A DNA stretch of 64,000 nucleotides from Candidatus Gastranaerophilales bacterium. GTDB taxonomy: Bacteria; Cyanobacteriota; Vampirovibrionia; Gastranaerophilales; Gastranaerophilaceae. The notes beneath the pieces are model-generated. The model saw nothing but the letters and a program-made list of their open reading frames with translations, was not told the origin of the DNA and searched no databases. A program made the translations under genes and the position numbers. Location of the stretch: the NCBI GenBank assembly GCA_944326545.1, contig CALVEH010000002.1, forward strand, positions 1 through 64,000. Direction: 5' to 3'. Every line of letters begins with the position of its first letter. The stretch's first letter is position 1. Of this stretch, positions 1 to 64,000 are shown one piece after another.

Positions 1-11
1 ATAACAGTTTG

Positions 12-35
12 TAGGGGAGTTCTGATACTCCCCTA
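12..35. terminator. Hairpin, possible terminator of a gene left of the window
   Basis: A perfect 9-bp inverted repeat (TAGGGGAGT / ACTCCCCTA, 12-20 and 27-35) encloses a 6-nt loop. No long T-run follows on either strand, so termination is only likely. The sequence from 36 to 170 is AT-rich and shows no gene. Confidence 0.35.
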
Positions 36-170
36 TAAAAATGGCTATTTATCAACTGTTTGTTGTGACATAGCCAATAAAAAAAATAAATAAGATTTTT
101 ATATTTCTATTACTAAAACAATCAAACCAACCGTACACAATAATCAAACCATGTGTTTCTTTACAGTTAT

Positions 171-206
171 AAAATAAGAGCCACCTTAAATAGTGGCTCT
201 TATTTT
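171..206 (-). terminator. Intrinsic terminator of the giant adhesin gene
   Basis: A perfect 14-bp stem (171-184 with 193-206) has an 8-nt loop. Read on the minus strand, the 3' arm ends in TTATTTT and continues T/A-rich. It lies 9 bases beyond the adhesin stop codon, the expected place for a Rho-independent terminator. The stem is symmetric, so it could also work on the plus strand. Confidence 0.8.
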
Positions 207-214
207 ATTTAGTT

Positions 215-3200
215 TTAATTTTGGGACACCTTATTAGATGAAGTTTCAGCCATATACATATTCATGTATAGTATTTTATTAGCAGTTGCCTTATCTAAGT
301 TAATAAACTTAAGACCGGCCTTATCTCCAGTGACCCTAACAACTTCCACTTCAGGAGAAGCTTTGATATTGTGATAATCTAAATCAATAACAAACTTTTC
401 TCCCTTAACAAGCGAACCGTCATGGACAACGGCTAAACCGCCTCTTGATATGTTTTCAATCGCTATAATACGTTTACGTTTTTCTTTTTTGTCTTTCTTG
501 TTAGATACCATGACGTATCCGTCACCTTTAGCTATTTCAAACCTGATTGAATCACGTTTAGTCGGTTTATAAGTTGATTTATCAATATCAGCGAATTCAG
601 GTGTAGTTGTTGTTTTTTGTATTTTATCATCTTTATATGTCAATCTATAGAAGCTGTTTTCAGTTCTAGGGAGAACAATTACTTCATAAGGGTTGTAGTG
701 AACAACAGGTGCCTTAGTTTCCAAAGCTATAACATTACCCATATTTAAGGCAAATGAACCTGTTAGTTTTGTGTACAACTGAGAAGTAACAGGTATACCA
801 AAATCATTTGCGATATTTCTGTAGTAATCGTTATCCACTATAGTTAGCCATCTGTAGCCATTTGCTGTATCAACAAAGTGTCCGCCACCTTGACCGCCTC
901 TGTTACCATTTCTAAATTCAGCATAATTTGTAATAAATCCGTCTGATATATGCAAATTCAAATCTTTTGTATCTACATACGCATTATCAGAATAGAATTT
1001 TAACAATTCCATACCACGATTATCAGTAGGAGATGTACTTGCGGAATTTAATGATAAAGTAACATCTTTAGCTTTGTATACAGTTTCTTTAAAACCAACA
1101 GGGTTATTAAAGATAGTCATAGTTTGTTCAACATCTTGTGGTTTATAGTTTCTGTCAGATTCTTTTCCGCCGGCATTAACGACATCATCAGGAGAAACAC
1201 CTTGTATATCAAACACAAGTTTGTCACCCTTACCTACAGTATTAAAGCCAGTCGCTTTAAGATTCTTTTCAGAATCAGGATTCATATAATCATTAGCATA
1301 TAATCTACCTTCTGTAGCATCAAAACCATTTGGTCTATCTTTATTAGAGACAACAGAACTAGCTGCATCATAAGCGTGGGCAATAATGTTATCAGCCCTC
1401 AATGTTACATCAGGTTTGCCATTGCTTTGACCTTTTATGTAAGCATTATAGATATTGAGAGTAGAGTTAGCATCGTTCGGATTAACTCTTGTATCAGGAT
1501 TAATATCCAAGACTCTTATATCTACAGTTTCTGGGGCAACCGATGTAATAGTTATTCTATCATGTGGATAAAGAATATCATCATCAGGTGCCATATTGGT
1601 AACCTTACCCAAATCATAAATAGTCAAGTTAGCACCTTTAGAAACAATTTCTAGGTGTTTACCTGCTGTAATTTCTCTTATAATAGCATCTCCGGTAAAT
1701 TCAAGTCCCATATTACCGCGTTTTGTAATAAGCTGCCAGAAATTATCATTATTTCCCATACCGCTGATATAAAGATCATTTTCTGCCATTGCACTTATAG
1801 AACCACCGTCAAGTTGATAATAAGTAAGCTTATTATCTTTAACTCCGACATTGTCACTACCAATCAATGAAATATTGCGTCCAGTCACATTTGCTTTTGA
1901 TTTATCAGAAGCTGCATTAATTATAGAGTAACCGTGGAAGTACGCATCGTCTGCTGGTGTCGGATTTTGATCTTTTTGCTTCCAATCAGCCGCAGTAAGC
2001 ATAACATTACCATCAGAAGTAATATTATCGACCTTTAAATCAGAATTTTTAGCTCTGATATTAATTAATGCATTGCCGTTATTAGTTGCATTTGCCTTAA
2101 CAACACCGTTCACTTTAACATTGATTGATTCTGTATAATCACGAGTTGAAGCATTAACTCCAAAGCCTGACTCTTTGCCTTCAAGAGCGTGTGTATCAGA
2201 ACCAATATTACCGTCAGTTACACTAAGATTTAAGTTACCTGATGAAGAGATCAATGTTTTATAAGCTTTATCAGGTTTACCCAAATCATGGTTTTGATTT
2301 TTATTTTGTGTATCAGGGTCAACTATTCCGTTAAGAATGTCACCGTTAACCTGTGTTATTGTTATGCTTCCATTTTGAGTATTAATATAGAAATCATTAT
2401 TACTATCATATTCACCAATTGAAATATCAGAATTTTCATTAATTATTTCAATATCCTGTTTGATAGCAGATATGATACCTTCAACGGCTATACCAATTTC
2501 TTTAGTACCTTTATTTGAAATAGATATTTTACCGTCATTGTTAGTTATTCTGCCTGTTGTAGCAAGTATTATTGAAGATGTTTCAGCATCATTGTTATTA
2601 GTAATAACAGTCACACCTTTTTTATTTTGTATACTTCCTGCCAAAGACATGCCTGAAGCACCTTCGTTATTAACAGTTAGTTTACCGTTATTGTTAACAA
2701 CCTTTGAGCCGTTTTCAGTTACAATTCCGGAATTGATATTTTTGTTATCAATAAAAAGATTTCCACCAGCATTTTCAACAAGTGCCGTATTTTTCAAAGT
2801 AATACCGCTATTACCATTATTATCTATAGAGATATTACCTTGATTGTTTTTAACAGTACCTGCAACAACAGCGCCACTAGCAGTATTTGTATTGTCTACT
2901 ACAGTATTTCCTTTACCAATGTTGAGTACTTTACCTAATATAGACAACAATCCTTCACCGCTGTTAGATATTTTCATATTATCTTCTTTTAATTGTGAAT
3001 TATTTTGTACTATTGCTGTTTCGGTTATATTTAAAGCACCTTTTGTATTATTAATTGTAATAGTAGAAGCCGTACCAGAATTTGACACCAAACCACTGAT
3101 TTCAGTGCCATCTTCTCCATTATTTGTTAGAGTTACGCCTGTGCCAGCATTTTCTACTGTTCCCGATACAAGTAGTTTGCCACCATTATTTGTAACAGTT

Positions 3201-6200
3201 GTACTACCTTTGGAGTTTTTAATTTTACCAGATATAGTAGAACCTTGGTTACCTTCATTTTTCAATGAAACATTACCAGAAGCATTTTCTACATTGCCAG
3301 CAACAACAACTCCACTTGTGATATTTGTGTTGTCTATTACTGTATTACCTTTACCAATGTTGAGTACTTTACCAAATATAGACAACAGTCCTTCACCACT
3401 GTTAGATATTTTCATATTATCTTCTTTTAATTGTGAATTATTTTGTACTATTGCTGTTTCGGTTATATTTAAAGCACCTTTTGTATTATTAATTGTAATA
3501 GTAGAAGCCGTACCAGAATTTGACACCAAACCACTGATTTCGGCACCAGCATCTCCATTATTTGTTATAAGTAAGTCTTTTCCTTGATTTTGAACTGTAC
3601 CGAAAATTGTTAATTTTCCAGCATCATTCGTAATACTAATATTTTCCGCAGTATTGGTTATCAAACCAGTGATTTTTGTACCATTAACACCACTGTTAGT
3701 AATATAAACGTTTCCAAGTTCGCTATCGATAGTTCCAGCAATAGATACGCCCATAGAACCATCGTTAGTGATTGTAGTATTTCCGTTAGATGTCTTAATC
3801 ACACCGTCTACGACAACTCCAGAATTTGTATTAGCATTTGTAATATTAGTGTTTCCATAGCTTTCTATCGTTGGAACAACAATACCAATTTCATCGAGTT
3901 TTTTATCAACTAGTATGCCATTCTGTCCGTTTATATTTAAAACACTTACAGAATCGCCATTTTTGAATCCTAGACCATTTTTAATAGAGCCTAAAACTTC
4001 AATGAAACCATTTGATTTTATTGTAGTATCAGCCAAAAGGCTTCCTTGATTAGTAATATTGGTAATAGTACCTCTATTATCAAATGAACCATTCATCCTA
4101 TTATTTTCAAGAGTATTTATAACAAGCTGTTTATCTGTTTGATTATCAATTGAAACTGTTGCATAACCGTCAGTATAAGTAACACTACCGTTACCAGTTA
4201 CTGAGCCTGTTAAATTTACATTTCCTCCTTCTTGTTTAGTATTAAACACAAGAAGCTTACCGTCTTTATATAGAACCTTAATATTATTAGTCGTATTTAA
4301 ATATGATGATTTGTCACTTCCGCCTAAATTCACCATATTCTTTTCACCAGTAGTAGGATCTACTACCAAGTTGTTTAACATATCATCTGTTATGGTTAAA
4401 TTTCTATCACCATAGCCAGCCTTTAAAGTGCCATCAATTTTTATATTTTTAGCATTAATGTCAATATTTTGACCAGCAATAATTCTATCACCTGCTTTTA
4501 CATCAAATGATGAATTAGCACCGTTATATGTAACATTTCCCTGAGTTGCTACTATATCTTTTGAATTGACAGACACTGGAGCATTAAACTCTATATTTCC
4601 ACTTTCATTCCATATATCTAGCAAATCACCACTAGCAGTAATAGAACCATTGAAGATAATATTAGAAGCAATAGAATCTTCTAAAGTAGGATTCATATGA
4701 TCATAGTAATTATTAATTACAATACCATCTATATCGCCCTCTGTTTTTAAATAAACGTTATCATTTACTGGGGTTGATGAATTAGCTAGATAATTATAGT
4801 TTGTTCCGCCAATAATGAGACCTGCCAATGAATAATTATCTAAATTGATGTTTTTAAACACTAAGTCTCTATTAGAATAATTATCAATACCAAGACCAGC
4901 AGTTACTAGACGGAATTCTCCACTACCTTTGACGTCAGCTTTTTCAATACCGTTTAACTGAATTTTTGCATTAGGTACTGTAAGATTAGCAAACTCAATC
5001 GCTGCTTTTTCTATATTTAAATCAGAGAGCGGATTATCAATCAAATAACTAATTTGATCATTTACAGATGTAAGAGAATTATTTAGAGAATCTCTGTTAT
5101 CTTGATATCCTTTATTTACACTTTCAAACTGGGCTATAATTGACTCTAAGCTGGTTTTACCAGATTGTAAATCATTGATAGCATTATTTTTGTCTTCGTC
5201 TGTATTTCCTAAAACGATTTGCCCATTGTACAAAGTATAGCCATTACTTTCAGTGAAATCGCCTTTTGCTGTATTATATGCGTCTTCAATAGCTTTTACT
5301 TTATTATCAAGGTTTTCTTGATCTTTTAAAATTTCTTTTGCAATGCTTGCAATACCTTGAGAATTTCCTGCATCATCAAGCTCACCTGCTTTTGCCCAAA
5401 TTTGGTCAAATAATTCTTGAGAAATCTGATTATCACCCGAACCTACAACAGCTGTTTGGACTTCACTTTTTAACTGGTTAGCTGCAGATTCAACAGAAAT
5501 TGCATTATTAACTTTATTCAACAAGTCATTAATTTCTGTAAGCTTTTCTTTATATGAAACTATTATTGCATCATTGTCAGCAATTTGACCATCAAGTTTA
5601 GATATTTTATCCTTAAGATTTTGAGCTTCTTTCTGAAGGCCTTTTATCGTATCTTGAGTTAACTGTTCTCCTGATATATTTGCAGCATCAACTATTTTGT
5701 ATTCATCTTCTAAAAAGCCTTTTAATTTTGCAACATCAATGTTTCCATCTTTGTCTATATACATATATCTTTGAGCAGAATCGCCGGCTTTTATCACCCC
5801 ATCCAATTGAAGAGCATTAGTTAATTTATTATCGATTCGAGAATATCTGTTAACAGTATGGATAGGAATACCAAATACGATTCTACAAGTTAGATCTTCT
5901 ATCATGTCAGATGTTAGTTGGCTATTTCCTGATGAATAATTAACTATAACATCCTTAGATGAAATGATATCTGCATTTTTAGCAACAATTAACTTATTAT
6001 TAACAGCATATACAACTTTGCCATCTACTACAGAAGTTGGAATTGCCGCATCTACAGTAATTTTAACATCCTGATCCAAGATATTAGTTGAATTTTTCAT
6101 AAAATCAAATTGTGCTAAAGAACCAGCTCTGATATGGCCTTCGTTATTTATCAAATTATTCACATTTAGAGTAATATTTGATGTTGCATCAATATCTCTA

Positions 6201-9200
6201 AAACCAAAATGATTTGCATTTAAATCTACATTATTTTTAAGAGTGTTAGAAGAATCAAGAGCTATATTCAAATAATCTCCAGCAATAGTAGAATTATTTA
6301 ATACATTAAAGATATTGTTGTTTGTAACTGTTAAATTAGAAAATCCATTAACGTTAGCAACAAAACCAGAACCACTTGCATTTACACTCTGGCTGAATGC
6401 AGAGTTAGTATCTACATTTACGTTCATATTAGATTTTGCAGTTATATTTGAGTTTTTGACATTAACTTCAGATGTTTGTGAAACATTATTATCTATAGTA
6501 GTAGTAGTTTCTACAATACCACCTGCCGCTTTAATAGTGTATGCAATATTTTCATTTTCTTTTGTTCCTATCTCAGCAGTAGAAGAAATATTAACATTGT
6601 TAGCTTTTATATCTGAACCATCTTGAACATTTACTTTTGATAAAGAAGTCATATTATTGTACAAACTTCCACCAGAATTTACGTATACGCCATTTTGTGT
6701 AGTAGAGCGTTTCATCAAAACTCTGTTTTCATTTTTTGCACTTAAATTGAAATCGCCTTTAGAATCAAATTTTGCACCTTTTACATTTATATTGTTTGAG
6801 GCATTTACTGTGTTACCTGATAAATTTTTAGATATAGCCACTAATGCATTTGCGCTTTCGCCCATTATAGACTCAGCCGTGTTGACCGCATTAGCAATAA
6901 CGGATAAACCATTATTAAAATCTTGATTAGTTGCATTTGCAGTTATATTTACATTTGAATCACCTTGAGTAGTCGTAGTTATTTTATAATTTTGAACACC
7001 TACAAACGATGTACCGTCTGACTCAACAGAGTTATACGAATTTCTGCTAACCTTTGAACTAACATTCATATCATTCATTGCTAATGTGCCACCAATATTA
7101 ATAGTGGTATCCGTATCAATTTCTGAAACAGATTCATTCACACCAACATTAACAATACTTAAATTAGCATTAAGCATTTGAGTATTTGTATATGCATCGT
7201 CAGCTAAGTTAACTTGTGCATTGCCTGTTATGGTATTATGACCGGAAATGTCAATTGTATTAGACCCTTTAGCTGAAGCATTCATATCCAAAGATTTAAC
7301 ACTTATAGCACCCAAAGAATTACTAGAATTACCAACAAGAGCATCTCTGTCAGCCAAAGAACTGATTTCAAGGTCTTTTGTCGTAAAGTTACCAGTATTC
7401 AATTTAGCTTCAGTTTTAGAGTTTACAGAAGCATTGAGCTTTGTTACAGAAACATCAGCTAGTGAAACTTGTGATTTTTGAGATATAACCTCAGCTTTCA
7501 TCAGAGCTGCTTTTGTATTATCAGATTTTTTGACACCAGATGCAATATTTGTTTTGCCTTTGTTATTTACCGTTATTTGAGCATTATCAATTCCAGACAT
7601 AAATTCAGAATTAACAACCGCACCTTGATTTGCAACATCAACACCAATTATTGAATAAGTGCCAAGACTCATAGTTGTTGTTGCACTTATTCCATCAGAT
7701 GAAGCAATTATATTCATATTATTAGAATCAATAGTACCTGTTGCATTGATCAAAGCATGGGTAATAGCATCAGATTTAGTTCTATTCACTGCAACATCAA
7801 CAGTTAAACCACCACCAGCTTTAGTATCTAACTTAGATGTCAAATTGCTAGTATTAGATGCAAGAACATTCACATCATTTGCATCAATATCAACATTGCC
7901 TGAAACTAATGATTGAACATTATTTGATGTTTCTGCTATTGATACAGAAACATTAGCCCCAACACCTGCGCCAAGAACACTTAAGACATCAACATCAATA
8001 TTATCATTAGAATTTGCATTTACTAATAAATTACCCTTTGAATTGATTGTAGCATCAGAAACTTTTGCAATAGTTTGTGCAGCATTGTTAAAGTAGCCAA
8101 CACCACCTTTTATTCCGACAACCCCTACAGTAGCATCAACAACATCAACTTCAGCTTTTACATTAGAAACAGCATCAACCTTAACGTTACCAGAACTAGC
8201 AGTTATACTGCCACCAGAAATTTCAGCGTCAGTTTTATATTTCATATTGGTAACTAAAACACTAGCACCCATTGCAGCTAGTCCGACACCTGCACCAATA
8301 TTGTTTGAACTAAAAGTATCATCATTATAACCTTTTAATTTATTTGATGCCGCAACTTTTATTGCGTCACCATCAGAATTTTTACCAGTAACAGTAACAT
8401 TACCGTTTATATTTGCTTTTGTACCATCTTTGATTGTTCCTGACGTTAAATTATAAGAGGCTGTCTTTGTTTGACCATCTTTTTCATATTGAATATTATT
8501 GGAATTTCCATTAATTTTAGCAAGTGAATCATTGATTTTAGATGAATTCAGTTCAGAAGTACCGGAAAAATCAACTTTACCGCCTATTGAATTGACAACA
8601 ACATTTGCAGCAATACCAGCAACACCACCAACAGCATTAGCTATAGAATTGTCCATTCCAATTACAGAATCTGCTAAAACTTCAACATTTCCTGCATTAA
8701 TTTTTCCGCCTTGCGTAGTTAACAATTCTGATACCACGGCATTGTTAATCACATTTACATTGACACTTGCACCAACAGCCTCAGTACCTACAGCAAGCAA
8801 ACCGAGTTTGTTATCAACTAATATTTGATCATTAGCTGTAACACTAACCTTATCAGATGCATTCATCGATTTGTCTTTAGCGTCAATATATGCCTTAGTT
8901 GTATTTTCAATATAATTAACTATTGTGTTAGAACCAATAGAAGCACCGAGTTCTGCAACAGAAACTCCAATATTAGTATTTTCAAGATTTTCATCACTGT
9001 CAGCAACAACAGAAACTGTAGAAACACCTTCTAAAGAAGTGTTATCAATATACGAAATTAAATTGTTTTCAAATGAATTTACAACTGTATTAATTACAGC
9101 ATTTGCGCCTGCACCAACAGCACCACCTGCATAAGCGTTATTATTTATATTGGTACTTTGCTTAGCAAAAGAGGACACACTACCCCCTTGTATAGAAGAA

Positions 9201-12200
9201 TCGGCAATGTAAGCAGTTACATTGTTATTAATAACATTAACAAGAACATTCGCTAAAGCATTTGCGCCAATACCTGCTAGACCAGCAGACGCCAAACTGT
9301 CAGAAATATCAATATCTGATTCAGCATTTACTGATGTAGATTTAGCCTTTGTAATAGTTGTTCCATTAATTTTTGCATGAATATCATTATCAAAAATGTT
9401 AGTAACAGTATAACCACCTAATGAAGCACCTGTTACTGCACCTGTTGCACCCACAATGCCGGCATTAACATTTGCTATTGTTTTTGCAGAAACATTAGTA
9501 TCTGCACCTTTTACAGAACCGCCCTCAATTTTTGCTTCAGTTTTGCCTGTAAATTGGTTCACAACAGGAATCAAATTAACTCCTGCACCTGTTGCGGCAA
9601 CAGAAGCAGCGGCCAAAATATCATTGATATAAACAGAATTTTGAGCATTTACGCTTACTGTTGAAGCATAATTAATACCTGTATTAATTATGTTAGCTAT
9701 AACATTGTTTTCAATAACGTTAGCATTTTCAACACCGCTCACTGCAGCACCGGCTACTGCACCTGCAATGCTGAATACAACAGTGTTTAAATTAAACAAA
9801 TCATTAGCTACAACACTTACACTGCCATTTTCGACAGTAGAACCTTCTATCGCAGCTTTCGTTGTTCCTGAGTAAATATTATTTACACCTGTAATACCGA
9901 CACCAGCTGCAGAACCGAATGTCGTACTAATCACTGCATCATAAGTATTCATTGTTGAATTAGCAGAAACATTCAGTCCTTTTGTTGAAGAAACTGTTGC
10001 ATTATTTACGTATGCACTTACAGCTGTTGATACAACGTTAGCAATAACGTTAGCACCAACTCCAAAGCCTCCACTACCTGCAACATTTACTATACCAACC
10101 AAAGGTAATAAAGCTGTCACATCGGAAGAATTTATAGAGTCTTTTCCAAATAAAGAACCAATACCAGTTGTTTCTTTATCTTTATTAAAATCATTATTTG
10201 CTTTTACATCAATCTTGCCATTAGTTGTTTTAAGTGTGGTATTTTCGATACCAGCATTAACCTCAGAAGCCATAGTGTTTGAGATAGCAACACCATCGAC
10301 TGATGCAGCACCACTGCCTTTGATTAAAGCGATATTAGCTTTAAAGTTTTGATTATTATTTGCAGAAATTAAGACATCACTACCAACGTTGATATTCCCG
10401 GCTTTTTGGCCATTAGCAGCATTTTTACCAACAACAGCATTTACTTTATTAGCCAACACGTCAACATAAACAACACCGCCAATGCTAGCGCCACCTGCCC
10501 CGCCAACGCCTATGTTCACCGATTCAATATCCATAGAATCTGATGCATCAACAATTAAAGAGCCATTTGAATTTATATTTACTCCATTACCAATATATGC
10601 ATTAGTTGTATTTGCTACAATATTTGAGTTGATAGAACCATTGACAGAAGCCGCACCTGCTCCACCAACAATAAACATAATTGATTTGTAAACCTGAGAA
10701 GATTCGGCATCTACATTTATGTTGCCGACTTTTGAAACAGTTCCAATCTTAGCTCCATTTGAAATATAAGCATTGACATCACTGACATTAACATTAGAGA
10801 AGACAGAACCGCCAACAGCAGCTGTTCCTGCTCCTGTTACATTACCAACAATTACGTCTGCAACTGTCTTATTGGAAGCCAAAACGTCAACAGAACCGGC
10901 ATTTTGAATTTCGACATTTGAGCCAATATATGAATTCACATTGTTTATAACATTTTTAGAAATTAAAGATCCTGACACACCTGCAGTATTACCACCAGCA
11001 ACATCAAAAGTCATATCCCAGTTTTCAAAACCATCAGAATTAGCAATATCTTCACCGGCTTCAACTTTTTCAGTTAAAGAGCCTAATGTAATATCAGATG
11101 GATTTTCTGCACCAAATATATTTTTAGCACTAGCGTCAACCTTTATATTTCCACCATTGGTAATAGTTGCATTGTCGATATGTGCATCAACATTTTTAGT
11201 ATAAACATCTGCTAAAATAGAACCGCCTACACCAGCAGTTCCACCAGTTGCAGCAATAGTACCACCTCTACTTCTTGATTTTGTATTATCTGATGCAACT
11301 ACATCAATATCGTTTGCTGAAACTGTAGATTTTTTATTTGTACTATCTTTGTCAATTTTTGCAGTTGTAGTATTGCTAACGACATTCACACCAACATTTG
11401 CAGCTGCAGCAACTGTACCAGATCCAGAGATTGCAGCAGCAACTGGAATAATATCTATATTTCCATCTGAAGTTGATTTAACTGTTAATTTTCCTGTTGA
11501 AGACACATTTGAACCCAAAACTTGAGCAGTGTTACTACTCAAAAGGGTGTTAGACAAGACATTTGCACCTATCGTAGCAACGCCTGCATTAGAAGCAGCA
11601 CCTACAACTGTAGCACCTTGAATAGAATTATCATAATCTGCGATAACATTTGTTGTTGCAGCACTTGTCACATTGGAAGAAATAATTGATGCATTAACAT
11701 TATTTTGAATAACATTTACAATTCCGTTTACAGAAACTGGAATACCAGAACCTGTCTGAACTCCCATATTGGCAGCTAAGAAATACAGATCCTCGTTATT
11801 TTTAGCATTAACATCAACAGAATTTGCATTAATTTTGTAATTATTTTGTAATGCCGCTGTTACAGTATTATTAATAACACTGACAATCGCACCAATACCT
11901 ATACCAACACCTGTTGAAGCTGTAGAAAAGCCTAAGGCGCCAGCTGTATTAATATTTCTAAAATTATTATTCGCAAATGCATCTAAATCACCTGATGCAA
12001 CAATTGTAGAATTATCAACAATTGCAGAAACCTCATTTTCAATTACATCAGTAGCCATTGCACCTGAGAAAGTATAACCATTTTGCGCACCAGTTATTAC
12101 AGTACCACTAACGCCAACAGATACGAGATCTTCTGTTAATTTAGAAGAATCTTTGTTTGCAGCGACTGAAACGTTATTTAAGTTATTCAATGTAGAATCT

Positions 12201-15200
12201 TGAATTTTTGCTTCAGTATTTTTATTGATGATATTTAAATTACCACCCATGCCGGCACCAACAGATGTCGAACCACCTTTGCCTGCACTAACAGCCAATC
12301 CACCTGCACCTTTGTATGCAGTTGAATGATTTTCTGCATCAACATCAACATCAATTTTTCCGTCCGCATTATTTGAAACAGTGGCATTCTGGATTGTTGC
12401 AGCAACAGAATTTTCGAGTACATCAGCATTGAATGAGCCACCGGCAACTACAGTTGTTGTAGTATCATCTTTATCTTTTTTACCTACTCCAACACCAATT
12501 GCAACCTGAATATTATCATTGCTTTCATTAGCCTTAACATTCAATTTATTGTTATTTGTTAAGTTTTTGTTGAATATGATATTTGTGCCATCAATACTTG
12601 CTATTGTTTGGTTAGAATTCTGAATAAAATTAACAGCAGCACCAGCTCCTACAGTTGCCGCATTAGCAACACCACCCCCAATATTCAAAGATTTTGTTGC
12701 TTGGCTTGCTTCTACATTTACGTTATTACCAACATTAATTGTAGCATTACCAATTTCAGCTTTTACAACAGACTCATTAATTTGTGTATTAACAGAACCT
12801 GCAGCAGCTACAGATATATTATTAGCGTGACCTTTAGAAGCATCTAAATTATCTAAAGAACCAGCTTCTTTACCCGTAGAGCCTTGATACTTAACATTAT
12901 TGCCATTTGAATCTTTTAGGGCATTTCCATTAGCATCTTTTAAATCATTATTAGAATCAACCTTATAATCCTTACCGTCTACAGAAATATTTTTATCTGT
13001 AGAGACAGAATTATCCGTTGATGTTGAAGCCAATTTATTTTTTATTTTATTGAAAACATCACCAGTTTTAGACAAAGCAGAATTCAATATACCGCCTGAA
13101 GAAGCCCCAGGTTTTTCTACTTTTACGCCACCAGCGAAAGCACCAGCAAAAGCTAGGTTAAGAGATTGAGTTCTACTATCTGCTTCTACATTTAAACTGT
13201 CATTTAAAGTTATATTTGCTCCATCAGCAATAGTTGCAGATACTACTCTATCAAACAAACTAACATTTACAGAAGCCCCAACTGCCCCACCTGATGAACT
13301 GCTTCCGCTACCACCTTGCAGCTCTTGTTCAGAAGTTGCACCTGCAAATAAAATGTTAGATATACCATCTTTTATAGTTGTTGATTGTTCTTTAAAAGAC
13401 AACAAACCTGATGTTTCATCAATTCCACCAAAATTACTAATAGTAGGAGAAGACAAATCAGGATCAAAACCTACATCAAAATTTCCATCAGTAGGCAAAT
13501 CTTCCCATATCTTATCCCAAGAAAATTGATCACCTGCTTTAGCAAGTTCATTTAATTTTGCATCGCCTACTTTAACATTTAAATTATTAGCTTTTATTAG
13601 TGCTTTTCCAACAGAAGATGATGTTGTACCATCAAAATTTTGTACTGTAACACTACCTGAAATAGAAAAACCATCTTTGCCAGATGCCTTGCTGCCAGTA
13701 TTTACAACAGTAACAAATTGATTTTCTGTCCCTGATAGTACATCAACATTACCTTTTACATTAACCTTAGCATTGTTATCAATTAATGCTTTTGTATTAT
13801 TAGTTACACTTTCAACAATAACGTTTCCACCAACACCATTTGCACCAGATGCTGCACCCGAAGGCAAAATCAACAATTTGTTGATATCACCTGCTGCGTT
13901 GTACTGAACAGTTTTATTTGCAGCGTTAACAACTACATCTCCGCCTGATACATCTGCATATTGACCAATTTGTGCAACTGTATCATTGTTGACAGCTGAA
14001 GAAATCACAGAAGCAGATAATCCCATACCCTCTGTTGTTTTTGATGTAGTCGCAGCCCAGTTATTAAAGAATCCTGCTAAGCCTTTAGAGTCTTTGACAT
14101 TAGTTTTAAATCCTGTTAAAACATTACTAATATCGGCAGATACTTCTCCAACAGGGTTTGTTATACCTTGCAAAAGAAGACGAATATCCCAATCTTCTCC
14201 CCATTCTGCTTCTATATTTCCAATAGCATCACTAGGCAAATTCGTTAAGTCGTAGCCAGTTTGCAACAAATTCAAAATGAATTCTATCGTTGCACTGTTT
14301 CTAGGCAATTCAGTTGTGGCGTTTACATCCAACTTATTATTTGCAACAACTGTAGCGTGATTTGAAGCTGTAGCGTGATTTGAAGCTGTACCTGACTCAA
14401 TGACAGCTTTTGTTGAATTGTTCTGTTCATTAACAATAACAGCAACTCCTGGGTTCGGTATAAAACCAGACACACCGGAACTTCCACTATCGTCTTTTTT
14501 ACTTTCAATTTTTACATTAGACGTAGCATTGTTGACCGTTAAATCTATTGTGTTTGCGTTGACTTTAACATCATCTGCATGAATAGCTGCATTTTTACCA
14601 ATTGTTGCAGTTGTATTAACATTAGAATCATTAATAACTGTTGCTACACTAACATTAGGTAAACCTGATGTATCAATAATCGGTCCATTTCCACCCATAT
14701 CCAAAAGTCCAGCAAATTTATCAACAACTTTGGATAAAATTTGTGATTTCATTTTATCTATGAAATTTTTCTTTGGTGCATCCGATGTTACATCAGCCTT
14801 TGCAATAGTAGAACCCATATAAAGATTTTGTGCGTTTACAGACACACTACCTTTATCGTGAGTGTTAATTTTAGTGTCTATTAATGCATTTGTATTGATA
14901 TGTGTATTATTAATATTTACAGCAACTGCAGCACCGGAATTTGCATCAGGGGTTATATTAGCCAAAGCTTGAACATTAGAAGATATACTTGAGTGATTAA
15001 CCGCATCAACTTCTACATTAGCAGCTTCGATAATAGCTCCAGAATGTATTGCAGCAGTAGTATCAGCTTCAACTTGATTAGCTAAAATTATAACTTGGAT
15101 ATTAGGTATTCCAACAACTTTATCAATAGTTGAGCCTATAGTTGAAGTTGGATTTTTTATCTTAATGTTATGAGCGTTTTGTGATTGTGCGTGTATTATT

Positions 15201-16675
15201 AAATCATTACCAGCTTTAATTTGGGCCCCTTTATTAACATTAACAGATGACACTGTCTTTGAACCTAATGCATAATAAAGTTCTTGTGTTGTATCAAGAG
15301 CAGGAGCATATCTTTGTGATGATTTGTATAATGTATTAGCAATAGCATTTGAACTAATTTGAGCGTTATTACCTGCTATAAGCTGAGCACCTGAGTCAAT
15401 ATTAACCTCTGCTTTAGCTCTGGCACCCTCAAAATCAAATTTATCTCCACTAATAGCACCTTCTATCATTTGGCCAATAGCACTGGAGAACATACTATCC
15501 AAAATAGTAGTATTTGTTGCAATGTAATCAACTTTACTTGTAGCACTTATATCAATATTGTTAGATGCTTTGAGAATTGCGTTGCTTATATCCACGGTAG
15601 CAAAATTAGTATCATTATGAGCATTTGCATTTGTAGCATCACTTGGAATTGAATTTTGTATTGTAGATTTTAAGGCAGAAGTTAAATAATCGCCATCAAC
15701 GCCTAGTTTTTGTAGTTCTTCAGGTAAAAGATTTTTATCTAACCATTCTCCTGTCTCTGAATTTACAAGTTCATTTAAAAGATACTCTTTTCCTTCTATT
15801 GTAAGTTTTTCAGTTAAACCAGGATTTACAGCTTGTTTAATGGACTGAGCTTTAATAACTATATTACCGTTAGGATCTTTAGAAAATCCTGTACCACTTT
15901 TAATATCATTACTTACAAGTGCATCAAAAAGTTTGCCAGCAGCCTCTGTTGAAGCAAGCTTTGCATTAACATTTTGACCGCCGTTTGTAACTGCATTATT
16001 GTTGACACCAGCAAGAATACCAGCTTTATTATCAACAGTATTTCCAACCCTTATATTTTTAGCAACTAGCTCCACACCTTGACGTGCAATAATTTTACCT
16101 TGAACATCTATAGCAGGGATGATATTACCTTTTTCATCTTTTATCAAAGCCATGTCAGAAGCTTTTAATACAGCAAGATTGTTTTCATGTGTATAGCCTT
16201 CAGGTAACACACCACCAATTGCAGAATCAGCAATATACTTGGTATAAGCTTGTTGTGTCGGCGCTATTGCTGTTAAGGCACCAACATTTAAAACACCTGA
16301 AGCACCAACAACCATACCTTGAGGTGAAACAAATATAGCATGCCCGCCTATATTGCCATTACTTAAAACACCATTTAAAATCCCGTTAATTATAATTCTA
16401 CTATCAACAAGGTTAACAAATTTGCTAATATCTCCACCATTTTTTGCATAGAATAAAAGGTTAGCAACATCGCCTTTTGAAAGCTCAAAATTACCGTAGT
16501 GTCTAAACCCGAAATCACCACTGACATGATCAGGATGTATATCATAATGTCCGTTAGCGGAAACATCAACACCTGTAATTTGTGTGGCAAATGCAGGTAA
16601 CACCATCGTTTGCTGCATTAAAAATAAGAAAGTTAAAAATGATGCAAAAAACTTCTTAAAACAAATATTTTTCAT
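215..16675 (-). CDS. Giant two-partner-secretion filamentous adhesin (LktA-like TpsA) with C-terminal PilZ-like domain
   Basis: This 5486-residue exported adhesin is presumably threaded across the outer membrane by the divergent TpsB at 16849. A Sec signal peptide ends near residue 30 (LPAFA). Residues about 31-250 form a TPS/haemagglutination-activity domain, with INGILNG at 96-102 and a GGHAIFVSPQGMVVGASG stretch. A very long array of Gly/Ala/Asn/Val-rich beta-helix-like repeats follows. Residues about 3630-3890 are a predicted coiled coil. Asn/Thr/Gly-rich repeats resume near 4100-4750 and include a near-identical 146-residue-period duplication. The last ~125 residues look like a PilZ domain: RDSIR (R5374, R5378) is RxxxR and NISRGG (N5408, S5410, G5413) is the [DN]xSxxG signature. 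A PilZ end on an exported adhesin is odd. The start is the only Met giving a full signal peptide. The family is firm. Ligand and exact topology are unknown. Confidence 0.9.
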   Translation of the reverse strand: MKNICFKKFFASFLTFLFLMQQTMVLPAFATQITGVDVSANGHYDIHPDHVSGDFGFRHYGNFELSKGDVANLLFYAKNGGDISKFVNLVDSRIIINGILNGVLSNGNIGGHAIFVSPQGMVVGASGVLNVGALTAIAPTQQAYTKYIADSAIGGVLPEGYTHENNLAVLKASDMALIKDEKGNIIPAIDVQGKIIARQGVELVAKNIRVGNTVDNKAGILAGVNNNAVTNGGQNVNAKLASTEAAGKLFDALVSNDIKSGTGFSKDPNGNIVIKAQSIKQAVNPGLTEKLTIEGKEYLLNELVNSETGEWLDKNLLPEELQKLGVDGDYLTSALKSTIQNSIPSDATNANAHNDTNFATVDISNAILKASNNIDISATSKVDYIATNTTILDSMFSSAIGQMIEGAISGDKFDFEGARAKAEVNIDSGAQLIAGNNAQISSNAIANTLYKSSQRYAPALDTTQELYYALGSKTVSSVNVNKGAQIKAGNDLIIHAQSQNAHNIKIKNPTSTIGSTIDKVVGIPNIQVIILANQVEADTTAAIHSGAIIEAANVEVDAVNHSSISSNVQALANITPDANSGAAVAVNINNTHINTNALIDTKINTHDKGSVSVNAQNLYMGSTIAKADVTSDAPKKNFIDKMKSQILSKVVDKFAGLLDMGGNGPIIDTSGLPNVSVATVINDSNVNTTATIGKNAAIHADDVKVNANTIDLTVNNATSNVKIESKKDDSGSSGVSGFIPNPGVAVIVNEQNNSTKAVIESGTASNHATASNHATVVANNKLDVNATTELPRNSATIEFILNLLQTGYDLTNLPSDAIGNIEAEWGEDWDIRLLLQGITNPVGEVSADISNVLTGFKTNVKDSKGLAGFFNNWAATTSKTTEGMGLSASVISSAVNNDTVAQIGQYADVSGGDVVVNAANKTVQYNAAGDINKLLILPSGAASGANGVGGNVIVESVTNNTKALIDNNAKVNVKGNVDVLSGTENQFVTVVNTGSKASGKDGFSISGSVTVQNFDGTTSSSVGKALIKANNLNVKVGDAKLNELAKAGDQFSWDKIWEDLPTDGNFDVGFDPDLSSPTISNFGGIDETSGLLSFKEQSTTIKDGISNILFAGATSEQELQGGSGSSSSGGAVGASVNVSLFDRVVSATIADGANITLNDSLNVEADSRTQSLNLAFAGAFAGGVKVEKPGASSGGILNSALSKTGDVFNKIKNKLASTSTDNSVSTDKNISVDGKDYKVDSNNDLKDANGNALKDSNGNNVKYQGSTGKEAGSLDNLDASKGHANNISVAAAGSVNTQINESVVKAEIGNATINVGNNVNVEASQATKSLNIGGGVANAATVGAGAAVNFIQNSNQTIASIDGTNIIFNKNLTNNNKLNVKANESNDNIQVAIGVGVGKKDKDDTTTTVVAGGSFNADVLENSVAATIQNATVSNNADGKIDVDVDAENHSTAYKGAGGLAVSAGKGGSTSVGAGMGGNLNIINKNTEAKIQDSTLNNLNNVSVAANKDSSKLTEDLVSVGVSGTVITGAQNGYTFSGAMATDVIENEVSAIVDNSTIVASGDLDAFANNNFRNINTAGALGFSTASTGVGIGIGAIVSVINNTVTAALQNNYKINANSVDVNAKNNEDLYFLAANMGVQTGSGIPVSVNGIVNVIQNNVNASIISSNVTSAATTNVIADYDNSIQGATVVGAASNAGVATIGANVLSNTLLSSNTAQVLGSNVSSTGKLTVKSTSDGNIDIIPVAAAISGSGTVAAAANVGVNVVSNTTTAKIDKDSTNKKSTVSANDIDVVASDNTKSRSRGGTIAATGGTAGVGGSILADVYTKNVDAHIDNATITNGGNIKVDASAKNIFGAENPSDITLGSLTEKVEAGEDIANSDGFENWDMTFDVAGGNTAGVSGSLISKNVINNVNSYIGSNVEIQNAGSVDVLASNKTVADVIVGNVTGAGTAAVGGSVFSNVNVSDVNAYISNGAKIGTVSKVGNINVDAESSQVYKSIMFIVGGAGAASVNGSINSNIVANTTNAYIGNGVNINSNGSLIVDASDSMDIESVNIGVGGAGGASIGGVVYVDVLANKVNAVVGKNAANGQKAGNINVGSDVLISANNNQNFKANIALIKGSGAASVDGVAISNTMASEVNAGIENTTLKTTNGKIDVKANNDFNKDKETTGIGSLFGKDSINSSDVTALLPLVGIVNVAGSGGFGVGANVIANVVSTAVSAYVNNATVSSTKGLNVSANSTMNTYDAVISTTFGSAAGVGITGVNNIYSGTTKAAIEGSTVENGSVSVVANDLFNLNTVVFSIAGAVAGAAVSGVENANVIENNVIANIINTGINYASTVSVNAQNSVYINDILAAASVAATGAGVNLIPVVNQFTGKTEAKIEGGSVKGADTNVSAKTIANVNAGIVGATGAVTGASLGGYTVTNIFDNDIHAKINGTTITKAKSTSVNAESDIDISDSLASAGLAGIGANALANVLVNVINNNVTAYIADSSIQGGSVSSFAKQSTNINNNAYAGGAVGAGANAVINTVVNSFENNLISYIDNTSLEGVSTVSVVADSDENLENTNIGVSVAELGASIGSNTIVNYIENTTKAYIDAKDKSMNASDKVSVTANDQILVDNKLGLLAVGTEAVGASVNVNVINNAVVSELLTTQGGKINAGNVEVLADSVIGMDNSIANAVGGVAGIAANVVVNSIGGKVDFSGTSELNSSKINDSLAKINGNSNNIQYEKDGQTKTASYNLTSGTIKDGTKANINGNVTVTGKNSDGDAIKVAASNKLKGYNDDTFSSNNIGAGVGLAAMGASVLVTNMKYKTDAEISGGSITASSGNVKVDAVSNVKAEVDVVDATVGVVGIKGGVGYFNNAAQTIAKVSDATINSKGNLLVNANSNDNIDVDVLSVLGAGVGANVSVSIAETSNNVQSLVSGNVDIDANDVNVLASNTSNLTSKLDTKAGGGLTVDVAVNRTKSDAITHALINATGTIDSNNMNIIASSDGISATTTMSLGTYSIIGVDVANQGAVVNSEFMSGIDNAQITVNNKGKTNIASGVKKSDNTKAALMKAEVISQKSQVSLADVSVTKLNASVNSKTEAKLNTGNFTTKDLEISSLADRDALVGNSSNSLGAISVKSLDMNASAKGSNTIDISGHNTITGNAQVNLADDAYTNTQMLNANLSIVNVGVNESVSEIDTDTTINIGGTLAMNDMNVSSKVSRNSYNSVESDGTSFVGVQNYKITTTTQGDSNVNITANATNQDFNNGLSVIANAVNTAESIMGESANALVAISKNLSGNTVNASNNINVKGAKFDSKGDFNLSAKNENRVLMKRSTTQNGVYVNSGGSLYNNMTSLSKVNVQDGSDIKANNVNISSTAEIGTKENENIAYTIKAAGGIVETTTTIDNNVSQTSEVNVKNSNITAKSNMNVNVDTNSAFSQSVNASGSGFVANVNGFSNLTVTNNNIFNVLNNSTIAGDYLNIALDSSNTLKNNVDLNANHFGFRDIDATSNITLNVNNLINNEGHIRAGSLAQFDFMKNSTNILDQDVKITVDAAIPTSVVDGKVVYAVNNKLIVAKNADIISSKDVIVNYSSGNSQLTSDMIEDLTCRIVFGIPIHTVNRYSRIDNKLTNALQLDGVIKAGDSAQRYMYIDKDGNIDVAKLKGFLEDEYKIVDAANISGEQLTQDTIKGLQKEAQNLKDKISKLDGQIADNDAIIVSYKEKLTEINDLLNKVNNAISVESAANQLKSEVQTAVVGSGDNQISQELFDQIWAKAGELDDAGNSQGIASIAKEILKDQENLDNKVKAIEDAYNTAKGDFTESNGYTLYNGQIVLGNTDEDKNNAINDLQSGKTSLESIIAQFESVNKGYQDNRDSLNNSLTSVNDQISYLIDNPLSDLNIEKAAIEFANLTVPNAKIQLNGIEKADVKGSGEFRLVTAGLGIDNYSNRDLVFKNINLDNYSLAGLIIGGTNYNYLANSSTPVNDNVYLKTEGDIDGIVINNYYDHMNPTLEDSIASNIIFNGSITASGDLLDIWNESGNIEFNAPVSVNSKDIVATQGNVTYNGANSSFDVKAGDRIIAGQNIDINAKNIKIDGTLKAGYGDRNLTITDDMLNNLVVDPTTGEKNMVNLGGSDKSSYLNTTNNIKVLYKDGKLLVFNTKQEGGNVNLTGSVTGNGSVTYTDGYATVSIDNQTDKQLVINTLENNRMNGSFDNRGTITNITNQGSLLADTTIKSNGFIEVLGSIKNGLGFKNGDSVSVLNINGQNGILVDKKLDEIGIVVPTIESYGNTNITNANTNSGVVVDGVIKTSNGNTTITNDGSMGVSIAGTIDSELGNVYITNSGVNGTKITGLITNTAENISITNDAGKLTIFGTVQNQGKDLLITNNGDAGAEISGLVSNSGTASTITINNTKGALNITETAIVQNNSQLKEDNMKISNSGEGLLSIFGKVLNIGKGNTVIDNTNITSGVVVAGNVENASGNVSLKNEGNQGSTISGKIKNSKGSTTVTNNGGKLLVSGTVENAGTGVTLTNNGEDGTEISGLVSNSGTASTITINNTKGALNITETAIVQNNSQLKEDNMKISNSGEGLLSILGKVLNIGKGNTVVDNTNTASGAVVAGTVKNNQGNISIDNNGNSGITLKNTALVENAGGNLFIDNKNINSGIVTENGSKVVNNNGKLTVNNEGASGMSLAGSIQNKKGVTVITNNNDAETSSIILATTGRITNNDGKISISNKGTKEIGIAVEGIISAIKQDIEIINENSDISIGEYDSNNDFYINTQNGSITITQVNGDILNGIVDPDTQNKNQNHDLGKPDKAYKTLISSSGNLNLSVTDGNIGSDTHALEGKESGFGVNASTRDYTESINVKVNGVVKANATNNGNALINIRAKNSDLKVDNITSDGNVMLTAADWKQKDQNPTPADDAYFHGYSIINAASDKSKANVTGRNISLIGSDNVGVKDNKLTYYQLDGGSISAMAENDLYISGMGNNDNFWQLITKRGNMGLEFTGDAIIREITAGKHLEIVSKGANLTIYDLGKVTNMAPDDDILYPHDRITITSVAPETVDIRVLDINPDTRVNPNDANSTLNIYNAYIKGQSNGKPDVTLRADNIIAHAYDAASSVVSNKDRPNGFDATEGRLYANDYMNPDSEKNLKATGFNTVGKGDKLVFDIQGVSPDDVVNAGGKESDRNYKPQDVEQTMTIFNNPVGFKETVYKAKDVTLSLNSASTSPTDNRGMELLKFYSDNAYVDTKDLNLHISDGFITNYAEFRNGNRGGQGGGHFVDTANGYRWLTIVDNDYYRNIANDFGIPVTSQLYTKLTGSFALNMGNVIALETKAPVVHYNPYEVIVLPRTENSFYRLTYKDDKIQKTTTTPEFADIDKSTYKPTKRDSIRFEIAKGDGYVMVSNKKDKKEKRKRIIAIENISRGGLAVVHDGSLVKGEKFVIDLDYHNIKASPEVEVVRVTGDKAGLKFINLDKATANKILYMNMYMAETSSNKVSQN
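2961..3103. repeat. Perfect 143-bp direct repeat, copy 1 (within adhesin gene)
   Basis: The 143 bases are identical to 3399-3541, at an offset of 438 bp (146 codons, in frame). Similarity continues on both sides with scattered substitutions. It encodes residues about 4525-4572 of the adhesin and reflects a recent internal duplication or gene-conversion event. Confidence 0.9.
3399..3541. repeat. Perfect 143-bp direct repeat, copy 2 (within adhesin gene)
   Basis: Identical to 2961-3103. It encodes residues about 4379-4426. Recombination between the copies would remove or add exactly 146 codons without breaking the frame. Confidence 0.9.
14353..14388. repeat. 18-bp exact tandem duplication in the adhesin
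   Basis: Two adjacent identical 18-mers (14353-14370 and 14371-14388) duplicate six codons, giving ASNHAT twice in the protein. It is in frame and looks like replication slippage. Confidence 0.85.
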
Positions 16676-16848
16676 ACAAAATCCCTATTTTATAACTTAT
16701 TAAACCAGTTTAAATTAACCCCAAAAGTGTTTCAGCAAATTATAACAAATTATCACGATTTCTTTAAAAATCGTTACATGCTATTACAAACAACAAGTTT
16801 TAAGTTAGTATATACAAGTGTCTCTAAAAAAGAAGTGGAAAAGGGTTA
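16676..16848. promoter_or_regulatory. Shared divergent control region of the tpsA-tpsB pair
   Basis: Only 173 bp separate the two divergent starts, so both promoters must lie here. A direct repeat CAAATTAT occurs at 16736-16743 and 16746-16753, a 10-bp period (one helical turn). Next to it is a perfect inverted repeat ACGATTT-N6-AAATCGT (16755-16774). Such symmetry would suit a regulator-binding site. The tpsB side has TTACAA (16784-16789) and TATATA (16809-16814), with a rather long spacer. The promoter assignment is tentative. Confidence 0.45.
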
Positions 16849-18858
16849 ATGCAAAAATATATAAAAAGTTTTATTCTACTTGCAGTGTTTATGTCAATGC
16901 TGTTGTCTGGTACTGCAAATGCAGAACCAATTGGTGGCTATGTTCCCGCTGAGTTAAATTATGGCGGAGCATTGATGAATCACGACATGATGATGATTAA
17001 AGAAAAACAACGCCAAAGAGATGAAGCAGAAGATTTTCAAAACTTTCAAGAGAGGAAAAAACACAAAGACAAAAAAGAAAGTGTTATAAACGACAATTCT
17101 GACAGCACTGAAAAAATATACGATGAAGAATCATCTAAAAAATTAAAAGAAGAACACCAAAAATTACAAGAAGAAAAAGCTAAAAAAAAATCTTTTTTTA
17201 AAAGAAAAAAAAAGAAGCAAGACTCACAACCCGAAGAATCTACCAATTCAGAAATAACAGAAAAAACAGAAACAACTACAACGATCAAAGCTAAAGTTGA
17301 TAAATCTCCAATGCAAGACGGAAAGGTCTACATAAGAGCTGTTGCAGTCACAAACTCTAAAATCCTTTCTGACATGGAGATTCAATCTTTAACAGACAAT
17401 GTTATCGGCAAATATGTGACATTTGATGACTTAGAAAAGCTCGTTGTAGACTTCAACTATATTTATGCATCCAAAGGCTACGTAACGGCTAGGGCATTTT
17501 TACCACCGCAAACAATAGAAAACGGCGTAGTAAAAATAAACCTTGTTGAAGGTACAGTAGGTGAAATAACTGTATCTGATAACAAATACACGAGTAGCAA
17601 TTACGTAAAAAAAAGAATTTCTGCTAAAAAAGGAGACATATTTGAAATTGTCGAACTAGAACAAGACATACTTAAGTTCAACAAATATAACGACGGCATA
17701 AAACTAAAAGCAAACCTCAACAAGGGTAAAGAAATTGGAACAACAGATATAAACATAAAAGCAGAAGAAAGATTCCCTTTTAGAGTCACTGCTCTTATGG
17801 ACAATGCGGGTAGAAAAACCATTGGCGAATTAAGAGGCGGACTTATGGCACAAGCAGACAGCTTGTTCCATCAAAGAGACCGTTTAACATTAGGCTCATA
17901 TGCAAGCAGACACTCTGTAACACCATTTGCTGATTACAATATTCCAGTTAACAAACACGATGGTAGAGTCGGGTTCTTATTTTCTTCAAGCTACGCTCAA
18001 ATTGGAGAAGGTCCATATAAAATATTTGATATAGAAAGCCGTTCATTCAACTATTCGCTATACTATACTCACCCACTTATAAGAAAACCAAATTTTGAAT
18101 TAAACGGTTATGCAGGTATTAACTATAAAACAGCCTCAACAGCTTTTGGCGGGTACACAATTAACAGAGATAAAATATCAAGCGCAGAAGTAGCCTTAAA
18201 TGCCAGATACGATACAAAACGAGGTATTTGGTATTTAAATCAAGGTGCATATCAAGCATTTCCTATTTTCGATGACACATCAAAATACTTCAAATACACA
18301 GGTAGTTTAATAAGATTACATGATTTTGGGCACGGTATTGTCGGTCAATTCAGAGGTATGTACCAATTTTCACCTCAAGATGTTATCCCTTATATAGACC
18401 AATTCCAAGCTGGTGGTTTGGCGACAATAAGAGGTTACTCAGAAGGTCTTTTGATTGGTCGTTCAGGTTACATAATTAGTACAGAACTTTTATTCCCAAT
18501 TGCACCGCAAAAAATATCGATTAAAAAGAAAAGCGAAAAAAGGGAAATACCTTTTGTCGGAAGATATGTTAAAGGTATTGTATTTGTTGACCACGCAGGG
18601 ATTTATCCTTTTAAAGGAGAAGGCCCAGGAGCTCAAAGTTACAACCAAAGTGACTATATGTTAAGTATGGGTCTAGGTTTAAGAATTACACTACCAGGTG
18701 ACGCAACTGCAAGATTATATTGGGGTTGTCCTTTAATGCATAACCCTCACGAAACTTATTACAGAAACCCACGTTTCAGTTTTGAAATATCACTTTCACC
18801 TGATATTGATAAGATTCTTAAATACAGAAAAAGCCTAAAAAATAAAGAGACTTTGTAA
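16849..18858 (+). CDS. TpsB outer-membrane transporter (FhaC/ShlB/HecB family)
   Basis: This 669-residue outer-membrane beta-barrel exports TpsA-type adhesins. A signal peptide ends near residue 26 (SGTANA). Residues about 50-150 are a highly charged Lys/Glu low-complexity segment containing KRKKKK, which is unusual in a periplasmic linker. A POTRA domain follows (about 155-250, with NGVVKINLVEG). The C-terminal barrel carries the family motif near GLATIRGYSEG (the [V/I]RG[Y/F] tip-loop motif of TpsB proteins). It is divergent from, and obviously paired with, the adhesin at 215-16675. Two A9 tracts and a T7 tract in the linker codons are potential slippage sites. The start is supported by the signal peptide and the purine-rich GGAAAAGGG upstream. 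Confidence 0.93.
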   Translation: MQKYIKSFILLAVFMSMLLSGTANAEPIGGYVPAELNYGGALMNHDMMMIKEKQRQRDEAEDFQNFQERKKHKDKKESVINDNSDSTEKIYDEESSKKLKEEHQKLQEEKAKKKSFFKRKKKKQDSQPEESTNSEITEKTETTTTIKAKVDKSPMQDGKVYIRAVAVTNSKILSDMEIQSLTDNVIGKYVTFDDLEKLVVDFNYIYASKGYVTARAFLPPQTIENGVVKINLVEGTVGEITVSDNKYTSSNYVKKRISAKKGDIFEIVELEQDILKFNKYNDGIKLKANLNKGKEIGTTDINIKAEERFPFRVTALMDNAGRKTIGELRGGLMAQADSLFHQRDRLTLGSYASRHSVTPFADYNIPVNKHDGRVGFLFSSSYAQIGEGPYKIFDIESRSFNYSLYYTHPLIRKPNFELNGYAGINYKTASTAFGGYTINRDKISSAEVALNARYDTKRGIWYLNQGAYQAFPIFDDTSKYFKYTGSLIRLHDFGHGIVGQFRGMYQFSPQDVIPYIDQFQAGGLATIRGYSEGLLIGRSGYIISTELLFPIAPQKISIKKKSEKREIPFVGRYVKGIVFVDHAGIYPFKGEGPGAQSYNQSDYMLSMGLGLRITLPGDATARLYWGCPLMHNPHETYYRNPRFSFEISLSPDIDKILKYRKSLKNKETL

Positions 18859-18958
18859 ATATATATTACAAAAATCGACTTTTTTGAAATAACGTAAACT
18901 CAAAAAGTTTTATATAACTATCAGTTAAAAATACTGACTATAAGTTCATTTAGAATGG

Positions 18959-18980
18959 AAAGGGGCGAAGAGCCCCTTTC
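18959..18980 (+). terminator. Terminator after tpsB
   Basis: A perfect 8-bp stem AAAGGGGC/GCCCCTTT has a 5-nt GAAGA loop and is followed by a T-rich tail (CTTCTTGATT). It sits 100 bp past the tpsB stop. Confidence 0.65.
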
Positions 18981-19059
18981 TTCTTGATTAAATTAACAAT
19001 AGAATTATGATATGCACCCAATTTTGGCTTATAAATATTTTTATAATAATATATAAAAT

Positions 19060-20415
19060 ATGAATCAAGATTTAAAAAGAACATTATCTCTCCCCGATGC
19101 TATATCTATTGTTGCTGGTTCAATGATAGGTTGCGGGATATTTATAGTATCAGCAGATATCGCAAGACAAGTTAACTCCGGATTGTTACTCATAATAATC
19201 TGGATATTAGCAGGTTTTATAACTCTTTGTGGAGGTTTGTCTCTATGCGAACTCGCATCAAATATAACAGATGAAGGCGGACAATACGTCTATCTAAAAA
19301 AAATATTTAATGAAAAAATTGCATTTTTATATGGTTGGACATTATTTCTGGTAATTCAAACAGGAACAATCGCAGCTGTATGTGTTGCTTTTGCAAAGTT
19401 TTTCGGCATTCTTGTACCTTTTATAAGCACAGAAAATTTAGTATTACACATTGGATTTTTAAAGCTATCAACACAACAAGTTTTTGCAATTTTTACAGTA
19501 ATATTCCTAAGCTACCTTAATTCAAGGGGTATAAAATATGGAGTAATCACACAAAATATATTTACAATAACCAAAGTTCTTTCTATAGCAGGGCTAATAG
19601 GCGTTGCGTTGTTGTTTGGGTTTAATGCAAATACACTGCAAATGAATTTTCATATGCCAATACAATTTAATTTTCAGCTCATAAACACAATGGCAGTTGC
19701 AATCGTAGGAGCATTATTTGCATCAATAACTTGGAATAACATAACTTTTATAGCAGGTGAAGTTAAGCACCCACAAAAAAACATTCCTAAAGCTATGATT
19801 TTTGGCGTAGCTCTTGTAGTCTCATTATACTTACTTATGAATTTGATTTACCTTGGTGTTTTGCCTTTCGAAGCTATACAAAATGCCCCACAAGATATAG
19901 TTGCAGCAAGAACAATTGGAGAAATTTTCGGCAATATAGGTAGAGATATCATAGCTGTTATAATAATGATTTCAGCTTTTGGATGTGCAAACGGAATGAT
20001 ATTAACAGGATCCAGAGTTTATTACAAAATGGCAAAAGACAGAGCCTTTTTCAGACCATTGGCTTTAATCAACAGAAAAACAAGAGTTCCTGTTAATTCA
20101 TTGTGGGCACAATGTATATGGATTTGTATATTAATATTATGGGGCAACTATTCAGAGCTATTAGATTTTGTAATATACGCTTCTCTTATATTCTATATTC
20201 TTGTTACTGCCGGTGTTTTTGTATACAGAAAAAAATTTCCTAACGAAAATAAGAAATTTAAAATTAACAACTTTTTCCCAATAACATTCTTAATTATTGC
20301 CAGTTACATTGTAATCTGCTTGTCAATTTATAAGCCCTTATACACAATACCGGGATTGTTAATTACAATCGCCGGCATTCCTGTGTTTAAGATATGGAAA
20401 AATAATAATAAATAA
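19060..20415 (+). CDS. APC-family amino-acid permease
   Basis: This 451-residue inner-membrane transporter has about 12 hydrophobic helices. Near the N-terminus it has GSMIGCGIF, the unwound TM1 substrate-binding motif (GSxIGxGIF) of the amino acid-polyamine-organocation superfamily. Length and layout fit the LAT/SteT/AdiC-like antiporter and permease group. The substrate cannot be read from sequence. It is a single gene, convergent with the gene ending at 20425 with only 9 bp between the stops and no obvious hairpin there. No good Shine-Dalgarno precedes the ATG; the upstream sequence is nearly pure A/T. Confidence 0.85.
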   Translation: MNQDLKRTLSLPDAISIVAGSMIGCGIFIVSADIARQVNSGLLLIIIWILAGFITLCGGLSLCELASNITDEGGQYVYLKKIFNEKIAFLYGWTLFLVIQTGTIAAVCVAFAKFFGILVPFISTENLVLHIGFLKLSTQQVFAIFTVIFLSYLNSRGIKYGVITQNIFTITKVLSIAGLIGVALLFGFNANTLQMNFHMPIQFNFQLINTMAVAIVGALFASITWNNITFIAGEVKHPQKNIPKAMIFGVALVVSLYLLMNLIYLGVLPFEAIQNAPQDIVAARTIGEIFGNIGRDIIAVIIMISAFGCANGMILTGSRVYYKMAKDRAFFRPLALINRKTRVPVNSLWAQCIWICILILWGNYSELLDFVIYASLIFYILVTAGVFVYRKKFPNENKKFKINNFFPITFLIIASYIVICLSIYKPLYTIPGLLITIAGIPVFKIWKNNNK

Positions 20416-20424
20416 TTTACTCGA

Positions 20425-21132
20425 TTATACGTTTCTCATAAATTTTGGTGGTTTGTATGCATCTGTATAGAAATCAAATCTAGCAGATTCGTTTACTGAG
20501 TTAGTAGATTTTGCATCATCTTTTTTTGATGTTTTATCTTCTGTATTTTCAGCAGATGCTAACTTGCCTGCCTTCTTCATTTCATATTTTTCAAATTGAG
20601 CTTTGATAACGTCAGCCAAAGGTGTAGCAACACTTGGAGTGATTACACGTTTGCAGATAATTTGAGAAGCAACAAGTGTTGCGATAACTGCAAATCCTGC
20701 TCTTGCCCATTTACTAGACGTTTTACCGAGAATATTTTCTACTGATTTTAAATCGCAATCAATATTTTTTGCTTTCAATTTATTATACAAAGCTTCAGCA
20801 GAAGATTTGTTGAAATATTTAGCATAACGTTTGTTAAAAATATGATCAGAAGCTTTTTCAATCAAAGGTTTTGATAATATCGGAACAATAACGTTAACCA
20901 AACCGTTAGATAAGTCAATAGAAGCAACGAAAGTTCTTTTATCTTCCGGAATCTTTTTGTTGTGGTAACTTTGAGTTGTATAATAGTAACAATTCAAAGC
21001 ATCCTTAGTAACTGTTGAAACTAACGCCAAAGTTGCAGCTGCCTTGGTTGGGTTATCAGGCAACCACTTTTTCATAAACTTAGTATTGAATAAGTTGTTA
21101 TATAAATTTCTACCACTAATTACAGGAGCCAT
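20425..21132 (-). CDS. Unknown membrane protein, second gene of a coupled pair
   Basis: I do not recognise a named family for this 235-residue protein. Two hydrophobic helical stretches flank a polar KKIPEDKRTF segment (residues about 30-95). Another hydrophobic helix follows (about 140-160), then KRVITPSVATPLADVI, and the last 50 residues are Lys/Ser/Asp-rich and probably disordered. The helix-polar turn-helix layout and the TP-(I/L)A ending resemble the protein at 57857. Its ATG overlaps the previous stop by one base, with a strong AAAGGAGG ribosome-binding site inside the end of that gene, so the pair is translationally coupled. It probably acts at the inner membrane together with its partner. 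Confidence 0.6.
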   Translation of the reverse strand: MAPVISGRNLYNNLFNTKFMKKWLPDNPTKAAATLALVSTVTKDALNCYYYTTQSYHNKKIPEDKRTFVASIDLSNGLVNVIVPILSKPLIEKASDHIFNKRYAKYFNKSSAEALYNKLKAKNIDCDLKSVENILGKTSSKWARAGFAVIATLVASQIICKRVITPSVATPLADVIKAQFEKYEMKKAGKLASAENTEDKTSKKDDAKSTNSVNESARFDFYTDAYKPPKFMRNV

Positions 21133-22589
21133 TATTTAGCCTCCTTTGCTTTATCTGTATTTCCATTTTGGTCTAATCCATAAAGTTTTGCTTTTGAAGC
21201 AGCTTTTGCTGCACTAAGTTTCGGGAAGAATTTTTCCATAATTCTTGGGTAAGACCAGTTAAGAATACCGCAAGTAATCGGTAGAATTAAAAGACCTACA
21301 ATAATACCGCTTCTATCCTTCCAACCTTTTAATTTTGCTTCAGCTTTATTTATGCTTGTTGTCAAATATTTTTTAATTAAAACGTTTCTTCTTGCAGCCT
21401 CAAATGTTTTACCGTGGTCTTTGATACGATCCATTGATTTTGCATTTTTAATTTTATTAAATACATATTCATATATCTTATCATCTAAAGTTTTTGCATC
21501 TTCAGCTAGTTGAGATATTTGCTCATATTTAGGTTGTAAAGAATTCAATTTCTCTTTGTAAATATTTTGTTTTGCAATTTTAACTTCATTTTCTATCTGA
21601 TTTAGAACACTTTCAGGAGAAGCCGATGTTGCAGAATGTTTTTTCATTGCTTCTACTCTAAATTGTTCAACTTGTGCCTGCATATCATGCAAGTGAGATG
21701 AAACATTGAACTTAACCTTAGCTTCCATATCAATACATTCGTTCAAATCTTTGATAGCAGCTTCTTTTGCAATTGTATCTATTGTTTCTCTAACGTGTTC
21801 AAAATCAAGACCTTTGCTTGAAATTAAAGACTTACCTTTCTTAGCAAGCTCATCAATTGATTCAATATGTTCAAGTTCTGAATCAGTAAAGGCAAACTTA
21901 TCTTTCAATACATCTTTAAAGAGAGTTTTTGTTTTTGCCTCAACAGCAGAAGGTTTAACAACATCTGCCATATCAAGCTTGCTAATATCCATTGTCTTTC
22001 TTAAGCGTTTCAATGTATCGTAGAATGCCTCATCTTGAAGGCTTCTTACCCTATTATTAATCCAAACTTTTTTCTTTTCAGGTTCGACATTACGTCTCAT
22101 ACAATCGAATTTGTAGAGTTCGTATTCTTGTTTAACTCTAGGCAATAAAGTAGATCTAGGTGGCTTAGCACTTAAATCCATTTGATCGACACCTAAATAA
22201 GCAGCATGTTTATCTAACCATTTGTTGTAGTTAGACATAACAAAAACCTGAGTACCTAATGTGATACCAGCTGAAATAGGCTGTCTTAATGATGTATATG
22301 CTTTAGTATTTTTATCCTCTTTTGATGCTGGGTTAAAAGCAATAAATATAGGTGCAACAAATGCAGTACCAAGAGCAGTAACTGCGTTATTAAGGTTTTC
22401 ACCGCTCTTTACATACATATCCATCAACATCTTTCTTGCACCACTGGAATTATCGTAAATTGCGTCACTTAATTCCCTAATTTTCGTATAATTTCTTGGA
22501 ATATAAGCTGCACCAAAAGATGGCTTGCTTGTGGCAGCACTTTGTGCCTTATTCCCCAAATAACTGCTGTAATGTCCTTGAACTTTCAT
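21132..22589 (-). CDS. Unknown membrane/coiled-coil protein with N-terminal PSFGA motif
   Basis: This 485-residue protein has no family I can name. Its disordered N-terminus contains PSFGA at residues 23-27. A hydrophobic stretch follows (about 65-85), then the polar turn SKEDKNTKAY and a second helix (about 100-115). A long charged, helical, partly coiled-coil middle extends from about 150 to 420. A hydrophobic segment near the C-terminus (VGLLILPITCGILNW) precedes a short polar tail. It is the first gene of a two-gene transcription unit and is translationally coupled to the next gene. The start ATG lies just upstream of the motif-bearing tail; no closer in-frame alternative would keep PSFGA. 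It is likely lineage-specific. Confidence 0.6.
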   Translation of the reverse strand: MKVQGHYSSYLGNKAQSAATSKPSFGAAYIPRNYTKIRELSDAIYDNSSGARKMLMDMYVKSGENLNNAVTALGTAFVAPIFIAFNPASKEDKNTKAYTSLRQPISAGITLGTQVFVMSNYNKWLDKHAAYLGVDQMDLSAKPPRSTLLPRVKQEYELYKFDCMRRNVEPEKKKVWINNRVRSLQDEAFYDTLKRLRKTMDISKLDMADVVKPSAVEAKTKTLFKDVLKDKFAFTDSELEHIESIDELAKKGKSLISSKGLDFEHVRETIDTIAKEAAIKDLNECIDMEAKVKFNVSSHLHDMQAQVEQFRVEAMKKHSATSASPESVLNQIENEVKIAKQNIYKEKLNSLQPKYEQISQLAEDAKTLDDKIYEYVFNKIKNAKSMDRIKDHGKTFEAARRNVLIKKYLTTSINKAEAKLKGWKDRSGIIVGLLILPITCGILNWSYPRIMEKFFPKLSAAKAASKAKLYGLDQNGNTDKAKEAK

Positions 22590-22902
22590 GTTCCCACCTT
22601 AAACACACTTCCACATGTACTAAAAACTGTAAAAATAAAAATTGCGCAAATACTCATGCTTTATTAAGAAATGTAAACTTAATAATTTACAAACGAATAG
22701 ATGACAAAGAAAATAATAACGCGAACAAAAAATCATGCATAATTTTTTGTAAATATTTTTTTGAATCTTTAACTTATATTAAAAAAAATATTAAATTATC
22801 TTAAATTTCTTTACTAATTAATTTTTTTAAAATAGTATAGGTATTAAGTTATGGGGAAACAACCTCACCGATATGAAGTTTAGATTGAAAGAGGTCAAAT
22901 AA
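22590..22902. other. 313-bp intergenic region, divergent promoters (ftsZ side and minus-strand pair)
   Basis: Extremely A/T-rich with long A and T runs. It must hold the promoters for ftsZ and for the minus-strand pair starting at 22589. I see no convincing -35/-10 pair with normal spacing, no hairpin and no small gene. The 3' end carries the GAGG ribosome-binding site of ftsZ (22891-22894). Confidence 0.5.
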
Positions 22903-24114
22903 GTGGAAAATTTCGGACCAGATATCTTCGGAAGAAGAGACAAAGAACAAGATATGGAAACTCCGCAAGTATCAAGTGTTGCAGATATTAAAGTTATCGG
23001 TGCCGGCGGCGGTGGCGGTAACGCTGTTAATAGAATGATAAAAGCTGGTTTAACTGGCGTAGATTTCTGGGCAATGAATACTGATGCACAAGTATTAAAA
23101 ATGTCATTGGCTGAAAACAAAATACAGCTCGGTGGCAAATTGACAGAAGGCTTGGGTGCCGGCGGTGATCCTTCAGTTGGTGAAAAAGCAGCTGAAGAAA
23201 CAAGAGACCAAATAGTTCAAGCACTTGATGGTGCTGATATGGTATTTGTTACAGCAGGCATGGGCGGCGGTACAGGTACTGGTGCAGCTCCTGTTATTGC
23301 TAAAATAGCTAAAGAACTTGGCGCATTGACTATTGGCGTAGTTACAAAACCTTTCAGCTTTGAAGGTAAACGTCGTATGAACCAAGCAATGCAAGGTCTT
23401 GAAAAATTAAAAGAAACTGTTGACGCTCTTATAGTTATACCAAACGACAAATTATTAGAAGTTGTTGAAAGAAGAACAACAATGAAAGAAGCATTCCAAG
23501 TTGTTGACGAAGTTCTTCTCAGAGGTGTACAAGGTATATCTGATATCATCACTGTTCCTGGTTTAATTAACGTTGACTTTGCAGACGTAAAAGCTGTTAT
23601 GCAATCAAGCGGTTCTGCATTGATGGGTATTGGTAGAGGTACAGGCGAAGGCAGAGCTATGGAAGCTGCTAAGTTAGCAATCAATTCACCATTGCTTGAA
23701 ACTTCAATTAACGGTGCATCAGGTATCATAATGAACGTTACCGGTGGTTCAGATATGACTTTACACGAAGTTACTGAAGCAGCTCAAGTTATACATGATG
23801 CAGTTGCTGAAGATGCAATTGTTACATTTGGTTCAGTAATTGATGACAGAATTCAAGGAGAAATTCAAATAACTGTTATTGCAACAGGATTTGAAATGAA
23901 AGGTGTTGAAACTCCTCAGAAAAAAGAAATGGCTAAATCATTAAGCGCAGCTGATTTCTTCTCAGGCTCTTTCAATACAGGCTCGTCAATGAACCAACCG
24001 ACAGCTCCTGCGGCAGCTAATAATATTGCTCAACCAAAACCTGCTATTTCTCCTCAAAAATCGCAGAATGATTTGATGAGCATTATTGATATACCACCGT
24101 TCTTACAAAAATAA
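22903..24114 (+). CDS. ftsZ: Cell division protein FtsZ
   Basis: This tubulin-like GTPase of 403 residues forms the cytokinetic ring. The GTP-binding tubulin signature GGGTGTG is at residues 121-127, with [13 protein letters not shown] at 33-45. The conserved NTDAQVL and PFSFEGKRR segments are present. The extreme C-terminus DIPPFLQK is the conserved tail peptide that binds FtsA/SepF/ZipA-type anchors, preceded by a ~60-residue disordered linker. I chose the GTG start at 22903 because GAGG lies 8 nt upstream; an internal ATG at residue 18 is the alternative. It is not in a dcw cluster: no ftsA or ftsQ neighbours are visible. The minCDE set lies 3-6 kb downstream. Confidence 0.97.
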
Positions 24115-24130
24115 CGGTAAATAAAGCTTA

Positions 24131-24161
24131 AAAAAAGCCTTGGTTAAACCAAGGCTTTTTT
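24131..24161. terminator. Bidirectional terminator between ftsZ and csaB
   Basis: A 13-bp stem (24131-24143 / 24149-24161) with loop TTAAA is flanked by an A-run on the left and a T-run on the right. It can serve both the plus-strand ftsZ and the minus-strand gene ending at 24185. Confidence 0.85.
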
Positions 24162-24184
24162 ATAAAAAAATAAAATAAAATTAA

Positions 24185-25207
24185 TTAATACTCAATTTCA
24201 TGCAAAATTTTGGAAAAGTCAAAGTAACATTCTTTAACTTTATCTTTAATTTGTTGTGACTTAATTTCCTTCAACTTTTTAAAATACTCTTCAAACTTGG
24301 ATTCATCATCAAGCATAGAACAAGGAATATCAAATCTTTCTGCAATCTTTTGAACCTTTTGGTCATAACTCAAAGCTAAAGTTGGTATTCCGTATTTTAA
24401 AGCTAGCAAGCAAGCGTGATATCGCATACCAATCAAATAATCAAGATTAGAGAACGACTGTATAGTTTCATCAATAGACAAAGCATTTAATAAAACTGTT
24501 TTTATATTAGGATTTACAAGTTTTAACTGAGCTTCAAAGTGTTTACATAATTCCAAATCTAAAGCATCTTGGAAAGAATATATGTAAATTTCTTTATCAG
24601 CAAAATTAGCATTAATTTGTCTAGCCAAAGCAAATAAATATTTTTGAGAAAGGCCTTTCCAACTGCGAAGTTGTACACCAACTCGATTCATTGAGACTTT
24701 TTCTTTTAAATCAATATTCCAAACAGGATCAGATACCAAATCAGGCTTTAAGCCCCAACCTCTTAACAGAAATAGGCTTTTTTCATCTCTTACAGTAATA
24801 TACTTGCATTTTTTTAATATATTTTTGGTAAAAAATTTCCCAATAAAATTCTTTATTGGCCCAATACCTTGAGCAAATATTATTACATCTTTTTTGTATT
24901 TTAAAGCAGTGTGTATTACCCAAAGATAATAAAACAGACTCTTTAAACTGGTAGAATCTTGTAAAAGGCTACCGCCACCACTTATTAATACATCAGAATT
25001 TTTTAAGACATCTTTTACTTTACCAAAAGAAAAAGTATTAACAGATCCCACATTAAGCTTAGATGAAGTAAGCTCAGGATTTTTTGAAAATACCGTTACA
25101 TAATAATCATTAGCCTTTAATTCTTTTGTTAAAACAGACAAAATTGCTTCATCACCAAAATTTTCAAAACCATAATATCCTGAAATAGCAATATTTTTCT
25201 TTGACAT
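24185..25207 (-). CDS. csaB: Polysaccharide pyruvyl transferase CsaB
   Basis: This 340-residue enzyme belongs to the family that adds a ketal-linked pyruvate to wall-associated polysaccharide. In Firmicutes and cyanobacteria that modification anchors SLH-domain surface proteins. Diagnostic segments are GYYGFENFGDEAIL at the N-terminus, SGGGSLLQDSTSLKSLFYYL in the middle, and MRYHACLLALKYGIPTLALS toward the C-terminus. It sits 8 bp behind a PfkB-type kinase and has a GGAG ribosome-binding site, so the two are co-transcribed. No SLH-domain protein is encoded in this window. Subfamily assignment is good; the acceptor polysaccharide is unknown. Confidence 0.9.
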   Translation of the reverse strand: MSKKNIAISGYYGFENFGDEAILSVLTKELKANDYYVTVFSKNPELTSSKLNVGSVNTFSFGKVKDVLKNSDVLISGGGSLLQDSTSLKSLFYYLWVIHTALKYKKDVIIFAQGIGPIKNFIGKFFTKNILKKCKYITVRDEKSLFLLRGWGLKPDLVSDPVWNIDLKEKVSMNRVGVQLRSWKGLSQKYLFALARQINANFADKEIYIYSFQDALDLELCKHFEAQLKLVNPNIKTVLLNALSIDETIQSFSNLDYLIGMRYHACLLALKYGIPTLALSYDQKVQKIAERFDIPCSMLDDESKFEEYFKKLKEIKSQQIKDKVKECYFDFSKILHEIEY

Positions 25208-25215
25208 TATTACTC

Positions 25216-26157
25216 CTACATCTGTCCGTTATATGCTGCATACACCTGCTCTTTATATGGGGTTGATTTAATAGCTCCCATACCGTGGCACTGCAATGCG
25301 GCATCAATTGCAGCTAGTTTTGCAGCTTCAATCGGAGTCATTCCTGAATTCAAACCGTGCAAAAATGCTCCATTAAAAGCATCACCAGAACCGGTAGAAT
25401 CAACAACTTCATCAGTTTTAAACTCAACAAAAACAATGTCACCTTCAAAACCGATAAAGTAGCCTCTATCCTTAGCTGACTTAACTACAACCTTATTAAT
25501 TCCTTTATCCCAGAAATATTTTATACATTTGTCAGGCGAATCAATATCAAATACTCTTATAGAATCATGCTCAAGGCTTAAGAAAATTATATCAATGTAT
25601 TGATAAATTTCTTCAAAAGCATCCTTTGCATCTTCTGTACTCCAAAGCCGAGAATCATAATTGATATCAAAGGCAGCACACATATCGTGTTCTGATGCAA
25701 TCTGAAACGCTCTTTTAACAGCCTCTTTGGCATTTAAAGATAATGATTGAGTATTTCCTGTTGTATAAAGCACATCAGCTGAAAGTATATACTCTTCTGA
25801 AATATCTTCTAAAGAAAGCTTTGTTGCCGCTGTTTTCTTACGATAATAAACAAACTCTTTATCGGAATCTTCAGGATGGCCAATAAAATATATACCATTA
25901 AAGCCATCAATGAGTTTAACTTGCGAGATATCTAGCCCTTCCAATTGCCAACTTTCAAGCAAAAATTCTTTAAAAGGATCATTACCAACTCTAGTTATAT
26001 AGCCTGTTTTGGATCCAAGCCTTTGAGCAGCAACCGCAGTACACAAAGTGTCACCACCATAATACTTATTAAAAGAATCAGCATAAGCCAAACTCATGTC
26101 TGAAGAAAGTTCTATTAAACTTTCGCCTATTGTTATTATATCTAAACGTTCACCCAT
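25216..26157 (-). CDS. PfkB/ribokinase-family sugar kinase (2-keto-3-deoxygluconate kinase-like)
   Basis: This 313-residue cytosolic kinase opens with ITIGESLIEL and has the substrate-binding YYGGDTLCTAVAAQRLG, which gives the KDG-kinase flavour. The PfkB signature 2 appears as DSTGSGDAFNGAFLHG, with the catalytic Asp in the final GD. It probably phosphorylates a keto-sugar acid or a related hexose derivative; the exact sugar is uncertain. It is the promoter-proximal gene of a two-gene unit with csaB. That association may be incidental, or may link sugar supply to wall polysaccharide modification. Confidence 0.8.
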   Translation of the reverse strand: MGERLDIITIGESLIELSSDMSLAYADSFNKYYGGDTLCTAVAAQRLGSKTGYITRVGNDPFKEFLLESWQLEGLDISQVKLIDGFNGIYFIGHPEDSDKEFVYYRKKTAATKLSLEDISEEYILSADVLYTTGNTQSLSLNAKEAVKRAFQIASEHDMCAAFDINYDSRLWSTEDAKDAFEEIYQYIDIIFLSLEHDSIRVFDIDSPDKCIKYFWDKGINKVVVKSAKDRGYFIGFEGDIVFVEFKTDEVVDSTGSGDAFNGAFLHGLNSGMTPIEAAKLAAIDAALQCHGMGAIKSTPYKEQVYAAYNGQM

Positions 26158-26310
26158 AATAATTTTCCTAAATTGAATTTAACACAAATATCCAAATAAG
26201 TAAAAAATAAAATATTAAGAAATATTACAAAAGTATATACCAAAAAGGCAATTTTTTCATTTTTATATACTTTATATATACAAGAGAGCAAGTTATTAAG
26301 AGAGGCAATT

Positions 26311-27246
26311 ATGACACCAAAAGACAATAGCTTACAAAAATATAACTATGGTCTAACCAATTCAGGTCAGCCAGCTAATAACTTCTGTAGACCAAATGTC
26401 ACAAACTTCAAGCCTGAAAGTGGCAGACTCTATCAAATTCAATATGAAAATATAATGACATCATCTCCAAAAGTAAATTGGAATTCGTATAACACAAAAG
26501 ACCCTATTTTGAATTTCGGTAGCACAAGCTCAAACATAGGTGGATCCAATTTTATAGAAACACTTGGAACTATTGCATCAGGCGTAACATTGTTTGGCGG
26601 TATTGCAATGACAGGATTAAGTATTGCCTCAGCCATAAAATCAATGAAAGGAAATTCAAATAATAGTGGAAATCAACAAGTTGCAGATGAAAACCTTAAT
26701 TCATTGACTGAAAGCGCAAACAATTATGATAAAAAAAGCGATCCTAATGCAATGCTTAATACAGCTAGCAATTTGACAACAGCAATCAATACATCTAAAC
26801 AAAAACTAAATAACGCAAAAAGGACTGTCAGCACAGCAGAAACTACAATAACCAACTTAAATAAAAATAAAACAGAATACGAATCAAAACTTACTGATTT
26901 TATTACAAACAAAGATGCATTAGAAACAAATATAAAAACTGATGAGAATTCATTAGCAGATTTAAAAGCACTCCCTGAAGATCAAAGACCAGCAGATTAT
27001 GATCAACAAATATCAACTCTTGAAAACAGAATACAAGAAAACAGAAAAAAACTGGAAACAGATTATTCAGATGCAAAACAAAAACAAATTGAAGATCAAA
27101 TATCAAGAATTAATGATGAAATAGCAAAATGGACAGAAACAAAACTAGAAAATGAAATTATAGTAAAACAATTACCAGACGAAATCAAAAATGCAGAAAA
27201 AGCAAAAGAATCGCTAAATAAAAAAATTGAGAAATATGCCCAATAA
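26311..27246 (+). CDS. Unknown protein: disordered N-terminus, one membrane helix, long coiled coil
   Basis: I do not recognise this 311-residue protein. Residues 1-75 are polar and Asn/Ser/Tyr-rich, ending in ILNFGSTSS. A Gly/Ala/Ile-rich hydrophobic segment lies at about 83-110 (GTIASGVTLFGGIAM). Residues about 125-311 are Lys/Glu/Asn/Thr-rich heptads predicted to form a coiled coil, with an ADYDQQ break near 225. There is no cleavable signal, so it is probably an inner-membrane protein with a long coiled-coil arm. It is divergent from the kinase gene and 119 bp upstream of minC, so co-regulation with the Min genes is possible but unproven. Confidence 0.6.
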   Translation: MTPKDNSLQKYNYGLTNSGQPANNFCRPNVTNFKPESGRLYQIQYENIMTSSPKVNWNSYNTKDPILNFGSTSSNIGGSNFIETLGTIASGVTLFGGIAMTGLSIASAIKSMKGNSNNSGNQQVADENLNSLTESANNYDKKSDPNAMLNTASNLTTAINTSKQKLNNAKRTVSTAETTITNLNKNKTEYESKLTDFITNKDALETNIKTDENSLADLKALPEDQRPADYDQQISTLENRIQENRKKLETDYSDAKQKQIEDQISRINDEIAKWTETKLENEIIVKQLPDEIKNAEKAKESLNKKIEKYAQ

Positions 27247-27365
27247 TGTCAGCATATTTCTTAATTTTTTATAATAATTTGCAACAATAGGTCATATTTA
27301 ATTGTATTTAATACATTTTTAATATATTCTTTAATAAAAATATTTTACAGTGAGTATTAAAGAAT

Positions 27366-28430
27366 ATGGAATTAAACAAAAGATTTATTGTTGATTTGTC
27401 ACAGGCTAAAACACCTGCTGATATAGTTTTTGAAGTTAGTAATATTTTAGAAAACCCAGAAGCTGCTAATAGAAAAATTTGGCTTAAATTAGGCGATGTT
27501 TCACTTAATCAATCACAGATTTTAAGTATAAAATCATTGATAAGCAGTATTAACTCAACATTGTCATTGATTGAATCAGAATGTTCTCAAACAGAATTGG
27601 CTGCGGCAACACTGGGAATAAACACTAAAGACGTTGAAGAAGAGCTTCAAGCAGAATTAAGTACCTTAGAAGCTGAATCTCCTAAAGATACTCCGTCAGA
27701 ACAATATATTCCTCTTGTTGACTATAAAGAAGAGGAACCAAAAGAATCTGAACACGAACAACAAGAAAATAAAGAAATATTAGATGAAAACAAACAACAG
27801 CAGGAAGAAATCGAAAACAAACAAGATGAACAAACAACACAAAATACAGAAGAACAACCTGCTGTGTCATCAGATATAAATCAAGAAGAAAATAAAAAAG
27901 ACGAGGAAATACAAAACCAATTAGACAGCATTTTTGATTCCGAAGTCAAATTAGAAAACATACTTGCTGATGATAAAGATATTACAGAAATGCAAAACTG
28001 GCCTTTAACCAAAGAGGCAGAAGATGATTTTGAAATACCTGAAGAAATAATGACCGATGAAGATTACGCAATTCTTCAAATGAACACTCAATATCACAAA
28101 CAAACAGTTCGTTCAGGTCAGGTAATTCAGTCAAACGGAAATGTTGTAATTATCGGTGATTGCCACCCAGGATGCGAAATCCACGCAGCTGGTGATATCA
28201 CTGTTTGGGGTGTTTTAGGTGGTATAGCTCACGCAGGATGTAAGGGCAATACAAAAGCAAAAATAAGAGCGCTAACATTAAATGCAATTCAGCTGAGAAT
28301 CGCAGACTCTTATGCAAGACGCCCTGATCACATAAAAAACATATATGTTGAAAAATCTAACACTTTCACACCTGAAGAAGCTAGATTTGTCAACGGAAGC
28401 ATCGTAATTTTAAAAGTAAATGACAGATAA
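27366..28430 (+). CDS. minC: Septum-site determining protein MinC with long acidic linker
   Basis: MinC is the FtsZ-polymerisation inhibitor carried to the membrane by MinD. The C-terminal beta-helix domain (about 245-354) is clear: RSGQVIQSNGNVVIIGDC, ITVWGVLGGIAHAGCKGN and LNAIQLRIA match the family. Residues 1-95 are a recognisable but divergent N-terminal domain. Between them lies an unusually long Glu/Gln/Asn-rich linker (about 100-235), making the protein 354 residues instead of the usual ~230. It is first in a minC-minD-minE unit with a 26-bp gap to minD. A role in mid-cell division placement is secure by family and synteny; the linker's role is unknown. Confidence 0.92.
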   Translation: MELNKRFIVDLSQAKTPADIVFEVSNILENPEAANRKIWLKLGDVSLNQSQILSIKSLISSINSTLSLIESECSQTELAAATLGINTKDVEEELQAELSTLEAESPKDTPSEQYIPLVDYKEEEPKESEHEQQENKEILDENKQQQEEIENKQDEQTTQNTEEQPAVSSDINQEENKKDEEIQNQLDSIFDSEVKLENILADDKDITEMQNWPLTKEAEDDFEIPEEIMTDEDYAILQMNTQYHKQTVRSGQVIQSNGNVVIIGDCHPGCEIHAAGDITVWGVLGGIAHAGCKGNTKAKIRALTLNAIQLRIADSYARRPDHIKNIYVEKSNTFTPEEARFVNGSIVILKVNDR

Positions 28431-28456
28431 TATAAGTACAAGATAAGGAGTGGCGT

Positions 28457-29269
28457 ATGACAGGGAGAGTAATTGTAATTACTTCCGGAAAAGGTGGGGT
28501 AGGTAAAACAACTACTTCGGCAAACATAGGTACTGCGCTTGCCAAAAACGGCGCAAGTGTTGTTTTAATAGATACAGATATAGGGTTAAGAAACTTAGAC
28601 TTATTACTCGGATTAGAAAACCGTATCGTCTACACGCTTGTTGACGTTGTTGAGGAAAGATGCAAACTAAAACAGGCTCTTGTAAAAGATAAAAAGAATC
28701 CAAACTTATGTTTGCTTGCAGCAGCGCAAACTAGAGATAAATCAGCTGTTGACGCAGATCAACTAAAAACTATCTGCGAACAACTTCAAGAAGACTTTGA
28801 TTTTGTCCTTGTTGACTGTCCTGCCGGCATAGAAGAAGGCTTTAAGACTGCCATTTCAGGAGCATCAGAAGCTATCGTAGTAACAACTCCAGAAATGTCT
28901 GCAGTTAGAGATGCAGACAGAATCATTGGTTTACTAGAAGCTAAAGAAGAAATAAAATCCTACAGACTTCTCGTAAACAGAGTAAGACCAAATCTTGTAC
29001 AAACAAATGATATGATGAGCGTAGATGATGTTGTCGAAATATTGTCCTGCGACCTAATAGGTATAATACCTGAAGATACCGGTATTATAACTTCTACAAA
29101 CAGAGGCGAACCTATTGTTAACGACGAAAATTCACCTGCAGGCAAAGCATATATTAATGTAGCAAAACGTATTAATGGAGAAGAAGTTCCTTTCTTAGAT
29201 ATCAATGAACCTAAAGGCTTTGACGCTTTTCTTGCAAAAGTTAAAACTTTTTTTGGTATTAAAGGATAA
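28457..29269 (+). CDS. minD: Septum-site determining ATPase MinD
   Basis: This 270-residue ParA/MinD-type ATPase recruits MinC to the membrane and is stimulated by MinE. The deviant Walker A motif SGKGGVGKTT (residues 10-19) contains the signature Lys. Walker B is FDFVLVDCPAG, and IDTDIGLRNLDLLLGLEN is strongly MinD-specific. The C-terminal FDAFLAKVKTFFGIKG is the amphipathic membrane-targeting helix. An AAGGAG ribosome-binding site lies 7 nt before the ATG. It is the middle gene of minCDE, with 14 bp to minE. Confidence 0.97.
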   Translation: MTGRVIVITSGKGGVGKTTTSANIGTALAKNGASVVLIDTDIGLRNLDLLLGLENRIVYTLVDVVEERCKLKQALVKDKKNPNLCLLAAAQTRDKSAVDADQLKTICEQLQEDFDFVLVDCPAGIEEGFKTAISGASEAIVVTTPEMSAVRDADRIIGLLEAKEEIKSYRLLVNRVRPNLVQTNDMMSVDDVVEILSCDLIGIIPEDTGIITSTNRGEPIVNDENSPAGKAYINVAKRINGEEVPFLDINEPKGFDAFLAKVKTFFGIKG

Positions 29270-29283
29270 AGAGGAACAAAACA

Positions 29284-29910
29284 ATGAGTGAAAATATTTT
29301 TAGCAATTTCTATAACAAAGTTTTAAGCTTCTTCCAAAACGATAAAAACGAAGGAGAATCAGCTAAAACTAAAGCGACTAACAGACTAAAACTAGTCTTG
29401 ATGCAAGACCGTTCAAATTTAGACGGTGCTACTATGCAAAAAATGAGAGAACAACTTATTGCTGTTATCTCTAAATATATAGAAATCGATAAAGATGCAC
29501 TAAATCTTAATTTAGAATCTGAAGGTGATGAAATTGCACTTATGCTGAACATTCCTGTTATAAGAGCAAGAACACCTGAAGAAATTGATGAATTAGAAAA
29601 AGCAGAAGAAGATGCAAAAAAAGAAGATATTAAAGCAGCTATAGAAGCTGAAATTGCAGCATTATCAGAAAACCTTGATAAAGCTGAAGAAGAGAATAAC
29701 GACGAAGACAATTCTGACAAAGAAACAGAAAAAGAAGACTCTGAAGAATCTACTGAAACTGAAGACAAGAAAGACAAAGAAACTTCTACTGAAAAAGAGG
29801 ATTCAAATAGCCTAAACAATGAAGAAAAAATTGAAAAAAGCAAATCAGTAAATTCACCAGAAAAAAAAGAAAATTCATCAGCAAAAGATAAAGAAAAACA
29901 AAATAAATAA
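29284..29910 (+). CDS. minE: MinE topological specificity factor with ~110-residue charged tail
   Basis: Residues 1-96 are a normal MinE: an N-terminal membrane-binding segment (NFYNKVLSFF), then the MinD-contact region ATNRLKLVLMQDRSNL and the conserved MREQLIAVISKYIEID dimer core. A Glu/Lys/Asp/Ser-rich low-complexity tail follows (about 97-208). It more than doubles the usual ~90-residue length and is surely disordered. The reading frame is uninterrupted through the tail and codon use is like that of neighbouring genes, so it is not an obvious frameshift artefact. It stimulates MinD ATPase to drive pole-to-pole patterning. It is the last gene of minCDE. Confidence 0.93.
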   Translation: MSENIFSNFYNKVLSFFQNDKNEGESAKTKATNRLKLVLMQDRSNLDGATMQKMREQLIAVISKYIEIDKDALNLNLESEGDEIALMLNIPVIRARTPEEIDELEKAEEDAKKEDIKAAIEAEIAALSENLDKAEEENNDEDNSDKETEKEDSEESTETEDKKDKETSTEKEDSNSLNNEEKIEKSKSVNSPEKKENSSAKDKEKQNK

Positions 29911-29916
29911 AGGATA

Positions 29917-29925
29917 TGTTATACT
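29917..29925 (+). promoter_or_regulatory. Extended -10 promoter element for the gene at 29954
   Basis: TGTTATACT is an extended -10 (TGnTATACT), 28 bp before the ATG and directly after the minE stop. No clear -35 box is seen, as is common with extended -10 promoters. Confidence 0.45.
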
Positions 29926-29953
29926 GAAATTGTAAACAATAAAGGCAGAACAA

Positions 29954-30421
29954 ATGTCAGACGAAAGACATAATCCACATATAAGAAGCGCAAACGACTC
30001 AAGAGAAAGAGCAGCTAGTTTACAATTTTCTTATGACACTGAAAGACTAAAAAAAGAAAATAGATATAGAGTTAAAGGACAGGCTTTTCCCAAAAACACG
30101 AACAGTTTTAATTGGGGAGCCTGTTTACTTACTCCAATTTGGGGATATTTTAATAAAACTTATATAGCTTGTTTTTGGATAGTACTAGCCATAATACCTT
30201 TTATCGGGATAATTTTATCTTCAATATTTTCTTTATACTGCGGAATAAAAGGAAATGATTGGGCTTGGGAAAATAACGAATGGGACAACATTGAACAAAT
30301 GCACTACGTGCAAAGAAAATGGGGAATAGCAGGATTAATTGTAAACATTATTCTTGTATTTTTAATGTTTGGTGGATTAGTCAATCAAGTTAATACTCTT
30401 CAGCGTTCCGGATTAATATAA
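29954..30421 (+). CDS. Small DUF2628-like membrane protein
   Basis: This 155-residue inner-membrane protein has a polar ~40-residue N-terminus. FNWGACLLTPIWGYFNKTY follows, leading into two hydrophobic helices. Then comes GIKGNDWAWENNEWDNIEQ, a QRKW segment and a final membrane helix. This FNWGA(F)LL-PIWG / GNxWAW...W / VQRKW pattern is typical of a widespread uncharacterised membrane family (DUF2628-like). Function is unknown. It follows minE by 43 bp but probably has its own extended -10 promoter. Confidence 0.7.
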   Translation: MSDERHNPHIRSANDSRERAASLQFSYDTERLKKENRYRVKGQAFPKNTNSFNWGACLLTPIWGYFNKTYIACFWIVLAIIPFIGIILSSIFSLYCGIKGNDWAWENNEWDNIEQMHYVQRKWGIAGLIVNIILVFLMFGGLVNQVNTLQRSGLI

Positions 30422-30526
30422 TTTTTAATGGGTTTGTAAAATTGTATTAAGTTAAGAAAAAATATTGCATATAAATTCATAAAACGGGTATTAAATTAAA
30501 TAGATGAGACACTAACCAGAAGAATA

Positions 30527-30535
30527 TGTTATCAT
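30527..30535 (+). promoter_or_regulatory. Extended -10 promoter element for lemA
   Basis: TGTTATCAT lies 30 bp before the lemA ATG, preceded by AATA like the element at 29917. An AAAAGGAG ribosome-binding site follows at the right distance. An upstream alternative is TTGCAT (30465-30470) with TATTAA (30489-30494) at an 18-bp spacer. Confidence 0.4.
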
Positions 30536-30564
30536 CGTAAAGTTACAGAAGAAAAGGAGTTTAT

Positions 30565-31128
30565 ATGGATTTAATCACAATATTAGCAATAGTAGCAGTA
30601 CTAATAGCAGTTGCTTTGTATTGCGTATATGTTCAAGTAGTAAGAAATAAAAACGCAGTAAGAGAAGCATTATCTGGTATAGATGTTCAGCTTAAAAAAC
30701 GTCACGACTTAGTTCCCAATATTTTAACAATAGCCAAAAAATTCATGGAACACGAAAATGAAATTTTCACAAAAGTTACAGAACTAAGAACACAAGCAAT
30801 GAAAGCACCATCTGGGTCTAAAGCAAAATTTGCTGCAGAAGGTATGCTTGACAACTTAATGAGCCAATTGATTGTATCTGTTGAAAATTATCCACAATTA
30901 AAATCTGATGCAACAATGACACAAGCTATGCAAACATACAATGAAGTAGAAGAACATATTTCTGCAGCAAGAAGATTTTACAACTCCGCATTAACACAAT
31001 TAAGAAACTCTGTAATGATTTTTCCTGGATCACTTTTTGCAGGTTTAGCGGCAGAAGAAATGCAATATAGCTACTTTGAAGCTACAGAAGCAGACAGAGC
31101 ACCAGTAGATGCATCAGCGTATCTATAA
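30565..31128 (+). CDS. lemA: LemA family protein
   Basis: This 187-residue protein has an N-terminal membrane helix (residues 3-24) and no cleavage site. The conserved LemA core is present: GIDVQLKKRHDLVPNI, the ENYPQLKSD segment, and a C-terminal four-helix region with AARRFYN. LemA proteins are widespread, membrane-anchored, helical and poorly understood. In some bacteria they are linked to envelope stress or to neighbouring TPM/peptidase genes. Here lemA stands alone, without its usual TPM-domain partner. A strong AAAAGGAG ribosome-binding site and its own terminator suggest a single-gene unit. Confidence 0.93.
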   Translation: MDLITILAIVAVLIAVALYCVYVQVVRNKNAVREALSGIDVQLKKRHDLVPNILTIAKKFMEHENEIFTKVTELRTQAMKAPSGSKAKFAAEGMLDNLMSQLIVSVENYPQLKSDATMTQAMQTYNEVEEHISAARRFYNSALTQLRNSVMIFPGSLFAGLAAEEMQYSYFEATEADRAPVDASAYL

Positions 31129-31141
31129 AAATATTTAAAAT

Positions 31142-31174
31142 AAAAAATCGGACTTTTAAAGTCCGATTTTTTTT
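31142..31174. terminator. Bidirectional terminator between lemA and the glycogen synthase-like gene
   Basis: The inverted repeat AAAAATCGGAC / GTCCGATTTTT has TTTTAAA at its centre and a long T-run on the right (A-run on the left). It serves convergent genes. Confidence 0.85.
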
Positions 31175-31191
31175 ATTCAAAACGTGTTTAT

Positions 31192-33585
31192 TTAATTTGT
31201 ATGACCGGTCTTGATAAGATTAATGTACTTATCCAAAGCGCCACCTTCGTTGTCCCAGCTAAAGTCATTTTCCATAGCTGTTTTTTGCATTGCTTTAAAT
31301 TTATCGTGATTATTGTAATAAGTGTCAAGCCCTCTTTCAATTACGTCACAGAAAGCGTCATAGTTGTTGCTAAAGCCACCACCGTACAGAAGTTTTTTAT
31401 CTCCTGTTTCATCAAAGAACGCTTTAGTTCTAAAGCCATCAATACCATCTTTAACAGTATTAACAAGACCACCTGTAGAAGTAGCAAGAGGCAATGCACC
31501 TTTAGCCATAGCTTCTAACTGAGTAAGACCGCAAGGCTCAAACACAGATGGAACAAGGAACATATCCGCAGCAGTTGCAACTAAATTGGTATTCAAGAAA
31601 CCGTTAACAAGAATAATTCTTTTACCTACATTTGGATAGTATTCTGTCATATAGTGTTTAAATTCTTTTAATTTATCATATGAAGCTTTTTGAGAAATTG
31701 CACCACCAATAATAAATACAGGTAATTTTTCTTCAGGAGTATTTTTGTTGTGTTCAGCAAACTTCCACATTGCTTCTTTAAATATAGAATCCATACCTTT
31801 TTGTGGGTCTACACGTCCAGAGTATGCAATAACAGGAGTGTTGCTAAAATCATTTTCCTTTAATTCAGTTCTATCTGCTTCAAAAAGCATATATCTTCTT
31901 GAATGAGCAGGGTCTTCATCATAGCCAAGATATCTTTCTCTTTCAATTAATTGTTTAAACACATTCATAATAGTGTTTTTGTTTTGAACTTTTACATCCA
32001 GAGATTTTGAATCGTAAGCTTTTAACTTAGTGTCTTTAAAATCAATTTTAGGAGCATTAGCATCTGACAAAGTCATATCTTTTTTAGTTGCATCCCATAA
32101 TGATTTCATATTTTTATCAGTTGGCTCAATCAATGATTTAGAATATCCGTTAGTAATTGGTGTTAATGTATGTCCGGGACCATAGAAACGGGCTTTCATA
32201 AGATCCATTAAACCTCTTGCTTTTTCATTTGAATGAACAAGCTCTTGAGCATAGTACTCTGAAACAGGTACAACTCTATCAACAAGTGACATACCTGTTT
32301 TGGCAGAGTTGAAATTTGTATAGCGCATTAAAGCACTCTTATCTTCATCAAATGCTTCATTCCAGCTTTTTGAATTAGGTATAATGTCAACACCGTAAGC
32401 GCCGAATAAGGTACCGAAAATATTTTTTCTAGTCCAATCGTTTCCATCGGTAGCACCTTGGTGCTCACAGTTGTGAGCAATATAGATAGTCGGTGTTTCA
32501 TCAAAATATCTTCCAGTTTCCTTAGATATTACACCTGTATCAGCTTCAGCATTAGCTGTATAGTGCATCATAGCAGCCAATGAACCTGCGTGCCAGTCAT
32601 TTAACAAGACAGCATTTGGAGCATCAATACCTTTAAAGTCTCCTTCTTTAATACTCTTCATAAGTTCATAGACACCTTTTGAGAAATATGCCATTCTGTA
32701 TACAGGATCAGCAAATTCAGTATTAGCATATGGTGTATTATTGTTAGTTGCTTTTGCATCTTTATCAAGAATATTAAAGAACTGATTAAATGTTGTGAAT
32801 TGTCCGTTTGCATCATCACCATATTCAGGAACTTCTAAGAAGATATATTTTGTTGGTTTTGGTTTATCAGACATCAACTCGGTAGTAAATATTCTCACAT
32901 CCATATCTTTCAAACGAGTGTTGTGAGGAGGTCCAAAGTACATAGGTACGTTAATTTTACCTTCATATTTAACTTCTCTTTGTTTTTCACCTTTTTTACC
33001 GTAGTGATAAATATATTTGTTATCTTTTTCGTTATACTCTAATCTGTACTCTTTACCGTTAACGTACATTGGAGTAACTACAGACATAAAATTCTTTGAA
33101 TCTTTATTGAATTTTTTATTGAAACTATTAGGTAAATCTGCAGCAACCTTACCTAATCCACCATCTGACTTGAACTCATCAGTTTCAGCAGTTACCATCC
33201 AAGCATTAATATTTTCTATTTTTGGCCAAGGACGTGAACCATTAATTCTTGTTGAAGCTTCATTGTAAATCTTGCTCTTAGCATAATCAGATAATGTAGG
33301 AGCAAATGTATCAACATCAAAATCTTGACCATAAGGTTTTACCAATGTTTGAGTCATTGGAATAACCGGTACAAATTCTTTATTATCAGCGCCATGTCTA
33401 GTTGGTGCATAACCAAAAGATACTATAGACTTATTTTGATGAGCCATTAACGCAAGAAAATTTTCCAACAATTGTGGATTAGACGCGTCCAATTGCACTG
33501 TGTGATTTGTTTTTTGTTTGTCGCTTTTAGAGTGCAACTGCACTTGACCTAACCTAGGTGCTAACACTTTTTGAATAGTTGCCAT
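31192..33585 (-). CDS. Oversized GT5 glycogen/starch synthase-like glycosyltransferase
   Basis: This 797-residue enzyme contains the glycogen/starch synthase landmarks. KSDGGLGKVAADLP (139-152) corresponds to the ADP-glucose-binding KxGGL motif with an extra Asp. LNDWHAG, the GRVDPQKG segment and VFEPCGLTQLEAMAKG (GT-B catalytic/nucleotide-binding loop) are all present. Bacterial GlgA is normally about 480 residues. Here there are a ~125-residue N-terminal extension (with VSFGYAP at 55-61) and large internal insertions. It may make glycogen or another alpha-glucan. No glgB, glgC or glgP is in the window, so the product is uncertain. It is a single-gene unit on the minus strand. Confidence 0.8.
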   Translation of the reverse strand: MATIQKVLAPRLGQVQLHSKSDKQKTNHTVQLDASNPQLLENFLALMAHQNKSIVSFGYAPTRHGADNKEFVPVIPMTQTLVKPYGQDFDVDTFAPTLSDYAKSKIYNEASTRINGSRPWPKIENINAWMVTAETDEFKSDGGLGKVAADLPNSFNKKFNKDSKNFMSVVTPMYVNGKEYRLEYNEKDNKYIYHYGKKGEKQREVKYEGKINVPMYFGPPHNTRLKDMDVRIFTTELMSDKPKPTKYIFLEVPEYGDDANGQFTTFNQFFNILDKDAKATNNNTPYANTEFADPVYRMAYFSKGVYELMKSIKEGDFKGIDAPNAVLLNDWHAGSLAAMMHYTANAEADTGVISKETGRYFDETPTIYIAHNCEHQGATDGNDWTRKNIFGTLFGAYGVDIIPNSKSWNEAFDEDKSALMRYTNFNSAKTGMSLVDRVVPVSEYYAQELVHSNEKARGLMDLMKARFYGPGHTLTPITNGYSKSLIEPTDKNMKSLWDATKKDMTLSDANAPKIDFKDTKLKAYDSKSLDVKVQNKNTIMNVFKQLIERERYLGYDEDPAHSRRYMLFEADRTELKENDFSNTPVIAYSGRVDPQKGMDSIFKEAMWKFAEHNKNTPEEKLPVFIIGGAISQKASYDKLKEFKHYMTEYYPNVGKRIILVNGFLNTNLVATAADMFLVPSVFEPCGLTQLEAMAKGALPLATSTGGLVNTVKDGIDGFRTKAFFDETGDKKLLYGGGFSNNYDAFCDVIERGLDTYYNNHDKFKAMQKTAMENDFSWDNEGGALDKYINLIKTGHTN

Positions 33586-33719
33586 TTTTTCATCCCTAAT
33601 TATATATTCTCTCAGTAATTGTTTTAAGACCCGTAAAAAAATTTTTTGTTAGCTTTTAGCAGAAAACTAAATAAAAGTTACAATTTTTAATAATGTGTTA
33701 ACTATGATAATATAAGTCT

Positions 33720-35339
33720 ATGACTTTGGCAGAAACTTTACAAAACAAAATAAAAATTTTAACAGGAGATATTTTTGGGGGAATCAATTCTGCAATTATT
33801 ACACTTCCTCAAGCTTTAGCATTTGGTGTTGCAACAGGTTTTGGTGCCGGTGCTGGTATATGGGGTGCTATAATTTTATGTTTTGTTGCAGGGATGCTTG
33901 GCCCAAGAATACCAATTATATCAGGGACTACAGGCCCTGTCGCTATCGTCGTTGCATCAATGATGCTGGCTCTTAACAACAATATACAAGCGGCAGTAAC
34001 TGTACTATTAACAGCAGCGTTACTACAGTTATTAGCGTCATTAACAAACCTGCCAAATATGGTTAAATACGTGCCATATCCTGTAATCTCTGGATTTATG
34101 AACGGAGTGGGAATAATAATTATAATTCTTCAACTAAACCCCTTAATTGGGCATAAAGCAATGCCTTCAACAATAGCTACAATTACAAATATAAATGAAA
34201 GCATACATACTCTTAACCAATCTGCTTTATTTATTGGTTTGATAACTCTTGCTATAGTCTTTTTAACACCCAAAGTAATAAATAAAATTGTGCCATCACA
34301 AATAATTGCACTAATTTTTTGTACTTGGCTTTCTCTTAAACTAGGATTGAATGTAGAAAGAATTAACGAAATTTCTGTTTCTTTTCCTACACTGGTAGCT
34401 CCATACTTTGACTTTAGCCATATAATTGAGTACCTACCATATGCATTTACAATCGCAATAGTTTTTTCAGCAGAAAGTATGCTAACTGGGCTGGTAACGG
34501 ATTCATTAACAAAAACAAGACATAATCCCAAATTACTTTTAGCTGCACAAGGAATCGGAAATATGATGTGCTCACTAACCGGTTCTCTGGGTGGTACAGC
34601 AGCAACAATGAGAACAGTTGCAGCAATTAACGCAGGTGCAACAACCAAAATTTGTGCAATTATAAATCCATTACTTTTAATAGTTTTATTATTTAAATGC
34701 TCAAATTTTGTAGCAGAAATACCTTTAGCAGTACTAGCAGGCATTTTAATAAAAATAGGCTATGACATTATTGATGTAAAACTGCTAAAAGTTTTAAAGT
34801 ATGCGCCTAAAGATGATTTGTACGTTTTATTTCTAGTGTTTCTGCTAACAGTATTTTACAACTTGATTTTTGCAGTAGGAGCAGGAATAACTCTATCTGC
34901 GTTGTTATATGCTAAAAGAGTGGCCGATAAAGCAAAACTTGTACATAAATCTGTCTATGACAAAGACATAATGGATATGGAAAGACATCTTGAGCAAGAT
35001 TACAAACATAAAATCAGGGTCGTGCACATTAGCGGACAATTTTTCTTTGGCTCAGCGACACAGCTTATTTCCAAATTTGAAGATATGCTTGGTACACAAT
35101 ATTTGATTTTAAACTACGAAGCAGATGACTTGCTTGATATATCGGCAATATTTGCATTAGAAGATATAATCTTAAGACTTCAATCACAGGATGTTCAAAT
35201 AATACTTGTTATAAAAAGTGAAAACGTATTAAAACAGCTGCAAGATCACAAAATAGTTGCTCAAATAGGAGAAAAACAAGTATTCTATACAGAACTTATG
35301 GCAATAGATTACGCTAAAGAGCAACTGAAAAATCGATAA
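33720..35339 (+). CDS. SulP-family inorganic anion transporter with STAS domain
   Basis: This 539-residue inner-membrane protein starts with GDIFGGINSAIITLPQALAFG, the family's first helices with the PQALA motif. A run of hydrophobic helices follows to about residue 395, then a cytosolic STAS domain (about 425-530, with LILNYEADDLLDISAIFALED). SulP proteins carry sulfate, bicarbonate or organic anions; the substrate here is not identifiable. The start codon lies only ~10 bp from an AT-rich TATAA-like element, so the mRNA could be nearly leaderless. The 3' end overlaps the convergent lipM-like gene by 26 bp. Confidence 0.88.
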   Translation: MTLAETLQNKIKILTGDIFGGINSAIITLPQALAFGVATGFGAGAGIWGAIILCFVAGMLGPRIPIISGTTGPVAIVVASMMLALNNNIQAAVTVLLTAALLQLLASLTNLPNMVKYVPYPVISGFMNGVGIIIIILQLNPLIGHKAMPSTIATITNINESIHTLNQSALFIGLITLAIVFLTPKVINKIVPSQIIALIFCTWLSLKLGLNVERINEISVSFPTLVAPYFDFSHIIEYLPYAFTIAIVFSAESMLTGLVTDSLTKTRHNPKLLLAAQGIGNMMCSLTGSLGGTAATMRTVAAINAGATTKICAIINPLLLIVLLFKCSNFVAEIPLAVLAGILIKIGYDIIDVKLLKVLKYAPKDDLYVLFLVFLLTVFYNLIFAVGAGITLSALLYAKRVADKAKLVHKSVYDKDIMDMERHLEQDYKHKIRVVHISGQFFFGSATQLISKFEDMLGTQYLILNYEADDLLDISAIFALEDIILRLQSQDVQIILVIKSENVLKQLQDHKIVAQIGEKQVFYTELMAIDYAKEQLKNR

Positions 35340-36018
35340 ACTCAATGTTAAAGTACTGTTGAAATCCTGTTTTTAGCGCACAACAAAGCTGAACATAATC
35401 AACATCAGATAAAACATCTTTTAAAAGACATATCTTTTCATTACGAGGTTTTTCACCAAATATATTTTCAATAGTTGATTCATTGTAATCAAACATAATA
35501 GAACCGTGTTGTAAAATATAACACTGAGAACGAAATTGCGCAGAACCAACAATCTTTCTGCCTTTGTAACTCAAATCAGCACCTGTAGACAGCGACATAC
35601 AATATTCAAATTTTGTTTTTGCTTTCATTTCTGTGGGAAAATCGACATTAAGCCCCAATGATTTAAATCCAAAAGCTAAAGCCGAAGATATTTCTTTATA
35701 TGATTCAATAACAGTATCACCGTGCTTTAAAAAAGATGTAGGACATACAAAAGAATAAGTTAGCTCATTGTCATGTAATAAAGCACGACCACCTGTAAGT
35801 CTTCTAACAATATCTATATTATTATCCTTGCAAAATTGCTTGTTTAAATGTTCATCACTTTGATTTCTACCTAAAGATACACAAGAAGGCTTCCACCCAT
35901 AAAATCTTAAAACAGGTGAACTTAAATTATTTTTGATAGCGTAGCTTAATATTTTTTCATCCGTATCCATATTGTATTCACCAGTATTAACAGAATATGG
36001 AACAAAAAAACCTTGCAT
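35314..36018 (-). CDS. Lipoyl-synthesis enzyme, LipM-like octanoyltransferase (lipoate/biotin ligase fold)
   Basis: This 234-residue protein of the LplA/LipB/BirA superfamily contains RRLTGGRALLHDNELTYS (72-89), the family hallmark, and GRKIVGSAQ (153-161) with the active-site Lys region. Cys140, just ahead of this (EYCMSLSTGADLS), is positioned like the catalytic Cys of LipM octanoyl-ACP:GcvH transferases. I therefore favour LipM over an ATP-dependent ligase. It is the last gene of a five-gene minus-strand operon, 25 bp after the nnrD-like gene. It would supply octanoyl/lipoyl groups to GcvH or 2-oxoacid dehydrogenases, none of which is seen here. Confidence 0.75.
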   Translation of the reverse strand: MQGFFVPYSVNTGEYNMDTDEKILSYAIKNNLSSPVLRFYGWKPSCVSLGRNQSDEHLNKQFCKDNNIDIVRRLTGGRALLHDNELTYSFVCPTSFLKHGDTVIESYKEISSALAFGFKSLGLNVDFPTEMKAKTKFEYCMSLSTGADLSYKGRKIVGSAQFRSQCYILQHGSIMFDYNESTIENIFGEKPRNEKICLLKDVLSDVDYVQLCCALKTGFQQYFNIEFIDFSVAL

Positions 36019-36043
36019 ATAACCACCTTTATAAAGTAAAAAA

Positions 36044-36928
36044 CTACAAATCCAATATTTTTTTTATCGCAAGAGGTATACAATCAATCAAATCAGTTGA
36101 GAGAACACTGTACTGAGTTAGTGTTTCAGAAGCTATTTCTCCACAAAGTCCATGCATATAAACACCGAGTATGGCTGCTTCTCTTATACCAAGCCCTTGT
36201 GCTAACAGACCTGATACTATTCCTGTCAAAACATCTCCACTGCCTGCTTTTGCTAAAGCAGAGTTTCCACTGGTATTTATAAAGACTTCTTTTTCAGGAG
36301 TAGCAACGACTGTATTATGACCTTTTAAAACAATTGTGCAATCAAATTTATCTACAGCCATAAGTGCATATCTGATTCTGTCTTGTTGTATATCTTCAAC
36401 AGAAACACCAATCAATCTTGATAACTCCATAGGATGAGGCGTAATTACTGTGTTTTTAGGTAAAACAGAAACATTAAGCGCAGCAATAATATTCAAAGCA
36501 TCAGCATCTAAAACAACCTTCTTATCAGTATTAGATAAGCTGTCAATTAATTTAAGAATAAAATTGCTAACAGCAGGCAATGTTGATAAACCTGGCCCTA
36601 TAGAAATAGTGTTATATTGTTCCAAAACACCAGCAATCTGTTCAATTGCTGACTCATCAATACACTTGTTTTCACAAGAATTTAAAGGGAATAGAGTAAC
36701 ACACGGAGAAAGGCTAACCATATTGTTAATAACAGGCTCAATTGAAGCCAAAGTAACAAGCCCTGCACCAACTTTTAACGGAGAAACAGAAGCTAAAAAG
36801 GCTGCCCCTTGATAAAATAAAGAACCAGCAATATTTAAAACTTTACCGTAAGTTCCCTTATTAGAAATATCAGAACGTAAAGGCATATAATCCTTTACAA
36901 ATTCTTTAGTTATAAGAGTATGTTCCAT
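36044..36928 (-). CDS. ADP/ATP-dependent (S)-NAD(P)H-hydrate dehydratase (NnrD/CARKD domain)
   Basis: This 294-residue cytosolic repair enzyme dehydrates damaged NAD(P)H hydrates. Diagnostic segments are GKVLNIAGSLFYQGAAFLAS (nucleotide/substrate loop), VVLDADALN, ITPHPMELSRL and NSALAKAGSGDVLTGIVSGLLAQG (ribokinase-like GSGD catalytic motif). Many bacteria fuse this to an N-terminal NnrE epimerase. Here only the dehydratase is present and no epimerase lies in the window. It abuts trmL without any gap, so the two are co-translated. Confidence 0.9.
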   Translation of the reverse strand: MEHTLITKEFVKDYMPLRSDISNKGTYGKVLNIAGSLFYQGAAFLASVSPLKVGAGLVTLASIEPVINNMVSLSPCVTLFPLNSCENKCIDESAIEQIAGVLEQYNTISIGPGLSTLPAVSNFILKLIDSLSNTDKKVVLDADALNIIAALNVSVLPKNTVITPHPMELSRLIGVSVEDIQQDRIRYALMAVDKFDCTIVLKGHNTVVATPEKEVFINTSGNSALAKAGSGDVLTGIVSGLLAQGLGIREAAILGVYMHGLCGEIASETLTQYSVLSTDLIDCIPLAIKKILDL

Positions 36929-37393
36929 TTAAACTCCGATTTGTCTTAGTGCTTCATAAACAACTATCGCAACAGAGTTTGATAAATTCAAGCTCCTTTG
37001 ACCGTCTTGCATGGGTATAGTTAAAGCCGTACTTTCTTTTTCTTTAAGCAAATCCTCTGGAAGACCTCTCGTTTCAGGCCCAAAGACAAGAAAATCCCCA
37101 TCCTTAAATTTAACATCAGTATAAAGATTTTTGGTCTTTGTAGTCAGATAGTAAAAAGTACTTTGAGGAAACTTTTCCCATAAATCTTCAAGATGTTCTA
37201 TTCTTTGTATGTTAACTGAATCCCAATAATCAAGCCCAGCTCTTTTTAAGTGTCTACTATCAATCGAAAAGCCAAGTTTACCAATTAAATAAACATCACT
37301 ATTAGTGCAAGCAGCCAGTCTTACAATATTACCTGTATTTTGAGGTATTTCTGGTTCATACAGAACAATATTAAGCTTCGTCTTTATTTTCAT
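36929..37393 (-). CDS. trmL: tRNA (cytidine/uridine-34-2'-O)-methyltransferase TrmL
   Basis: This 154-residue SPOUT methyltransferase modifies the wobble ribose of certain leucine tRNAs. The family signatures are complete: LYEPEIPQNTGNIVRLAACT at the N-terminus, RAGLDYWD in the middle, and the SAM-binding knot FGPETRGLPEDLL, then IPMQDGQRSLNLSNSVAIV. Length matches TrmL exactly. Its start overlaps the end of the preceding phosphatidyltransferase gene by 23 bp, suggesting translational coupling. Confidence 0.95.
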   Translation of the reverse strand: MKIKTKLNIVLYEPEIPQNTGNIVRLAACTNSDVYLIGKLGFSIDSRHLKRAGLDYWDSVNIQRIEHLEDLWEKFPQSTFYYLTTKTKNLYTDVKFKDGDFLVFGPETRGLPEDLLKEKESTALTIPMQDGQRSLNLSNSVAIVVYEALRQIGV

Positions 37394-38075
37394 CTTTAGC
37401 TTTTTCCGCAGGAGTTTCTACAAAAAATCTTTTACTTTCTATAAGAACAGGCAAACCTCTCAATACGCAGAATATAACAGCTGCATATACACAGAAGTGA
37501 GCAAATGGACAAATCATTATGCAAATATCATGAAAATGACTCCAAGCAGCAGTTGCCTGAGCAGATAAAGCAGGATCTTCACCTTGAAGGAACAAATTCA
37601 TAGTAGCAAATGGGAAGTTGCACAAAATCATTAAAGCAAAAGCAAGGGCTTTAGTTACTGCATACGAACCTCTTGAAAAATTAGACGCTACTAAAAAATG
37701 TCCCAATTTAGTTTTCATCATAGTTGTTTGACCAAAAGCTGTATAACCTTGTTCAAGAGCGATACTTCTAACACCATCAGTTAAAATACCTCTTGTAACA
37801 ACAATCAAAGGGATCCATACAGGAATCCAACCTAAAACAGCAAATACGATCCAATAAATATTTTCTACAACTCTGTCACCAAGAATATCAAGAACCGCAC
37901 CGAATTTAGAGCTTTCTTTTAATAATCTAGCAACAAAGCCATCCAAACCGTCAAACCAGATTGCAATTATTGTCAAAATAAAAGCTGTAATGTATGACGC
38001 AGGTGTTTGATAGAACAAAAGACATATTGCGATAAATGCAATTATCATTCTTAAAATTGTAATCATATTAGCCAT
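37371..38075 (-). CDS. CDP-alcohol phosphatidyltransferase (PgsA/PgsA-like)
   Basis: This 234-residue integral membrane enzyme makes phospholipid head groups from CDP-diacylglycerol. The full catalytic motif D-x2-DG-x2-AR-x8-G-x3-D-x3-D is present: D42, D45-G46, A49-R50, G59, D63, D67. Several hydrophobic helices surround it. By size it resembles phosphatidylglycerophosphate synthase, but the acceptor alcohol cannot be decided by eye. A Cys/His-rich hydrophobic insert (about 175-210) is unusual. It is the second gene of the operon, 29 bp after the oxidoreductase. Confidence 0.85.
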   Translation of the reverse strand: MANMITILRMIIAFIAICLLFYQTPASYITAFILTIIAIWFDGLDGFVARLLKESSKFGAVLDILGDRVVENIYWIVFAVLGWIPVWIPLIVVTRGILTDGVRSIALEQGYTAFGQTTMMKTKLGHFLVASNFSRGSYAVTKALAFALMILCNFPFATMNLFLQGEDPALSAQATAAWSHFHDICIMICPFAHFCVYAAVIFCVLRGLPVLIESKRFFVETPAEKAKDENKDEA

Positions 38076-38104
38076 TTTAAATACTCCTCGTACTTTCCAA
38101 ATTA

Positions 38105-39115
38105 TTATTGTTTACTTCTTGATGATGCAAAGTTGTGTTGGTTCAAAAGTTTTAACTTATCACCCAACATCATTTTTTCAGCATCTTCAAGAATTTTTAC
38201 TACAAAATACCCATTTTCTCCGTCGCTTCTTGCTTTTTTGCCATTTTCAATACATTTAACAAAATGTTCGCATTCAAGTTTTAACGGTTCAATTTCAATA
38301 TAATCAAGTGAAATATTGCTTCCTGAGTTAGGTTTGTCATTTTTAAATACCTGAAGTTTGTTTTCAGACAATGTATCATCAAACATAGCAGAACCTTTAG
38401 TTCCTCTTAACATGAGATTAACTCTTTTTTGAGGATGAATCCAGCTGTCAGAAATATGAGCAATACAACCTGACTCATATTCAATCTCAATATGAGTAAT
38501 ATCCATAATCTCATTACCTTCAGAGCTTACACCCATAGCAGAGATAACTTGAGCAGGTTCTTCACCCAAAATATAGCTAACCATAGAAACATCATGCGGA
38601 GCTAAGTCCCACATAACACTTCTGTCGTTTTTAAAATAATTTATATTTAATCTGTCAGATTGAACATATTTAATTTCGCCAAGTTCACCTGATTCAACAA
38701 TCATCTTAAGTCTGTTTACAGCAGGATGGTATAAAAGTAAGTGTCCAACCATTAGAACAAGATTTTTAGATTCAGCAATTTCTTTTAACTGCAATGCTTC
38801 TTCACTGGCTGTTGCAATAGGTTTTTCAACATAGACATGTTTTCCTGCTTCTAATGCCATTTTTACAAGCTTAAAGTGTGTATGGCTAGGAGTTGCAATA
38901 ACAACAGCATTAATTTCCTTGTTATTTAATACTTCATTAAAATCAGGTGTAGTATAAATTTCAGGATAATCAGCGTTAACTTTCTTTCTGTTTTCTTCAT
39001 CCATATCACAAACAGTATGAAGATAGTTAAGATTGTAGAAATTTCTAACTAAATTTTTGCCCCAAATACCCGCTCCTAATACGGCTACTCTTGTGGATGG
39101 TTTATCAAAACTCAT
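38105..39115 (-). CDS. Gfo/Idh/MocA family NAD(P)-dependent sugar oxidoreductase
   Basis: This 336-residue protein has an N-terminal Rossmann fold with AVLGAGIWGKNLVRNF and the catalytic-lysine motif YVEKPIA near residue 95. The C-terminal half has WDLAPHDVSMVSYILG, the His-containing substrate segment found in members acting on nucleotide sugars (UDP-HexNAc or uronate dehydrogenases). It probably oxidises a sugar used in surface polysaccharide, consistent with CsaB elsewhere in the window; the substrate is inferred only. It is the first gene of the five-gene minus-strand operon, preceded by AGGGGAT upstream of the ATG. Confidence 0.85.
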   Translation of the reverse strand: MSFDKPSTRVAVLGAGIWGKNLVRNFYNLNYLHTVCDMDEENRKKVNADYPEIYTTPDFNEVLNNKEINAVVIATPSHTHFKLVKMALEAGKHVYVEKPIATASEEALQLKEIAESKNLVLMVGHLLLYHPAVNRLKMIVESGELGEIKYVQSDRLNINYFKNDRSVMWDLAPHDVSMVSYILGEEPAQVISAMGVSSEGNEIMDITHIEIEYESGCIAHISDSWIHPQKRVNLMLRGTKGSAMFDDTLSENKLQVFKNDKPNSGSNISLDYIEIEPLKLECEHFVKCIENGKKARSDGENGYFVVKILEDAEKMMLGDKLKLLNQHNFASSRSKQ

Positions 39116-39226
39116 TTATAATCCCCTACTTAAAACTATTCAATTAACTAATTATATCAACGGAGAAAGCAAAAAATCAAATTAATATTATGTAAAGGTA
39201 ATATTTTTTATTAAATCTTGTAAAGA

Positions 39227-39237
39227 AATGATAATCA
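39227..39237. promoter_or_regulatory. Fur-box-like core upstream of the autotransporter
   Basis: AATGATAATCA equals the central 11 bases of the classical 19-bp Fur consensus; the flanks match poorly (about 13 of 19 overall). It lies ~110 bp before the autotransporter ATG. A TATAAT (39290-39295) lies closer to the gene but lacks a good -35. Confidence 0.2.
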
Positions 39238-39344
39238 ATCTGCAAAACGTGTTTAGGAACCAATAAAAATGGGAACTATAAAAATAGGTTATAATTTTTG
39301 GTTAGTTTGGCCGAAAAAACTTGAAAATATAAAAGGGTATTAAT

Positions 39345-42300
39345 ATGAGCGCGTTTGTAAATAAATTAAACACGAAAGTATTAACAGCAGCATTTATCTT
39401 GTCAGTAATAGCAATGCCTGCGCTTGCAGATGTTCCTGTACCTACATTGGATAGGGTAAAATCAGAGCAGTCAGCGTTTTTGGATACTGATTATTCTGCT
39501 TATAGGTTAACTGAAATCACAGCAGATGTGACAGCACCGGATGGTGCAATTACCATTAATATTGCAGGTAAGGAGTATTTTTATACCCCAACTGATAACA
39601 AAGATGTACTTCAATTACTTTCTGCAACAGGAAGTACAGCGTTAATAGAAACAACACAAGATAAAGCACTTTATACAACACGTGAGGGCAAGTACTACAC
39701 CTATGATTCAAGTAAATTAAAAGATTCTGCTTACACCCTTACAGAAGCAGCATCAGCAGACGAGCCTAATACTATAACTCTTTATGATAAAAAAGAGATA
39801 ATAAAGTATTACGACCCAACAACAGGCAAAGAAGTAGCAGAAGCAGACAGATTGCCTGATATTGAATATAAAGAAGTATCAACAATAGAAACAACACCAA
39901 AATACTACACGGTGAACCTCAATAAAACCCAATACGGCGACCCCAACGGCACAACTACACTAACCTACGGCTGGGAAAAGAATGCAGATACAGGTAATTT
40001 GGAATTCAAACAAGATCCTGCAGCCCCTGTAGGACAGACAATAACGTATTCATATAGTGAAGATTCTTTTACACAAACTATAGAAGGCAAAACAATTAAC
40101 GAGTCAGTGACAGACCCGTCAGGCACATCTTCAAGCAAGCCCTATATTATTGAAGGCGGGGTTGGTTTAAATAACCCTGTAGACAATACATATATCATTG
40201 ATAATGTGCTTTACATAGGCAACAAAGTAACCGGTACACTTGAATCCACTACTAATTCTAATAAATACGCACAAGTATCAGGCGGTGCGGTTTATAATGC
40301 TGGTGAGTTAACCTCTGTAACAGGATTATTTATAAACAACAGCGTTGAGGCCTATAGTACAGTTTCTGGACCTTACTTTGCTTACAACTATGCTTATGGC
40401 GGTGCGTTATACAATTCAGGTGCAATAGGTGATATTTTTGCAAATTTTATTGGTAACAACGTGTCGTCAATTGCGATTTTTGCTTTTGCCAAAGGCGGAG
40501 CGATTTATAATAATGAAGGAACAATCGGAGATATAACCGGTGATTTTATAGGAAACTATGCGTCTGAGGATCATGGTGATGCCTTTGGTGGAGCGATTTA
40601 TAACAATAATGGAACAATCGGAGATATAACCGGTGATTTTATAGGAAACTATGTGTCTGCTAATGATTATACTGAGGGCGGGGCGATTTATAACGATGAA
40701 GGAACAATCGGAGATATAACAGGCGACTTTATAGGCAACTATGCTTCATCTCCTGACCGTGCAAATGGCGGAGCGATTCGTAATGATCATGGAACAATCG
40801 GCAATATGACCGGCAATTTCATAGGCAACTATGTGCGTTCTGATAATTTTAGTAGCCTTGGTAGTGACGTCATTGGCGGAGCGATTTATAACGGTGGAAC
40901 AATCGAAAATATAACCGGTGATTTCATAGGCAACTATGCATCTTCAACTGATCCTTCTGGTGCCAGTGCTTCTGGCGGTGCGATTTTTGGAGGAACAATT
41001 GGAAATATAACCGGTGATTTTATTGGTAACTATGCGTTTTCTACAGAATCTTCAGCCAGTGGCGGTGCGATTGATACTGCTGGAACAATTGGATATATAA
41101 CAGGAGATTTCATAGGCAACTATGTATCATCTTCTGACGGTGTCAGTGGCGGAGCGATTGATAACAGTGGAACAATCTGCAATATGACAGGCGATTTCAT
41201 CGGCAACTATGCGTATTCAAACAATGATTCAGCCAAGGGTGGTGCGATTAACAACAACAGTGCTACAATCGGAAATATAACAGGTGATTTCATAGGCAAC
41301 TATGCGTATTCTGAAGGTACTAGTACTTTTTATTCTTATGCCTATGGCGGTGCGATTCGTAATGATGGAAGCTTTAGAAGTGGAAAAAACATTAGCAATA
41401 TAACTGGTAATTTTATAGGTAACTATGCGCGTTCAAGTACTTACGTTGCCAATGGCGGTGCGATTTATAATGAAGATGGAACAATCGGCAATATAACGGG
41501 CAATTTTATAGGCAACTATGCGTCAGGTTCTTATGCCAATGGTGGCGCGATTTATAACAATAGTGGAACAATCGAAAATATAACCGGAGATTTTATAGGT
41601 AACTATGCTCAATCAAACAGCAGTTACGCCTTAGGCGGTGCAATATACAATTTTTCGAAGTTATACTATACAGCTGCAATCGGCCTTACAAACAACAACT
41701 TTTTAAACAACTATGCAAAATCAGAAACCGGTACAGCCAAGGGTGGTGCAATATTCACATACTATAACCTTACTCTAAATGCCGACAACGGAACTTCTTT
41801 AATCTCAGGCAACTACACTGAATCTAACGGAGTGAAAGAAAATAATGCAATATATGTAGCTAACCTTGCCAACTCATCAGGAAAAATACAAAGAAATACA
41901 ACCCTAACCCTTAATGCAGTAAATAACGGAAAAATTCAAATAGACGACACAATCTCAGGCGGTTCGTACTATTACAGTTCATCTTCTCCAAAATTCTGGG
42001 AAACCTCAGGCCATGCATATAACCTAGCCTTAACAGGAGACGGTACAGGTGCAGTATCACTATACAACGATGTGGAAAATGCCAAGGTTACAGTACAAAA
42101 CGTGACAGTTGACCTAGCCAACAACGAAACACGTGACTACAATTTGGTTTCAATGACAGCAAATGAAAATACAAAACTTGATATAGATATTGACTTAAAC
42201 AATCAAACAGCTGATACAATTACAACTCAGAATACTTCAACAGGTACAATAACTCTTAACCTTATCAATTTTATAGGTAAATACGAAGGAACTCCCGTAA

Positions 42301-44519
42301 CTGTTCAAATCTTGAATACTCAATCAGATGCACTTCAACTTGCACTTACGGAAAATATAATAACACTGCCAGATGTTGATACTACAGTCTATAACGACCA
42401 AATAATATCAGAAGCAGGTGCAATAGAACTTTCTACAACAAATACAACAAACGATAGTATAACTATTAAAGATAAAATCTATGATACATTAGATGTAATA
42501 ACAACAAAAGATACAGCAGAAGAACGTAACTTCACTTTCAGAACAACAGACAACTACATAGCATCAAAAGATCTTGGAACAACAACCAAAGGTACATTAA
42601 ACATCAACGGTCTTGGTAAATCTACCCCATCAACAATAGATGCCAACAACCACACAATGTTTGACCTTCGAAACGAAACTACTTTAAACATATCAAATAC
42701 AACAATCAAAAACGCTAAAGACTTTGTAATTAAAGCAGAAAATGCTAACTCAGTTGTAAACCTCACTAACGCATCATTTAAAGATACTCAAGGTACAGCA
42801 ATACAATCTAATGTAGATGTAAACATTACAGCAGACGGAGCAAAATCAGAGTTCTCAGGCAATACTCAAGCTATCCAAATGAACAACGCCGATAAAACAA
42901 TAACAATGAACTCTGTAAACTCTGGAGAAATTGTCCTCTCTGATATCATAGACGGTACACAAGGTTATAGCATTAAATTAGACGGCGACAACAAATCAAA
43001 AATAACATTAAACAACAATATCAATAACGCTAACATATCTTTAGATAATACAAACCTCTACTTATCTAAAGAAAACCTACTTGATAACTCACAAGCATTA
43101 ACACTTAACTCAGGTTCAATGTATCTTAATAACGATGCAATAGGTACAATGCACCTTCCTACATTAAACCTTGCAGGAACAACAAACCTCTCTGTAGATG
43201 TTGACCTTGCTAATGAAACAATGGATAGAATCACAGCTGATACGTATAATATAACAAATGATGCAACCCTTAACGTAAATAACCTTAAACTATTATCTAC
43301 AACAGAAAAAGACAGTGTAAAAATTCTGTTTGCAGATAAAGAACTTGCAAACAACGTAGCATATACAGGAGAATCTCCAACTTCATATAAAGGAACAAAT
43401 GTAATCTACTCACCAATATACAAATACAACGTAAACTACGGAGTAGATGAAAATGACAAACTTGGTTATTTCTTCTTTGACAGAGTCATGTCAGGCTCAG
43501 GAAGCAATGGTAATGCAAGTGATGCATTCAACCCTGCAGTCTTAGCACCAAGTGTTGCAACTCAAGCAGGTGCATATACAACACAACTACAAACATTTAA
43601 CTATGCATTCCAACATTCTGATACATTTATGAATATCCCATATCTTGAACGTACTGCGATGATTAATCAAAATAAATACGCTTTATCACCAACAGGAGAT
43701 GCAACAGACGTTGGAACATTCTCACCACTTTTAACAAAAGAAGATACATCAGGCTTCTGGGTAAAACCATACGCAAGCTTTGAAAATATCCCGTTAAACA
43801 ACGGTCCTAAAGTATCAAACATCAACTACGGTACATTAGTCGGATATGATAGCTCACTCACCCCTGTAGCCAAAGGATGGGAAAGAGTATTAACAGGATA
43901 CATAGGATACAACGGAGCTAGTCAAAGATACTCTGGCGTTGATGCATATCAAAACGGAGGAATCTTAGGCGGAACAGCAACAATGTATAAAGGCAACTTC
44001 TTTAACGCAACAACATTATCAGTTGGAGCAACAGCAGGAGATGCTAGTACAATGTACGGAAATGAAAACTATGCAATGTTGTTAGCAGGTATAGGAAACA
44101 AAACAGGATACAACTTTGAATTTAAAGACGGAAGAATAATTTTACAACCAAACTTTCTCATAAGCTATACATTTGTAAATACATTTGATTATACAAACGG
44201 AGCAGGTGTAAGAATAAAAAGCGACCCACTTAACGCAATCCAACTTGCTCCCGGATTAAAACTTATCGGAAACACAAAAACAGGATGGCAGCCATATTTA
44301 AGCGTAGCAATGGTATGGAACTTACTTGATGACAGCAAAGTAACAGCAAATGATGTAAGATTACCCGAGATGAGCATAGACCCATATGTACAATACGGAG
44401 CTGGTATTCAAAAGAGATTCAAAGACAGATTCATAGCCTTTGGTCAAGCAATGATACACAACGGCGGTCGTAACGGTGTATCACTCACTGGCGGTATTAG
44501 ATGGTCTGTTGGTAAATAA
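39345..44519 (+). CDS. Autotransporter adhesin with Pmp-like GGAI/FxxN repeats
   Basis: This 1724-residue type Va surface protein has a signal peptide ending near residue 28 (AMPALA). Residues about 312-830 carry 16 consecutive units that open with GGA[IVL]. Almost every unit also contains FIGN or a similar FxxN motif, in 1:1 alternation (consensus GGAIYNN-GTIGNITGDFIGNYA). This is the hallmark of chlamydial polymorphic membrane protein repeats. Beta-helix Thr/Asn-rich passenger sequence follows. The last ~270 residues, from SGFWVKPYASF, form an autotransporter beta-barrel; the terminus is IRWSVGK rather than a strict terminal aromatic. It is a single gene with its own terminator and a possible Fur-like site upstream. 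Function: surface adhesion, inferred. Confidence 0.9.
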   Translation: MSAFVNKLNTKVLTAAFILSVIAMPALADVPVPTLDRVKSEQSAFLDTDYSAYRLTEITADVTAPDGAITINIAGKEYFYTPTDNKDVLQLLSATGSTALIETTQDKALYTTREGKYYTYDSSKLKDSAYTLTEAASADEPNTITLYDKKEIIKYYDPTTGKEVAEADRLPDIEYKEVSTIETTPKYYTVNLNKTQYGDPNGTTTLTYGWEKNADTGNLEFKQDPAAPVGQTITYSYSEDSFTQTIEGKTINESVTDPSGTSSSKPYIIEGGVGLNNPVDNTYIIDNVLYIGNKVTGTLESTTNSNKYAQVSGGAVYNAGELTSVTGLFINNSVEAYSTVSGPYFAYNYAYGGALYNSGAIGDIFANFIGNNVSSIAIFAFAKGGAIYNNEGTIGDITGDFIGNYASEDHGDAFGGAIYNNNGTIGDITGDFIGNYVSANDYTEGGAIYNDEGTIGDITGDFIGNYASSPDRANGGAIRNDHGTIGNMTGNFIGNYVRSDNFSSLGSDVIGGAIYNGGTIENITGDFIGNYASSTDPSGASASGGAIFGGTIGNITGDFIGNYAFSTESSASGGAIDTAGTIGYITGDFIGNYVSSSDGVSGGAIDNSGTICNMTGDFIGNYAYSNNDSAKGGAINNNSATIGNITGDFIGNYAYSEGTSTFYSYAYGGAIRNDGSFRSGKNISNITGNFIGNYARSSTYVANGGAIYNEDGTIGNITGNFIGNYASGSYANGGAIYNNSGTIENITGDFIGNYAQSNSSYALGGAIYNFSKLYYTAAIGLTNNNFLNNYAKSETGTAKGGAIFTYYNLTLNADNGTSLISGNYTESNGVKENNAIYVANLANSSGKIQRNTTLTLNAVNNGKIQIDDTISGGSYYYSSSSPKFWETSGHAYNLALTGDGTGAVSLYNDVENAKVTVQNVTVDLANNETRDYNLVSMTANENTKLDIDIDLNNQTADTITTQNTSTGTITLNLINFIGKYEGTPVTVQILNTQSDALQLALTENIITLPDVDTTVYNDQIISEAGAIELSTTNTTNDSITIKDKIYDTLDVITTKDTAEERNFTFRTTDNYIASKDLGTTTKGTLNINGLGKSTPSTIDANNHTMFDLRNETTLNISNTTIKNAKDFVIKAENANSVVNLTNASFKDTQGTAIQSNVDVNITADGAKSEFSGNTQAIQMNNADKTITMNSVNSGEIVLSDIIDGTQGYSIKLDGDNKSKITLNNNINNANISLDNTNLYLSKENLLDNSQALTLNSGSMYLNNDAIGTMHLPTLNLAGTTNLSVDVDLANETMDRITADTYNITNDATLNVNNLKLLSTTEKDSVKILFADKELANNVAYTGESPTSYKGTNVIYSPIYKYNVNYGVDENDKLGYFFFDRVMSGSGSNGNASDAFNPAVLAPSVATQAGAYTTQLQTFNYAFQHSDTFMNIPYLERTAMINQNKYALSPTGDATDVGTFSPLLTKEDTSGFWVKPYASFENIPLNNGPKVSNINYGTLVGYDSSLTPVAKGWERVLTGYIGYNGASQRYSGVDAYQNGGILGGTATMYKGNFFNATTLSVGATAGDASTMYGNENYAMLLAGIGNKTGYNFEFKDGRIILQPNFLISYTFVNTFDYTNGAGVRIKSDPLNAIQLAPGLKLIGNTKTGWQPYLSVAMVWNLLDDSKVTANDVRLPEMSIDPYVQYGAGIQKRFKDRFIAFGQAMIHNGGRNGVSLTGGIRWSVGK
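40281..41830 (+). repeat. Tandem coding repeats (16 GGA units) in the autotransporter
   Basis: The period is variable, about 27-40 codons. The most conserved block is GTIGNITGDFIGNYA, with DNA identity high between several neighbouring units (ACAATCGGAGATATAACCGG recurs). The variable spacer between units is Ser/Asp/Tyr-rich. The array is suited to unit gain and loss by recombination. Confidence 0.9.
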
Positions 44520-44520
44520 T

Positions 44521-44549
44521 AAAAAAGCAGGCAATTAGCCTGCTTTTTT
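44521..44549 (+). terminator. Terminator between the autotransporter and skp-like gene
   Basis: A 12-bp stem AAAAAAGCAGGC / GCCTGCTTTTTT has an AATTA loop and sits right after the stop codon. Symmetric A/T runs make it usable by the convergent minus-strand gene too. Confidence 0.88.
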
Positions 44550-44560
44550 ATTAAAGAAAT

Positions 44561-45037
44561 CTATTTATTAATTGGTTTAAATTTACCTGAATTTAAGTAA
44601 TTAATAACATCTTGCGACAAATCCACACCGCCTGTAAAAATTACTCTATAATCAAGAACGACATCGATCTTTTTATCTGCTGCAACAGCTTTTGTTGCTT
44701 CTAAGATATTTGTTTCAACTTCTTGGGCTTTTTTTAGTTTTAACTTATCAAAAGCCTCACTTTTAGCTTTGAAGTCTTTTTGGACTTGTTCTTCAAAGTT
44801 CTTTTTATTTATAGGTGAATCAATGTTTTTGTATTGTTTTTCTTTATCCATTAAAAACTGTTGGAGTTCAAGATATTTTGTATCTATCTCTTTATATGCA
44901 GCTTTAGCATACTCGTAATTAGATTCTACATTTTTATAATTTACATAACCAATAGTTTGCGCATCTGCAGAAGCATTCAAACCAACAAATGCTAACAAAG
45001 CGACAGCTGAAAGAAATATTGATTTAATCTTTTTCAT
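44561..45037 (-). CDS. OmpH/Skp-family periplasmic chaperone
   Basis: This 158-residue exported helical protein has a signal peptide ending near residue 26 (ASADA). It opens with IGYVNYKNVESNYEYAK, the typical Skp start. A long charged coiled-coil tentacle region runs through about 45-120, and a C-terminal strand region (KKIDVVLDYRVIFTGGVDLSQDVI) matches the family. Skp holds unfolded outer-membrane proteins, so it could assist the autotransporter and TpsB in this window. It is divergent from the AsmA-like gene, an arrangement that suggests an outer-membrane biogenesis pair. Confidence 0.88.
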   Translation of the reverse strand: MKKIKSIFLSAVALLAFVGLNASADAQTIGYVNYKNVESNYEYAKAAYKEIDTKYLELQQFLMDKEKQYKNIDSPINKKNFEEQVQKDFKAKSEAFDKLKLKKAQEVETNILEATKAVAADKKIDVVLDYRVIFTGGVDLSQDVINYLNSGKFKPINK

Positions 45038-45163
45038 AAATTCTCCCCACTATGAATTAATCCTAATAATTTAATAATTTTAACAACAATTACATGTAAA
45101 GACAAGTGAAAAAAAAAGTAATTGAATATATAATTAATAATTATTAGAGAGATAATAATTAAA

Positions 45164-48100
45164 ATGAATATAAAAATAAAAAACAAACTTTTAGTATATT
45201 TACTGTTATTGATACTTTTAGCAGAGTTCATATTTCTGATTGCTGTCCCAAAAGTAGCAAACAATCTTGTATCAAATGGAAGCCTACAACGACATGTAAA
45301 GCAAAAAACAGGTATTAATTTAGCTTATGAAACATTAAGTATCAAAACAACTCCTGCATTTGTTCTTGAAATAGAAGGCAGTAAAATATCAGCCCAGGAT
45401 AAAAACAAAAATGAACTGCTTAAAGCTGATGATATAGATTTGTCCTTATATCTACCGTCTCTTTTATGGCAAAAAATTATAATAAAAAATATTAATACTA
45501 ATGATTTTAGTTTTGTAATTACAAGAAAAAAAGATAAAAAAATATATTTTGGGGATTATGAAATAAAAGTAAATTCAACACATCCCAAAACCCCAAACAT
45601 AGACATTGACAAACTGTCTGTTAACAATGTTAGCATAACGTTTGACGATAAATTTATAGAACAAAAAACAAATTTAAAAATAGAAACAACTGACTTCTTC
45701 TATAAAAAAGACAAAAATCTTAAACTTGTTGTTAATTCTGGTATATACATCAATGACCACAAAAAAACCGATATAGTAGCAGATATTTCATCAAGACTTC
45801 CACTAAAGAAACATCTTAGTAAGTCAAATTCAAAGAGCAAACTATTTGTTAAAATAAATGATTTAGATTTATCTAACTACTCAAAATACGTGTCTTACTT
45901 ACTAAAACAAGACATAAAAGCATCAAAAGGGATAATAGATTTTGTTGCCAAAAGCACAGTTGATGACATTGTAACAGCAATGTATATAAAAGATTTGCAA
46001 ATTGACATGCAAAACCCTCTTGATTCAATAAAATCTGATTCTGCAATCAGAATAGCAAGCAACATAAAACTTGAAAAAGATAGTATAAACGTAACAAAAG
46101 CACAAATAAAAACAGCAAACTCACAAATTGACATTAATGGCAATATCAGCAAATACTTATCAGAAAACCCTTACTTAGATTTGAATATTGATGTGGCAAA
46201 AGCAAACGTACATTCAATGTATAATCTTGTCCCGACATTAAAAGAAGATGTAACCTTTGCTATAAGGAAATTCAAAAAATATGGAGCTTGGGGACAAGCA
46301 AAAGGAAATTTAAACATAAAAGGGAATTTGAAAGAACCTGATATTTACGGTGAAATAAACTTATCAGACGTATACATAGTAAAAGATAATCCTATAGTGC
46401 CTCACTGCAAAATTTACGCTAAATTTTTAGGCAAAAATGTATATGTTAGAACACGAGTATTTGCAGGACACGGAGAACACGTGGACATTGAAGGTACAGC
46501 CCAAATGAAACTGTATGGCGCAGGTAAATTTAGAGTTGTATCTTCATCTAATGTTGACTTGGGCACTGCAGAATATATGCTTGTACCAATCCACGAAGTT
46601 GTAGGATTTGATATCGGTCCTGTACCATACATGACAATAAAAGGTAAAGGCAACATAGATTTAACGACAGTCGGAACAATTCTTGACGGGGCAGCATACG
46701 GTCAGTTTAATTTTATGAAAACAACAGCTACTCTTCAGGGATTAAACACGACATTAGAAAATGCAAATGGAGTGCTTGATTTCAAAGGAAAAGACATGCA
46801 CTTTTACACAAAGCAAGCGTTTATAAACAAACAGCCAATAAAAGTTGACGGAAAAGCAAATCTGAACGGAAATATAGACTTTGATATCACAGCTAATTCA
46901 ATAAAAATAGAAGATTTATTTAAAATACTAAATACAAGCAGTATTTTGTCTGATAAAAAAGACATTGTAAGTCCAATAAAAAAAATAAACGGCAACACAA
47001 AAATTTCCATAAAACTAACAGGCGTTGTAAAAGATTTTGGAGAAATATTAAAAAAGAACACACTTAACATATCAGGTAATCTAAAACTAAACAATACTAC
47101 AGCAGAAATAAAAGACTTACCTGTGCCAGCTCAAAAACTTTACGGCACAATCAATTTTAATAACAATGACTGGCAAGCAAATTTAAAAGGAACAGCAGCA
47201 AGCTCTACTATTGAAGTAAATGGTTATAGTAAACAACAAAAAACAGACATCACATTTAAAGCACCAGCACTAAAAACTGATGAACTCATAAAAGTATTAC
47301 TTAAACCAAATAAAAATTTATCTGAAATACCTTCAACAAACTCACTAATAAGCTTTTTAGCACATTATAAAAATGATTCCAATAAAATAGATTTAAAAAA
47401 ACTGACAGCTGAGGGCAAATTCAGAAAATCAACAAATAATCCTCAAAACAATGATATTGTAATAAATTCAGGAAGTTTTAGCATCTCAAACGGTGATATA
47501 AATCTCAAAAACTTTGATGCAAAACTTTTCAATTCCAAAATTCAAGCAAACGGAAAAATATCAGAGTTTTATTCAAAAGATTACAAAATCAGCGGCAAAT
47601 TTAACCTTTCTGATTTTGATATATCAGCGTTTAATACATTAAAAAGACTCACAATTTTACCGCCATATGTAAAAAGTCTTCTAAATGCATATGAAAACTA
47701 TCAAGGAACAGCTGATGCGCATGTAACTTGTTTCAACAACAACTTAAAAGGTCAAATAAATCTTAAAAACATCAAGTTTAACCACAAATATTTCAAAACA
47801 CCTATTGCAATAGAAAAAGGTGAAATACTTCTTGACGGTTCAAAAATAACATTGCATTCCATAATTGCACAAATTGACAAAACGCCTGTATTTTTGAATA
47901 TTTCCTTGCAAGATTTAGATAAAACAATGAGATTAAACGGTTATTTTACAACAAAACTTACAGAGCAATTTGTCAATAAATACATCAACACTTTTTTGAC
48001 TTACCCAATTAAACCCAAAGGGGATATCACAATAACAACAGACCTTGGCGGAGATGTTAACAATTTAAGACTAAAACCAGTTATAAAATTTGCACAAGGC

Positions 48101-49654
48101 GCAGATATCTACTATATGGGAGCAAACCTCGGAGACGAAAGCGAACAAAGAGAACTCAGAGGAAATATTGTAATAAAAGATAACGGCAATACATTTGACA
48201 TAGAAGATTTCGCATACAAAAGATATATGTCATCCCAAAATGACAAAATATACCCAATAACAATTTTTAAAGGACACGGTATAGTAAACAAACAAGCTAA
48301 CGGCTTTTATGCTAAAAACTTAAACATAGAAACAAAAAACAACGCAAACGTTAAGCTGTTTAACATAATATTCAAAAAATCAATACTAAAGCAAGGGATG
48401 TTTAACTGCAAATTGAATGTTAACGGCAATTTAGAATCTCCAATTATTGTGGGACATATCAACATGCACAATCTTGATATGCCACTATACGACACCCTTG
48501 TTAAATCATTAACTGCAAAATTCCAAGGCAAATCCCTTTACGTCAATATAAATGGAGAATCAATGGGTTCTGATTTTTCAGTTAATTTGGTAAGCGGAAA
48601 TCACTTAGTACGTCCTATTGTCATTGACAAATTGGACATAAAATCCAATCACGTAAATCTTGATAAATTTATAGACTCTTTGACACAAATACCAACACCA
48701 AACACTGTTAACCGTCTTGTTGATATTCAACCAAGTACAAATAATGTAAACGCGATTATACCATCATTTAATATATCTGATTTTCAAATAAAAAATGGAA
48801 CACTGTCAGCAAATGAAATAGCAATCAGAGACTTAAGTGCAAACAATTATTCTTCTAATTTTTCATTGGGAGAAGATATGGTGTTAAATGTCGATAAACT
48901 TACATTTGATGTAACAACAGGCAAAATGATTGGTACTGCAAAATATGATTTTTCTAACGGAAAAATAAAAACTAACATATCTGCTCTCAATGTTGATTCA
49001 AACAAAGTAGCATCGTCATTATTTGGTTTCAACGACCAAATATTTGGTACCGCTAACGGAAACATATCTGTTACAACACACGGTGCCAGCGAAGAAGAAC
49101 GTATAAAAAATATGTTTGGCTACGTATATTTTGAAATTGCAAACGGAAAAATGCCTAAACTTGGTTCCGTAGAATACTTACTTAAAGCAGGAAACCTCAT
49201 AAAAAGCGGTATAACTGGTGCTAGCCTTAACAACTTTATCGAACTAATTGCACCTATAAAAACAGGATATTTTGAATCAATTAAAGGAAGCTTTACTCTT
49301 AAAAACGGTGTTGCTCAAAATATAGAAGTATACTCAAAAGGTGACAACCTCAACATTTACATAAATGGAGAATTTGATGTACTACAAAGTTATGCAAATA
49401 TGAGAGTATTTGGCAGACTAACAAAAAGAGCCACAAATATCCTTGGACCAATCGGCAACCTTTCATTTAATTCATTACTCAACGCTATCCCTGGTATAAA
49501 ACTTGGAAAAAATGAAAAAAGCGGATTTATAAGAGACCTAAACAAAATCCCAGGAGTTGAGCTAGATAACCAACAATACAGAATCTTTACTGTTAAAATT
49601 GACGGCAAACTGAACGAAAATAAATTCGTTAAAAACTTCCGTTGGATGGAATAA
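45164..49654 (+). CDS. AsmA/TamB-like envelope bridge protein
   Basis: This 1496-residue protein has an N-terminal inner-membrane anchor (about 9-29) and a very long periplasmic part of repeating beta-strand, Lys/Asn/Ile-rich segments. Phrases such as GNLNIKGNLKEPDIYGEINL and GDITITTDLGGDVNNLRL are typical of the AsmA/YhdP/TamB repeat. The C-terminal 150 residues (GYVYFEIANGKMPKLGSVEYLL, with FGRLTKRATNILGPIGNLS) match AsmA-type C-terminal regions. Such proteins form hydrophobic grooves thought to move phospholipid between the membranes or to help outer-membrane assembly. It is a single gene, divergent from the Skp-like gene; its first 19 codons overlap the shared control region. Confidence 0.85.
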   Translation: MNIKIKNKLLVYLLLLILLAEFIFLIAVPKVANNLVSNGSLQRHVKQKTGINLAYETLSIKTTPAFVLEIEGSKISAQDKNKNELLKADDIDLSLYLPSLLWQKIIIKNINTNDFSFVITRKKDKKIYFGDYEIKVNSTHPKTPNIDIDKLSVNNVSITFDDKFIEQKTNLKIETTDFFYKKDKNLKLVVNSGIYINDHKKTDIVADISSRLPLKKHLSKSNSKSKLFVKINDLDLSNYSKYVSYLLKQDIKASKGIIDFVAKSTVDDIVTAMYIKDLQIDMQNPLDSIKSDSAIRIASNIKLEKDSINVTKAQIKTANSQIDINGNISKYLSENPYLDLNIDVAKANVHSMYNLVPTLKEDVTFAIRKFKKYGAWGQAKGNLNIKGNLKEPDIYGEINLSDVYIVKDNPIVPHCKIYAKFLGKNVYVRTRVFAGHGEHVDIEGTAQMKLYGAGKFRVVSSSNVDLGTAEYMLVPIHEVVGFDIGPVPYMTIKGKGNIDLTTVGTILDGAAYGQFNFMKTTATLQGLNTTLENANGVLDFKGKDMHFYTKQAFINKQPIKVDGKANLNGNIDFDITANSIKIEDLFKILNTSSILSDKKDIVSPIKKINGNTKISIKLTGVVKDFGEILKKNTLNISGNLKLNNTTAEIKDLPVPAQKLYGTINFNNNDWQANLKGTAASSTIEVNGYSKQQKTDITFKAPALKTDELIKVLLKPNKNLSEIPSTNSLISFLAHYKNDSNKIDLKKLTAEGKFRKSTNNPQNNDIVINSGSFSISNGDINLKNFDAKLFNSKIQANGKISEFYSKDYKISGKFNLSDFDISAFNTLKRLTILPPYVKSLLNAYENYQGTADAHVTCFNNNLKGQINLKNIKFNHKYFKTPIAIEKGEILLDGSKITLHSIIAQIDKTPVFLNISLQDLDKTMRLNGYFTTKLTEQFVNKYINTFLTYPIKPKGDITITTDLGGDVNNLRLKPVIKFAQGADIYYMGANLGDESEQRELRGNIVIKDNGNTFDIEDFAYKRYMSSQNDKIYPITIFKGHGIVNKQANGFYAKNLNIETKNNANVKLFNIIFKKSILKQGMFNCKLNVNGNLESPIIVGHINMHNLDMPLYDTLVKSLTAKFQGKSLYVNINGESMGSDFSVNLVSGNHLVRPIVIDKLDIKSNHVNLDKFIDSLTQIPTPNTVNRLVDIQPSTNNVNAIIPSFNISDFQIKNGTLSANEIAIRDLSANNYSSNFSLGEDMVLNVDKLTFDVTTGKMIGTAKYDFSNGKIKTNISALNVDSNKVASSLFGFNDQIFGTANGNISVTTHGASEEERIKNMFGYVYFEIANGKMPKLGSVEYLLKAGNLIKSGITGASLNNFIELIAPIKTGYFESIKGSFTLKNGVAQNIEVYSKGDNLNIYINGEFDVLQSYANMRVFGRLTKRATNILGPIGNLSFNSLLNAIPGIKLGKNEKSGFIRDLNKIPGVELDNQQYRIFTVKIDGKLNENKFVKNFRWME

Positions 49655-49657
49655 AAA

Positions 49658-50506
49658 TTAAATTGCAGGTTTTAATCGTTTTTCTATGTTTAGATTTTTT
49701 GCTTTACAGAAAGGAAGCTTATCATAATCTATATTTATTTCTGTATAGTAATAAGGTTCTTTTGACAAAGCTGGCACAGAAATATGAGTAACGCCATAGT
49801 CATCTTTTATTTCAAAATCTTTTCCATAATGACCGGAAACAATTAAAGCAACATTTTTATGTCTTCTCAATACAGCAGTATACTCAGCTTTTTCCAAAAT
49901 TTCATATTCAGGAATATCAACCGGCTCATAATAAGGAACATGTTGGAATATAATAACCTGTTTTCCTTTGTTTTCTGCAAGTTTTTTATCTAGCCATTGA
50001 AGCGTTTTCTTGCCAAAAACACCATGATTAGTTGGCATGCCTGTAGAAACTCCATCAAGAACAATAACCATAATGCCAGAAGAAGGATAAAAATAATATG
50101 AATTTGTTTCATTCTTTTGATTTTTGTTATATTTAGAGACAATTTTCAAATATTCTGGCTTAGAAATACCGGATATTTTATGAACATCGTTATTGCCCAT
50201 AACCAAATAATAAGGAGCATCAATAGATTTAACAGTATTCAAAAACCCAATCAAATGCTGAGGTTTAGATTTTTTTATATTGTCTCCGTTAAAAACGATA
50301 AAATCGTATTTTTTCTCATGAGTTCTAGCAACAAAACCGTTTAATACTTTTGCTCCGACAGAAGCCTCTTCATTTACATCACCTGCTAGATAATTAATGT
50401 CAGAAGTGACAGCAAAGTTTATACTTTGAGCCAGAGCAGGACTTGAAAAAGCTAAAAGTGTAGCCGCTAAAATAAAACTATTTTGTACAGATTTTAATAT
50501 ACTCAT
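49658..50506 (-). CDS. Exported calcineurin-like metallophosphoesterase with altered metal-site residues
   Basis: This 282-residue periplasmic or secreted protein has a signal peptide (to SSPALA, ~26). The calcineurin-like fold is traceable: SDINY (usual DxH is DxN, D36-N38), NGDN (74-76), MGNNDVH (GNHD is GNND, 104-107), FQHVPYYEP and SGHYGKDF (usual GHxH is GHYG). Several metal-binding His residues are therefore replaced. It may bind metal differently or be catalytically weak. The start is fixed by the signal peptide. It converges with the AsmA-like gene, 3 bp apart, without a terminator hairpin. Confidence 0.75.
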   Translation of the reverse strand: MSILKSVQNSFILAATLLAFSSPALAQSINFAVTSDINYLAGDVNEEASVGAKVLNGFVARTHEKKYDFIVFNGDNIKKSKPQHLIGFLNTVKSIDAPYYLVMGNNDVHKISGISKPEYLKIVSKYNKNQKNETNSYYFYPSSGIMVIVLDGVSTGMPTNHGVFGKKTLQWLDKKLAENKGKQVIIFQHVPYYEPVDIPEYEILEKAEYTAVLRRHKNVALIVSGHYGKDFEIKDDYGVTHISVPALSKEPYYYTEINIDYDKLPFCKAKNLNIEKRLKPAI

Positions 50507-50548
50507 AAGATAACTCCCCTTGTAGTCACCTTATTATAACAAAAACAT

Positions 50549-51304
50549 TTATTGTTGAGTTTTATTTTCAGGAGCTTTTTTAGTACCTGCTTCATATCCA
50601 CAAATCAAGAAAATAGCAGGAAGAGCTTTTGAAACAAAGCCTTTGACCTTCTCTCCAAGGTCAGTCATTGCCATAACAGTCAAAATATCGTCTATATGGA
50701 TACCAAAATCTTTAACTCCGACTTTTCTGTCGTCATTTTCTTTGTAAATGGCTTCATTCAATTTCGATGCTACATAATTTCCACCGGTAACACCTGCACC
50801 GACCCCAACTATTGCAGCTAGTCCACCATACAAACATTTTTTAACCATAGACAAATTATGCTTTTCTATTTGAGATGTTCCTATCCCAACAATAGTAATA
50901 GGTGTAACAATATTGCCTAAAAACTGGTGCAACCCCTCTTTTAATTTTGGTTTTCTGTTTTCTTTGGTATCAACAATTAAACCGCCAGTCAAACCACCTA
51001 CCAACGCAGAAGTAGCCAAACCTATTGACTTAATTACACTGTTAAAGTCTATATTAAACATATCTTTAACTTTAAAGTCACCTTTTTTAGCACCTTTTGC
51101 CAAAGCAAAAAGGTAAGCTAACGTCACGACTGCACTTCCAGCTAAAGAAGCCCTTTTTACACGTCCATCGTGATTATTTTTAAGCAAATCCTTGAGAGGA
51201 TTATCTTCAATTTCGATAGTACCTGCATTTTTCACACGATGAGACGGGTTATTATAATTTGTTGGTGTAGATGAAATTATTGTTAATGGTGGCATGATTA
51301 TCAA
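50549..51304 (-). CDS. Unknown polytopic membrane protein
   Basis: I cannot assign a family to this 251-residue protein. A polar N-terminus (1-45) is followed by four hydrophobic segments, at about 55-70, 90-110, 130-145 and 158-178. They are rich in small residues, as in GGLAAIVGVGAGVTGGNYVAS, and separated by charged turns such as DTKENRKPKLKEG. A final hydrophobic stretch, ALPAIFLICGYEAG, precedes a short polar tail. The start shown gives MIIMPPL; Met4 is equally possible. It resembles in style the unknown membrane proteins at 20425, 21132 and 57857, but lacks the SFG motif. It is a single gene, 44 bp upstream of the metallophosphoesterase on the same strand. Confidence 0.55.
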   Translation of the reverse strand: MIIMPPLTIISSTPTNYNNPSHRVKNAGTIEIEDNPLKDLLKNNHDGRVKRASLAGSAVVTLAYLFALAKGAKKGDFKVKDMFNIDFNSVIKSIGLATSALVGGLTGGLIVDTKENRKPKLKEGLHQFLGNIVTPITIVGIGTSQIEKHNLSMVKKCLYGGLAAIVGVGAGVTGGNYVASKLNEAIYKENDDRKVGVKDFGIHIDDILTVMAMTDLGEKVKGFVSKALPAIFLICGYEAGTKKAPENKTQQ

Positions 51305-51506
51305 CTCTTTTCAGTTAGATAAAAAACATAAATTTTAATTTTTGCTATAGTAACAATAAAAATTAAACTAACTTAACGCAAATTTATTATAGTACAAATA
51401 TAATACTTTAAATTAATATAACTTTTTGTTAATATTGTTCGAGAAAAATTTGCGATAAGGAACGTGAGCAATTTTTTTGAGTGACACATTGAAAAGGTGA
51501 GTCTTT

Positions 51507-51526
51507 GAGCTTCGAAAGCTCGAAGC
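51507..51526 (+). promoter_or_regulatory. Two mutually exclusive hairpins upstream of the rqcP-like gene
   Basis: GAGCTT-CGA-AAGCTC (51507-51521) and GCTTCGA-AAGC-TCGAAGC (51509-51526) are both perfect but share bases, so only one can form at a time. They lie 33-52 bp before the ATG of the S4-domain gene, in the 254-bp gap (51305-51558), which otherwise shows only A/T-rich sequence. Confidence 0.35.
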
Positions 51527-51558
51527 AAAAAAGACGACACTAGATTAGAAATGCAATT

Positions 51559-51807
51559 ATGCGATTAGATAAATTTTTAAAAGTATCAAGATTAATCAAA
51601 AGAAGAACTGTAGCCAATGACGTTTCTGACCAGGGCCGTGTCTTAGTCAACAATAACGCAGCAAAGCCATCAAAACAGCTCAAGGAAGGCGACATAATTA
51701 CAATAGAACACTTCAACAAAAAAGTTTCAGTAAAAGTTGTTAAAATTCCAACAGGTAATGTTTCTGTACAAGAATCATCTACTTTGTATGAAGAAATAAA
51801 ACAATAA
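51559..51807 (+). CDS. S4-domain RNA-binding protein, RqcP/YabO-like
   Basis: This 82-residue protein is essentially one S4 domain: MRLDKFLKVSRLIKRRTVAN, then GRVLVNNNAAKPSKQLKEGD and a short beta hairpin. Length and sequence match RqcP (YabO), which with RqcH stabilises tRNA on stalled 60S-equivalent (50S) subunits for ribosome-associated quality control. Hsp15 is a related alternative with a longer C-terminus. No strong Shine-Dalgarno precedes it. It leads a forward run of genes (51559 to about 55986) with short gaps. Confidence 0.85.
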   Translation: MRLDKFLKVSRLIKRRTVANDVSDQGRVLVNNNAAKPSKQLKEGDIITIEHFNKKVSVKVVKIPTGNVSVQESSTLYEEIKQ

Positions 51808-51867
51808 TTGCATTTTATATGGTGAATAATTAAAATAAAATCTATAGATAATGAGGAGAGGTTTACA

Positions 51868-52560
51868 ATGAAAAAATACATTGCATATGGTTTGTTTATT
51901 GCAGGGTTATTTACATGTTTTAGCTTATCTGCTAATGCTGCAATATTTGATAAAGCAATGAAAGGTAATGTACAAGCAATCAGAATACCTGCAGGAACAA
52001 CAATGAAACTTGAGTTGTTAGATAACGTATCATCACGTACTTGTGATATGGGTGACGAGTTTTCTGCAATGTTAAGGGAAGATAAAATCGTTGACGGTCA
52101 AATTGCATTACCTGCAGGCTCAGTACTTAGAGGTACAATAAACAAAATTGTGCCATCTAAAAGATTATCAAGAAGTGCTATTGTTTACTTTAACTTTGAA
52201 CACGTTGTAACCCCAACAGGAAAACAAATTCCGCTAACAGCTGGCTTGTATGAATATGGAGAACTTACTCTTGATGGCGGTGTATATTCTGGTGGCAACT
52301 ATGGATATGCAATACAACAGAACTGGCAACAAACTAAAAATCTTGTTGGAAAAACTATCGATTGGGGTAAAGGAACAGGCGAAAACATGCAATATGTTTG
52401 TGTTCCAATAGGAGCTATCGGTGGAACTATCGGAGGAGCATTCTATTATGTAGGCTCTGATATCGTAGATTTATTTAAAAAAGGAAACGAAGTTAACCTT
52501 CCGCAAGGAAAAAATATACAAATTTTATTAACACAACCGCTTGATATTCCACTACACTAA
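51868..52560 (+). CDS. Unknown exported protein with IPAG/PAGS beta domain
   Basis: This 230-residue protein has a signal peptide ending near residue 25 (SANA). The mature part begins with IPAGTTMKLELLDNVSSRTC, then GDEFSAMLREDKIVDG and LPAGSVLRGTINKI. That pattern (IPAGT...SS...GD.F.A.L...G....P.GS...G.V) recurs in exported beta-rich proteins and in the TrbI/VirB10 periplasmic domain. A Gly/Tyr-rich middle (YSGGNYGYAIQQNWQQ) and a hydrophobic GAIGGTIGGAFYYVG stretch follow. Function is unknown; it is probably envelope-associated. A GAGGAGAGG ribosome-binding site supports the ATG. The stop is 1 base before the next gene. Confidence 0.65.
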   Translation: MKKYIAYGLFIAGLFTCFSLSANAAIFDKAMKGNVQAIRIPAGTTMKLELLDNVSSRTCDMGDEFSAMLREDKIVDGQIALPAGSVLRGTINKIVPSKRLSRSAIVYFNFEHVVTPTGKQIPLTAGLYEYGELTLDGGVYSGGNYGYAIQQNWQQTKNLVGKTIDWGKGTGENMQYVCVPIGAIGGTIGGAFYYVGSDIVDLFKKGNEVNLPQGKNIQILLTQPLDIPLH

Positions 52561-52561
52561 T

Positions 52562-53092
52562 ATGAACTGTCTTGAATACTTAAATCTTTTTAATATCATA
52601 ACAAATACCCGCGAACACTTTCTCGCGGGTAAGATTCTGGCAGAAAGAAACAAAACAATTTCTGTAGCAGAGTCTTGTACAGGAGGGCTACTAAGCTCCT
52701 TGCTCACAGATGTTTCGGGGAGTTCTTCTTACATAAAAGCTAATTTTGTAACATACGCAAACGAAGCTAAATCAAAATATCTTGGTGTAAGTGAAGAAAC
52801 CCTTGAAAAATATGGAGCAGTTAGCGTACAAACAGCCGGAGAAATGGTTAAAGGTCTTTTACAGAGCACGGGCACAGACTATGCCATTGCAACAACAGGT
52901 ATAGCAGGCCCTACCGGAGGTACTGACGAAAAACCTGTCGGGCTTGTTTATATTGGCGTTGGTACTAAAGAAGAAATGCATGTACATAAATACAATGTAG
53001 ACCCAAAACTGCCAAGAATAATAATAAAATACTTATTTGCAAAACAAGCGTTAAAGCTGTTAATTGATGTATTAAAAGAAAAGGAACAATAA
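52562..53092 (+). CDS. CinA C-terminal domain protein (nicotinamide-nucleotide amidase, PncC)
   Basis: This 176-residue stand-alone amidase deamidates NMN to NaMN in NAD salvage. VAESCTGGLLSSLLTDVSGSS carries the catalytic Ser/Thr region, with NFVTYANEAK, TGIAGPTGG and KPVGLVYIG following, all family hallmarks. I place the start at the ATG at 52562, one base past the preceding stop; an upstream in-frame TTG at 52541 would add seven codons. A GC-rich perfect hairpin (52607-52614 / 52623-52630) falls inside codons 16-23. The C-terminal stop overlaps the next ATG (TAATG), so it is coupled to the isocitrate dehydrogenase gene. Confidence 0.88.
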   Translation: MNCLEYLNLFNIITNTREHFLAGKILAERNKTISVAESCTGGLLSSLLTDVSGSSSYIKANFVTYANEAKSKYLGVSEETLEKYGAVSVQTAGEMVKGLLQSTGTDYAIATTGIAGPTGGTDEKPVGLVYIGVGTKEEMHVHKYNVDPKLPRIIIKYLFAKQALKLLIDVLKEKEQ

Positions 53093-54090
53093 TGACAAAA
53101 GTAACTTTAATACCTGGTGACGGAATAGGCCCTGAAATATCTGATGCAGTTGTTGAAATCATTGACAAAGCAGGTGTAAAAATAGACTGGGAAATACAAA
53201 CTGCAGGCGCAGATGTTGCAGAAGCAGAAGGTTCACCATTACCAAATAGAGTAATAGAATCTATCAAAAAGAATAAAGTTGCTTTAAAAGCACCGGTAAC
53301 TACGCCTATAGGAAAAGGATTCAGAAGTGTTAACGTTGCATTAAGAAAAGAATTAGACTTATACGCAAACATCAGACCTTGCAAAAACATTGCAGGCATA
53401 AAAACACCTTTTGATGGTGTTGATTTGGTTGTTGTCAGAGAAAATACAGAAGATTTGTACGCAGGTATTGAAAGACAAATTGATAAAGACAGTGCAGAAT
53501 CCATAAAAATAATCACAAGAAAAGCATCAACAAGAATAGTAAAATACGCTTTTGAATATGCACTAAAATACGGAAGAAAAACCGTTCACGCAGTTACAAA
53601 AGCAAATATATGCAAACTTTCTGACGGATTATTTCTTGAATGTGCAAGAGAAATTGCCAAGGATTATCCACAAATAGAATACAAAGAAATCCTTGTTGAC
53701 AACTTATGTATGCAACTTGTACAAAAACCGCAACAATTTGATGTTTTAGTATTACCAAACTTATACGGTGATATTGTCTCTGACCTGACAGCTGGTCTTA
53801 TAGGCGGGCTAGGCGTTGCACAAGGTGCCAATATTGGCGAAGATTGTGCAGTATTTGAGCCTGTACATGGCTCAGCACCTGATATAAAAGGTCAAAACAA
53901 AGCAAACCCAACAGCACTGTTAATATGTGCAATTAATATGCTAAAACACATTGGAGAAAAAGAAAAAGCAGCCAAAATAGAAGCAGCATTATATAAAGTT
54001 ATTAAAGAAGGAAAAGTTTTAACTTGTGACCTTGGAGGAAACGCCACTACAAGTGAATTCACTCAAGAAATAATAAAACATCTTAATTAA
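53092..54090 (+). CDS. NAD-type isocitrate/isopropylmalate dehydrogenase family protein (isocitrate dehydrogenase likely)
   Basis: This 332-residue cytosolic enzyme decarboxylates a beta-hydroxy acid. Family motifs run from [10 protein letters not shown] at the N-terminus to [13 protein letters not shown] (Arg-Glu-Asn-Thr loop), [19 protein letters not shown] (metal-binding Asp residues) and [12 protein letters not shown]. The [20 protein letters not shown] stretch, with Ser in the substrate loop, favours isocitrate over 3-isopropylmalate. No citrate synthase, aconitase or leu genes are adjacent, so homoisocitrate or isopropylmalate remain possible. It is translationally coupled to the upstream cinA-type gene. 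Confidence 0.85.
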
Positions 54091-54141
54091 TAACCCTGTC
54101 GGATATGTGGCTATAATAAAAAAATGTGCTAAATTGTTCTT

Positions 54142-55986
54142 ATGAAGAAGAAAATTGTCTATTTAATATCATTATTGCTATTTGTTTGCCTTGTTTTGGC
54201 AAGCTGTATAAGAGCTGATAAACCTGAAAAAGAATCTACAATTCAAGAAGAACAATCATTAGAACAATTACAAAATTATGAGCCTTATCCTATTGGAACT
54301 AAAAAAATAAACGGGGTTGACTATCTGTTATCAAGAAGCCCAGCAGGAAAATACGGGGGAACACTTGTAACAAGTACCATAGGAGAAGGTCCAAAGACAT
54401 TCAATTCTTGGAATTCAATGGACAACACATCTTCTCAAGCAGCAGACATTATGTTTGATGCACTTGTTACAACAGATCCTTACACTGGTGAAGTTATCCC
54501 CAAAATGGCAAAAAGCATTAAAATATTGCCTGACAAAAAGACATATATTATAGAACTAAGACACGGACTAAAATGGTCTGACGGCAAAGAAATAACATCT
54601 GATGATGTATTTTTCACTTGGAATACAATCATATTTGGGGGATTTGGAAATACAAGCACACGTGACGCAATGTATATTGGAACAGAGCTTCCTAAAATAG
54701 AAAAAATTGACAAATATACTGTCAAATTCACTACCCCAAAACCATTTTCACCATTTTTAAGACAACTTAGTGTACCAATAGCGCCAAAACATATTCTTGA
54801 ACCAATAACAAAACAAGGAAAAAAAGCCTTTGCTTCATTTTGGAGTTCTAACACAAAACCATCAGAATTTGTTACAAGCGGAGCTTTCAAACTTAAAGAA
54901 TACGTTCCTGCCCAAAGACTTGTATACGAAAAAAATCCAAATTACTACATGATTGATGAAAAAGGCAATAAACTCCCATACTTAGACAAATACATAATTT
55001 TGATAGTAGGTGACCTGAATAACGAACTATTAAAGTTTAAAGCAGGAGAACTCGATACAGTTGGATTAAGAGGAACAAATGTAGCACTTTTTAAAGAACA
55101 AGAAAAATTTTCTGATTACAAAATATACAACTTAGGACCAAATACAGGAACGATGTACTTTTCTTTTAATCTAAACACAAGAAAAAATGAAAAAGGGAAG
55201 TATTACGTAAACCCAATAAAACAAAAGTGGTTTAATGATGTAAACTTTAGAACCGCTGTTGATTACGCACTTGATAGAGAAAATATGGTATTCAATATTG
55301 CTAGCGGGGTAGCAGCACCGTTATTTACACCAGAACCTTTATCTTCAATTTATTTGAATGAAGAAATAGCGAAAGGACACCCTCAAGATTTAGAAAAAGC
55401 AAAGGAATACCTTAAAAAATCAGGATTTTACTGGAAAAAAGGCAAACTATACGATAAACAAGGAAATAAAGTTGAATTTGATTTATACACAAACGCCGGT
55501 AACACAGAACGCGAATCGATAGGTGTTATGGTAAAACAAGACCTTGAAGAACTTGGTATGACAGTTAACTTCAAGCCTATTGAATTCAATACATTAGTAA
55601 GCAAACTAGTTAATACAAACGACTTCGATTCAGTGATTATGGGCTTTACAGGCAGCCCTCTAGAACCATACGGCGGCAAAAATGTATGGTATTCAAACGG
55701 AACACTGCACGTATTTAATATGAGAAAAACTCCACAAGAGAATAAAAATATTTATCCTTGGGAAAAACAAATAAACGAACTCTTTGACAGAGCTTCGCTA
55801 GAACTTGATTTTAACAAACGCAAACAAATTTATGAAGAATACCAAAAAATAGTATATGACCAAAAACCATTGATATACTTATATTCCCCAATTATCATAA
55901 CAGCTATCAGAAATAAATTTGGTAACGTTAACCCAACACCATTAGGCGGGGTTACTCATAATCTTGAAGAAATATACGTAAAATAA
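54142..55986 (+). CDS. Peptide/solute-binding lipoprotein (SBP_bac_5 / DppA-OppA-like)
   Basis: This 614-residue lipoprotein has a lipobox LASC with the lipidated Cys at residue 22. The solute-binding domain shows YIIELRHGLKWSDGKEITSDDVFFTW, PLSSIYL and a C-terminal LFDRASLELDFNKRKQIYEEY, all characteristic of family 5 substrate-binding proteins for oligopeptides and related ligands. It is a little longer than typical DppA/OppA. No dpp/opp permease or ATPase genes lie next to it. It could be an orphan receptor of a transporter elsewhere. A TATAAT (54112-54117) just upstream suggests its own promoter. Confidence 0.85.
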   Translation: MKKKIVYLISLLLFVCLVLASCIRADKPEKESTIQEEQSLEQLQNYEPYPIGTKKINGVDYLLSRSPAGKYGGTLVTSTIGEGPKTFNSWNSMDNTSSQAADIMFDALVTTDPYTGEVIPKMAKSIKILPDKKTYIIELRHGLKWSDGKEITSDDVFFTWNTIIFGGFGNTSTRDAMYIGTELPKIEKIDKYTVKFTTPKPFSPFLRQLSVPIAPKHILEPITKQGKKAFASFWSSNTKPSEFVTSGAFKLKEYVPAQRLVYEKNPNYYMIDEKGNKLPYLDKYIILIVGDLNNELLKFKAGELDTVGLRGTNVALFKEQEKFSDYKIYNLGPNTGTMYFSFNLNTRKNEKGKYYVNPIKQKWFNDVNFRTAVDYALDRENMVFNIASGVAAPLFTPEPLSSIYLNEEIAKGHPQDLEKAKEYLKKSGFYWKKGKLYDKQGNKVEFDLYTNAGNTERESIGVMVKQDLEELGMTVNFKPIEFNTLVSKLVNTNDFDSVIMGFTGSPLEPYGGKNVWYSNGTLHVFNMRKTPQENKNIYPWEKQINELFDRASLELDFNKRKQIYEEYQKIVYDQKPLIYLYSPIIITAIRNKFGNVNPTPLGGVTHNLEEIYVK

Positions 55987-55997
55987 AATATTAAAGC

Positions 55998-56026
55998 TGT
56001 TAAAACGCAAAAAAATATTGTATAAT
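55998..56026 (+). promoter_or_regulatory. Promoter of serA
   Basis: TGTTAA (-35, 55998-56003) and TATAAT (-10, 56021-56026) are separated by 17 bp. The -10 is preceded directly by TG. The predicted start would give a ~40-nt leader before the ATG at 56077. Confidence 0.5.
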
Positions 56027-56076
56027 TCTGTACGTTGGCTAATTTAAGAGAGCCGTATACAAAAAGGGGAGTTTTT

Positions 56077-57669
56077 ATGAAAGTATTAATCACAGACAAA
56101 ATCAACGAAACAGCGAAAAAAATCGTAGACGAAGCTGCAGAAGGCGTAATTTTACCAACAATGAGCGAAGATGAGCTTTGCCAAGTTATTGGTGAATACG
56201 ACGCATTGATGGTAAGAAGCCAAACAAAAGTAACTGCTAAAGTTATCGAAGCAGGTAAAAATTTAAAAATCATTGGTAGAGCAGGCGTTGGTGTTGATAA
56301 CATTGATTTAAATGCAGCTACTGCAAACGGTATTATTGTCGTAAACTCCCCTGACGGAAATACCAATGCAGCAGCAGAACACACTGTTGCTTTAATGCTT
56401 GCTATGTCCAGAAATATATCCAAAGCTGCATCGTCGACAAAACAAGGTCTGTGGGAACGATCCAAATTTACGGGACACGAAGTATTTGGCAAAACACTCG
56501 GTATAATCGGTTTTGGTAAAATCGGCCACCACGTAGCAGAAACAGCAAAAGCACTTGGAATGAAAATTATTGTTTCTGACCCATACACAACTAAAGAGGT
56601 AGTAGAGAAATTTGGCGCAAAATATGTCGAATCTCTTGACGAGTTATGGGGCAAATGCGATTACATAACAGTGCATGTTCCAAAAACAAAAGAAACAATG
56701 CACATGATTAATAAAGAAACAATTGCTAAGATGAAAAAAGGTGTTCGTCTTATCAATTGTGCAAGAGGCGGCATTATTGATGAAGCGGCACTTGCAGAAG
56801 CACTTGAATCAGGTCAAGTTGCACAAGCTGCAGTAGACGTCTTTGAAACAGAACCAAACATTGCTGATTCACCACTTGTAAAAACAACAGGTGATATTTT
56901 GCTTACACCACACCTTGGAGCAAGTACAGAAGAAGCACAATTAAAAGTTGCGGAAGATGTTGCAGAACAAATTAGGGACGTATTAGCAGGAGGTTCCGCT
57001 CGTTCTGCTGTTAATATCCCATCATTGAAGCCGGACAAACTAGAACCTGTTAAAGACTACATGCAATTAGCAGAAAACATTGGCGAACTTGCAATGCAAA
57101 TGTCACAAGGCAGTCTCAAAGGTGTTTATGTAACAGTAAAGGGTAACCTGGCTGATTTGGATGTATCTCCTTTAGAAACGGCTGTTGTAAAAGGGGTATT
57201 TGCATCATTTATGAATTCTGTGAACTACGTTAATGCACCAATTATTGCAAAAGCTAAAGGCATAGATGTATCAACAACAAAATCAAATACATCTACAGAC
57301 TATATTGGATCAATTACGCTTAAACTTGTTACTGACAAAGAAACAAATACAGTATCAGGCGCACTAATTGCACAAGACATGCCAAGAATTGTTAAGATAA
57401 ACGGATATAACACAAGTATCGAGCCTGAAAAACACATGATTTTAGTGCCACACGAAAATAAACCGGCAATGGTTGCTAAAGTAGCAACAGTTCTTGGTAA
57501 TAAAAATATAAACATTACAAGAATGAACGTTGCACAAAACCGTTCACAAGCAGACAACATATCAATGATGATTATAAACACAGGAAGCGATGTTGATGAA
57601 AAAACACTTTCTGAAATTTCAGCAATTGACGGTATAGGTTGTTCAAAATACATCAAGCTAAATGCATAG
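56077..57669 (+). CDS. serA: D-3-phosphoglycerate dehydrogenase SerA
   Basis: This 530-residue enzyme commits 3-phosphoglycerate to serine synthesis. The long SerA form is present: the D-isomer-specific dehydrogenase domain with GRAGVGVDNIDL, a Rossmann GIIGFGKIGHHVAE segment, the catalytic INCARGGIIDEAAL and LTPHLGAST. An allosteric substrate-binding region (about 320-450) and a C-terminal ACT domain with KPAMVAKVATVLG follow. I start at the ATG at 56077, preceded by AAGGGGAG; an in-frame upstream TTG at 56035 would add 14 unlikely residues. It has its own promoter and terminator. Confidence 0.95.
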   Translation: MKVLITDKINETAKKIVDEAAEGVILPTMSEDELCQVIGEYDALMVRSQTKVTAKVIEAGKNLKIIGRAGVGVDNIDLNAATANGIIVVNSPDGNTNAAAEHTVALMLAMSRNISKAASSTKQGLWERSKFTGHEVFGKTLGIIGFGKIGHHVAETAKALGMKIIVSDPYTTKEVVEKFGAKYVESLDELWGKCDYITVHVPKTKETMHMINKETIAKMKKGVRLINCARGGIIDEAALAEALESGQVAQAAVDVFETEPNIADSPLVKTTGDILLTPHLGASTEEAQLKVAEDVAEQIRDVLAGGSARSAVNIPSLKPDKLEPVKDYMQLAENIGELAMQMSQGSLKGVYVTVKGNLADLDVSPLETAVVKGVFASFMNSVNYVNAPIIAKAKGIDVSTTKSNTSTDYIGSITLKLVTDKETNTVSGALIAQDMPRIVKINGYNTSIEPEKHMILVPHENKPAMVAKVATVLGNKNINITRMNVAQNRSQADNISMMIINTGSDVDEKTLSEISAIDGIGCSKYIKLNA

Positions 57670-57672
57670 TAT

Positions 57673-57709
57673 AAAAAGCGGCTCTTTTCTAACAGGGGAG
57701 CCGTTTTTT
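57673..57709 (+). terminator. Terminator of serA
   Basis: CGGCTC (57679-57684) pairs with GAGCCG (57698-57703), extended by the A-run 57673-57677 and T-run 57704-57709. The last T's act as the tail. Confidence 0.82.
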
Positions 57710-57856
57710 ATTTATTGTCAAAAATACACCCATTAAGAATTGTAAAAAAACTTTACTTTTTTAGTGATTTTTGATTATAATTAGCAAATAATAAAATTCA
57801 CAAACTTAATACATTTGCCGATATAGTAAAATTAAAAAAAATAGATTGGAAAACCA

Positions 57857-59272
57857 ATGAAAACCGAAAATCTAGTATATAATATTCAAAATAATTACCA
57901 AAGACAGTACTTAAAGCAGAAGCAAACTTCTGATAAAATGCAAGGGCAAGGGCCAAGCGTGAATAAGACTGTGACTGGTTATGACAATTTTGAAATGAGT
58001 AAAAGTGCGACAAAAACGACCGCCGGAGAAAATCCGAGCGGTCGTTTGAGTTTTAAAGGCCGCCCAGCTCCTGTAGTTGTTGCAAAAACTTTCGGAGAAA
58101 AACTTGCAGTAAACAAATGGTTTAACAAGTTTTTAGACATACTTGCAGACAACTCTCTTATCGCAGATGCTCTTATCGCCTTAGGGTTAACAACAATAGC
58201 AAGACCTGCTTCAATATACATAATTCCAACTAAAGACCCTGTAGAAAAGAAAAAGAATAACTATCAAGTGGCTCACTCAGTAGCTACAGGCGTATTAGGC
58301 TTAGCTACAACAGTAGCTGTTGCAGAACCAGTAAAACGTGGTGTTAAAGAATTAATGAACAACACTTCTAAATACATGAAAAAAGATGCAACATACATAA
58401 AAGAAAATGCCAGAGTTTTCAAAGAAACAGCAGGAAGACTTCACCAACCAATATTCTTACCATTGAGAGCCGCATTAACTATTATGATTGTACCTCCTAT
58501 ATTAAAAATGTTTGGTTTATCTAAAGATGCTGTTAAACCTTCTGATAAAGCAAAAATTGATTACTCTTACTTAAGCTTTAAAGGTAATGATTCAAAATCA
58601 TTTAAAGGATTTTCAAAAGTAAAATCAAACTACGATAAAGCTCAAGATAAGATTTCTAAAAACCAACCATCTTTTAAAGGCAACCCAAGCGCAGTAACAA
58701 AAGGAATTGCCAAAGGTATCGGTAAACTTGCTGACACAAACGGATTTAGAAAATTTATCGAATGGTTTAAAGACCAAAAGAACTGGTTCCCACATTTGAT
58801 AGCAGGTGAAAGTTTATGGCTATCAGGTTTCTATATGCAACAGACTGCAAAATCTAAAAGCATAGAAAAAGACCAAAAATTACCAATGATATTAAACCAA
58901 GGCATAACAGCTTTATTGTGTACTTGGGGCGCATACAAACTTGATGGCGTAATCAACAAAAAGCTTGATGCATATAAACAAACATATAAGAGAATGAATC
59001 CTGATATGGTTCAAAAATCAAACTTATATGAAAACTTATTAAAAAGATATGCAAACAATGAAGCTGTTCTCAAAAAACTCACAACAGAAGCTAAATATAA
59101 ACCATTAAGAAATGCAAACAAGACATTAAATAATAAACTTATTGGTATCAGACTTTTAGGTCCAATCGTAATCTTTACAACAATTTACAGATTTATTGGT
59201 CCTGTTGTAGTAACACCAATCGCAAATAAAATAAGCGAACTTATTGAACCTCACAATAAAAAAGCTGCATAA
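57857..59272 (+). CDS. Unknown polytopic membrane protein with four SFKG motifs
   Basis: I know no family for this 471-residue protein. A polar, disordered N-terminus ends in LSFKGRPAP (LSFKG at 64-68). Hydrophobic segments follow at about 100-120 and 135-155, with polar turn TKDPVEKKKNNY between them, then at about 195-215. Three further motifs fall in a Lys/Ser/Asp-rich loop: LSFKG (239-243), SFKG (248-251) and PSFKG (271-275). Membrane segments resume at about 350-365 and 430-455, ending GPVVVTPIANKISE. The helix-polar turn-helix element resembles the proteins at 20425 and 21132. It follows serA's terminator, so it has its own promoter. The ATG start is weakly supported by GGAAAACC upstream. 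Confidence 0.6.
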   Translation: MKTENLVYNIQNNYQRQYLKQKQTSDKMQGQGPSVNKTVTGYDNFEMSKSATKTTAGENPSGRLSFKGRPAPVVVAKTFGEKLAVNKWFNKFLDILADNSLIADALIALGLTTIARPASIYIIPTKDPVEKKKNNYQVAHSVATGVLGLATTVAVAEPVKRGVKELMNNTSKYMKKDATYIKENARVFKETAGRLHQPIFLPLRAALTIMIVPPILKMFGLSKDAVKPSDKAKIDYSYLSFKGNDSKSFKGFSKVKSNYDKAQDKISKNQPSFKGNPSAVTKGIAKGIGKLADTNGFRKFIEWFKDQKNWFPHLIAGESLWLSGFYMQQTAKSKSIEKDQKLPMILNQGITALLCTWGAYKLDGVINKKLDAYKQTYKRMNPDMVQKSNLYENLLKRYANNEAVLKKLTTEAKYKPLRNANKTLNNKLIGIRLLGPIVIFTTIYRFIGPVVVTPIANKISELIEPHNKKAA

Positions 59273-59289
59273 TAGACAGCAGCAACCAC

Positions 59290-59317
59290 TTGTAAAGAAA
59301 TATTCTTGCAATATAAT
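59290..59317 (+). promoter_or_regulatory. Promoter of rpsT
   Basis: TTGTAA (59290-59295) and TATAAT (59312-59317) are separated by 16 bp, the best consensus pair in the window. Transcription would begin near 59324, giving an ~80-nt leader before rpsT. Confidence 0.6.
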
Positions 59318-59350
59318 AAAGATACTCACCAATCCTCATTGCAGATTTTA

Positions 59351-59375
59351 GGGGGTTGCGTTAGTAGCGACACCC
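59351..59375 (+). promoter_or_regulatory. Hairpin in the rpsT leader
   Basis: GGGG/GTTGC (59351-59359) pairs with GCGAC/ACCC (59367-59375): a 5-bp GTTGC-GCGAC stem with one wobble, a mismatch, then GGG-CCC. It lies 28 nt before the start codon. Possible autoregulatory or translation-control element for S20; not demonstrated. Confidence 0.35.
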
Positions 59376-59403
59376 ATAGTATGCAAATGAAAGGAAAATA
59401 AAA

Positions 59404-59673
59404 ATGGCAAATATTAAATCCGCTAAAAAAAGAGTTCTTATCGCAGAAAGAAACAGATTGAAAAACGTTGCTGTAAAATCTGAAATCAAAACTGCTATCA
59501 GAAAAACTTTAGAATTAGCACAAGCCAAAAATGAAGCAGAATTAAAATCAGCTATTAGCCACGCTTACAAATTGTGTGACAAAGCTGTTTCTAAAGGTGT
59601 TTTACACAAAAACACTGCTGCTAGAAAAAAATCAAGATTAACTTTAGCTGTTAACAAATTGTTAGCAAAATAG
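59404..59673 (+). CDS. rpsT: 30S ribosomal protein bS20
   Basis: This 89-residue, Lys/Arg/Ala-rich, all-helical protein binds 16S rRNA and helps early 30S assembly. MANIKSAKKRVLIAERNRLKN at the start and GVLHKNTAARKKSRLTLAVN at the end are typical of bS20, and the length is normal. GAAAGGAA precedes the ATG. It is a single gene with its own consensus-like promoter, a structured leader and a strong terminator. Confidence 0.97.
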   Translation: MANIKSAKKRVLIAERNRLKNVAVKSEIKTAIRKTLELAQAKNEAELKSAISHAYKLCDKAVSKGVLHKNTAARKKSRLTLAVNKLLAK

Positions 59674-59688
59674 TTAAAAAAGCTTGAT

Positions 59689-59721
59689 AAAAATCCGTGA
59701 TTTTAAAATCACGGATTTTTT
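59689..59721 (+). terminator. Terminator of rpsT
   Basis: A near-perfect 16-bp palindrome AAAAATCCGTGATTTT / AAAATCACGGATTTTT ends in a T-run. Confidence 0.9.
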
Positions 59722-59741
59722 AATGCGAAAAATGAGATAAT

Positions 59742-59768
59742 AAAAAGCTCTCATTATTGAGAGCTTTT
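59742..59768 (-). terminator. Terminator of the omega-like gene (minus strand)
   Basis: An 11-bp stem AAAAGCTCTCA / TGAGAGCTTTT with loop TTAT. The A-run at its left end gives a U-run on the minus-strand transcript, 26 bp past the stop at 59794. Confidence 0.85.
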
Positions 59769-59793
59769 GTAATATTAAATGACTATTAAATAA

Positions 59794-60039
59794 TTAACCT
59801 ACAAGTCTGCTTTCATCAGATTCTGAAGCTTTTACCATAATAGCATGTTCAACAGGATTTTCTTTCTTAATAGAATTGTCAAATCCATAATCATCAAAAC
59901 CTAACTCATCTTTAGGCTTTTTCATTTGATATTCATCAACAAGTTTTTTCGCTAATTCAGCAATTTCATAAACTAATTGATATCTGTTTTCTGAATTTTC
60001 ATTCAATTCCCATGCTACTTTAATTATCTGATGAGTCAT
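59794..60039 (-). CDS. Small protein resembling RNA polymerase omega subunit
   Basis: This 81-residue cytosolic protein is acidic. Its core, NSENRYQLVYEIAELAKKLVDE (residues ~15-36), resembles the omega-subunit motif (N-R-x-x-L-V-x-x-x-A-x-x-A-x-x-L). A later NPVEHAIMVKASE segment resembles the omega PV-x-A-L-x-E stretch. Omega helps fold and latch the RNA polymerase beta-prime subunit. The usual MARVTVED-type start is absent and the identity is moderate, so an unrelated small helical protein is possible. It is a single gene with its own terminator. Confidence 0.5.
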   Translation of the reverse strand: MTHQIIKVAWELNENSENRYQLVYEIAELAKKLVDEYQMKKPKDELGFDDYGFDNSIKKENPVEHAIMVKASESDESRLVG

Positions 60040-60111
60040 ATTTATCTCCGATTCTAAACTAACTTATATATAAACTATAATATAAGATAATAACAATATC
60101 AATAAAAAATT

Positions 60112-61290
60112 TTAAAGACTGTTATTAACCATATAGTTGTAAATTAAAGAAGAAGCATTTACTATAAACTCTTTACCAAGAGGAGAATTATATGGTCTGT
60201 TTACCAGCATTACAACAATGTATTTTTTGCCGTTTGGAGTATAAACAATACCTGCATCTCCAAGCATTTTACCGATATCACCTGTTTTGTGGATAAAGAT
60301 TGCATCCTTAGGCAAACCAGCTTGAATCAATCTATTGTTGTGAACATGACTCATATAATCAACCATTTTTTCTCTTGAATGAAGAGATAAAAAGCTTGGA
60401 TTATCGATATTATAAAGAAGAGTTGCCATTTCCTTAGCTGTAGTAACATTTGTACCGGCTAAGTCAGGAAGCCAATCATTAATTCTGGTTTCTTTCATGC
60501 CCCATTTTCTTAATGACTGGTTCATAGCATTCATACCGCCAGTGGCATCAAGCAACATGTTTGTGGCAGAATTATCAGATTCTGTAATCATAACTCTTGC
60601 CAACTGATCAACTGTATAAACAGCATTTACGCCTTTAAACTGCAAGCTTCCAGAACCTTCTGATTTATAATAATCAGTCATTGCTATTTTATCATCAAGT
60701 TTTATAGCACCTGCCTCAATAGTACGGAACAATTGAATCAATACAGGAATTTTTATAATACTTGCAGTAGGATAAACATCATTAGCTAACAAATCAGCGT
60801 GTTTGCCTGATTCATAATCCCAAACATATACTGATGGCTTCAAAGAAGGATATGCTGATGCAAGATTTTTAAGATTTGACTCCAGTGTGGTTAAATTATA
60901 TGTTTCATAAAGCTTTTGCATTTGAGGCTTCTGAACTTCAGTACCTTGCAAATAATTTAATCCCATAATGTGACTGTTATAAAGATAATCAGATGTAGGA
61001 TGGGCAATTTTATTGATATCAGCTTGTACTGCAGGATATTTGTTAGTCTTTATAAATACTGGACGAACAACCTCATTTACATAAACAGGCGAAATATACA
61101 CAGCAAATAAAAAAGCAAAAACCAAGTTCAAAACTACAGCAATAGGATTTGCTTTACGCTTAACAACCTTTTTTCTCCTAACATAAGCAGGTCTGATGTT
61201 TGTTGAATATTTCGACTGTGTTCTGTAGCCTGAATAACTACGTATATAATCACTCTGATACTGTGGCTTAGCCAAAGTAAAATCCCCCAA
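60112..61290 (-). CDS. Membrane-anchored class A beta-lactamase-fold serine hydrolase
   Basis: This 392-residue protein has a basic cytosolic N-terminus (RRKKVVKRK at 38-46), one uncleaved helix (about 49-70) and a periplasmic penicillin-recognising domain. Active-site motifs are S177-I-I-K180 (SxxK), S238-D-N240 (SDN) and KTG in HKTGDIGKMLGDAGIV. The omega-loop segment reads WLPDLAG where class A enzymes have WEPELN, so the deacylating Glu166 is missing. Therefore it may act as a PBP-like peptidase or be slow at hydrolysis, rather than confer resistance; this is inference. A polar linker of ~60 residues precedes the domain. Confidence 0.85.
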   Translation of the reverse strand: MGDFTLAKPQYQSDYIRSYSGYRTQSKYSTNIRPAYVRRKKVVKRKANPIAVVLNLVFAFLFAVYISPVYVNEVVRPVFIKTNKYPAVQADINKIAHPTSDYLYNSHIMGLNYLQGTEVQKPQMQKLYETYNLTTLESNLKNLASAYPSLKPSVYVWDYESGKHADLLANDVYPTASIIKIPVLIQLFRTIEAGAIKLDDKIAMTDYYKSEGSGSLQFKGVNAVYTVDQLARVMITESDNSATNMLLDATGGMNAMNQSLRKWGMKETRINDWLPDLAGTNVTTAKEMATLLYNIDNPSFLSLHSREKMVDYMSHVHNNRLIQAGLPKDAIFIHKTGDIGKMLGDAGIVYTPNGKKYIVVMLVNRPYNSPLGKEFIVNASSLIYNYMVNNSL

Positions 61291-61498
61291 TAATCTAATA
61301 TTTATATATTAAACACAATATTATTACTGTTCCATACAACAGATAGAGTATAAATACTGTAATAACAGAATAGCACAGCTATTTAGATACCAACAAAGAA
61401 TTTACATTAATTAATTTACAGTTCGTATAAATTAATTATATACAATTGTTAAGACATTTGGTATTATAATTATAATAGTAAACACAAGGACAATAATT

Positions 61499-62377
61499 AT
61501 GAAAAATATTGTAATCTTTAGTGACAAGGATTCAGCTCAAATTGAAAGCATCCTTTTAAACAACGGTGAGTACGATGTAAGAACAAAAGGAATTGAAGAA
61601 GTTAAAGACGCACAAAAATTCAATCCATCTGTTATCGTATTCAACTGTTCAGAAGATAAACTCAAAGAGTTATCAATGGTAACAAAACTTCCTGCACCTG
61701 CTTTGGTTGTTGCAGAAAAATTTAACGATGACATTATATTCAGAGGTGATTCATATGACTATGTCACAACACCGATTGATGAAAAAGAATTAAACTTGAG
61801 ATTGAAAAACCTCTTAAAAATTAAAGAATTAAAAGAAACTATTGATCAAGTATCTACTACAGATGCTTTAACTGGTTTACACAATAGAAAATTTCTTCAT
61901 GAACGTTTAGAAGCTGAAATTTCTCGTTCAAAAAGATACGATACAAAACTCAGCTGCTTGTTGTTAGATATTGACTTTTTCAAAGTTGTAAACGATATGT
62001 ACGGCTATGATTGGGGCGATGTTCTACTCAAAAAAATAGCAGAAATGTTAAAAGGATTTATAAGAAAAGAAGATATTCTGACAAGATACGGCGACGAAGA
62101 GTTTATTGTACTTCTTCCTAACACACCCGAAGAAAATGCATTCTTATTTGCTGAAAGATTCAGACGTGAAATTGAAAAAATGGAATTCATTCCAGCTGGT
62201 GAAGAAGAACGTCACCCTATTACAATATCAGGTGGTATCGCTTCTTATCCTTTCTTACAAAATGTAGAAGAAGATGCAAACACTCTTATCAGATATGCTG
62301 AACACGCATTGTATAATGCTAAAAAACGCGGAAAAAACAAAATAGTTCAGTTCTCACAAATTAACATAGAATACTAA
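61499..62377 (+). CDS. Receiver-like plus GGDEF protein with altered GDEEF signature
   Basis: This 292-residue cytosolic protein has an N-terminal REC-like domain (1-105) in which the phosphoacceptor position is Asn (VIVFNC, N49). A GGDEF domain follows: STTDALTGLHNRKFL (119-133), LLLDIDFFKVVNDMYGYDWGD, then RYGDEEFIVLLP. The signature GG[DE]EF is GDEEF here (G198-D199-E200-E201-F202; second Gly replaced by Asp). The inhibitory I-site RxxD (R189-D192) is intact. Cyclase activity is therefore uncertain; it may bind c-di-GMP or GTP instead. It is a single gene with its own terminator. Confidence 0.9.
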   Translation: MKNIVIFSDKDSAQIESILLNNGEYDVRTKGIEEVKDAQKFNPSVIVFNCSEDKLKELSMVTKLPAPALVVAEKFNDDIIFRGDSYDYVTTPIDEKELNLRLKNLLKIKELKETIDQVSTTDALTGLHNRKFLHERLEAEISRSKRYDTKLSCLLLDIDFFKVVNDMYGYDWGDVLLKKIAEMLKGFIRKEDILTRYGDEEFIVLLPNTPEENAFLFAERFRREIEKMEFIPAGEEERHPITISGGIASYPFLQNVEEDANTLIRYAEHALYNAKKRGKNKIVQFSQINIEY

Positions 62378-62406
62378 AAAAGAGCTCCCAAAAGGGAGCT
62401 TTTTTT
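62376..62406. terminator. Bidirectional terminator between GGDEF and TOPRIM genes
   Basis: AGCTCCC/GGGAGCT stem with AAAA loop is extended by A6 on the left and a T-run on the right. It overlaps the end of the minus-strand gene, whose stop is at 62405. Confidence 0.85.
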
Positions 62407-63427
62407 AAACCTTTTTAATTTGTTCAACTATTTGTAAGATTTCTTCTGTTAGATCTGTTTTATATTTAAGGTTTTCTGCCAATTCTTTAGCAAACTCAGC
62501 TTTTTGAAAATCACCAAGCTCATTTAACCTAAAAAATTCCGAAAGAACTTTTGTCATAGGCTCATCATGTTTAAAGTCGGAAATTGAAGACTGACAGATG
62601 TTTTTAAACCTGTTATTGATAGTCCTTTTAATCAAATTCAGAGAGAATATATCCTCAAATTCACCATGTTTAATGAGATAAACAGAATCAATATCTCTAA
62701 GTACTGTATCAATATTATTTGCTGTTTGCAATGCATCAGCATCAAGCAAAACAAAAATAGGAATCTTTAACTCATCTTTTAGCTCACAATAAAGCTTTGC
62801 AACTTGGTTTTTACCACCTGCACTGATTAACTTAACACCATATTTGTCAAAATCATAACCTGCCAATTTAGCAAATTTGGGCAAAAGTATTTCTTCTGTT
62901 ATTCCTTCACATAAAACTACCTTTTCAACAGGGAATCTCAAAGCAAGAGACTCTCTTTTGCTAACAAGATTTTTATAATCATGCTGAATTGCCAACAAAC
63001 GTCTAAGGTTGATAGGAGTGTCTTCTGAGACAGAAATGTAACTTAAAACAGCATCAATATTGATATCCATATCAACAAGATTTTTCATATCATCAGAAAG
63101 ATTGTAAGTTGAATATATTTCTTGTATCAAAACACGATTAAAATCACTATTTGAAGGGATATTAGGAGAATACTTTTCAACAGAATAGTTCCATAATCTT
63201 TCAAAAAGAGATTTTATGATATTTACTTCGAGCTCTTGTATATGGTTTTTAGATATCTTGGGCTCAATCAAATATCTGCACAACAAATCGGAAATAACCC
63301 TGTAATACTTAATTTCTGGATATTTAAAACGAGACAATCTATCTAAAGCAAGAACCAAATTTTCTTTAGAAACAGGCAAAAATTTAATTTTATTTATATC
63401 GATATTCTTTATCAAAATTTCCAACAA
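62405..63427 (-). CDS. Stand-alone TOPRIM protein (OLD-nuclease-like C-terminal domain)
   Basis: This 340-residue protein has a TOPRIM domain at about 168-270: VVLCEGITEEILLP with catalytic-type Glu174, and FVLLDADAL with D229-x-D231. This arrangement and the spacing (KLISAGGKNQVAKLY between them) match the OLD-family endonuclease TOPRIM. The ATPase half found in OLD proteins is absent. The N-terminal 165 residues are helical and unrecognised, and about 70 helical residues follow. It may be a nuclease or a nucleic-acid-binding relic; no defence or partner gene (GajB, RT) is adjacent. It is a single gene on the minus strand. Confidence 0.7.
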   Translation of the reverse strand: MLEILIKNIDINKIKFLPVSKENLVLALDRLSRFKYPEIKYYRVISDLLCRYLIEPKISKNHIQELEVNIIKSLFERLWNYSVEKYSPNIPSNSDFNRVLIQEIYSTYNLSDDMKNLVDMDINIDAVLSYISVSEDTPINLRRLLAIQHDYKNLVSKRESLALRFPVEKVVLCEGITEEILLPKFAKLAGYDFDKYGVKLISAGGKNQVAKLYCELKDELKIPIFVLLDADALQTANNIDTVLRDIDSVYLIKHGEFEDIFSLNLIKRTINNRFKNICQSSISDFKHDEPMTKVLSEFFRLNELGDFQKAEFAKELAENLKYKTDLTEEILQIVEQIKKV

Positions 63428-63522
63428 TTATAAAATTTTGTTAACATTACTTATAAATTATAGCAAAAAAAGCAAATTTTATATTGTTTGGTTTTTAATC
63501 TAATGTAAAGGTGGAAGTATAA

Positions 63523-64000
63523 GTGTATAGTATTTCAGCATTAAATAACAATTACAATTTATATATGCCGAAAATAAACACTGCTAGCGGAGTAAACAGT
63601 GTAGGTAATAGTCTTGCAACTAACCCTGTAGCAAGCAACGGCGCTGCATCTGTTAAAAATACACATAAAGCAGTTCCATCTTTTGGTGTGAACCAAATAA
63701 GAACATCTCTTACAACACGAGACGAACATAACAAATACAACGAAATATCTTCTATTATTGATAAAAAAACAAGAAAAGATTTACAAGAAATATTAAAAAC
63801 AGGTAAGCTCCTAGATACAAATTCTAATGACGGAAGCTCTACTCTTGATAACTTATACAACATCGCCACCAAAACAAGAGCAACCGGGTTAGATAAAAAG
63901 AACATTCTGGAAGAAACAATAAAAGCGATAAAACATCCTTTTATCATTACCCAGAAATTTGGAGATATACCGCAAAACCTACAAGCTGAGGTTATTAATA
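63523..64000 (+). CDS. Unknown protein with N-terminal PSFG motif (truncated by window end)
   Basis: The open frame runs from a GTG at 63523 to the window edge, at least 159 codons. I prefer the GTG because AAAGGTGG lies 8 nt upstream; an in-frame ATG at 63565 is the alternative. Residues 1-50 are Asn/Ser/Ala/Val-rich and disordered. PSFG is at 52-55. A helical, charged domain follows (KYNEISSIIDKKTRKDLQEI, then DGSSTLDNLYNIATKTRATG and HPFIITQKFGDIP). No family is known to me. It shares the motif position and style with the proteins at 21132 and 57857. Confidence 0.65.
   Translation, partial: MYSISALNNNYNLYMPKINTASGVNSVGNSLATNPVASNGAASVKNTHKAVPSFGVNQIRTSLTTRDEHNKYNEISSIIDKKTRKDLQEILKTGKLLDTNSNDGSSTLDNLYNIATKTRATGLDKKNILEETIKAIKHPFIITQKFGDIPQNLQAEVIN

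Follow-up and report, generated by a model that had tools for sequence, protein, structure and literature searches.

In contingency loci of mucosal bacteria, a homopolymer run determines in which frame a surface protein is read. In Chlamydia, the PmpG genes of the polymorphic membrane protein (Pmp) group number 2–12 paralogs in each genome and have poly-G or poly-C tracts, with frameshifts nearby (PMC6740158, available in part), and a run of 8–9 G has been described for pmpG of C. trachomatis (PMC4488443, also available in part). The core spacing of the chlamydial repeats is GGA[ILV]-x(14,18)-FxxN (PMC11166332, partial text). The motif pair GGA[ILV]/FxxN has already been reported in unrelated organisms (PMC10715098, partial text), and Pmp-like β-helix proteins of Akkermansia, Methanobrevibacter, Phycisphaerae and Trichomonas combine it with predicted rungs; for these, the available portions of PMC10715098 and PMC11166332 report no expanded, recombining, tract-controlled family. 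A search of the literature on Gastranaerophilales, Melainabacteria and Vampirovibrio found no description of such an autotransporter, Pmp or phase-variation system.

The gene family reported here, from Candidatus Gastranaerophilales (gut Melainabacteria), has its closest parallel in the phase-variable PmpG group. Common to both are GGA[ILV]/FxxN rungs in a β-helical passenger, a PF03797 barrel and a multigene organization, with poly-G runs in some members and, in a fraction of the copies, shifted frames (PMC6740158 and PMC4488443, as far as their available text goes). The Gastranaerophilales family differs from the chlamydial proteins in belonging to an unrelated lineage outside the Chlamydiota, in its shorter core spacing and in its loss of positional orthology between close species. 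Its G run precedes the signal peptide, within a 5′ leader; most PmpG hotspots, by contrast, are located well inside the gene (available text of PMC6740158), the run of C. trachomatis pmpG, near the gene start, being an exception. With classical type Va autotransporters (AIDA-I, BrkA, pertactin and antigen 43), the family shares a 12-strand barrel and a β-helical passenger, but differs in repeat type, copy number and the G-run leader of some paralogs. The run logic of contingency loci recurs in these paralogs, here in Melainabacteria and with switching that we infer. The gene described below probably encodes a type Va autotransporter of an expanded family, diversified by recombination and, in a subset of members, by poly-G slippage.

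This gene (39345–44519, + strand; 1,724 aa) lies within the 64,000-nt stretch of DNA that was analysed (the window; positions 1 to 64,000 of contig CALVEH010000002.1, assembly GCA_944326545.1) and begins directly at its ATG, without a G run. A likely signal peptide (39345–39431, +; aa 1–29, ending in ALAD), recognized by eye from the translation, is followed by an N-terminal region (39432–40280, +) that is partly common to paralogs L026 and L028 (78–80% identity) and includes 116 nt, at about 39894–40009, identical to L026. The repeat array, comprising 16 GGA[ILV] units that alternate with FxxN and are predicted to form β-helix rungs, occupies 40281–41861 (+). The remaining passenger (41862–43514, +) was modelled as further β-helix followed by a C-terminal cap (AlphaFold2 model of aa 1000–1724), and in the same model a helix is predicted at low confidence ahead of the barrel (43554–43613, +; aa 1404–1423). 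The 12-stranded autotransporter barrel (43755–44516, +) was assigned from PF03797, model strands and Foldseek, and it encompasses a 176-nt stretch (44070–44245, +) that is identical in paralog L029 and is a likely exchange tract. The interval 40281–41830, to which the first-pass annotation was attached, contains repeats only; the remaining passenger and the barrel fall beyond its end. Searches of the 1,724-aa protein against NCBIfam and PDB sequences returned no match, as did Rfam and tRNA scans of the window.

The protein contains 16 GGA[ILV] motifs (aa 313–800; nt 40281 onward) and 17 FxxN motifs, 16 of them within aa 300–860 and one at aa 1170. Fifteen ordered GGA[ILV]-x(8–24)-FxxN units were counted; shuffling the protein 2,000 times gave 0.02 on average and at most 1, which confirms the alternation of sixteen GGA[ILV] motifs with FxxN proposed from the sequence at first reading. 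Repeat arrays with a period of 87–90 nt were also seen in this gene at the DNA level. Among 73 family repeats of this genome that fit one strict pattern, in which the constancy of GGA, F and N is fixed by the choice of pattern, the loops from FxxN to the next GGA were of variable length and distinct in every case (73/73).

Comparison with chlamydial Pmp placed the protein close to that design, yet outside the group. The Pmp repeat model PF02415 scored 18.2 bits on the array against a cut-off of 20.6, and gave no match on the whole 1,724-aa protein; five stretches in three paralogs did pass the cut-off. The chlamydial spacing of 14–18 residues was found in 2 of the 15 units, 12 having 12–13 residues, and across the family in this genome it fits 51 of 145 units. 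PF07548 (PMP middle domain) had no match in the genome, nor did it in the controls. The resemblance to Pmp put forward in the first-pass annotation therefore holds for the repeat alternation, the β-helix and the barrel, but does not extend to membership, given the sub-threshold PF02415 score and the different spacing: the protein would work like a chlamydial Pmp, yet is not one.

AlphaFold2 predicted a long parallel β-helix for aa 280–1000; beyond about aa 382 most residues have a pLDDT above 90, and the first two repeat units lie in a low-confidence stretch. In the model, a strand follows GGA, a turn coincides with FxxN and a short strand comes next, which is the order described for chlamydial rungs (PMC10715098, in its available part). 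Foldseek of the array returned no PDB match at E ≤0.001, so the fold call rests on VIA-align, together with secondary structure; VIA-align matched pertactin with a Z of 17.1 over 413 residues and antigen 43 with a Z of 12.6, as well as other β-helix proteins. The structure prediction of the array is a confident β-helix. For aa 1000–1724, the model showed further β-helix, a helix and 12 long strands at a mean pLDDT of 70, lower in the barrel, where model confidence is low to moderate. Its top solved Foldseek match was AIDA-I (E 9.8e-9), followed by EspP, BrkA and NalP. A six-frame search of the genome assigned PF03797 to 43755–44444 (+) with 53 bits against a cut-off of 26, but this family was not listed by hmmscan, whether run on the entire protein or on just the barrel, the two routes disagreeing on the same residues. 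The 53-bit score and the match to solved autotransporter barrels bear out the earlier suggestion that the array is followed by a β-barrel. With a C-terminal 12-strand PF03797 barrel and a β-helical passenger, the protein has the features of a type Va autotransporter, and on this modelling it is classified as one with a predicted β-helix.

The fold does not reveal the ligand, because pertactin and antigen 43 both match. We regard it as possible, if rather doubtful, that the family serves cell–cell aggregation or an anti-phage coat instead of host adhesion, with its variation driven by phages or neighbouring cells. DNA methylases are a class often tied to phage defence. Consistent with such a role, the fold matches pertactin and antigen 43 alike (Z 17.1 and 12.6), and two other G tracts of the genome are located in DNA-methylase-like genes. 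The family itself would provide adhesion and antigenic variation; its members may bind host, mucus or neighbouring cells, and may allow escape from immunity or phages.

Upstream of the gene, a 16-nt box, TGTAAAGAAATGATAA (39219–39234, +), may serve the family as a promoter or operator. All seven exact copies in the 2.185-Mb genome are found upstream of family genes (39345–44519, L021, L022, L023, L033, L034 and L036), and one further copy, with one mismatch, is located elsewhere in the genome. Downstream are a small exported protein resembling the chaperone Skp/OmpH (44561–45037, −), named by eye, and an AsmA/YhdP-type envelope protein (45164–49654, +; DUF748 48.5 bits and YhdP 39.4 bits, both just below their cut-offs). 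The latter was matched in 25 of 25 genomes searched. Among 12 relatives with a fetched region, some of which stop at contig ends, the Skp-like gene accompanies it in 11 and an autotransporter in one, G015 (38 residues at a contig end); L147 has neither. The Skp-like neighbour is thus kept without the autotransporter in most relatives. Elsewhere in the window, a giant exported ORF (215–16675, −; 5,486 aa), whose N-terminus resembles a two-partner-secretion exoprotein by eye and whose C-terminal end, oddly, has a PilZ domain match, lies beside a gene for a ShlB/FhaC-type transporter (16849–18858, +).

Within the genome (19 contigs), 45 stretches match the gene and 15 match its barrel, fragments included. 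The close family comprises six complete genes (39345–44519, L021, L022, L023, L025 and L026), together with fragments at contig ends, of which five are 5′ parts and six are 3′ parts (just 24 aa long in two cases). The set also includes L030, L031 and L037, three autotransporters that are more distant. The gene is one of roughly a dozen close paralogs scattered across the genome. The main family extends outside 40281–41830, with recombining paralogs and poly-G leaders elsewhere in the genome. Although the family makes up 2.4% of the genome, 11 of 38 contig ends fall inside it (binomial p 9e-10). The closest named relatives of the barrel are from metagenome-assembled genomes of Candidatus Gastranaerophilales (Melainabacteria). 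Barrel matches were found in 31 of 40 genomes searched, this one included, and in all 23 of the genus at 2–20 per genome, fragments included; at least five repeat units accompany 27 of 31 near barrels and 15 of 41 distant barrels.

The barrels of the close family are recombinant mosaics. Their DNA differs patchwise: between L024 and L027, the last 100 nt contain 16 differences and the middle 700 nt just 4. Paralogs that are otherwise different have exact blocks of up to 332 nt in common (176 nt for gene 39345–44519 and L029). In a PHI-type site-order test, from which L030, L031 and the incomplete sequences L029 and L032 were left out, no permutation out of 1,000 gave a value as low as the observed one, either for eight barrels of this genome or for ten of another species, and the result holds on third positions alone. 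The idea that the paralogs are near-identical gene-converted copies was rejected: at the DNA level their barrels share about 90% identity, and many of the differences are silent, for which reason patchwise exchange fits better than recent whole-gene copying. Recombination may act between strains instead of within one cell.

Mosaicism is also apparent between species. Positional orthologs in the nearest species, G015, were identified through their flanks (four pairs, 94.9–97.3% identical); the pair of gene 39345–44519 covers 114 nt, with a flank 77.8% identical, and the pair at the start of C7/C1 (flank 92.2%) was left out, having just 24 residues on one side. The barrels of positional orthologs were 85–92% identical, and another G015 copy was closer than the positional ortholog in four of five pairs, the ortholog being closest for L032. 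The controls behaved as ordinary orthologs (L030 90.0%, L031 94.9%; nearest other sequence in the set below 59%). A 51-barrel tree grouped the nine close-family copies of this genome with the six of G015 in a single clade (100/100), within which the two species were interleaved.

Seven runs of at least nine G are present in the genome, about half a run being expected by chance (arithmetic at about 34% GC), and five of these, all in sense orientation, lie where a family gene begins (L021 13, L023 9, L033 9, L034 10 and L036 10). Accordingly, a run occurs in 5 of the 11 main-family genes with a known 5′ end. Within the window, no G or C run of seven or more was found, and gene 39345–44519 carries no frame-setting repeat. 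In the five paralogs, the run follows a conserved leader peptide and precedes the signal peptide, so that its length sets the reading frame. At least 17 of the 23 genus genomes have runs of at least nine G. From these, 59 G-run neighbourhoods were fetched as a sample among the matches listed; within it, 21 have a family gene downstream in sense and 38 have no family match by protein comparison, the latter consisting of 6 cut by a contig end yet with the leader motif, 1 with the motif and no gene, and 31 with something else.

All of the 26 tract genes examined (21 from the genus, among the matches listed, and the five of this genome) have an ATG with a Shine–Dalgarno-like site 62–77 nt before the run. 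Traced backwards, the downstream frame stays open as far as the run in 21 of them, but not in five. Judged from that ATG and as assembled, 3 of the 21 usable genes are in frame and 18 out of frame, including all five of this genome; 3 of the 18 have another in-frame ATG nearer the run, without a Shine–Dalgarno-like site. Close reading of 20 tract genes, L241 and the five lacking an open frame to the run being set aside, revealed in each exactly one long frame after the run (71–1,617 aa, several cut by the end of the fetched stretch), the two others stopping within nine codons. A KPLS-like core of the leader peptide is kept in most copies across species. At four loci shared with G015, the run lengths in this genome and in G015 were 13/10, 9/10, 10/12 and 10/10, so that three of four differ between these species (species, not strains). 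Run lengths in assemblies are consensus values, and the fold, barrel, family, mosaicism, tract position, frame logic and between-species differences in tract length were all computed from assembled genomes.

Several other sequences are associated with G runs or with the tract-gene leaders. A palindromic element, ATTCTGAG..GAAGAATC, occurs in 18 copies, in the leaders of L021, L023, L033, L034 and L036 and at 11 other genome sites; seven copies are read in frame between a G run and a family signal peptide, and with 7 of 18 copies in this position, its being unique to the family was rejected. At L188 (C7:24500–34000 of this genome), two 11-G runs were found in tandem DNA-methylase-like genes (PF01555 similarity), which by sequence represent a candidate switch of genome-wide methylation. 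At L234 (C2:76043–78200 of G021), a 12-G run is positioned where a frame with a flagellin-like N-terminus (by eye) stops and a different 645-aa frame continues. G runs without a family gene were further observed in two other sequence settings, each recurring, across several species (L205, L219–L222, L224 and L225; L209, L211, L215 and L217).

Since all five tract copies of this genome and 18 of the 21 usable genes are out of frame, such genes may be silent or use alternative starts. It is unlikely, though worth weighing, that these are ordinary autotransporter paralogs with little recombination, whose G runs are slippery remnants in genes that are silent or started elsewhere, without adaptive switching. 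The five out-of-frame copies are compatible with this, as are separate downstream starts in five genes of relatives and the fact that gene 39345–44519 needs no switch. Set against it are the leader peptide kept across species, the single long frame after the run in 20 of 20 genes, three intact in-frame copies, and a barrel set, including the complete tract genes L021 and L023, that changes mostly at third positions.

Under the preferred reading of a recombining, partly poly-G-switched family, the long β-helix of GGA/FxxN rungs would hold variable loops at the cell surface, and segment exchange by recombination would shuffle passengers and barrels among the loci. Slippage in the poly-G run would put the remainder of a gene in or out of frame, and, should this occur in living cells, cells of one population would display different protein sets. 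Gene 39345–44519, without a run, would be expressed steadily and would act as both donor and recipient in exchange.

Metagenome assembly or sequencing artefacts are a most improbable source of the mosaics and G runs. Short reads are prone to errors in such runs, and 11 of 38 contig ends lie inside the family, but paralogs and several species have the runs in the corresponding position between conserved flanks, and the mosaic pairs include complete genes within long contigs. A gain of the repeat array from Chlamydia by horizontal transfer, one form of the horizontal spread that the first-pass annotation set beside convergent host-surface adhesion, is scarcely credible, even though both groups have the motif pair in an autotransporter, an expanded gene family and poly-G runs: sequence comparison lent it no support, as the barrel is present in 23 of 23 genus genomes searched, most related barrels carry the same repeats, barrel and repeats occur throughout the genus and partly in the order, the core spacing differs, PF02415 stays below its cut-off on the array, and the motif pair is known from unrelated organisms (PMC10715098, partial text).

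If the proposed explanation is true, two distant host-associated lineages converged on a short-motif β-helix, family expansion and poly-G switching, and convergence on a Pmp-like surface architecture becomes testable. It would also account for the fragmentation of gut Melainabacteria genomes at family genes and provide a concrete handle on host or phage interaction of these bacteria. As tract lengths are directly readable from existing metagenome reads, the switching claim is cheap to test. A second, global layer of switching is hinted at by the G tracts of this genome's DNA-methylase-like genes. Beyond this, we lean, with some reserve, towards the view that a variable, Pmp-like surface repertoire arose independently in gut Melainabacteria. 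It would consist of about a dozen autotransporters at dispersed loci, of which seven share an upstream element and some are poly-G-switched, and recombination would reshuffle it fast enough to erase locus identity between sister species. If so, strong immune, mucosal or phage selection would act on a group seen as quiet commensals.
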